This document shows positions 1-32,115 of a stretch of 32,115 nt of DNA, in pieces. The notes below the pieces were generated by a model, which was not told where the DNA came from, searched no databases, and saw nothing but the letters and a program-made list of their open reading frames with translations. Made by a program: the position numbers and the translations under genes. The DNA is from Myxococcota bacterium (lineage in GTDB: Bacteria > Myxococcota_A > Polyangia > Polyangiales > Houyiibacteriaceae), in contig JANQQS010000011.1 of NCBI GenBank assembly GCA_028284955.1, forward strand, positions 1 to 32,115, read 5' to 3'. The first letter of the stretch is position 1; each line of letters starts with the position of its first letter.

Positions 1-114
1 GGCGGGGCCCCAGCAGTTCACCATCACGAAACCAGGCCACGTGCATCCTGGCGGGGGAGCTTGGGTGAATGGCTGGGATCGTATCCCAGCCAGAGGGTCT
101 GGGTGCCAGACCCT
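1..114. repeat. Hairpin-rich intergenic repeat, copy A (cut by window start)
   Basis: This stretch aligns without gaps to 28158-28271, with about 17 differences in 114 positions. It contains a CCAGG/CCTGG hairpin (32-51) whose loop holds CACGTG, a perfect 9-bp stem with a CGT loop (71-91), and a perfect 9-bp stem with a GTG loop (94-114). The window begins inside what copy B shows to be another stem, so the element extends upstream. Three base pairs of the 71-91 stem change compensatorily between the copies, which argues that the structure is selected. It lies upstream of the kinase gene. The family is not recognised; it could be a REP-like element or a structured RNA. Confidence 0.75.
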
Positions 115-309
115 AGATCAACATGGAGCAGTGCCGCCACGAGACCCCACAACTTCGTAGGGAACGCTACAAAACGCGGCAGCGACAGTCCTCTCGACTG
201 TGACTCACACGCACAGTTTCCTCCATATTGCAGCAGTTTTACGCTGCTGAGGTCTCGCGGGTTTTCGATACCGAATGGATCGCAAATTGCTTAGAGTCAC
301 CGACACGAT
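115..309. other. Intergenic leader upstream of the kinase gene
   Basis: No convincing gene is seen here. Short open frames on the plus strand have no ribosome binding site and no recognisable protein. Two small hairpins are visible: ACAGTC/GACTGT at 185-201, and CAGCAG/CTGCTG at 231-249 with a 7-nt loop. They may belong to the 5' leader of the kinase mRNA. No sure -10/-35 pair was found. Confidence 0.4.
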
Positions 310-1947
310 ATGCTTTCTCGACCCGCACATCCCGCGCTAGGTGCCGCAAACAGCGCCGAGCGCGCGGGACCTACCCCCAAACCGAAGCACAAGTCGGCAG
401 CAACATCGACAGGGGGCAAATCGGGGGTTCATCTCTCTTCGCTTCAGCACACGCAGGGAAAACCGCTGCCCCGCAATCAGTTTCGCGTCTCCGACCGATT
501 GGCGATTACTAGCTTGTCGCTCTTGGCCGCGTTCGCGGTCGCGCTCGGAGTCACCAACTATGCTCCGGCGGCAGTGGGGGATTTGGAGCTCGCCAATGCA
601 GTGGCGATGGTCGGCGTGGGTCTGTCGCTGTTCATGCTCGCGCTCACGCGCGTCTCATGGATTACCGAAGAACGGTTGGTCGACCTGGCGTTGGTCTACG
701 AAGTGTTGATGGGCCTCGGGATTACGCTTACCGAAACCTTTGCGACATTCGATCCGAGCGGCGCGGTGAGCGGAATCTCTTGGGTGTGCCTGTGGATCGC
801 GTTGTTTCACGTCATCGTACCAAGCACTCCCGGAAAGACACTGCTGGCCGCCCTCGCTACCGCCACGATGGGCCCGGTCGCGATTCTGATCGCGGTGGTC
901 GCCGGGATGGACGCGCCAAGCTTACAAATCGGCGTGCTCACCGCCCTGCCGAACTACATCGCGGCTGTGTTGGCGCTTATTTTGTCGCGGACGCTCTATC
1001 GTCTACGCGCGGACGCGCACCGCGCCGAGGAGATGGGAAGCTACCAACTCATCGAATGTATCGGTGAAGGAGGAATGGGCGAAGTATGGCGGGCCACCCA
1101 CCGAACGCTCGCTCGACCGGTGGCGATCAAGTTCGTCCACACCAGCGTTGTCCTGCACGGCTCGCCCACCAACGTGGAAACTATCCGCAAACGGTTTCAG
1201 CGCGAAGCGCAAGCGACGGCGCGGCTTTCGTCGAGGCACACGATTCAGATTTTCGATTTTGGAATCACCGACGACGGTTCGCTCTACTACGCGATGGAAC
1301 TCCTCGATGGCATCGATCTCGAAACTTTGGTGCGCACGCACGGCCCGATTTCCCCTGCGCGAGCCGTGCATTTCTTGCTGCAAGCGTGCGACTCCTTGGC
1401 CGAGGCGCACGCCGCCGGTTTGGTGCATCGGGATATCAAGCCCGCCAACCTGCACGTCTGCAAGCTCGGCACCGAACATGACTGCATCAAAGTGCTCGAC
1501 TTTGGTCTCGTGACCGCGCCGGACGGGAAAACCCGACTCACCGCCGACGGTACCATCACCGGAACCCCAGCCTACATGGCCCCGGAAATGATTCGCGGAG
1601 ATGCACCCGTGGACGCTCGCAGCGACGTCTATGCGCTCGGCTGCGTCGCCTACTTTTTGCTCACCGGTCGACTCGTGTTCGAAGGCAAGACTCCTCTCGA
1701 AGTCGTATATGGCCATACGGAAAAGGCTCCTCCGTCTCCGTCCTCCTATTCTCCTTATTCGATTCCGCAGGGGCTCGAAGCGGCCGTCCTGGGTTGCCTC
1801 GAAAAAGACCCGTCACGGCGGGTCGCTTCGGCCGAAGTTCTAGCCCAGCGTCTGCGCCACGCCGAGGTTCCTCGTTGGTCCCCCACCGACGCGTCAGGTT
1901 GGTGGAGCGACCGCAACGTCAAATCTCCGCCAGCACGCTGGCAATGA
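310..1947 (+). CDS. Membrane-anchored Ser/Thr protein kinase (PknB/Hanks type)
   Basis: This 545-residue protein probably phosphorylates Ser or Thr residues of partner proteins at the inner membrane. After a Pro/Lys-rich start, residues about 62-232 hold roughly six hydrophobic segments. The kinase domain follows from about 245. It has a glycine loop GEGGMGEV (252-259), the VAIK lysine (K274), a probable helix-C glutamate (E299), HRDIKPAN with catalytic D375, DFG with D397, and APE at 424-426. All residues needed for activity are present. The order, a multi-pass membrane unit before the kinase, differs from the common layout in which the kinase comes first and a single helix follows. The ATG at 310 has a weak ribosome binding site, but no better start precedes the first membrane segment. 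The 3' end overlaps the convergent hydrolase gene by 29 nt. The substrate is unknown. Confidence 0.93.
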   Translation: MLSRPAHPALGAANSAERAGPTPKPKHKSAATSTGGKSGVHLSSLQHTQGKPLPRNQFRVSDRLAITSLSLLAAFAVALGVTNYAPAAVGDLELANAVAMVGVGLSLFMLALTRVSWITEERLVDLALVYEVLMGLGITLTETFATFDPSGAVSGISWVCLWIALFHVIVPSTPGKTLLAALATATMGPVAILIAVVAGMDAPSLQIGVLTALPNYIAAVLALILSRTLYRLRADAHRAEEMGSYQLIECIGEGGMGEVWRATHRTLARPVAIKFVHTSVVLHGSPTNVETIRKRFQREAQATARLSSRHTIQIFDFGITDDGSLYYAMELLDGIDLETLVRTHGPISPARAVHFLLQACDSLAEAHAAGLVHRDIKPANLHVCKLGTEHDCIKVLDFGLVTAPDGKTRLTADGTITGTPAYMAPEMIRGDAPVDARSDVYALGCVAYFLLTGRLVFEGKTPLEVVYGHTEKAPPSPSSYSPYSIPQGLEAAVLGCLEKDPSRRVASAEVLAQRLRHAEVPRWSPTDASGWWSDRNVKSPPARWQ

Positions 1948-3088
1948 AATGCACGAGAGCCCATTGGTCAGCCGGCTCGATTCGGTCCTGTTGACGTGCG
2001 TGCTTGAGCGCTGAGGTAATCAGCACCTGCTGAGCGATGCCTGGTGGAAGTTCGCGAGCCAACCACAACGTCTCCGTTGAAGGGACCACCGAATCGTCCG
2101 CTCCGTGAATTAAGAATACGGGACAACGCACTTTCGATAGTCGTTCGCGCGGAGAAGCGCGCACGAGCTCTGCCCGGTTTTTTTCGACCACGTGTAGGTA
2201 CTTCGTTCGAAGCTGGTCGTCTGAAGTGCGTTCAAGCACATGGCCCAAGATTGACCGGCCGGTTTCGCTGAAGTTGTCGTAGCGTGGCGCGGCCCGCCCG
2301 CGCTGCCCGTCGAGGACAAGCTGCATCACGCGCCTAGCCTCAGGAAGCTCGTGTGGCGTAAAAAAATCATTGGCGTGGGCATAGAGAAACACGCCCGCGC
2401 CGTAAGGATGAGGCTTTTGATGAGCCCGTTCGCGATTCGGTCCGAACACCTTTTCGCCGGCGTACCAGCGAGTCACGCGAACCAAATCGTGGTGCGCGCC
2501 GAGCGCGATGACTGCGCGGATGGAATCCGGCTCCTGCGCAGCGGCCATCAGCGATAGGCCTCCTGCAAAACTGATCCCCATCACTGCGATGCTCGGCCGC
2601 GATATCTTCGCCGCGAGACGGCTCGCGAGTTCGGCGATGGTATGAACGGTGTCGGCCTCTATACGAAACTGTGTGAGCTCGACAAGCTCGGGAGTAAATA
2701 CCTCAATGCCAAGCGACGAAAGCGCCGTCGCCAATGTCTGAAGCCGACGTTCATCGATTCCGCGGGGATGCGCTCCATGGAGCAACATGATGCCCGGAAC
2801 ATCGTCCACTGCCTCCTTCTCTGAAGGATGAGACGGACGAAATCGGCGAACGCGCACGTCAGTATTCACGCGTAGCGCAAACTCAGAAACGACGACTTCG
2901 TGGAGCAAGCGCCCCCAAGAACCATCTCCGGGCTCAGCTTTGCCATCAAAACGAAGCCAAAACGCAACCGCGCGAGCGTGGCGCAACCCAGAGAGAACAG
3001 CCCACCCCCCAAGCACTCCCAAAACCACAACCACCACCCACCACTTCCACTGCCGAATCATCCAACCCCTCAGTAAATAGTCCTTCAT
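1919..3088 (-). CDS. Membrane-anchored alpha/beta hydrolase
   Basis: This 389-residue protein has a single strongly hydrophobic segment near the N-terminus (about 16-34), so the enzyme is likely anchored in or exported through the inner membrane. The rest is an alpha/beta hydrolase fold. An LLHGA oxyanion-type strand lies at about 102-106, the nucleophile elbow GISFAGG carries S173, HGADD carries the probable acid (D331 or D332), and the final histidine is probably H363. A complete triad suggests an esterase, lipase or peptidase; the substrate cannot be read from sequence. Its 3' end overlaps the kinase gene tail on the opposite strand. Upstream lie a long inverted repeat and gltA in the same direction, so it may be read partly from the gltA promoter. 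Confidence 0.85.
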   Translation of the reverse strand: MKDYLLRGWMIRQWKWWVVVVVLGVLGGWAVLSGLRHARAVAFWLRFDGKAEPGDGSWGRLLHEVVVSEFALRVNTDVRVRRFRPSHPSEKEAVDDVPGIMLLHGAHPRGIDERRLQTLATALSSLGIEVFTPELVELTQFRIEADTVHTIAELASRLAAKISRPSIAVMGISFAGGLSLMAAAQEPDSIRAVIALGAHHDLVRVTRWYAGEKVFGPNRERAHQKPHPYGAGVFLYAHANDFFTPHELPEARRVMQLVLDGQRGRAAPRYDNFSETGRSILGHVLERTSDDQLRTKYLHVVEKNRAELVRASPRERLSKVRCPVFLIHGADDSVVPSTETLWLARELPPGIAQQVLITSALKHARQQDRIEPADQWALVHFIASVLAEI

Positions 3089-3196
3089 CCAACCGAGCAG
3101 CGAAGCGTTGTTGCGAGATGGAGGCAGAGGGCCATCACTCTGTCTAGACCATGGCGGCGATCAAATGGTTTGATTGAAGCGCAAGTCGCATCCCAT

Positions 3197-3321
3197 AGAG
3201 CAGTGGAATTTTGGCCTGAGCGCGAGCGCCCCGGCAGCGCAGCCCGGATGACGCACGAACAGTGCTTCGTCCGGGCGAGCAGGGGAGGTAAGCCGCGCTC
3301 AGGCCAAAAGGCCATTGCTCT
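3197..3321. repeat. Long imperfect inverted repeat downstream of gltA
   Basis: The outer arms 3197-3224 and 3294-3321 are reverse complements at 25 of 28 positions. The centre is also near-palindromic, with CCCGGA and TCCGGG bracketing about 20 nt. The right arm contains GGCCAAAAGGCC, a small terminator-like hairpin, and ends 3 nt from the gltA stop codon. The whole 125-bp element could fold into one long stem in DNA or RNA. It may act as the gltA terminator or be a small non-autonomous (MITE-like) element. A minus-strand open frame across it (3085-3315) looks spurious. Confidence 0.65.
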
Positions 3322-3324
3322 AGC

Positions 3325-4611
3325 CTATCGTTGATCTATGGGAACGTAGCTCCGATCACGCTTGCCCACATAGACCTGCCGAGGGCGGGCGATTTTTTGC
3401 TCTGCGTCGGTCAACATCTCCTCCCATTGCGCCAGCCAGCCCGGTGTCCGACCAATCGCGAAAAGGACCGGAAAGATATCCATGGGGAGATTCATGCTCT
3501 GGTAAATCAGGCCCGAATAGAAATCGACGTTGGGATATAGTTTGCGTTCGGCGAAATAAGGGTCATCGAGCGCTTTGCCTTCAAGCTCAACTGCGATGTC
3601 GATCAGCGGGTTCTGTCCGAGCTCCGAGAACACATCGTAGGCGAGCGACTTAATCACCTTCGCGCGCGGGTCGTAGTTCTTGTACACGCGATGTCCAAAC
3701 CCCATCAGACGCACTTCGCCTTGCTTCACTCGCTCGAGGTACGAAGGAATATTCGACACTGAGCCGATCTCTGCGAGCATGCGCACAACCGCTTCATTCG
3801 CGCCGCCGTGCAGCGGACCGTAAAGGGCCGCGCAGGCCGCCGCGGTGGCGCTGAAGGGGTCGGCGCGCGAAGAACCCACTGCGCGCATCGAGCTCGTGGA
3901 GCAGTTTTGCTCGTGATCGGCATGGAGAATGAACAGTACGTCGAGCGCCTTTGCGACCGTCGGGTTTGGCTCGTATCGCACCTCGGTCATCTTGAACAGC
4001 ATGTTGAGCAAGTTGCCGGCGTAGCTCAGATCGTTGTCGGGGTAGATATAGGGCAAACCGCGGCGATGGCGGTACGCGTAGGCGGCAAGCGTGGGCATCT
4101 TCGCGATCAACCGATGCATCTGCAGCCTTCGACTCGCGGGGTCCGAGACCTCCTTGGCGTCTGGATAAAACGTCGATAACGCAGCCACCGTGCTGACGAG
4201 AATCCCCATCGGATGCGCGTCGTAGCGAAACGCATCGATGAACTCGCGAATATTTTCGTGCACCATGGTGTGGTGGGTGATCTGGTGCTGAAACTCGCCG
4301 AGCTCGTCCGTGTTCGGGAGCTCCCCACTGATCAGCAAATGAGCCACTTCAAGAAACGACGATTTGGCGGCCAGTTCTTCGATCGAGTACCCGCGATATT
4401 GCAGCACCCCGCGGGCGCCATCGATGAGCGTGATACGACTGGTCGTCGATGCGGTGTTTTTGAACGCAGGGTCGTACGACATCATGCCGAAGTCGTCTGA
4501 GTGCTCTTTGATCTGCCGAAGATCCATGGCGCGAACGGTGTCGTTCTGAATCGGAACTTCGTACGTCGCACCGTTTCGGTTATCAGTGATCGTGAGCGTA
4601 TTTTTGGCCAT
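3325..4611 (-). CDS. gltA: Citrate synthase (type II, GltA-like)
   Basis: This 428-residue protein condenses acetyl-CoA with oxaloacetate to citrate, the entry step of the TCA cycle, in the cytoplasm. Length and sequence match the larger proteobacterial type. The active-site residues are visible: PLHGGANE with H268, GFGHRVYKNYDPRA with H307, and YPNVDFYSG with D363. The N-terminal beta-rich segment typical of GltA is present, including GMMSYDPAF and the LQYRGYSIEEL region. The ATG at 4611 has a strong purine-rich ribosome binding site (GGGGGGAG) about 8 nt upstream. It is transcribed away from the hydrolase gene at 4774 and is followed by an inverted repeat that may terminate transcription. 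Identification is secure. Confidence 0.97.
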   Translation of the reverse strand: MAKNTLTITDNRNGATYEVPIQNDTVRAMDLRQIKEHSDDFGMMSYDPAFKNTASTTSRITLIDGARGVLQYRGYSIEELAAKSSFLEVAHLLISGELPNTDELGEFQHQITHHTMVHENIREFIDAFRYDAHPMGILVSTVAALSTFYPDAKEVSDPASRRLQMHRLIAKMPTLAAYAYRHRRGLPYIYPDNDLSYAGNLLNMLFKMTEVRYEPNPTVAKALDVLFILHADHEQNCSTSSMRAVGSSRADPFSATAAACAALYGPLHGGANEAVVRMLAEIGSVSNIPSYLERVKQGEVRLMGFGHRVYKNYDPRAKVIKSLAYDVFSELGQNPLIDIAVELEGKALDDPYFAERKLYPNVDFYSGLIYQSMNLPMDIFPVLFAIGRTPGWLAQWEEMLTDAEQKIARPRQVYVGKRDRSYVPIDQR

Positions 4612-4773
4612 CGCAGCACTCCCCCCAAGCGAGTAGCTTGCATCATGGGTTCCCTAGTGTGTGTACAAAAATCACGGAGATTGCGAAAGAACACAAATTC
4701 TCCGGCGATTCGTAAGACCCCACACACTTGTCACGCCAGACCCTCAACCCCATAGAACGGTTAGAAGGCTTTC
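4612..4773. promoter_or_regulatory. Divergent promoter region, gltA / hydrolase
   Basis: These 162 nt separate two divergently transcribed genes and must hold the gltA promoter. No gene is seen. The segment is visibly more AT-rich than its surroundings, for example around 4665-4700. No -35/-10 pair could be assigned with confidence. Confidence 0.4.
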
Positions 4774-5799
4774 ATGCCGCCTCGGGAGCCTGCAGTCCCT
4801 CCCCTCCTTGCAGCCGCCCCGGGGCGTGCGTGTTGGCCTTCGCTTCTTGCGGGCGTTGCCCGGTTTCGATTCTTGGGCCAAAGCCTACCCATGCAGCTTG
4901 CCCACTCGCTCGTCGCGGCCCCCGGCGCCGACCCACAGAAGTACATGTTGTTCTTGCACGGGCTCCTAGGAACTCGCTCGAACTGGAGAAGCATCGCGCG
5001 GCAGTTCGTACAGCAGCGTCCGGGCTGGGGGGCAGTTCTTGTCGACCTGAGGGAGCACGGCGAATCACGAGGCTTCGACGAGCCACATACCGTCGCCGCC
5101 GCGGCGCAGGACGTCGAAACGCTTGCACGGTCTCTGAATCGGCCGGTCTCTGGCGCGCTGGGACACAGTTTCGGAGGCAAGGTCGCGTTGGCGTGGGCAA
5201 CGCGCACTCCGAACTGCGAGCTCTTATGGCTGATCGACTCAGCTCCAGGAGCTTCGGCAATACAATCATCGGAAACAGGACGACCTTCCGAGCAGGCCGA
5301 TGCGTCCACGGTCACCGCCGACGTTCTTCGGATCATCGAGGTTCTAGGCGCCCTGTCCAGGTCTTCTACCCATCAGGGAGGGTTTGAAAGCCGCGAGGCG
5401 TTCATCGAACAGGTGAGCGCACAAGGCATTTCCCGAGGCGTCGCGCAGTGGCTAGCCATGAACTTGGTGCGCGAGGCGAACGCGTTTCGCTTTGGGCCGA
5501 ATATGGCTGCAATCGACGCGCTCTTTGCCGATCATCGCGAGGTCGACCTTTGGCCTGAACTCGAGCGCATGCGCGACGTCGACGTACATCTGGTGATTGG
5601 CGAAGCGTCGACCGCCTTCAATTCAGAGGACCGATCCAAGGCGGCTCGCGTCGCGGCGTCGCGTTCGAACGTTTCCATTCACCGGATTGCACGGGCAGGC
5701 CACTGGATCCACGTCGACGCTCCCGAGACGCTACTAGACACCCTCGTCGAACACATACCGCTCCTGTCAAAAAAAAGTGACAAACAAGAAACATACTGA
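4774..5799 (+). CDS. Alpha/beta hydrolase, YbfF-like esterase family
   Basis: From the ATG at 4774 the protein has 341 residues. Visible motifs are FLHGLLGTRSNWR (about 60-72) with the oxyanion region, VDLREHGES (90-98), GHSFGG with nucleophile S132, and a C-terminal AGHWIHVDAPE that supplies the catalytic histidine. These match small acyl-ester or thioester hydrolases of the YbfF type. An AGAAGG ribosome binding site sits 5 nt before the 4774 start. The family usually begins near the ATG at 4891 (MQLAHS), so the first 39 residues could be an extension or non-coding. The stop codon lies inside the first TetR-type palindrome, and the lipid operon begins 114 nt later in the same direction, so it may supply or trim acyl chains for that pathway. 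That link is inference. Confidence 0.85.
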   Translation: MPPREPAVPPLLAAAPGRACWPSLLAGVARFRFLGQSLPMQLAHSLVAAPGADPQKYMLFLHGLLGTRSNWRSIARQFVQQRPGWGAVLVDLREHGESRGFDEPHTVAAAAQDVETLARSLNRPVSGALGHSFGGKVALAWATRTPNCELLWLIDSAPGASAIQSSETGRPSEQADASTVTADVLRIIEVLGALSRSSTHQGGFESREAFIEQVSAQGISRGVAQWLAMNLVREANAFRFGPNMAAIDALFADHREVDLWPELERMRDVDVHLVIGEASTAFNSEDRSKAARVAASRSNVSIHRIARAGHWIHVDAPETLLDTLVEHIPLLSKKSDKQETY

Positions 5800-5808
5800 C
5801 ACGTCAGT
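5795..5808. promoter_or_regulatory. Palindromic operator 1 (TetR-type)
   Basis: The 14-bp site ACTGACACGTCAGT has perfect 6-bp half-sites (ACTGAC/GTCAGT) around a 2-nt centre and overlaps the stop codon of the upstream hydrolase. The shared sequence with operator 2 continues with CTA. Size and symmetry suit a TetR dimer, and a TetR gene ends the downstream operon. A possible -35 (CTGACA, 5796-5801) lies inside it, 17 nt from a weak -10 (TAGAAG, 5819-5824). Confidence 0.75.
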
Positions 5809-5837
5809 CTAATTGGGCTAGAAGCTGCTCGGACAAA

Positions 5838-5851
5838 ACTGACACGTCAGT
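5838..5851. promoter_or_regulatory. Palindromic operator 2 (TetR-type)
   Basis: This is an exact second copy of the 17-nt sequence ACTGACACGTCAGTCTA. It starts 43 bp after operator 1, about four helical turns, so two dimers would sit on the same face of the DNA. It lies 62 nt before the GTG start of the first operon gene. It is probably bound by the TetR-family protein encoded at 15902-16540. Confidence 0.75.
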
Positions 5852-5913
5852 CTAGTTTGTGGAGCCGGCAGAATCGTCTCCCAAGCGAGCTGGCGCTTTC
5901 GGAGGAACGAATC

Positions 5914-6576
5914 GTGAATTCGGCTGCTTTTTTTCGCATCGAAGGAGCGCTGACGAAGAAACCTACGTGGGCTGCGGCGGCATGGATTGCCGCAAACGCC
6001 CAAGGCGTGGGTGAACGTATGGCGCGCATGGGCAACGTGGCGCTCGCGGCTCCGTTTGCGCTCTCGGGAGAACTCCGTAGCGGGGACACCGCGACCCGGC
6101 TGGTCTGGAGCGGCCTTCGCGGCATGAGCGAGGACCGGGTCACCGTGTTGGCTCGAGAATACTACGATGAGTATTTGAAAGAGTCGGTCACGGAGCTCGG
6201 AGAAGAGCTCGTAGACCAGGCGCGTGTACGCAAGCAGCGGCTGGTTTTGATCAGCGACAACGTTGACCTCGTGGTCGAGCCGCTTGCTGAACGACTCGGA
6301 GCCGATGATTTGATTTGCAATCGGCTCGAGTTTCGAAATCAGAAAGCCACCGGTCGCCTGCTCGATCCGGTGGTCGGAGCCACCGTGGCGGGGCAGTGGA
6401 TTCGCCAGTTCGCTCGGGAGTGTCAAGTCGACCTGGATGCCTCGTCCGCGTACGGAGCCTCCGCCGCCGACAGCTTGCTCCTTTCATCCATCGGGCGCCC
6501 CTGCGCAGTGAACCCGAATCGACAACTGCGGCGCATCGCAAGCGCCCACGATTGGCCCGTCGTTCAAGGATCATAG
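5914..6576 (+). CDS. HAD-like protein, probable pseudo-phosphatase
   Basis: The GTG at 5914 has an excellent GGAGGA ribosome binding site, so it is preferred over a TTG at 5857; the product has 220 residues. The fold resembles the HAD-IB (SerB/CicA-like) family. Hydrophobic strands, a LISDN motif II and a C-terminal GRPCAVNPNRQLRRIA are visible, the last matching the AVNPDRRLR tail of those proteins. Motif I, normally FFDxDGTL, reads FFRIEGAL, so both aspartates including the nucleophile are replaced. Motif IV (normally DxxxD) reads YGASAADS. Catalysis by the usual aspartyl-phosphate route looks impossible, so a structural, binding or regulatory role is likely. It is the first gene of the lipid operon, 2 nt before the next gene. 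Related HAD-IB proteins commonly sit beside acyltransferases, which fits the context. Confidence 0.8.
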   Translation: MNSAAFFRIEGALTKKPTWAAAAWIAANAQGVGERMARMGNVALAAPFALSGELRSGDTATRLVWSGLRGMSEDRVTVLAREYYDEYLKESVTELGEELVDQARVRKQRLVLISDNVDLVVEPLAERLGADDLICNRLEFRNQKATGRLLDPVVGATVAGQWIRQFARECQVDLDASSAYGASAADSLLLSSIGRPCAVNPNRQLRRIASAHDWPVVQGS

Positions 6577-6578
6577 CC

Positions 6579-8207
6579 ATGAAAATCGATATTCCCTACC
6601 CGCTCACGTCACGACACATTCATCTTCCGAAGTCGATCCCCGATACGTTTTCCGGCCGTCATCTCCTGGTCACGGGCACCACTGGCTTTCTCGGTAAAGT
6701 ATGGCTCGCGATGGTGCTTGATCGCCTGCCCGAGGTCGAACGGATAACGCTGCTCGCGCGAGGGAAAAAGGGCTTGAGTCCTCGAGATCGCTTCGAAGAA
6801 GACTATCGCTCGTCGCCCGTGTTCCGGCCTCTCCGCGAGCGGCTGGGCATGCGCTTGCACGACTTGATGGCCCGCAAAGTGCGCGTCATCGAGGCTTCCC
6901 TGGACCAGCCGTGGTGCGGCCTGGGTGAAGACCGGGCTCGGCGTCTGGCGAAAGACGTGGATGTGGTGGTTCATTTCGCCGGCCTGACTGACTTCGAACC
7001 AGACCCCACGCACGCGATCGAAGCCAACATCGACGGCTCGTCCTACATTGCCGACCTCGCGGCCTGCACGCCGCAGCGCCGATTGGTGCACGTATCGACC
7101 ACCTACGTGGCGGGCGCGGTTTCTGGAGAAATCGAGGAAACCATCACCCCCGGAGTTTCTCCTCACGGAGTGGCTTTTGATCCGGCCGAGGAACTCGCAA
7201 GCCTGAAGGCGGCCTTGCACGGCACGGATACCAAAAAGCAACGAACGAGCATCGCGATGCAGCGCGCGCGCGACCTCGGCTGGCCAAATATCTACACCTA
7301 TACGAAGGGGCTTGCCGAACATTTGATCGAATCGCGCAACGACGTGCGAACCACCACGGTGCGACCCGCCATTGTCGAATGCGCGCGAAGCTATCCGTTT
7401 ATCGGCTGGAACGAAGGCATCAACACCGCGGGCCCAATCGTTTGGCTGCTCTCCACGAGCTTTCAGCGCTTTCCATCGAAGGCGAAAAACCACTTCGATG
7501 TCGTGCCCGTAGACACGGTGGCGCGAGCCATGATTCTCGTGGTGGCGCGCGCCCTCTGCGACCGCGCGAAAAGCGTGTATCACGTCGCATCAAGCCACGC
7601 GAATCCGTTCTTCTTTGGCCGCGCGGTCGAGCTCACAGGCCTCGCTTATCGCACGCGCTATGCACAATCGGACCGCGCTTATGAACGCCATGTGTTGCGA
7701 AGACTCGATGCAACGACGGTGAACGCCGACGCGCCGCAAGTGTTTGGACACCGAAGGCTTCGGCATTTCGTGCGAACTGCACGCGATGTTTTGCGGAACA
7801 TGGACATTGCCGACGCGCTTCCTCCTCGGATGTACACGCGGGTTGGGGATCAGCTCGAAGAAACGCGTCGCTCCCTCTCGAATAAGTGTCGACAAACCGA
7901 GCGCAAGCTTTCGCAAGTGGACGAGATGCTACGGCAGTATCGACCGTTCATCCACGACTACGACTACGTATTTCGAACCGACCATTTGCAGCAAGCGAAC
8001 CAAGAGCTCACGGAAGCCGACCGACGCAACTTTGCGTTTGACGTCGAGAGCATCGATTGGCTGGACTACTGGATGAACGTTGAAGTTCCCGGGCTCGAAA
8101 CATGGAGCATTCCGCTCTTGCGCGGCGAGAAAGTGCCGCGCGACGAGCCCCTCGCAAAGCCTCCGCGGGTATTCACCCCGCTCGCGTCCACCCCGATGGG
8201 CGCCTGA
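6579..8207 (+). CDS. SDR-family fatty acyl reductase-like protein (NAD-binding 4)
   Basis: The protein has 542 residues from the ATG at 6579. It has an extended-SDR Rossmann fold with the nucleotide loop GTTGFLGK (33-40), the VHFAGLTDF strand (about 131-139), HVSTTYVAG (171-179) and the catalytic YTYTK (Y239, K243). The C-terminal third (RQYRPFIHDYDYVF onward) resembles the tail of fatty acyl-CoA reductases. Such enzymes use NADPH to reduce an acyl-CoA or acyl-ACP thioester to an aldehyde or alcohol. With the ACP and acyl ligase downstream, it is likely the reductive step of the pathway. The upstream stop is only 2 nt away, so translation is probably coupled. The exact product, aldehyde or alcohol, cannot be told from sequence. 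Confidence 0.85.
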   Translation: MKIDIPYPLTSRHIHLPKSIPDTFSGRHLLVTGTTGFLGKVWLAMVLDRLPEVERITLLARGKKGLSPRDRFEEDYRSSPVFRPLRERLGMRLHDLMARKVRVIEASLDQPWCGLGEDRARRLAKDVDVVVHFAGLTDFEPDPTHAIEANIDGSSYIADLAACTPQRRLVHVSTTYVAGAVSGEIEETITPGVSPHGVAFDPAEELASLKAALHGTDTKKQRTSIAMQRARDLGWPNIYTYTKGLAEHLIESRNDVRTTTVRPAIVECARSYPFIGWNEGINTAGPIVWLLSTSFQRFPSKAKNHFDVVPVDTVARAMILVVARALCDRAKSVYHVASSHANPFFFGRAVELTGLAYRTRYAQSDRAYERHVLRRLDATTVNADAPQVFGHRRLRHFVRTARDVLRNMDIADALPPRMYTRVGDQLEETRRSLSNKCRQTERKLSQVDEMLRQYRPFIHDYDYVFRTDHLQQANQELTEADRRNFAFDVESIDWLDYWMNVEVPGLETWSIPLLRGEKVPRDEPLAKPPRVFTPLASTPMGA

Positions 8208-8255
8208 GCGCGCGGCCGTCTGAAGAGAGCTGTCCATGAGTATACGAGGCGTCAC

Positions 8256-9500
8256 ATGAGCACTATGTTCATCACCGGGGCAACGGGCTTTCTTGGTTCG
8301 TACGTGCTCGACGAGTTGCTTCGCGCGACAGACCATTCGTTCGCGCTCCTCACCCGAGCAAGCAACCGGACGGAAGCGATCGACAAACTTTGGCGCGCCA
8401 TGCAACTGCATTTGGATGCGGACCAGTTTCGCTCCGTGTTGCCTCGAATCGAGTTCGTACGGGGCGATCTCACGGCGCCGAATATCGGATTGAGCGACGC
8501 CGACCAGGAGCGACTTTCTCACTCCATGGAATCGGTTCTCCATATCGCGGCTTCGTTGAACCGAAAGAGCGAGACCGCCTGCCTCAACCACAACCTTCGC
8601 GGCACGCTCGGGGTGATTCGTCTCGCACAGCGGGCGCACCAACATCACGGGCTTCGACGCTTCAGCTACGTATCAACCGTGGCCGTGGCGGGGCAGCGCG
8701 ACCGCGAAGTGGTGACCGAAGACGAAGCCATCGACTGGATGCGCCGCGACTACGATCCGTATGGGCGGACCAAGAAGTTTTGCGAGCACATGGTTCATGA
8801 GCTTCTGCCCGACGTTCCGCGGACCGTCTTTCGTCCATCCATCGTGATGGGCGACTCTCGATTTCCGGAAACCACGCAGTTCGATATGGTCCGCGCGTTT
8901 TGCGCCCTGGTTGATTTGCCCGTCGTTCCCATGAGCGGGGATACTCGGCTTGATATCGTCAACGCCGACTGGGTCGGTTACGCCATCGCAACGCTGCACG
9001 CCTCCAAACAGCCGCGTCATGTGACGTATCACCTCAGCTCGGGGGTCTCTTCTCCTAGCGCAGCCGAAATCGCGCACGCCATCGCCCACGATCGAGGAAG
9101 ACGAACGCCGACCTTCGTTCCTGCGCTGGAGCGGGGCTTTGGAGCCGCGGTTCGCGGGGTCGCCAGTTTTCCCACGCGAAACATCGCATCAAGAGTCGCG
9201 ACGCTGTTCAAAGTGTTCTGGCCCTACATCACCTACGACACGGTGTTTGACCACGAACGCGTGGTATCCGAGATTGGGCGCGCTCCTACGCGATTTTCGG
9301 AATACTGCGCGGGACTGTACGCCTTCTCCAAGCAGGTCAACTTTCGCTATCCCCACAAGCCTTGGCTCGATGGCGATTCAATAGGGGACCCTGCAAAAAC
9401 CGCCGTGGCTTCCAATGTCCAAGGGAGCAGTGCCCAAGCGAGCAGTGCCCAAGCGAGCGGCACCCGAGCGAACTCCATGAATCGAGGGTTGCGCACATGA
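8256..9500 (+). CDS. Second extended-SDR oxidoreductase
   Basis: This 414-residue protein shows GATGFLGSY (8-16) for nucleotide binding, SYVSTVAVAG (137-146) and an active-site YGRTK (Y169, K173). It belongs to the same broad NAD-binding-4/extended SDR group as the preceding gene but is shorter and lacks its C-terminal reductase tail. It could reduce an acyl thioester or keto group, or act as an epimerase or dehydrogenase on the head group. The C-terminal 35 or so residues are a Ser/Ala/Gln-rich linker encoded by a 15-bp tandem repeat (9426-9470) and are probably disordered. Its stop overlaps the next start as ATGA. Confidence 0.85.
   Translation: MSTMFITGATGFLGSYVLDELLRATDHSFALLTRASNRTEAIDKLWRAMQLHLDADQFRSVLPRIEFVRGDLTAPNIGLSDADQERLSHSMESVLHIAASLNRKSETACLNHNLRGTLGVIRLAQRAHQHHGLRRFSYVSTVAVAGQRDREVVTEDEAIDWMRRDYDPYGRTKKFCEHMVHELLPDVPRTVFRPSIVMGDSRFPETTQFDMVRAFCALVDLPVVPMSGDTRLDIVNADWVGYAIATLHASKQPRHVTYHLSSGVSSPSAAEIAHAIAHDRGRRTPTFVPALERGFGAAVRGVASFPTRNIASRVATLFKVFWPYITYDTVFDHERVVSEIGRAPTRFSEYCAGLYAFSKQVNFRYPHKPWLDGDSIGDPAKTAVASNVQGSSAQASSAQASGTRANSMNRGLRT
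9426..9470 (+). repeat. 15-bp tandem repeat inside the second SDR gene
   Basis: The unit AGCAGTGCCCAAGCG occurs twice exactly (9426-9440, 9441-9455) and once with changes (9456-9470). Because 15 is a multiple of three, copy number changes keep the frame. It encodes SSAQA-type units in the C-terminal linker. Confidence 0.8.
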
Positions 9501-11146
9501 CCAGCGAAGCGCCGCGGGTGCGGGTGTGGAGGCCTCAAACGGACCCTTCGAACGCGCACAACGCACAGAAACTGGCATCGCTCAACCCGGAGTCCTTGGT
9601 TTCCGGCCAGGGTTCCATCGAGCCTCCCGCGACGATACGTCGCTTGTTTTCCGGCGTCGTGCATACCGCGTGGGATCGAGTGAAAGAGCATGTCGACGCG
9701 GACCGCGCGCTGCAGCACGCCATGGGGCTCATGATCGAGTTGGCGGCTCATCGGTACGCCATGGGACAAAGCGAATCATGGTCGCCCGGGCAACCGCTCA
9801 AACTTCTGCTCGTCGGGTACAGCGGAACGCGGAATACCGGCGCAGACGTTCGCGTCGAAGAAATGATTCGCCAGTTCCGCCATCTTTTTGGCGACGAGCA
9901 CGTCGACCTCTCGATCATCACCCTCGGCCCTGAGCTCACCCGCGGCTACTTTCGTTCCGTCAAACAGCTGCATTGTCCCAAGCTCTTCCCGCGCTTTTTG
10001 TCTGATGCGGTTCGACAGCAGCATGGCGTGATCGCCTGCGAAGGGTCCATGTTCAAAAGCAAGTTTGCCAACGCTTTGTCCACCATGATGGTGGGCGGCA
10101 TTGGGCTTGCTCTCGCCGAACACAAGTTCGCCATCGGCTACGGCGGCGAAGCCGGCCAGATGGATCCTTCGCTCCGCGATATGGTGGCGCGTTATTGTCG
10201 CGACGCGTTCATTATCACTCGAAACGAAACGTCTCGCGACATTCTTTCAGACCTCGGAGTCGCCTCTCAACCCGGCACCGATACAGCGTGGACGTTTGAC
10301 CCTGCACCCGATGACGTCGGCGCGAATATTTTGCGATCCGCAGGATGGGATGGTGCTACCCCGATTCTTACGCTGTGCCCCATCAATCCTTTTTGGTGGC
10401 CGGTTAAGCCCAACGTACCTCGCGCCGCGCTGCATTACGCCAGCGGCATGTACGCCGATTCACACTACGGATCGGTCTATTTTCATCGTCATGGCGCCGA
10501 CGTAGAAGACAATCAGGAGCGCTATATCCGCGCCATCGCGAACGCGGTACGGCGCTTTCGAGACAAGCACCGTGTGTTTCCGGTGATGATCGGCAGCGAA
10601 CAGCTCGACCGCAAAGCATGCGAAGCGCTTCGTGATGCGCTCGGAGACGATGCGCTTGGAAAGCGTGCGCCGGTGATCGTTTCGGATGAATACGACATGT
10701 ACGAGATGGTGAGCGTCATGCGTCAGGCCACCTGGATGGTTTCCTCTCGCTACCACGCCATCGTAACGAGCATGCCGGCTGGAGTGGCCTCCGCGGGAAT
10801 CACCATGGACGAGCGCATTCGGAACCTGATGCGCGATCGCGGACAGCCACATCTCGCATTGGGCGTCGACGATCCGGATCTCGAGCAGCGGTTGCACGAT
10901 ACGTTGGAGATTCTGGTACGCGATACGCAGGACATCCGGCAAGGGATCGACCGCTGCGTATACAAAAACCTCGAACGCATGGGTCACATGGGCATGGAAC
11001 TCGTCGACCACGTTCGGTCTCACTATCCCGACTTTCCATTTCGACGTGAATTCGGCCGGCACGGCGACCCTTGGGCCCACTTGCCCACGCTGCCGCCCAA
11101 AGTCCGCGCCCTGGTTGAACGTGTCCGGAGCTCCGATGGCGACTGA
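9497..11146 (+). CDS. Polysaccharide pyruvyl transferase-like protein
   Basis: The protein has 549 residues from the ATG at 9497, which overlaps the previous stop by 4 nt. The core begins with LLLVGYSGTRNTGADVR (103-119), like the VGYYGxxNxGDE N-terminal strand of the PS_pyruv_trans (PF04230, CsaB/WcaK) family. Later it has a SSRYHAIVTSMPAGV segment equivalent to the family's SxRLHA motif. Known members transfer pyruvate from phosphoenolpyruvate to sugars of polysaccharides. About 100 extra N-terminal residues precede the core. A member in an acyl-activation operon is unusual. It might pyruvylate the head group of a glycolipid, or may have been adapted to another glycosyltransferase-like reaction, since the fold is GT-B-like. 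Function is inference; family membership is fairly sure. Confidence 0.8.
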   Translation: MTSEAPRVRVWRPQTDPSNAHNAQKLASLNPESLVSGQGSIEPPATIRRLFSGVVHTAWDRVKEHVDADRALQHAMGLMIELAAHRYAMGQSESWSPGQPLKLLLVGYSGTRNTGADVRVEEMIRQFRHLFGDEHVDLSIITLGPELTRGYFRSVKQLHCPKLFPRFLSDAVRQQHGVIACEGSMFKSKFANALSTMMVGGIGLALAEHKFAIGYGGEAGQMDPSLRDMVARYCRDAFIITRNETSRDILSDLGVASQPGTDTAWTFDPAPDDVGANILRSAGWDGATPILTLCPINPFWWPVKPNVPRAALHYASGMYADSHYGSVYFHRHGADVEDNQERYIRAIANAVRRFRDKHRVFPVMIGSEQLDRKACEALRDALGDDALGKRAPVIVSDEYDMYEMVSVMRQATWMVSSRYHAIVTSMPAGVASAGITMDERIRNLMRDRGQPHLALGVDDPDLEQRLHDTLEILVRDTQDIRQGIDRCVYKNLERMGHMGMELVDHVRSHYPDFPFRREFGRHGDPWAHLPTLPPKVRALVERVRSSDGD

Positions 11147-12044
11147 GTTCCCAGTAGAACCAGGGAACCCCACAAAATCAGGGAACCCGGCACAGCCAGA
11201 ACGTTGCATGGAGCCTGAGCGCCTGTACGCCGGGGAAGCGCTCAGCTGGCATCTGAACGAAGACACGTTGGAAGTTGAGCTCCACCGGAAGCCGTGCAAC
11301 GAAATCGGCACGACGGCGCTGCGTGAACTGGAAGCCCTCGCCGACGTGGTTCGGCAGGGCGCGCATGGAGCACGCGCGTTGCTCTGGCACAGCAGCGTAA
11401 CGCGCGGGTTCAGCGCCGGCGCAGACCTGCAAGAGCTCTACCACGGTTTGATGGACGGAGGGCTTCCGCCGGACGGGCTGGCCGCTGACGCACGCAAGTT
11501 GGCCGAGGTTCGCTCGTTCCTGGACCGGATTCATGACGCGTTCAATGCGTTCGACCAAGCGCCGTTGGTCACCGTAGGCGCAGTCCGCGGAGTTTGCTTC
11601 GGTGGCGGTTTCGAGCTCGCATTGACCTGCGATGTACTCGTCGCAGAGCAGAACGCCCGGTTCGCTTTTCCAGAGCTTCGCCTCGGCTTGGTGCCTGGCT
11701 TTGGCGGCGTACCTCGTTTGCGGCGCGACGTCGGCAACGCCGCGATTCGCGACCTCTTGCTCACTGGCCGGAGCATCCGCGCGAGCCGTGCGCATGCGCT
11801 CGGCCTCGTGTCTCAGGTCGTGGGCAACGGCGAAGCGCTGGGTATTGCGCGCATGGTGGCTCAGCAAGCGGCTCGTTTTGATGCGCAGACCACCTGCAAA
11901 GCAAAACGATTTATCAAGACACTTCCCGCCAGCGAACTCCGCCAAGAAAAAGATCTGTTCATCGAACTACTGGCATCTCCCACGGTGGCGCGAGCACTGA
12001 AAAAATTCGTGGAAAGCAAAGACCTCAGGCCCTACCTGCCTTGA
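11136..12044 (+). CDS. Enoyl-CoA hydratase/isomerase family protein (crotonase)
   Basis: The ATG at 11136 overlaps the previous gene by 11 nt and gives 302 residues. An internal ATG at 11208 would drop a Pro/Asn-rich 24-residue leader. The crotonase core is clear: FSAGADLQEL (92-101) forms the oxyanion hole, GGGFELALTCD carries E160, and FPELRLGLVPGFGG carries E180. Both glutamates of enoyl-CoA hydratase are kept, so hydration of a trans-2-enoyl thioester or double-bond isomerisation is possible. In this operon it probably modifies the acyl chain before or after loading on the neighbouring ACP. Confidence 0.9.
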   Translation: MATEFPVEPGNPTKSGNPAQPERCMEPERLYAGEALSWHLNEDTLEVELHRKPCNEIGTTALRELEALADVVRQGAHGARALLWHSSVTRGFSAGADLQELYHGLMDGGLPPDGLAADARKLAEVRSFLDRIHDAFNAFDQAPLVTVGAVRGVCFGGGFELALTCDVLVAEQNARFAFPELRLGLVPGFGGVPRLRRDVGNAAIRDLLLTGRSIRASRAHALGLVSQVVGNGEALGIARMVAQQAARFDAQTTCKAKRFIKTLPASELRQEKDLFIELLASPTVARALKKFVESKDLRPYLP

Positions 12045-12092
12045 ATATCGCAAGCGCACCGCGCACCTCAACGCCGCATCTACGAGGCCCTC

Positions 12093-12332
12093 ATGACTCA
12101 GAACGACATCACGACCAAGCTGATTTCCCTCGCCGCCGAGCGCTTCCAGCAGGAGGCTTCAACGCTATCTGCCGCAGACGATCTTTTCGACCGACTCGGC
12201 ATCGACAGCTATCAGGCGCTTGAATTGCTAAGCGATGTAGAAAACGCGTTCAACGTCGAAGTTCCTGATTACGAACTGCAAGGGGTCCATACCTTCGCCG
12301 CGCTCGCCGAGGTGATCGGGAGACGACTGTGA
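12093..12332 (+). CDS. Acyl carrier protein
   Basis: This 79-residue acidic protein has the phosphopantetheine attachment motif LGIDSYQALELL, with S39 as the modified serine. The four-helix ACP pattern (DDLFDRLG, ENAFNVEVPD, TFAALAEVI) is complete. It carries acyl chains as thioesters between the operon enzymes. Its stop overlaps the GTG start of the ligase gene by 3 nt, suggesting tight co-expression with the enzyme that probably loads it. Confidence 0.95.
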   Translation: MTQNDITTKLISLAAERFQQEASTLSAADDLFDRLGIDSYQALELLSDVENAFNVEVPDYELQGVHTFAALAEVIGRRL

Positions 12333-14113
12333 TCACTCCGGACCGATACGCGAGCTTGGGCGAGCTGCTGCGTGACGCGCTGATTCAATTCAAGTCCGAT
12401 GTCGCGCTGATCGAGCTCAACCGAAAACGTCAAAGCGCGAGCTACACATATCTCGAGTTCAAACGAACTGCCGATCGACTCGCTAGCGCGCTCGAACACG
12501 CGGGGGTCAACGCCGGCTCTCGCGTCGCAATCATCATGAGCAACCAATCGAAATGGTTGCTCAGCGCGTACTCGATCCTGTTTCGCGGTGGAGTCATCGT
12601 TCCCATCGACTACAAGCTCTCACCAGAGGAGCAACGCGCACTGCTGCAGCACGCAACCCCCAACGTGCTCATCACCGAGCATGCGTCGTGGCGAGGGCTA
12701 GCGGGAAAAACGGCTGTGCCCACGACGTTTGTGTCCGAGGTTCCAGAGGGAGCAGAGCTCGCGGGCGCGCACCGCTGGGAGGACGCGAACGGCCCCAAAC
12801 CACCTACATTCGTGCCACGGTCTCGATCGGATGTGGCCACGCTGGTGTATTCGTCGGGCACGGGTGGCGCGCCCAAAGGATGCATGCTGACGCACCAAAA
12901 CTACCTCGAACAGTATCGCATGCTGGTCGAGCTTTTTCCGCTCGAACAGGGGGACCGCTATTTCTCGATTCTCCCTACCAACCACGCCATCGACTTCATG
13001 TGCGGCTTTATCGTCCCGCTCGCTTGTGGCGCGACGGTGGTACATCAACGGACGCTTCGACCCGAGTTCATCAATCATACGTTGAAGAACCAGCGGATTA
13101 CCCACATGGCAGTGGTTCCGTTGATTCTTGAAGCGTTCGAGCGGCGCATTCAGGAAACGCTGCAGGAACGCCCCGAGCTGATTCAGGCCGCGTTTGGTCT
13201 TGTCGGCGCGCTCAACGCCGCGCTGACCCTCGACAAGCCGCGTCGTGCACTAAGCCGACGTTTGCTCAAACCAGTCCACGATGCCTTCGGCGGACATCTG
13301 AAGCTCCTCTTCTGCGGAGGAGCGTTCGTCGACGCCAAACGCGCACAGTATTTCTACGACCTGGGGCTGCCCGTGGTGATTGGCTACGGCTTGACCGAAG
13401 CGTGCACGGTGCTGACGGTTAACGACCTCAATCCTTTCCATGGCGACACGGTAGGGCGCCCGCTGCGGGGCGTGCAGATTGAGATTCGGAACGAAGATCC
13501 GGAGACTCGAGTGGGCGAAGTGTGGGCCAAGGGCCCAACCGTCATGCAGGGTTATTTTCGAGATGAAGATCAGACCGCAGAGGTGTTGGTCGATGGTTGG
13601 CTAAAAACTGGAGACCTCGGAACCATCGATGCGGCAGGGCATCTCCGGTTGGTCGGGCGACGAAAAAACATGATCGTCACCGCGGGCGGAAAGAACATCT
13701 ATCCCGAAGATATCGAAAGCGCGTTCGAGGACCTTCCCTGCGAAGAGCTGGCCGTCTTCGCCAGCGGATATATCTGGCCCGGAGAAGCACTGGCAGAAGA
13801 ACATCTCGTGGTCGCAGTGCGGGACGCGACGAGTGAGTTTCCTCGCATACTCGCCACGAAAAACCGCCGCCTCCCGGAACACAAGCGCGTGGCCGGCTAC
13901 ATCGCATACGACGAAGCGTTCCCCCGCACGGCGTCTATGAAGGTGAAACGAAACGAGCTCGCCATCCGACTGCGATCTTTGGATCGAAATCTGGTCCGAA
14001 GCGTGGCACCGGTTCATTCTTCTGCGAGCCTTCCGACGGGGACGCGCGAGCACCCGACGTCGGTACTTGAAACAGGAACGGTTTTCAAAAAACGTCCGCG
14101 GTGGTCATCATGA
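12329..14113 (+). CDS. AMP-forming acyl-CoA/acyl-ACP ligase
   Basis: The 594-residue protein starts with GTG at 12329. It is an ANL-superfamily adenylating enzyme that activates a carboxylic acid with ATP and passes it to CoA or, more likely here, to the adjacent ACP. Visible motifs are the phosphate loop YSSGTGGAPKG (174-184), GYGLTEA (352-358), GWLKTGD (423-429), GRRKNMIVTAGGKNIYP (443-459) and the C-terminal catalytic lysine region TASMKVK (K538 or K540). All core motifs are intact. Length and motif spelling suit long-chain fatty acid substrates. It overlaps the next gene by 4 nt (ATGA). Confidence 0.92.
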   Translation: MITPDRYASLGELLRDALIQFKSDVALIELNRKRQSASYTYLEFKRTADRLASALEHAGVNAGSRVAIIMSNQSKWLLSAYSILFRGGVIVPIDYKLSPEEQRALLQHATPNVLITEHASWRGLAGKTAVPTTFVSEVPEGAELAGAHRWEDANGPKPPTFVPRSRSDVATLVYSSGTGGAPKGCMLTHQNYLEQYRMLVELFPLEQGDRYFSILPTNHAIDFMCGFIVPLACGATVVHQRTLRPEFINHTLKNQRITHMAVVPLILEAFERRIQETLQERPELIQAAFGLVGALNAALTLDKPRRALSRRLLKPVHDAFGGHLKLLFCGGAFVDAKRAQYFYDLGLPVVIGYGLTEACTVLTVNDLNPFHGDTVGRPLRGVQIEIRNEDPETRVGEVWAKGPTVMQGYFRDEDQTAEVLVDGWLKTGDLGTIDAAGHLRLVGRRKNMIVTAGGKNIYPEDIESAFEDLPCEELAVFASGYIWPGEALAEEHLVVAVRDATSEFPRILATKNRRLPEHKRVAGYIAYDEAFPRTASMKVKRNELAIRLRSLDRNLVRSVAPVHSSASLPTGTREHPTSVLETGTVFKKRPRWSS

Positions 14114-15060
14114 ACGCCTTGATCGCTGATGCGGACGCGGTTTCGCAACGCCCTCCTTCTTCGCCGAAACACTATTTTGCCATCATCAATGGAGCAGCCG
14201 GCGGCGGCCGATGCGGCTCGCGGGCAGAACCCGCCCTCAAACAGCTATCCGAACACGGAATTCGCTCCGACGTGTGCTTCACAGAAGGGCCCGGGCACGC
14301 GAGCGAACTGGCGCGGCGAGCCTATCAAAGCGGGGTTCGCCACTTCCTGGCGGCAGGAGGCGACGGCACCGTGTTTGAAGTGGTCAACGGACTATTTCCG
14401 GATGCCGCCAGCGACCCCCCGACCCTCGGCATCTTGCCGCTGGGTACCGGAAACTCGTTCCTCCGCGACTTCGGGCCCGCCACGGAACACCTCGCCCAAT
14501 CGGCATTGACCGAGGGGGAGGCACGGCCGATCGACGTGATCCGCGCGAAACATCGTGACGGCACGATGCATTACATCAATCTCTTAGGACTAGGGTTCAC
14601 CGCGGAAGTCGGCGCGCTCGCCAACCGACTAAAGGCCTTGAGCACGACCGGCTACGTGGCCGCGGTCCTGGCACGACTGGCGGGTCTTCGCTATCCGCTC
14701 GATCCCATTCGTCTCGATGACCAAATCGAGGACCATCGAGACAACACCATGCTTGTGTTCTCCAACAGCCGGTACACCGGCGGCGCAATGATGATGGCGC
14801 CCCACGCAGACCTTCAAGATGGGCGGCTTGACGTCATTCGGGTGAACCGAATGTCTCGATTCGAGTTGCTGACCGCGTTTCCCAAAATCTTTCGTGGAAC
14901 TCACGTACGTCACCCGAAGATCGAAGAGCACACCGCGGCACGAGTCGAATTTCTCAATCCGCGAGAGCAAGACGTGATGGTCGACGGCGAAGTTCTTCGC
15001 CTTTGCTTGCTTTCTCTCGAAGTGCTTCCTCGCGCCCTCAAGGTGATGACCCCATGCTAG
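14110..15060 (+). CDS. Diacylglycerol/sphingoid kinase-family lipid kinase
   Basis: The ATG at 14110 overlaps the ligase stop and gives 316 residues; a GTG at 14101 is possible but less likely. The DAGK/LCB5 catalytic domain shows INGAAGGG (26-33), the nucleotide motif GGDGT (83-87), and LPLGTGNSFLRD, like the LPxGTxNDFAR motif. The C-terminal beta-sandwich is present and ends with DVMVDGEV, like the family's DGE motif. Such enzymes phosphorylate diacylglycerol, long-chain bases or related lipid alcohols. An alcohol or monoacylglycerol made earlier in the operon is a plausible substrate, with the product passed to the acyltransferase encoded next. Confidence 0.92.
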   Translation: MNALIADADAVSQRPPSSPKHYFAIINGAAGGGRCGSRAEPALKQLSEHGIRSDVCFTEGPGHASELARRAYQSGVRHFLAAGGDGTVFEVVNGLFPDAASDPPTLGILPLGTGNSFLRDFGPATEHLAQSALTEGEARPIDVIRAKHRDGTMHYINLLGLGFTAEVGALANRLKALSTTGYVAAVLARLAGLRYPLDPIRLDDQIEDHRDNTMLVFSNSRYTGGAMMMAPHADLQDGRLDVIRVNRMSRFELLTAFPKIFRGTHVRHPKIEEHTAARVEFLNPREQDVMVDGEVLRLCLLSLEVLPRALKVMTPC

Positions 15061-15905
15061 GCACCACGGACAATCGATCGATGACGAACCGGCCGGCACA
15101 TCAAGAGCTGCAGGCACGCGGAACACAGCGCGAGGCGCCTACACGCGACAACCCAACGATTCGAGATCGTCTCGTGAGCACGGTGCTTTGGGGCGCCGGA
15201 GTGGGTTGGCTCGTGCCGACGACCAGCGCCATGACCGTTCTCCATCACTTGGTGGGCGCAAAACGAATCGAGCCCGTCAGCCGGCTGTATTGCCGCGTCC
15301 AGACCGCGCTTACCGGTTCGCGCTGGCGAGCCGTCGTGCACCCCGACGTATGCCCAGACACGCCGTATATCTTCGCGCAAAATCACACCAACCATTTCGA
15401 TCACGTGGCGATGTACAACGCGACGCCCCATTTCAAGCAAGGGCTGGAGCTCGAATCGCACTTCCGGTACCCGTTCTACGGCTGGTTCATGAAAAGTCGG
15501 GGAACCATCCCCGTTCCTTCGAATAAGGAGCAGCGTACTCGGCAGATATTCGCGGCGATGCGTCGAGAGCTCAGCCAAGGCACAAGCATTCTCGCGTTTC
15601 CAGAAGGAACGCGCACCCTCGACGGCAAGCTCGGACCTTTTCGCAAAGGCATCTTTCATATCGCGCATCGACTCAAGGTTTCGATTGCGCCGACCACGGT
15701 GACCGGGATGTACGACATGATGCACAAAGGCTCGCTCGTGATTCGCCCTGGAAACACGCTTACGGTGTACATCGACAAGCCAGTGGACATGTCGAACGTC
15801 CACAAAGACGACATTCCGAAGGTCATGGAAGACGTCCATCGCACGATGAGCCGGCGACTCGAAGAGCACCGACAGCAGAAGCTCAAACGGGAGCATCCAC
15901 GATGA
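15054..15905 (+). CDS. PlsC-type 1-acylglycerol-3-phosphate acyltransferase
   Basis: The chosen ATG at 15054 overlaps the kinase gene by 7 nt and gives 283 residues; an ATG at 15081 is an alternative. The glycerolipid acyltransferase motifs are present: NHTNHFD (110-116) with the catalytic HX4D, RGTIPVP near 149-155 as block II, and FPEGTRT (182-188) as block III. A hydrophobic stretch near 42-66 may hold it to the membrane. It transfers acyl groups from CoA or ACP to a lysophospholipid. It is the final enzyme of the operon and likely assembles the lipid from the phosphorylated product of the preceding kinase. Confidence 0.92.
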   Translation: MLGTTDNRSMTNRPAHQELQARGTQREAPTRDNPTIRDRLVSTVLWGAGVGWLVPTTSAMTVLHHLVGAKRIEPVSRLYCRVQTALTGSRWRAVVHPDVCPDTPYIFAQNHTNHFDHVAMYNATPHFKQGLELESHFRYPFYGWFMKSRGTIPVPSNKEQRTRQIFAAMRRELSQGTSILAFPEGTRTLDGKLGPFRKGIFHIAHRLKVSIAPTTVTGMYDMMHKGSLVIRPGNTLTVYIDKPVDMSNVHKDDIPKVMEDVHRTMSRRLEEHRQQKLKREHPR

Positions 15906-16540
15906 GCGTCGATGCCACCGATCGTCGAGCGACGCGAGCCCAAATTAAGCGAGAAAGCCGACGGGCAAATATTCTGCGGGCCGCGCTGCACGAATTCGGC
16001 CATCGCGGCTACCATCAAACACACATCAGCGACATCATCGAAGCAGCAAACATCGCGCGGGGCACGTTCTACCTCTACTTTGAGAGCAAGAGCGCGATCT
16101 TTCTCGAACTTCTAGACGGCCTTCTCGAGCGCCTGGGCGACAGCATCGTAGGCGTAGACACGCGCGACGGAGCGCCTCCAGTGCAAGGACAGCTGGTGCA
16201 AACCGTACGCCGAATCATGGAGACGGTCGTCGAAAACCGTTTGCTTACGACGATCATCATCCGCGAAGCCGTCGGGCTCGACGAAGACGTAGATCGAAAA
16301 CTTCGCGAGTTTTACAAACGGCTACTTATCTACATTCGGTCATCGCTCGAAGAAGGTCAGCAGCTTGGCGTGCTTCGTGATTTCGATACCGAGGTGGCTG
16401 CGTTTTGCGTCCTCGGCACGATCAAGCAGTTCATGGAGCAGCTTGTGATGCACGACTACGGCGAAGTCGACGTCGACCGAATGGCCCTCGCAGTGCTCGA
16501 TTTCAATCTGCGCGGCGTGCTCGATCCCGTGGTCGGGTAG
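15902..16540 (+). CDS. TetR/AcrR-family transcriptional regulator
   Basis: This 212-residue protein has an N-terminal helix-turn-helix (about 40-60, THISDIIEAANIARGTFYLYF) in classical TetR spelling, followed by an alpha-helical ligand-binding and dimer domain. Its ATG overlaps the acyltransferase stop (ATGA), so it is made with the enzymes it probably controls. The two identical palindromes at 5795 and 5838 before the first operon gene are its likely binding sites, giving negative autoregulation. The ligand may be an acyl-CoA or acyl-ACP, as for other lipid-linked TetR proteins. That is inference. Confidence 0.93.
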   Translation: MSVDATDRRATRAQIKRESRRANILRAALHEFGHRGYHQTHISDIIEAANIARGTFYLYFESKSAIFLELLDGLLERLGDSIVGVDTRDGAPPVQGQLVQTVRRIMETVVENRLLTTIIIREAVGLDEDVDRKLREFYKRLLIYIRSSLEEGQQLGVLRDFDTEVAAFCVLGTIKQFMEQLVMHDYGEVDVDRMALAVLDFNLRGVLDPVVG

Positions 16541-16719
16541 CTCCACGCTGACGTTGGGGGGGGTCGCGCACACTCGCATTCTTGGAAGTGAGCAAAGCGA
16601 GCCTTCTCATGCGCATGCCGGACGACAAAGCCCCACCCGCGGTCACTTGGCTCTTCGACATGCTGGCTACAGTAATCGCAAACGGGCTCGGGTTGATGAA
16701 GCAGGAGCGCCGTCACCAA
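16456..16719 (-). CDS. Possible small Cys/His-rich protein, maybe frameshifted
   Basis: This frame encodes 87 residues. Residues 14-49 contain CDYC, several histidines and a final CEC, the pattern of a small zinc-binding domain. After a run of prolines encoded by the C8 tract (G8 on the plus strand), the sequence becomes low-complexity and is antisense to the tetR 3' end. A frameshift in the homopolymer of a once longer gene is possible. No family is recognised, and it may simply be a chance frame. Confidence 0.25.
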   Translation of the reverse strand: MVTALLLHQPEPVCDYCSQHVEEPSDRGWGFVVRHAHEKARFAHFQECECARPPPTSAWSYPTTGSSTPRRLKSSTARAIRSTSTSP

Positions 16720-16855
16720 GCCTTCCTGGTCTTGAGCACTGTTCTTTTGGCCTGATTGCGGCTTACCTCAAGACGAATCCCCGCTGTGTCTCAGTACAGG
16801 CACCTCTCGGGAGGTGCGAATGCTCTCTATTGCGGTCATTTGGCTCGGCGGGATT
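16541..16855. other. Junction region between lipid operon and defence insert
   Basis: These 315 nt separate two convergent genes. They contain a G8 run (about 16556-16563) and a minus-strand open frame with a Cys/His-rich stretch (listed separately). No clear terminator was seen. Confidence 0.4.
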
Positions 16856-21535
<4,680 letters not shown>

Positions 21536-21811
21536 GGCTCAGCTTGCCCCCGCGAATCACCCCTCGACGATGCCACAGCAGAGCTGACCGGGTCGACGAA
21601 CGGCGCATCCTTGGCAGATTTGTTGCTCCGAACGATCGGATCCACTCCATCCAGTATGATGTCGGTATGTCTGATGGACTGATGGACATCTCATGCGCGC
21701 CCACGAAGGGTGTATCGCTCAGTGGTCCTTCTCCGTGGACGCGGACAGCGAATCCGAGTGTCCATCGAAGGCAAGAATGCCGGAATCCATAGATTTTGCG
21801 GCCAACGTCGC
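21536..21811. other. Intergenic region between Avs-like gene and toxin-antitoxin pair
   Basis: This region lies between divergent genes and should contain the promoter of the Avs-like gene. Open frames here have no ribosome binding site or recognisable product. No repeat or RNA gene was identified. Confidence 0.4.
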
Positions 21812-21848
21812 CATATGTGTCATATTAACAGGTGTTATGACACATATG
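21812..21848. promoter_or_regulatory. Inverted-repeat operator over the antitoxin start
   Basis: Perfect 13-bp arms CATATGTGTCATA (21812-21824) and TATGACACATATG (21836-21848) flank an 11-nt spacer. A nested AACA/TGTT palindrome occupies 21827-21836. The right arm includes the antitoxin ATG (21837) and a second in-frame ATG (21846). Ribbon-helix-helix antitoxins bind such palindromes to repress their own operon. Confidence 0.8.
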
Positions 21849-22061
21849 AAAAAGACTCAGGTATATTTGCCTGAGGCGGAGCACGATGCATTGCTCCGGA
21901 TTTCGAAAGAAACCGGACGGAGCCTTGCAGCGCTCGTACGAGAAGCTGTTCGCGATCGGTGGTTGCGCGATCCCGTACCTGGGCCTGTCGCCATCTGGGA
22001 TGGTGAGGTGGGCAAAACTTCGGTCGAACATGACTCGATCTACGATGCCGTCGAATCTTGA
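21837..22061 (+). CDS. Ribbon-helix-helix (CopG-like) antitoxin
   Basis: This 74-residue protein has an N-terminal ribbon-helix-helix domain: the beta strand KKTQVYLPE is followed by helices (HDALLRISKETG, SLAALVREAVRDRWL). The acidic C-terminal tail would bind and neutralise the toxin. The start could be 21837 or the ATG at 21846; both lie in the operator arm. The toxin gene follows at once, and a TTG toxin start would overlap its stop. Autoregulation through the inverted repeat is likely. Confidence 0.88.
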   Translation: MTHMKKTQVYLPEAEHDALLRISKETGRSLAALVREAVRDRWLRDPVPGPVAIWDGEVGKTSVEHDSIYDAVES

Positions 22062-22078
22062 GCTTGGATATATCTCCA

Positions 22079-22492
22079 ATGCGACCAGGAACGTCCGTTT
22101 TTGTCGACACCGGTGCATGGATCGCACTTGCGCTACAGCGCGACCCGCTTCACGAACGCGCAGCCAATGCATGGAGCTCGCTAAATCGAAACGGGACTAA
22201 ATTTGTCACGTCGATCCCTATCGTGCTGGAGACGTTTACCTTTCTTGATCGGAATACACGTCGGGATGTCGCGCTCGCCTGGAAAGACTCGCTCTCCAGC
22301 GTTCCCCATCTTCAGACAGTCGAGTGCACGACGCAAGACATGTCCTCGGCGTGGCAGTTCTTTGCACGCAAGGACTTCCATAAACTTTCAGCAGTGGACG
22401 CAACAAGCTTCGTGATCATGAAACGAACGAAAACACGCTATGCGTTCGCTTTCGATCACCATTTTGCCCAAGCCGGGTTTCGTATGGTCTGA
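22079..22492 (+). CDS. PIN-domain toxin (VapC-like ribonuclease)
   Basis: The ATG at 22079 gives 137 residues; a TTG at 22058 overlapping the antitoxin stop is the alternative. The PIN acidic residues are present: FVDTGAW (D10), IVLETF (E51), SAVDATS (D107) and FAFDHHF (D126). These chelate a divalent metal for RNA cleavage, and the family usually cuts tRNA or rRNA. The ribbon-helix-helix antitoxin directly upstream completes the pair. It may stabilise the neighbouring defence gene or act in phage defence itself. It ends 7 nt from a convergent gene. Confidence 0.9.
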   Translation: MRPGTSVFVDTGAWIALALQRDPLHERAANAWSSLNRNGTKFVTSIPIVLETFTFLDRNTRRDVALAWKDSLSSVPHLQTVECTTQDMSSAWQFFARKDFHKLSAVDATSFVIMKRTKTRYAFAFDHHFAQAGFRMV

Positions 22493-22499
22493 GGATTAG

Positions 22500-22937
22500 C
22501 TACGGGGCGTGGGTTTCGATGAGCTGGCCCAGTCGAGGCACGGCAGACTCTACGTTTTTCTTCGCGGTGGGGCGGAGCTTTTTGTAGGCGCCTTTGACAA
22601 CGCCGTTGCTTGCGTGTTCGGCCTTGGCGTCGGTGATGCCGAGGAGCGCCTCGGCGACACGACCGCTCTGGTCACGGAAATAACCCGCTACGGGCTGGCC
22701 TTGCTGCTTTGCTTCGGCGTGAATGGGATCAAGCGCGGTTGCGAAATCTGGCAACAGGTCGTGGACGACGTTTCGAACGAATCCCGGCTTGACGCCTTGC
22801 ACGGCTTTGTACCCTGCTTTGATCGCCATGCCGCCCAAGCCTTTTTTGTCTGCGACTTCGCTGTCGATCAGCGTGCAGCAGTCTTGAATCACTTGGGTTT
22901 TACGGGCTTCGTCGGTCAGCGTGTCGAGTAGGCTCAT
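22500..22937 (-). CDS. DUF6918-like protein
   Basis: The ATG at 22937 gives 145 residues beginning MSLLDTLTDE, the usual start of this family; an upstream ATG at 22949 is possible. The sequence is helical and soluble, with a conserved look around IDSEVADKKGLGG and KPGFVRNVVHDLLPDF. No catalytic motif is visible and the function is unknown. It lies downstream of the DUF4388 gene in the same direction with a gap of about 58 nt, probably in the same transcript. Confidence 0.75.
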   Translation of the reverse strand: MSLLDTLTDEARKTQVIQDCCTLIDSEVADKKGLGGMAIKAGYKAVQGVKPGFVRNVVHDLLPDFATALDPIHAEAKQQGQPVAGYFRDQSGRVAEALLGITDAKAEHASNGVVKGAYKKLRPTAKKNVESAVPRLGQLIETHAP

Positions 22938-22995
22938 GCGCAAAGGCATGACTCGTCCGAGAGCCCGATGCAAGCGCAAGGGCTCAGGTGCAACG

Positions 22996-24444
22996 CTACC
23001 GCTTTTTCTTGGAACGCATCGTCAGCAGCCGTACTTGGCGCTGAGCATCCAGGTTTCCCGAGTCGAGCTGTGCGCACACCCGAAACGCACGCAGCGCTTT
23101 CTCAGACTTTCCTTCCAGCAAGAACAAGTTACCCGCCACGTAGTGAGCGAATGCGAAGCGCCGGTCGCGAGCCAATGCTTGATTGACGGTATCCCGAAGC
23201 GCAGCACGTAGTTTATCTCGGTCGACCGTTCCTTCGGTGGCCTGAAAATCGGCCCACAGCGCGTAGACTTCGTATTCGTGGGTCTCTGGATCGAGCCGGC
23301 AGGCCTCGTGAAACGCACCCGCGGCGTTGGCCCACGCGCTCCGCGAAAAATGCTGGAGGCCCTCTCCAAAACTCTTTTCGGCTTTTAGTTTCCGCGATCG
23401 ATCATCGGGTGGCGTTCGCGATGCGCGGGCGTGCGCGCTCGCATTCTCTTTCGTGGGTGGTCCCCCGAAGCGCGCGTGAAAGCTCTCGGCGATCTCCGCG
23501 GCACGCGCTTTCGGGGATTCTTCGCGTGGGGCGGCAGGCGCCCCTTTGCGCAATGCGCGGAGCGCGGAGCGCGTTGCGTGAGAGACCGCGCGGGTACTCG
23601 TGGTGGGATTTTCTTTGAAGGCGTTGGTCTTTGAACCGGAGGGCGCTTCTTGCGCTACTTCAGCGTTCGACGCCTGCTTCGGTGCCTGCGCCTGTAACTG
23701 TGACTGTGACTGTGACTGTGACTGCGGTTGTGAATGAGCCGAGCACACGCCGAGCAAGATCAACGCAGTCAGCAGCTGAAAACTCAGTACGCTGTCGAGG
23801 GGAGAAGCCGCAAGCACTTCGGCGGCTGTCCGAACGCCATCAATCTGCCTGAGCACCCGCAGCTCGTGCGCCCCGAGCTCAAGCCGGCGAGCTGCTTCTT
23901 CCACCGAACAAGTCAATCGTAGACGGCGGTCCAAAAGAGGTTCTACAACACGATGCGCCCTCTCCGGATCAAAAAACCTACGCATCCCCTCCATCAATGA
24001 CGCATCGAATGGGCAAGGGAAATGCCCCACCTCCGCCAGCGCTTCCGGCGCGGGATCAAAAATCCGGGCTGGGCTCTCCCACTGGAGGCACCCAACGAGC
24101 TTCCGGCGCACCTGATGCGAAAGCGCTTCGTGCACTTGCTGTGGAGACAAAAACCCGAGCTGCACGGTGACCTCGCCGAAGCGCATCTGCTCGCTGGTGA
24201 CGAGCTCCGCAGTCATCTGTTCGACCACCTGCGCATACTGCTCTCGGGTCAACAGCCCATCTTCAAGCATCACCCGCCCCAGCGTGTCTCCGAGAGACCC
24301 CGATTCCGCAAACACCGGCGTGCCCTCCGAGAAGTAGAGAAAAACCGCGGCGCCATCGCCCCGGACTTCAAGCACCCCGGTCCTTCGGTCACGATTCAGC
24401 GCGACCAAGTCGCGAACGAAATCAGCGCCATCGCGAACGGCCAT
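22996..24444 (-). CDS. DUF4388 and TPR-like repeat protein
   Basis: This 482-residue protein starts with a DUF4388 (PatA N-terminal-like) domain, GVLEVRGDGAAVFLYFSEGTPVFAESG (about 23-49), found in many myxobacterial signalling and motility proteins. A helical region follows to about residue 240, then a disordered linker with Ser/Gln repeats. The C-terminal TPR-like helices start with FGEGLQHFSRSAWANAAGAF. It is probably a cytoplasmic scaffold in a signalling complex; the partner is unknown. Its start lies 6 nt after the methyltransferase stop, so the two genes are co-transcribed. The linker is encoded by a hexanucleotide repeat. Confidence 0.85.
   Translation of the reverse strand: MAVRDGADFVRDLVALNRDRRTGVLEVRGDGAAVFLYFSEGTPVFAESGSLGDTLGRVMLEDGLLTREQYAQVVEQMTAELVTSEQMRFGEVTVQLGFLSPQQVHEALSHQVRRKLVGCLQWESPARIFDPAPEALAEVGHFPCPFDASLMEGMRRFFDPERAHRVVEPLLDRRLRLTCSVEEAARRLELGAHELRVLRQIDGVRTAAEVLAASPLDSVLSFQLLTALILLGVCSAHSQPQSQSQSQSQLQAQAPKQASNAEVAQEAPSGSKTNAFKENPTTSTRAVSHATRSALRALRKGAPAAPREESPKARAAEIAESFHARFGGPPTKENASAHARASRTPPDDRSRKLKAEKSFGEGLQHFSRSAWANAAGAFHEACRLDPETHEYEVYALWADFQATEGTVDRDKLRAALRDTVNQALARDRRFAFAHYVAGNLFLLEGKSEKALRAFRVCAQLDSGNLDAQRQVRLLTMRSKKKR
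23698..23724. repeat. CTGTGA hexanucleotide repeat in the DUF4388 gene
   Basis: About four and a half head-to-tail copies of CTGTGA (read on the plus strand) encode Ser-Gln pairs in the linker, with degenerate copies on both sides. Hexamer slippage would keep the frame and alter only linker length. Confidence 0.85.
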
Positions 24445-24450
24445 CCTTCA

Positions 24451-25500
24451 TCAGGATGCCAATTCCTGACGCACTTTGTCGACCACTTGGCCAACAATCT
24501 TCCGCTGTTCGGACACCACAAAAAGATGCTCTTTGTTGCGCAAATGGCTGACCCGCCCCACCCGCTTTCCGCTGGGATTGAAGATGCCGATTTGAGCGCC
24601 CACATAGCGTTTGAAATCGATATCCACCACGCCGACCTCGCCGCGCGTGCTTAGCAGCTGCTCAAGCTCTTCGCGGGCGATGTATCCCTCATTGCTGAAC
24701 GAAACCAAGATATGCTTGCACCGAAGCGCCTGAATTACCTGCTCGAAGGCCTCCAGGATTCTTCGTTTGGAGTTGAAATCGCTCTTGTGGTCGCGGCACT
24801 CGATTCGCTTGCAGGCGACTCCATAGTGCTCCGGTGCATCCCAACGTACGAGAGTTTCCCACACGTGGTAGTTGCCGATGTAGCGATGCTGGTTGTAGGG
24901 CGGGTCCAGATACGCGAGGTCAACCTCCGTGCTCGCCGACGTCGACGCATCTCCTTGCATCGCGCGACCCGAGCCAGGCACGAGCTCAGGAACCCGAAGC
25001 TCGAGATCGTTGTGGCTGCGCTGCGCCCACTGCTTAAGATACGCCATCTGCACGCCGGTCGTGGAGTCGACCCGATCCGCCGCTTCCATGAGCGATGTCA
25101 GAGCGATCGCTTCGAGCACTGGGTCGAGATCGAGATTCGCGATCGCGTCGCGAATGGCATCGATGCGCGCCCCGTTCTTGGGCTGAAAGAAGCGCGCGCG
25201 TTCGCAAAACGTCTCGGTGAAATATCCCGGGCGAGGCGGTACTCGGGCCAGATCGGCAATCAAGCGCTCTGCCGGGCCTCGATAAACCTCGGCATCGGCT
25301 TCCACGTAGCAGCGAGCCAACATGACCGGGAACGTCAGCTGGTCGTTCGCAATCACAAACTGGCCCATCTGCTTGAGCGCGTGCCCAACGCGGGAAGTGC
25401 CCGAAAACAAGTCCAGCACCGAGCGCACATCTGGAATCGCGCCAACCGCAGCACGAATATGGGGAATCAGCGTCCGTTTGGAACCGAGATACTTGATCAT
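24451..25500 (-). CDS. D12-class DNA adenine (N6) methyltransferase
   Basis: This 349-residue enzyme transfers a methyl group from S-adenosylmethionine to adenine N6 in a specific DNA site. Visible are the N-terminal LGSKRTLIPHI, the SAM-binding motif LDLFSGTSRVG (29-39), ANDQ (51-54) and the catalytic DPPY (199-202). Length and order fit the Dam/D12 (alpha) class. No restriction endonuclease is beside it, so it appears to be an orphan methylase, possibly for regulation or protection. It is the first gene of a three-gene minus-strand operon and is divergent from the metal transporter. Confidence 0.92.
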   Translation of the reverse strand: MIKYLGSKRTLIPHIRAAVGAIPDVRSVLDLFSGTSRVGHALKQMGQFVIANDQLTFPVMLARCYVEADAEVYRGPAERLIADLARVPPRPGYFTETFCERARFFQPKNGARIDAIRDAIANLDLDPVLEAIALTSLMEAADRVDSTTGVQMAYLKQWAQRSHNDLELRVPELVPGSGRAMQGDASTSASTEVDLAYLDPPYNQHRYIGNYHVWETLVRWDAPEHYGVACKRIECRDHKSDFNSKRRILEAFEQVIQALRCKHILVSFSNEGYIAREELEQLLSTRGEVGVVDIDFKRYVGAQIGIFNPSGKRVGRVSHLRNKEHLFVVSEQRKIVGQVVDKVRQELAS

Positions 25501-25615
25501 GCCAATCGTGTGGTCACGCGGGCAGCGAAAGTAGCCCGTCGCGGCCGACGCCGGCTATTCTGTGGGCTCGCGCCCGGATTGCAAATCGCCCGCGCGTGCA
25601 CCAAGAAAAAAGCGT
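25501..25615. promoter_or_regulatory. Divergent promoter region, methylase / metal transporter
   Basis: These 115 nt lie between divergent starts and must hold both promoters. No metal-regulator palindrome was recognised. An A-rich stretch (AAGAAAAAAG) at about 25603-25612 may serve as the ribosome binding site for the transporter. Confidence 0.35.
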
Positions 25616-27478
25616 ATGGAGTCTCTCAGCGTCGTCCTCTTTGCCGTCGTGGCATCGGTTGCCCTCGGAACCGCGCTCGGCCTCTATCGGGGCGCCCGCA
25701 ATCGAACCTTTGCACCCATCCACACCTTTGCTCTGGTCGCAGCCCTCGCCGTAGTTCTCGCCCAGATGCTCCCCGCCGCGCTCTCGGTCCTCGGCCTCCA
25801 GGCGTTGGCCGTGTTTGGGCTCGCGATGCTCGCTCCCGGGCTGCTCGAAAAGCTCGCCGATCGCGGAAAGAAACCTGGACGCCCCTCAATTGTCGGCTTG
25901 GAGCTCGGCTACTGGGGCTTGCTCGCGCATCGTGTCGCGGACGGCCTGGCCCTCGGCTCCCTGAGCAGCTCTGTGCACGCCGGCCACCACCATCACGACG
26001 TATTCTTCGCGATCAGCGTGCACTCAGTCCCAGTGGTTGCGCTGCTGGTGCTGACTTATCAATCGCGTCGCAACACCGCCGTCGCGCTATTTCATGCGAT
26101 CGGGCTCGCGGCGGCGACCATCGCGGGCGCCCTCGCCACGCGCTTTGTGGAATCATCTTTTGTCGAGCACGCGGAACCCTGGATTGCGGCGGTGGCCGCA
26201 GGACTGTTGCTGCATGTGGTCGGACACGGGTTCAAGGAACGTGGCTCCCCGACCACCGGCGGCCGCGTTCTCGAAATGATCGCCATCGGCGGCGGCATCT
26301 GCTGGGTAAGCCTCGGTGGAGCAGGCCACGAAGGGCAGGCAATGCGCGCCGAGCTCGGGTCATCGCTTGCTGAACTCGCGCTTCAAACGGCGCCTAGCCT
26401 GCTTCTCGGGCTTGGCATTGCCGCCGCGCTTCAAACCTTCGGAACGCGACTCATACCCTTCCGCTGGCTCACCACCGGAACACCACTCACTCAAGCCGTT
26501 CGCGGCGCAGTCCTCGGGGCCCCCCTTCCGGTGTGCTCTTGCGGAGTGCTCCCCGTTGCGCAATCGCTGCGCGCGCGCGGCGCACACTCTGCCGTTGTCG
26601 TGGCCTTCCTTCTCGCCACCCCTGAAATCGGGGTGGAGACTTTTGCATTGACGGTAACCTTCCTCGGCTGGTCGTTCGCTTGGGTCCGGTTGGGTGCCGC
26701 GATGGCCGTGGCCATCATCGCTGCATTGCTGGTCAAAGCCTACGCCACCCAACATGAACCAAGCCCTGACAAGCTTCGCGAGCGAGCATTTTCGAGCGCG
26801 CCTCCCTCGAATCAACGAAGCTGGTGGAACCGCTTGCTCTCTGAACTCGATGAGCTTCTCTATCATATCGGTCCGTGGACGCTGGTCGGCCTGATTGTCG
26901 CCGCATATCTTCACACGCTGATCCCCGAGGGCGGTCTCGTTTCGCTTCACCGCAGCGGCTTCGACGTCATCTTGGTCTCGCTCGCCGCGATGCCAAGCTA
27001 TGTCTGCGCTGCGTCGGCGACTCCTCTCGCCGCCGTGTTGCTGCTCAAAGGCATGTCTCCCGGCGCAGTGCTCGCAGGGCTGCTCCTTGGCCCCGCCACC
27101 AATATCGCGACGGCCGGTTGGCTGCACAAAACATTCGGAAAACGCGCCGCGGTAGTTGCCTTCTTCGGCTTGCTCGCCGCGACCTGGTCCATCGCCTACG
27201 CGTTCAACTGGTTCGGCACAACAATCAGCGCGCAACATCATGCGACGCATCTTCATGAGCCAGGCATCGGCTCTTATAGCGCCGCGCTAGTACTCGCGAT
27301 ACTCGTGCTCCGGAATGTGTGGCAGGGAGGCCTGTGGGCCTGGCTGAGCTCGCTTCGCGAATCGCTCGCCACCACGACGCATCCTCACGAGCACGGGGAT
27401 TCTCACGACCATGCACATTCTCACGACCACGGGCATTGCCACGACCACGAGCATTCCCACGCACACGCACATCTCTAG
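25616..27478 (+). CDS. Fused ZIP-like and DUF318/SO_0444-type metal efflux permease
   Basis: The ATG at 25616 gives 620 residues of multi-pass membrane protein. The first 230 or so residues look like a ZIP-family unit, with LAHRVADGLALG, a histidine loop AGHHHHDVFFAISVHSVPV and VVGHGF. Residues about 255-580 are a DUF318 (PF03773) permease, with PLPVCSCGVLP (C307, C309), LLATPEIGVET and PSYVCAASATPLAA (C464), then GPATN. These match the SO_0444-type Cu/Zn efflux group. The final 30 residues are His/Asp-rich and would bind metal in the cytoplasm or periplasm. It probably exports Zn, Cu or a related ion. Joining a ZIP-like half to this permease is unusual; whether the ZIP-like half transports or only senses metal is unknown. 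Confidence 0.85.
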   Translation: MESLSVVLFAVVASVALGTALGLYRGARNRTFAPIHTFALVAALAVVLAQMLPAALSVLGLQALAVFGLAMLAPGLLEKLADRGKKPGRPSIVGLELGYWGLLAHRVADGLALGSLSSSVHAGHHHHDVFFAISVHSVPVVALLVLTYQSRRNTAVALFHAIGLAAATIAGALATRFVESSFVEHAEPWIAAVAAGLLLHVVGHGFKERGSPTTGGRVLEMIAIGGGICWVSLGGAGHEGQAMRAELGSSLAELALQTAPSLLLGLGIAAALQTFGTRLIPFRWLTTGTPLTQAVRGAVLGAPLPVCSCGVLPVAQSLRARGAHSAVVVAFLLATPEIGVETFALTVTFLGWSFAWVRLGAAMAVAIIAALLVKAYATQHEPSPDKLRERAFSSAPPSNQRSWWNRLLSELDELLYHIGPWTLVGLIVAAYLHTLIPEGGLVSLHRSGFDVILVSLAAMPSYVCAASATPLAAVLLLKGMSPGAVLAGLLLGPATNIATAGWLHKTFGKRAAVVAFFGLLAATWSIAYAFNWFGTTISAQHHATHLHEPGIGSYSAALVLAILVLRNVWQGGLWAWLSSLRESLATTTHPHEHGDSHDHAHSHDHGHCHDHEHSHAHAHL

Positions 27479-27570
27479 CGAATACGCGCTGCTGGATCCG
27501 TGGCCGCGGAGAGCGGTTGCGCCTCTGAATATCCTCCCAGGCGCCCGCGGCCCGTGATACACGAAAGCGC

Positions 27571-27906
27571 ATGACCATACTTCGAGTCGCTCGAACATCT
27601 GCCACTACCCTAAGCGCCTTCACGACCTTGCTTTTCATCGGTTGCGCGCACAGCTCCGCCGCCGAACCTCCTGCGTCTGATTCCGTAGAAGCTCAAACGC
27701 AGAACACTTGGGAACCTCTTGCATCCCCGAGCGCACTCCCGAATCGCACCACGTTGAGCGTCGAAGAATGTGAAATGCGCGGAGGCACGCTAGTCGGCGA
27801 TCCCGGAGACGGCTCAACCCAAAAGCCAAGCTTCGTATGCCCCAGCGGTTCGCCCCCAGTGGGCCTAGTTCCAAGCGGAATCGAAGGCTCCGCCTGTTGT
27901 CGCTAG
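27571..27906 (+). CDS. Small predicted lipoprotein
   Basis: The product has 111 residues. A signal sequence ends in LLFIGC, with C25 as the likely lipidated residue, although the lipobox is not ideal. After an acidic linker comes a compact domain with VEECEMRGGTLVGDPGDG, FVCPSGSPP and a terminal GSACCR. The four cysteines could form two disulphides. Similar short cysteine-containing envelope proteins with a GDIGDG-like motif occur in other proteobacteria, but the function is unknown. A strong hairpin follows 12 nt after the stop. Confidence 0.75.
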   Translation: MTILRVARTSATTLSAFTTLLFIGCAHSSAAEPPASDSVEAQTQNTWEPLASPSALPNRTTLSVEECEMRGGTLVGDPGDGSTQKPSFVCPSGSPPVGLVPSGIEGSACCR

Positions 27907-27917
27907 ACAGTATTTCC

Positions 27918-27941
27918 GGAGGGGCTGGCCGCAGCCCCTCC
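27918..27941 (+). terminator. Hairpin after the lipoprotein gene
   Basis: A perfect 10-bp stem GGAGGGGCTG/CAGCCCCTCC with loop GCCG lies just after the lipoprotein stop. No T-run follows, so it may instead be a REP-like unit. The arm CAGCCCCTCC recurs in the 28294-28350 repeat. Confidence 0.55.
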
Positions 27942-28142
27942 CCCCACGGAATACGATTCCGCGGGTCCCCCCACCCATCGCCGCTTCGCGCTGCGCGGGG
28001 GCCCCTACGCCCCCTTGCTCTCTTCGTGCGGTGTTCGCCTTGAATTGCCGCGTGGTGGGCTGTTCCGACTACGTCTTTTGGAAGCGCAACTGCGTCTTCT
28101 GGAAGATATAAGTTTGTCCTTAGTCCGGCCGCTGTCGCGTCC

Positions 28143-28271
28143 GCCCCACCGCAAAGCGGCGGGGCCCGAGCAGCTCAACCCCACGCAACCAGGTCACGTG
28201 CGTCCTGGCGGGGGAGCTTGGGTGAATCGGCGGGGTCGTACCCCGACGAGAGGGGCTGGGTGCCAGACCCT
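28143..28271. repeat. Hairpin-rich intergenic repeat, copy B
   Basis: This is the second copy of the element at 1-114, aligned gap-free at a constant offset from 28158. It adds an upstream stem GCCCCACCGC/GCGGCGGGGC (28143-28165, AAA loop, one mismatch). In the stem equivalent to 71-91, three pairs differ from copy A by compensatory changes (G-C to C-G, T-A to C-G, A-T to G-C), with one mismatch added. The loops CGT and GTG and the flank GCGGGGGAGCTTGGGTGAAT are identical in both copies. Confidence 0.78.
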
Positions 28272-28293
28272 CAGACGACACAGCGGCTGCGGT

Positions 28294-28350
28294 CAGCCCC
28301 TCCTAGGCAACGAGCAGCCCCTCCTAGGCTGCGGGCAGCCCCTCCAAATA
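28294..28350. repeat. 21-bp triple direct repeat next to a stop codon
   Basis: The core CAGCCCCTCC starts at 28294, 28315 and 28336, exactly 21 bp apart; the first two copies continue CTAGGC. It ends 5 nt from the stop codon of the minus-strand gene. Confidence 0.8.
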
Positions 28351-28354
28351 AGAC

Positions 28355-30334
28355 TCAGCGCTTTTTGGTGCGGCGCAGGAGGAGGCAGGTTCCGATCAAC
28401 GCGAGTAGGTAAAAGCTCGAAGATTTGAAGGGGTTTGAGTCTTTCGAGTTGGTTTGCACCGTGCAGAGGGCTCCGCCCGAGATGCCTGCGGTGGGGGGGA
28501 TGTCGTCCATGACGCCGCCGTCAGCTGCGCCCATCGAGCCGTCATCACCCGAAACGTCGTCATCGGGGTCGAGGTAGTTGGGGATTCCGTCGCCATCTAC
28601 GTCGCCAGTTCCTTCAACGGCGTCACTCGTTTCATCGCCATCCGAATCCAAGTCGAGATAGTTGGGGTTGTCGTCGCCGTCTACGTCGGTTCCCTCCGTC
28701 GCCGTGTTTTCGGTGGCGGTGGGAATGCCATCGCCGTCGTCGTCCGGGTCGAGATAATCTGGGCCGTCTGTGCCGTCATTGTCGGCACAGTTTGATGGCG
28801 TGGTGCACTCGGTGCTCGTGGGCACCCCGTCGCCATCGTCGTCTGTGTCGAGGTAGTCGGGTGTGTCGTCGCCGTCCGTATCTGCGCAATCCGACGCGTC
28901 TGTACATTCCGTGGCCGTCAGGATGCCATCGCCGTCGTCGTCGGTATCCAAATAGTCCGGCGTGTCATCGCCGTCGGTATCCGCGCAGTCGGACGGGTTC
29001 GGGCATTCGGTTCGCGTCGGAATTCCGTCTCCGTCGTCGTCCGTGTCGCTCACATCGGGGGTACCGTCTCCGTCGGTATCGCCGCGGCCTTGCTCCACGA
29101 CGTCGGGAATGCCGTCCGCGTCGGTGTCGAACGTCGAGCAGTCGGAATCCATCAGGTCCACGTCGCCGTCGCAGTCGTTGTCCACCCCATCGGCGCATTC
29201 TTCGCTCGCCATCGACGAAGCGCCCATTGATGTGTCGTCGCAATCCATAGCACCGGTGTCTTCGCCAGGATCGTCGCAGTCGCCGTCCCCGTTGAGGTCT
29301 TCTCCCATGTCGCAAACGCCATCGCCGTCATCATCAAAGAAGGCGCCGCAGCCGCCGAATCGAGGCGTATCGAAGCCGGCGTATTCATAGATATGTCCGC
29401 TCGCGACTACGTAGAGCGAGTACCCGTCGCCCATAGACGAACGACCATAATCCACATCGACAAGCTGGTTGGTGCCAAAGCCGTCGGCGATCACGCTGCG
29501 CTCACCCATTTCAATGGTGCCGTTGTTGTTCGCGTCCCGCAGCCGCAAGACCTCCCCCGTGCTGTACGTCCCGACCACCAAGTCACCAGACCCTCGCTCG
29601 AAGGTTGCCGAATGGGTCCTCGGCAGCCCCTCTGCATAACGACGCACCGTTCCATCGGGATCGTGAATGAATACCGTGCCCCATTCCGCGGACCGAGCGC
29701 TCCCATCGAGCACGAAAAACTGATTGTTTTCTCCGCGCTCGATCTCGTCTACGTCAACCCATCCGCTAGAAAACACGCTCACATCGCCGGCTGGCGTGAT
29801 CCGATAAAGATTGGTTCCGGTTTCGCTCACGTAGAGGTTGTCTGCGCAGTCAAAATCGACGCCGAACGCGTTGCTGCCTCCGCCGATCGTCACCGACGCG
29901 AACGTATCCACGAAGGTTCCGTCGCGCTGAAACCGAAAAATGTCGCCATTGGTTTCGCCTCCTGCGAGGAAGCTGTCTCCGACATAGATCAACCCATCCG
30001 GGCCAACCCGCAAGTCCGACAAGATGCCGATGAATCGACCGACGTCGTCGGCGATTTGGGTGAAGTTGTCGTCGACATCCAGCCGATACAAATCGTCGCC
30101 GCCGTCCGCGATGAAGAACACTTCCCGGGACGCGTTGTAGATCGACAAACCATGCACCGGTCCCACCGACGTGGCGTCCACATCGCGGGCGAGGGTCACT
30201 CCATCTTCCACAATCCGCGGTTGCGCTGTTGCGGTCGCCCCAAAAAGAGCGAACGCAAGCGCCAGCGAAAGCATTCCTGCACAGGATGTTGCAGCAGAGA
30301 AGCGGGTAGCCCACAGAACAATCGAGCGATGCAA
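28355..30334 (-). CDS. Secreted propeller-like protein with calcium-binding repeats and C-terminal anchor
   Basis: The product has 659 residues. The start is TTG at 30334, supported by a perfect GGAGG at 30341-30345. A signal peptide ends near TATAQ (about residue 37). Residues 45-320 have NHL/beta-propeller-like repeats (GLSIYNAS, LRVGPDGLIYVGDS, NLYVSETGTNLYRI). Then come a MopE-like metal-binding stretch (MDCDD to NDCDGDVDLMDSDC) and about five thrombospondin-type-3-like units of 33 residues rich in DTDGDDTPDYLD, which bind calcium. The C-terminus has a cysteine, a hydrophobic segment FYLLALIGTCLLL and a basic RRTKKR tail, like MYXO-CTERM-type sorting signals. It is probably displayed on the cell surface; the ligand is unknown. 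Confidence 0.85.
   Translation of the reverse strand: MHRSIVLWATRFSAATSCAGMLSLALAFALFGATATAQPRIVEDGVTLARDVDATSVGPVHGLSIYNASREVFFIADGGDDLYRLDVDDNFTQIADDVGRFIGILSDLRVGPDGLIYVGDSFLAGGETNGDIFRFQRDGTFVDTFASVTIGGGSNAFGVDFDCADNLYVSETGTNLYRITPAGDVSVFSSGWVDVDEIERGENNQFFVLDGSARSAEWGTVFIHDPDGTVRRYAEGLPRTHSATFERGSGDLVVGTYSTGEVLRLRDANNNGTIEMGERSVIADGFGTNQLVDVDYGRSSMGDGYSLYVVASGHIYEYAGFDTPRFGGCGAFFDDDGDGVCDMGEDLNGDGDCDDPGEDTGAMDCDDTSMGASSMASEECADGVDNDCDGDVDLMDSDCSTFDTDADGIPDVVEQGRGDTDGDGTPDVSDTDDDGDGIPTRTECPNPSDCADTDGDDTPDYLDTDDDGDGILTATECTDASDCADTDGDDTPDYLDTDDDGDGVPTSTECTTPSNCADNDGTDGPDYLDPDDDGDGIPTATENTATEGTDVDGDDNPNYLDLDSDGDETSDAVEGTGDVDGDGIPNYLDPDDDVSGDDGSMGAADGGVMDDIPPTAGISGGALCTVQTNSKDSNPFKSSSFYLLALIGTCLLLRRTKKR
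28560..29060 (-). repeat. 99-bp coding repeats (calcium-binding units)
   Basis: Four to five tandem units of about 99 bp encode 33-residue segments of the form GDGIPTxTECxxPSxCADTDGDDTPDYLDTDDD. The two central units are nearly identical at the protein level, showing recent duplication. Boundaries are approximate. Confidence 0.7.
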
Positions 30335-30491
30335 AAGAAACCTCCAAGCAAAGAGATGCGCGTTTCGCGCGACTGCTCCACTTTATCATTTTGGGCCGAC
30401 CGATATCCAACGAATGGCATTTGGGCCTCCGTGACGGTTGTGGCACATTCCCCGACATGTCGCGGAGCCTTCATCGCACAGTGAGTGCCTC

Positions 30492-32054
30492 ATGAACCAA
30501 AGAGTCTTCAGCCCTAAAGTGGCTCTTGCTGGCGCGGTCCTGCTCGCCGGAGGAGCGACGGCATTCCTCTCGTTGCGACGAGCCCATTCTGAACGCGCGC
30601 GCTCCGACCGGAGCCAGACCATCCAAAACACAGCGACGCACCAAAATGCTCCGGCCGCGGAAAGCGCGCGAAGCAACCATCCGCGCGCGCAGGCGGAGTT
30701 CGCCAACGAGTTCACCGTGCGCGTGAAGCCCGACCACCCCGACGGGTACGAGAAGCGACCAGGGCGCTACCGAAAACCGCTCCGACAAGACCTCCGCAAA
30801 CTCACGTGGCGTCATCAACACTCCGGCCACTACACGCTTCGCCTCCAGGCAGCGGACACTGCGTCCTCATCAGACACTGCGTCCTCATCAGACACCGAGC
30901 CCTCGTTAAACACCGCGCCCTCATCGAAAGCTGAGCCTCCCAGACGGGAAGGCAATCCAAAAACCACGACGAAGCCCGTTCAAGCAGAGCTCGACGTGCG
31001 CGCATTCGTCCCGCGCATCCCTGCTCTCGCGCGCGATCACGCGACCCTCATGCGCGTTGCGCTGTCTCAACGGGAGTTCAACCGAAACCAGACCCGCTAT
31101 GCACTCCCCGCTTCGAGCGACTCCAAAAAACATGGCTCCGAGGAAGCTCCGTCGATGTGGGTCGCCAACAACTGTCTGAAGCGAGGGCTGTGGGAAATCG
31201 GGGTCGACGAACCCGACGAGGCCGGCCGAAATATCACCACCCTCCACGGCTGGTTTGAGTTTCCGCGCGATGCCTACGCCAAAGCCTTCGAACGCATCAA
31301 CGGTGTGCCGTACAGAAAAGTTGCGAAGTATATTGAGGGATATCCCAAGTTCGATGGCTTTCGGTTTCCTCTGAACGCTTTGCGCACCGCGCAGACGATT
31401 TCAACTTCGGACAAAGTAAACACGCACGCGCGAACACCGCTCGAACGCCTTCCTGAGCAAACAAAGAAACAAAAGCTCCTGCTTAGCGAACAAGTCCACG
31501 CGTACCGAGATGTTGCCGCAGATTCTTCTCAACCGATTCGTACGGCAAAGTTCAGCGAACCAGGGTTCTACAACGTGGCTGAGCCGATGGAGTTTGACCT
31601 GCGGTGGCTCGCCAAGCCCGCGCGCGCCCATTGGAGAGCCGCAGAAAACAAATCAGCCAACGCGAAGCTCACCGAGGTCGAAATCGAGTTCGAAAACGGA
31701 TACCGAATCGTATTGGCGGCAGACGCACTGAGCGCACTACCGGCACGAACCGAGGCGCCCCAAGACGAAACGGGTGTGCTCAAACTCACGTTTGGAATCG
31801 GCACCCCGAGAATCTATGCCAGCGAAGAAGAGCGCGCCAAAGAGTTCACCGCAGCCAACCACCAATACCTGCTGCTACTCGACAAGAACGACCAACACCT
31901 CGACAACCACACCGCCGGCCTCGACCGCGTGTATCTATGGCGCCAAGGCCAGGAGCTCCACCTATGGCTCGTCGGCTATGAACGAATCTTCTTCGCCGGC
32001 CACCTCAGCACGGTAGCTGTTCAGGGGGTCTTCCGAGACCCCCTCGATTGGTGA
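30492..32054 (+). CDS. Unrecognised protein with N-terminal membrane anchor
   Basis: The ATG at 30492 gives 520 residues. A hydrophobic segment (about 8-27) is followed by arginines, so it is a signal anchor or signal peptide. A low-complexity Ser/Thr/Asp stretch (about 122-145) is encoded by an 18-bp repeat. The remainder is soluble and hydrophilic, with aromatic-rich patches such as LHGWFEFPRDAYAKAFERINGVPYRK, PMEFDLRWLAK and a C-terminal LHLWLVGYERIFFAGHL. No family, catalytic motif or ligand site was recognised. It is divergent from the calcium-repeat protein gene, with about 157 nt between starts, which suggests but does not prove a joint surface role. Translation ends inside a hairpin. 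Confidence 0.7.
   Translation: MNQRVFSPKVALAGAVLLAGGATAFLSLRRAHSERARSDRSQTIQNTATHQNAPAAESARSNHPRAQAEFANEFTVRVKPDHPDGYEKRPGRYRKPLRQDLRKLTWRHQHSGHYTLRLQAADTASSSDTASSSDTEPSLNTAPSSKAEPPRREGNPKTTTKPVQAELDVRAFVPRIPALARDHATLMRVALSQREFNRNQTRYALPASSDSKKHGSEEAPSMWVANNCLKRGLWEIGVDEPDEAGRNITTLHGWFEFPRDAYAKAFERINGVPYRKVAKYIEGYPKFDGFRFPLNALRTAQTISTSDKVNTHARTPLERLPEQTKKQKLLLSEQVHAYRDVAADSSQPIRTAKFSEPGFYNVAEPMEFDLRWLAKPARAHWRAAENKSANAKLTEVEIEFENGYRIVLAADALSALPARTEAPQDETGVLKLTFGIGTPRIYASEEERAKEFTAANHQYLLLLDKNDQHLDNHTAGLDRVYLWRQGQELHLWLVGYERIFFAGHLSTVAVQGVFRDPLDW
30855..30926 (+). repeat. 18-bp tandem repeat inside the 30492 gene
   Basis: GACACTGCGTCCTCATCA occurs twice exactly (30855-30890), followed by two diverged copies to 30926. 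The length keeps the frame and encodes DTASSS-type units of a flexible linker. Confidence 0.85.
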
Positions 32055-32070
32055 ACTCGGTCCACCAATC
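32023..32070 (+). terminator. Two hairpins over the stop of the last gene
   Basis: A 9-bp stem AGGGGGTCT/AGACCCCCT (32023-32044, loop TCCG) is followed by an 8-bp stem GATTGGTG/CACCAATC (32046-32070) that includes the TGA. No strong T-run follows, so intrinsic termination is only possible. Nothing else is seen from 32071 to the end. Confidence 0.45.
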
Positions 32071-32115
32071 TTCACCCCTACCGTAAGAATCGCTTCGCTC
32101 AAGCGGATCGAGCTG

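Follow-up and report, generated by a model that had tools for sequence, protein, structure and literature searches.

A run of ten plus-strand genes, called as open reading frames at positions 5914–16540 of the analysed window (the whole 32,115-nt stretch of DNA), forms a real operon that very probably converts fatty acids into a lipid based on fatty alcohol. With about even confidence, we propose a self-regulated pathway whose product is such a lipid of the membrane, probably of the alkyl type. It would operate through discrete proteins related to ElbB and ElbD, in genomes where ElbD itself is absent.

The layout was re-derived from the ends and starts of the open reading frames, and the ten co-directional genes, gaps of at most 48 nt and six overlaps described in an earlier sequence-only reading were recovered. 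From gene 1 to gene 10, the junctions measure +2, +48, −4, −11, +48, −4, −4, −7 and −4 nt, such that six of the nine overlap and the widest gap is 48 nt, with the PPT/ECH and DAGK/PlsC overlaps hinging on the chosen start codons. That reading had placed the operon start at 5795, which is the first base of operator box 1; the first gene begins with a GTG codon at 5914, just 3' of a GGAGG. Its domain names agreed with the profile matches, whose scores were above the cut-offs, and motif counts indicated that the catalytic motifs are intact in all operon proteins except the HAD protein (Table 1).

Table 1. Genes and operator boxes of the operon (gathering or model cut-offs in brackets where compared)
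Feature	Position	Strand	Basis
Operator box 1, ACTGACACGTCAGTCTA, inverted repeat ACTGAC-NN-GTCAGT	5795..5811	+	exact copy; conserved upstream of orthologous operons
Operator box 2, also ACTGACACGTCAGTCTA	5838..5854	+	exact copy
Gene 1, HAD-IB-like protein, catalytically degenerate, ElbB relative	5914..6576	+	PF12710 58.7 bits; alignment with orthologues and ElbB
Gene 2, fatty acyl reductase (FAR), NAD_binding_4 and Sterile domains	6579..8207	+	PF07993 169 bits (20.1), PF03015 38.7 bits (35.4)
Gene 3, second extended SDR (SDR2), thioester-reductase type	8256..9500	+	PF07993 143 bits
Gene 4, polysaccharide-pyruvyl-transferase family protein (PPT), GT-B fold	9497..11146	+	PF04230 31.5 bits (25.3)
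Gene 5, crotonase/enoyl-CoA hydratase-like protein (ECH)	11136..12044	+	PF00378 118.9 bits; both catalytic Glu kept
Gene 6, acyl carrier protein (ACP), phosphopantetheine site IDS (IDSY)	12093..12332	+	PF00550 43.6 bits
Gene 7, AMP-forming acyl ligase (ACS)	12329..14113	+	PF00501 240 bits; tree; start overlaps ACP stop
Gene 8, YegS/BmrU-type lipid kinase (DAGK)	14110..15060	+	TIGR00147 143.8 bits (118.65); GGDGT
Gene 9, PlsC-type acyltransferase	15054..15905	+	PF01553 72.6 bits; NHTNHFD, FPEGTRT
Gene 10, TetR regulator	15902..16540	+	PF00440 57.8 bits; presence tracks operator presence

The gene order is fixed across genomes, with 0 deviations in 80 further loci from Myxococcota, Acidobacteriota and other groups. 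No additional conserved flanking genes were found, as no flanking family occurred in more than 7 of the 80 loci, and together these two observations exclude chance as the cause of the arrangement. An eleventh gene encoding a second acyl ligase (ACS2) is present in most of these loci and was not found in this window. The best-conserved parts are the two thioester reductases, PPT and the pseudo-HAD that is fused to FAR in Acidobacteriota; the lipid kinase is retained in 48 of 55 testable loci, with GGDGT in 20 of 20 sequences, and PlsC, found in most Myxococcota clusters, is frequently missing (30 of 50 testable loci). The neighbours thus stay together in related genomes, no homologous operon with a characterised product turned up, and a search covering open-access papers found no description of the cluster.

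The operon also carries its own switch. The palindrome ACTGACNNGTCAGT lies upstream of all 17 clusters with a TetR gene and of none of the 20 without one, and the exact operator was found in 20 of 26 operon-bearing relatives versus 1 of 31 operon-lacking relatives. In the 6.07-Mb assembly, its 15-base core TGACACGTCAGTCTA has two exact occurrences, both at this operon, and an operator reserved for a single operon in this way points to a pathway of its own. Conservation establishes the identity of the operator and backs the earlier claim that the operon has its own TetR regulator, which would bind there under the control of a putative ligand. The TetR protein is nearest to fatty-acid regulators (66 bits to the FadR model, below its cut-off of 200), and it would repress through the two ACTGACNNGTCAGT boxes and probably be released by an acyl thioester.

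The best PDB match of FAR was 7eoz, with 254 bits over both domains and agreement by fold. This structure is rice DPW, an acyl-ACP reductase giving fatty alcohol. This plant fatty acyl-ACP reductase combines NAD_binding_4 and Sterile domains like the operon FAR, but the two share 22% identity in the fold search and DPW has no HAD partner. In the FAR tree, the cluster FARs, the fused FARs and the N-terminal FAR domain of ElbD group together (SH-aLRT 96), away from the other FAR-like proteins of Myxococcota; this tree does not order the fused, split and ElbD clades within the group and so does not show which form is ancestral. The best PDB match of SDR2 was the MxaA R domain (121 bits).

The HAD protein of this operon has FFRIEG in place of DxDG[TS], a motif counted in 0 of 18 cluster HAD sequences. 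Every aligned member, as well as the 26 fused ones, has Arg at the position of the nucleophilic Asp, and the cluster motif reads FFRxEG or YWRVEG as against the FYDVDGT type of ElbB, which keeps the catalytic Asp. An ordinary HAD phosphatase was therefore ruled out; the family named in the sequence-only reading holds. A conserved dead HAD joined to a reductase is a specific oddity.

The ether-lipid operon elb of Myxococcus xanthus, which Lorenzen et al. are said to have reported in 2014, has in common with the present operon a HAD protein, a FAR, an AMP ligase, an ACP, a PlsC-type acyltransferase and an SDR. It consists of ElbA–E (review PMC9131029). Kinship detectable by homology comprises FAR and ACS with ElbD and the HAD protein with ElbB: ElbD proteins match the cluster FAR profile at 375–510 bits and the ACS profile mostly at about 270–395 bits, where the ACS tree does not place the cluster ACS as sister to that of ElbD, and ElbB proteins match the cluster HAD profile at 176–209 bits. 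This bears out the earlier remark that the operon recalls ElbD activities as separate proteins. ElbD is one protein of ∼1600 aa, whereas FAR, ACS, ACP and the acyltransferase are four proteins here, and separate genes were found in every unfused cluster examined, the only fusions being HAD–FAR in Acidobacteriota and one PPT–ACS2 frame (locus L097). ElbC is a Lar_N protein (PF09861, lactate racemase domain) and was rejected as the counterpart of PPT, and ElbE is an epimerase-type SDR (PF01370); equivalents of both were absent from the operon genes, SDR2 being a NAD_binding_4 protein. Conversely, PPT, the crotonase, the lipid kinase, TetR and the operator have no counterpart in elb. The parts of the account of sponge-symbiont NRPS-like clusters considered here (PMC9426513) place domains of the ElbD type in Acidobacteriota as well as in other phyla, with ether lipids as presumed products; the clusters in those parts centre on fused ElbD, in contrast to the separate genes of the operon, and the present cluster does not appear there.

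The two systems almost never co-occur. Among 237 Myxococcota genomes, the cluster was found in 37 and ElbD in 88, with both in a single genome (G079) where 13.7 were expected (Fisher p 1.5e-7, the genomes being related and not independent). Within one family (f16), 8 genomes had the cluster and 5 had ElbD, and in 217 Acidobacteriota genomes the counts were 6 and 24, with no genome carrying both in either set. ElbD was likewise found in 0 of 31 further cluster genomes, including four Nannocystis. The exclusion could reflect ancestry, given the relatedness of the genomes. As the same genes occur in the same order with their own switch in bacteria of several phyla, nearly always without ElbD, the cluster may represent another, so far undescribed route to fatty-alcohol-based lipids.

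Judging from protein families and gene coupling, the ligase would load a free fatty acid onto the dedicated ACP and the crotonase would trim the acyl-ACP. FAR, with its catalytically dead HAD partner, is predicted to convert the thioester to a fatty alcohol, and SDR2 may make or consume the aldehyde. PlsC would then acylate and the YegS-type kinase phosphorylate a glycerol-type intermediate, while PPT may modify the head group or supply the missing coupling step. The operon contains no known ether-forming enzyme. AGPS (alkyl-DHAP synthase) was rejected elsewhere in the genome, where glycolate/lactate oxidase or D-2-hydroxyglutarate dehydrogenase outscored AGPS for the only two FAD-oxidase_C proteins, which leaves the ether bond without an assigned enzyme. 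The conserved block thus upholds the earlier call of a lipid operon, but not that of a 'full' assembly line. As for the crotonase, a role as DSF synthase (RpfF-like) was rejected, with PRK08788 scoring below many generic crotonase models.

PPT belongs to the family of the PF04230 pyruvyltransferases CsaB, WcaK and ChtnH, with a GT-B-like model (pLDDT 85) and an R-x-H pair, but it forms its own subfamily, and a sequence search against solved structures gave no match. It stands in a lipid context, not a polysaccharide one. A possible though rather unlikely reading is that PPT adds a PEP-derived pyruvate ketal to a fatty-alcohol or hydroxylated lipid diol to give an acidic head group, the elb similarity reflecting a shared fatty-alcohol supply only. 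This would fit the PF04230 score above its cut-off, the high conservation of PPT with its R-x-H pair invariant in 20 sequences, the lack of any glycosyltransferase or sugar gene in the conserved block of the 80 loci, and ChtnH, a PPT-family enzyme of chitinimine biosynthesis whose proposed substrate is a diol on a fatty acyl chain (PMC13291983). On the other hand, PPT scored 58.5 bits (6.8e-16) against the CsaB equivalog TIGR03609, missing the cut-off of 213.1, and its best 50 structure matches were 2-epimerases, with UDP-GlcNAc 2-epimerases closest, and GT-B glycosyltransferases; PEP use by PPT is therefore not established. The 50 included no pyruvyltransferase, which is not evidence against the family assignment. 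As a long shot, the cluster would make an ether- or ketal-linked lipid through new chemistry that dispenses with AGPS, ElbD and PlsA/PlsR: PPT would use PEP to put a three-carbon unit on the FAR alcohol, the inactive HAD domain would position acyl-ACP for FAR, and the resulting pyruvyl ketal or enol-ether lipid would then undergo reduction and phosphorylation. If true, bacteria of several phyla would hold a lipid class not known before.

It is unlikely that the pathway stops at the fatty alcohol or its ester, the product being a secreted alcohol, an aldehyde signal or a wax ester formed by PlsC. A Sterile-type FAR and a second thioester reductase would yield fatty alcohol, and the PlsC-type acyltransferase of most Myxococcota clusters would suit this outcome, but the conserved lipid kinase is needless for a wax pathway and this genome gave no WS/DGAT match in a search without a positive control, the control genomes being silent. 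A role in the salvage or remodelling of the usual membrane phospholipids, by recycling fatty acids through ACP, PlsC and the lipid kinase while the reductases detoxify aldehydes, is quite improbable: ACS, ACP, PlsC and the lipid kinase would suffice and TetR is nearest fatty-acid regulators, but the best-conserved members are the reductases, PPT and pseudo-HAD rather than the often absent PlsC, and the dedicated operator suggests a discrete pathway.

The cluster bears on how bacteria make alkyl ether lipids beyond the AGPS and PlsA/PlsR routes. To our knowledge, published screens of soil and marine bacteria for ElbD counted the fused enzyme alone. If the cluster is a functional counterpart, surveys of lipid producers may overlook a route carried by many genomes of Myxococcota and Acidobacteriota; this extends to surveys for brGDGT sources in Acidobacteriota. 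The cluster provides a minimal conserved gene set with a one-operon TetR switch open to de-repression, and its cultured hosts include Nannocystis and Paraliomyxa, where the product can be sought directly.

The ten reading frames of the operon were present as the sequence-only reading had claimed, and the gene names proposed there matched the Pfam and NCBIfam assignments. The junctions, in gene order, measured +2, +48, -4, -11, +48, -4, -4, -7 and -4 nt, so that six of the nine overlap as stated. The position also held except for its start: 5795 marks an operator box and the first gene begins with a GTG codon at 5914, which was the sole positional correction.

Genes of the operon and of its flanks in the window
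Feature	Position	Strand	Remark
Citrate synthase	3325-4611	-	
Alpha/beta-hydrolase-like	4774-5799	+	YbfF-like by eye
HAD-like	5914-6576	+	GTG start behind GGAGG
Fatty acyl reductase (FAR)	6579-8207	+	Pfam/NCBIfam
Thioester-reductase-type SDR (SDR2)	8256-9500	+	Pfam/NCBIfam
Pyruvyltransferase family (PPT)	9497-11146	+	Pfam/NCBIfam
Crotonase (ECH)	11136-12044	+	Pfam/NCBIfam
ACP	12093-12332	+	Pfam/NCBIfam
AMP-forming acyl ligase (ACS)	12329-14113	+	Pfam/NCBIfam
Lipid kinase (DAGK)	14110-15060	+	Pfam/NCBIfam
PlsC	15054-15905	+	Pfam/NCBIfam
TetR	15902-16540	+	Pfam/NCBIfam
Avs2	16856-21535	-	1559 aa
D12-class adenine DNA methyltransferase	24451-25500	-	
Possible metal transporter fusion	25562-27478	+	

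Of the 57 relatives searched with PPT, 26 gave a single strong match, and genome G053 gave two fragments. The genes around PPT kept the window's arrangement in families f1 and f3 and largely did so in the other families. In a wider survey, relatives were encoded on 350 contigs, the best 80 of which were taken as loci; these came from Myxococcota and Acidobacteriota, from one MAG of Planctomycetota and from some MAGs with loose titles. The gene order, which had been put forward for comparison, was unbroken in 80/80 of these best loci: HAD-FAR-SDR2-PPT-(ACS2)-ECH-ACP-ACS-DAGK-(PlsC)-(TetR). Counted over those of the 80 loci whose contig reaches far enough, HAD was found in 54/57, FAR in 59/62, SDR2 in 66/70, ACS2 in 47/67, ECH in 59/64, ACP in 56/62, ACS in 50/56, DAGK in 48/55, PlsC in 30/50 and TetR in 16/50, and no flanking gene recurred in more than seven loci. 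ACS2, a second AMP ligase, is absent from the window's family and found in most others. The block near PPT was incomplete in some genomes (e.g. L086, L090 and L193), and ACP was inverted in L033 and L052.

In L123 and L085, the place of ACS2 between PPT and crotonase is taken by reading frames resembling, by eye, an amidohydrolase and a protein of the D-threonine aldolase/alanine racemase type. The cluster was also present in three MAG records, L070, L077 and L105, whose titles name Rhodobacterales, Klebsiella pneumoniae and Acidimicrobiia; they are probably mis-titled or mis-binned, and in the FAR tree L077 and L105 grouped with sequences of other phyla. Citrate synthase also lies upstream of the operon in L038, L040 and L050, which makes this flank partly conserved in close relatives. 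The hydrolase-like gene, which ends at the first operator, is outside the conserved block.

The operator ACTGACACGTCAGTCTA is present twice, at 5795 and 5838, and its 15-base core occurs exactly only at these sites in the 6.07-Mb assembly, the next best sites having two mismatches. In a first set of 18 operons, 17 had ACTGACNNGTCAGT-type sites in the 250 nt that precede the first gene, and the 18th had a one-base variant. Among the best 80 loci, a perfect upstream site accompanied 17/17 clusters with a TetR gene versus 0/20 without one, the latter counted only where downstream DNA was present (p = 6e-11, indicative as the sequences are related). Among the 57 relatives, the exact 17-mer was found in 20/26 operon-bearing versus 1/31 operon-lacking genomes (p = 3e-9), mostly on the operon's own contig, and controls gave no matches. 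This distribution supports a dedicated TetR that would govern this operon alone. Exact copies outside a recognised operon were found at G041:C399:13001-15449 and at G055:C26:127864, the latter in a genome without the cluster; they are possibly second targets or sites of other TetR paralogues.

Parts of the operon are homologous to ElbB and ElbD of the myxobacterial elb ether-lipid system, in which ElbD is one fused multidomain enzyme. Across 237 Myxococcota genomes, FAR profile matches were bimodal, with stand-alone frames of ~500-1250 aa (about 490-860 bits) and frames of ~1450-2250 aa (about 330-515 bits). The long proteins sampled were FAR-ACS-(ACP)-PlsC, and Pfam confirmed the ElbD architecture with ACP in one. 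The suspected relatedness of the reductase to ElbD was borne out by the FAR tree, where split FAR (support 97), acidobacterial fused FAR (100) and ElbD FAR (99) formed three clades, their order unresolved, inside one group (96). In the ACS tree, cluster ACS including Acidobacteriota formed one clade (100) and ElbD ACS another (99).

The two types nearly exclude each other. In the 237 Myxococcota, cluster-type FAR was found in 37 genomes, ElbD type in 88 and both in 1, versus 13.7 expected (p 1.5e-7, uncorrected for kinship of the genomes); family f16 had 8, 5 and 0, respectively. Another 31 genomes with the cluster, four of them from Nannocystis (N. exedens, N. pusilla, N. poenicansa and N. 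bainbridge), had no ElbD. The 217 Acidobacteriota had 6 cluster, 24 ElbD and 0 both, numbers too small for significance alone.

The HAD-like protein is degenerate: the nucleophilic Asp of HAD enzymes is replaced by Arg in every member (motif [FVY][FLIVW]R-x-[ED]-G), whereas ElbB, which scored 176-209 bits against the operon HAD profile in myxobacteria, keeps FYDVDGT and YSDSxSD-type motifs. In 26 acidobacterial-type loci a shortened HAD is joined to the FAR N-terminus; one such fusion was modelled (pLDDT 78.5), with rice DPW (7eoz) as best fold match. From the replaced Asp, the fusion and the intact ElbB motifs, we infer a partner or regulator rather than a catalyst.

FAR has NAD_binding_4 and Sterile domains, both spanned by the DPW match. 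The nearest matches of SDR2 were thioester reductase domains, e.g. of MxaA, and those of the lipid kinase were BmrU/DgkB. PPT belongs to PF04230, its R418 and H420 are invariant, and it gave a confident GT-B-like model; lipid-chain action has been proposed for enzymes of this family in chitinimine and megapolipeptin biosynthesis (PMC13291983). AGPS was not identified in this genome, and no description of the cluster was found in the literature covered, mainly open-access papers. Judging from the enzyme families, the pathway would load acyl chains onto ACP and reduce them to fatty alcohol, with acylation and phosphorylation as further steps. The most economical reading is that the operon is a discrete counterpart of the elb pathway under its own regulation.

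The window also encodes the anti-phage protein Avs2 (PADLOC PDLC02164, 1545 bits; no match in a Pfam search), whose gene converges on that of TetR and has the D12-class methyltransferase gene nearby. The possible metal transporter fusion combines a ZIP-like N-terminal part (below the Pfam cut-off), an ArsP_1 permease and a His-rich C-terminus.
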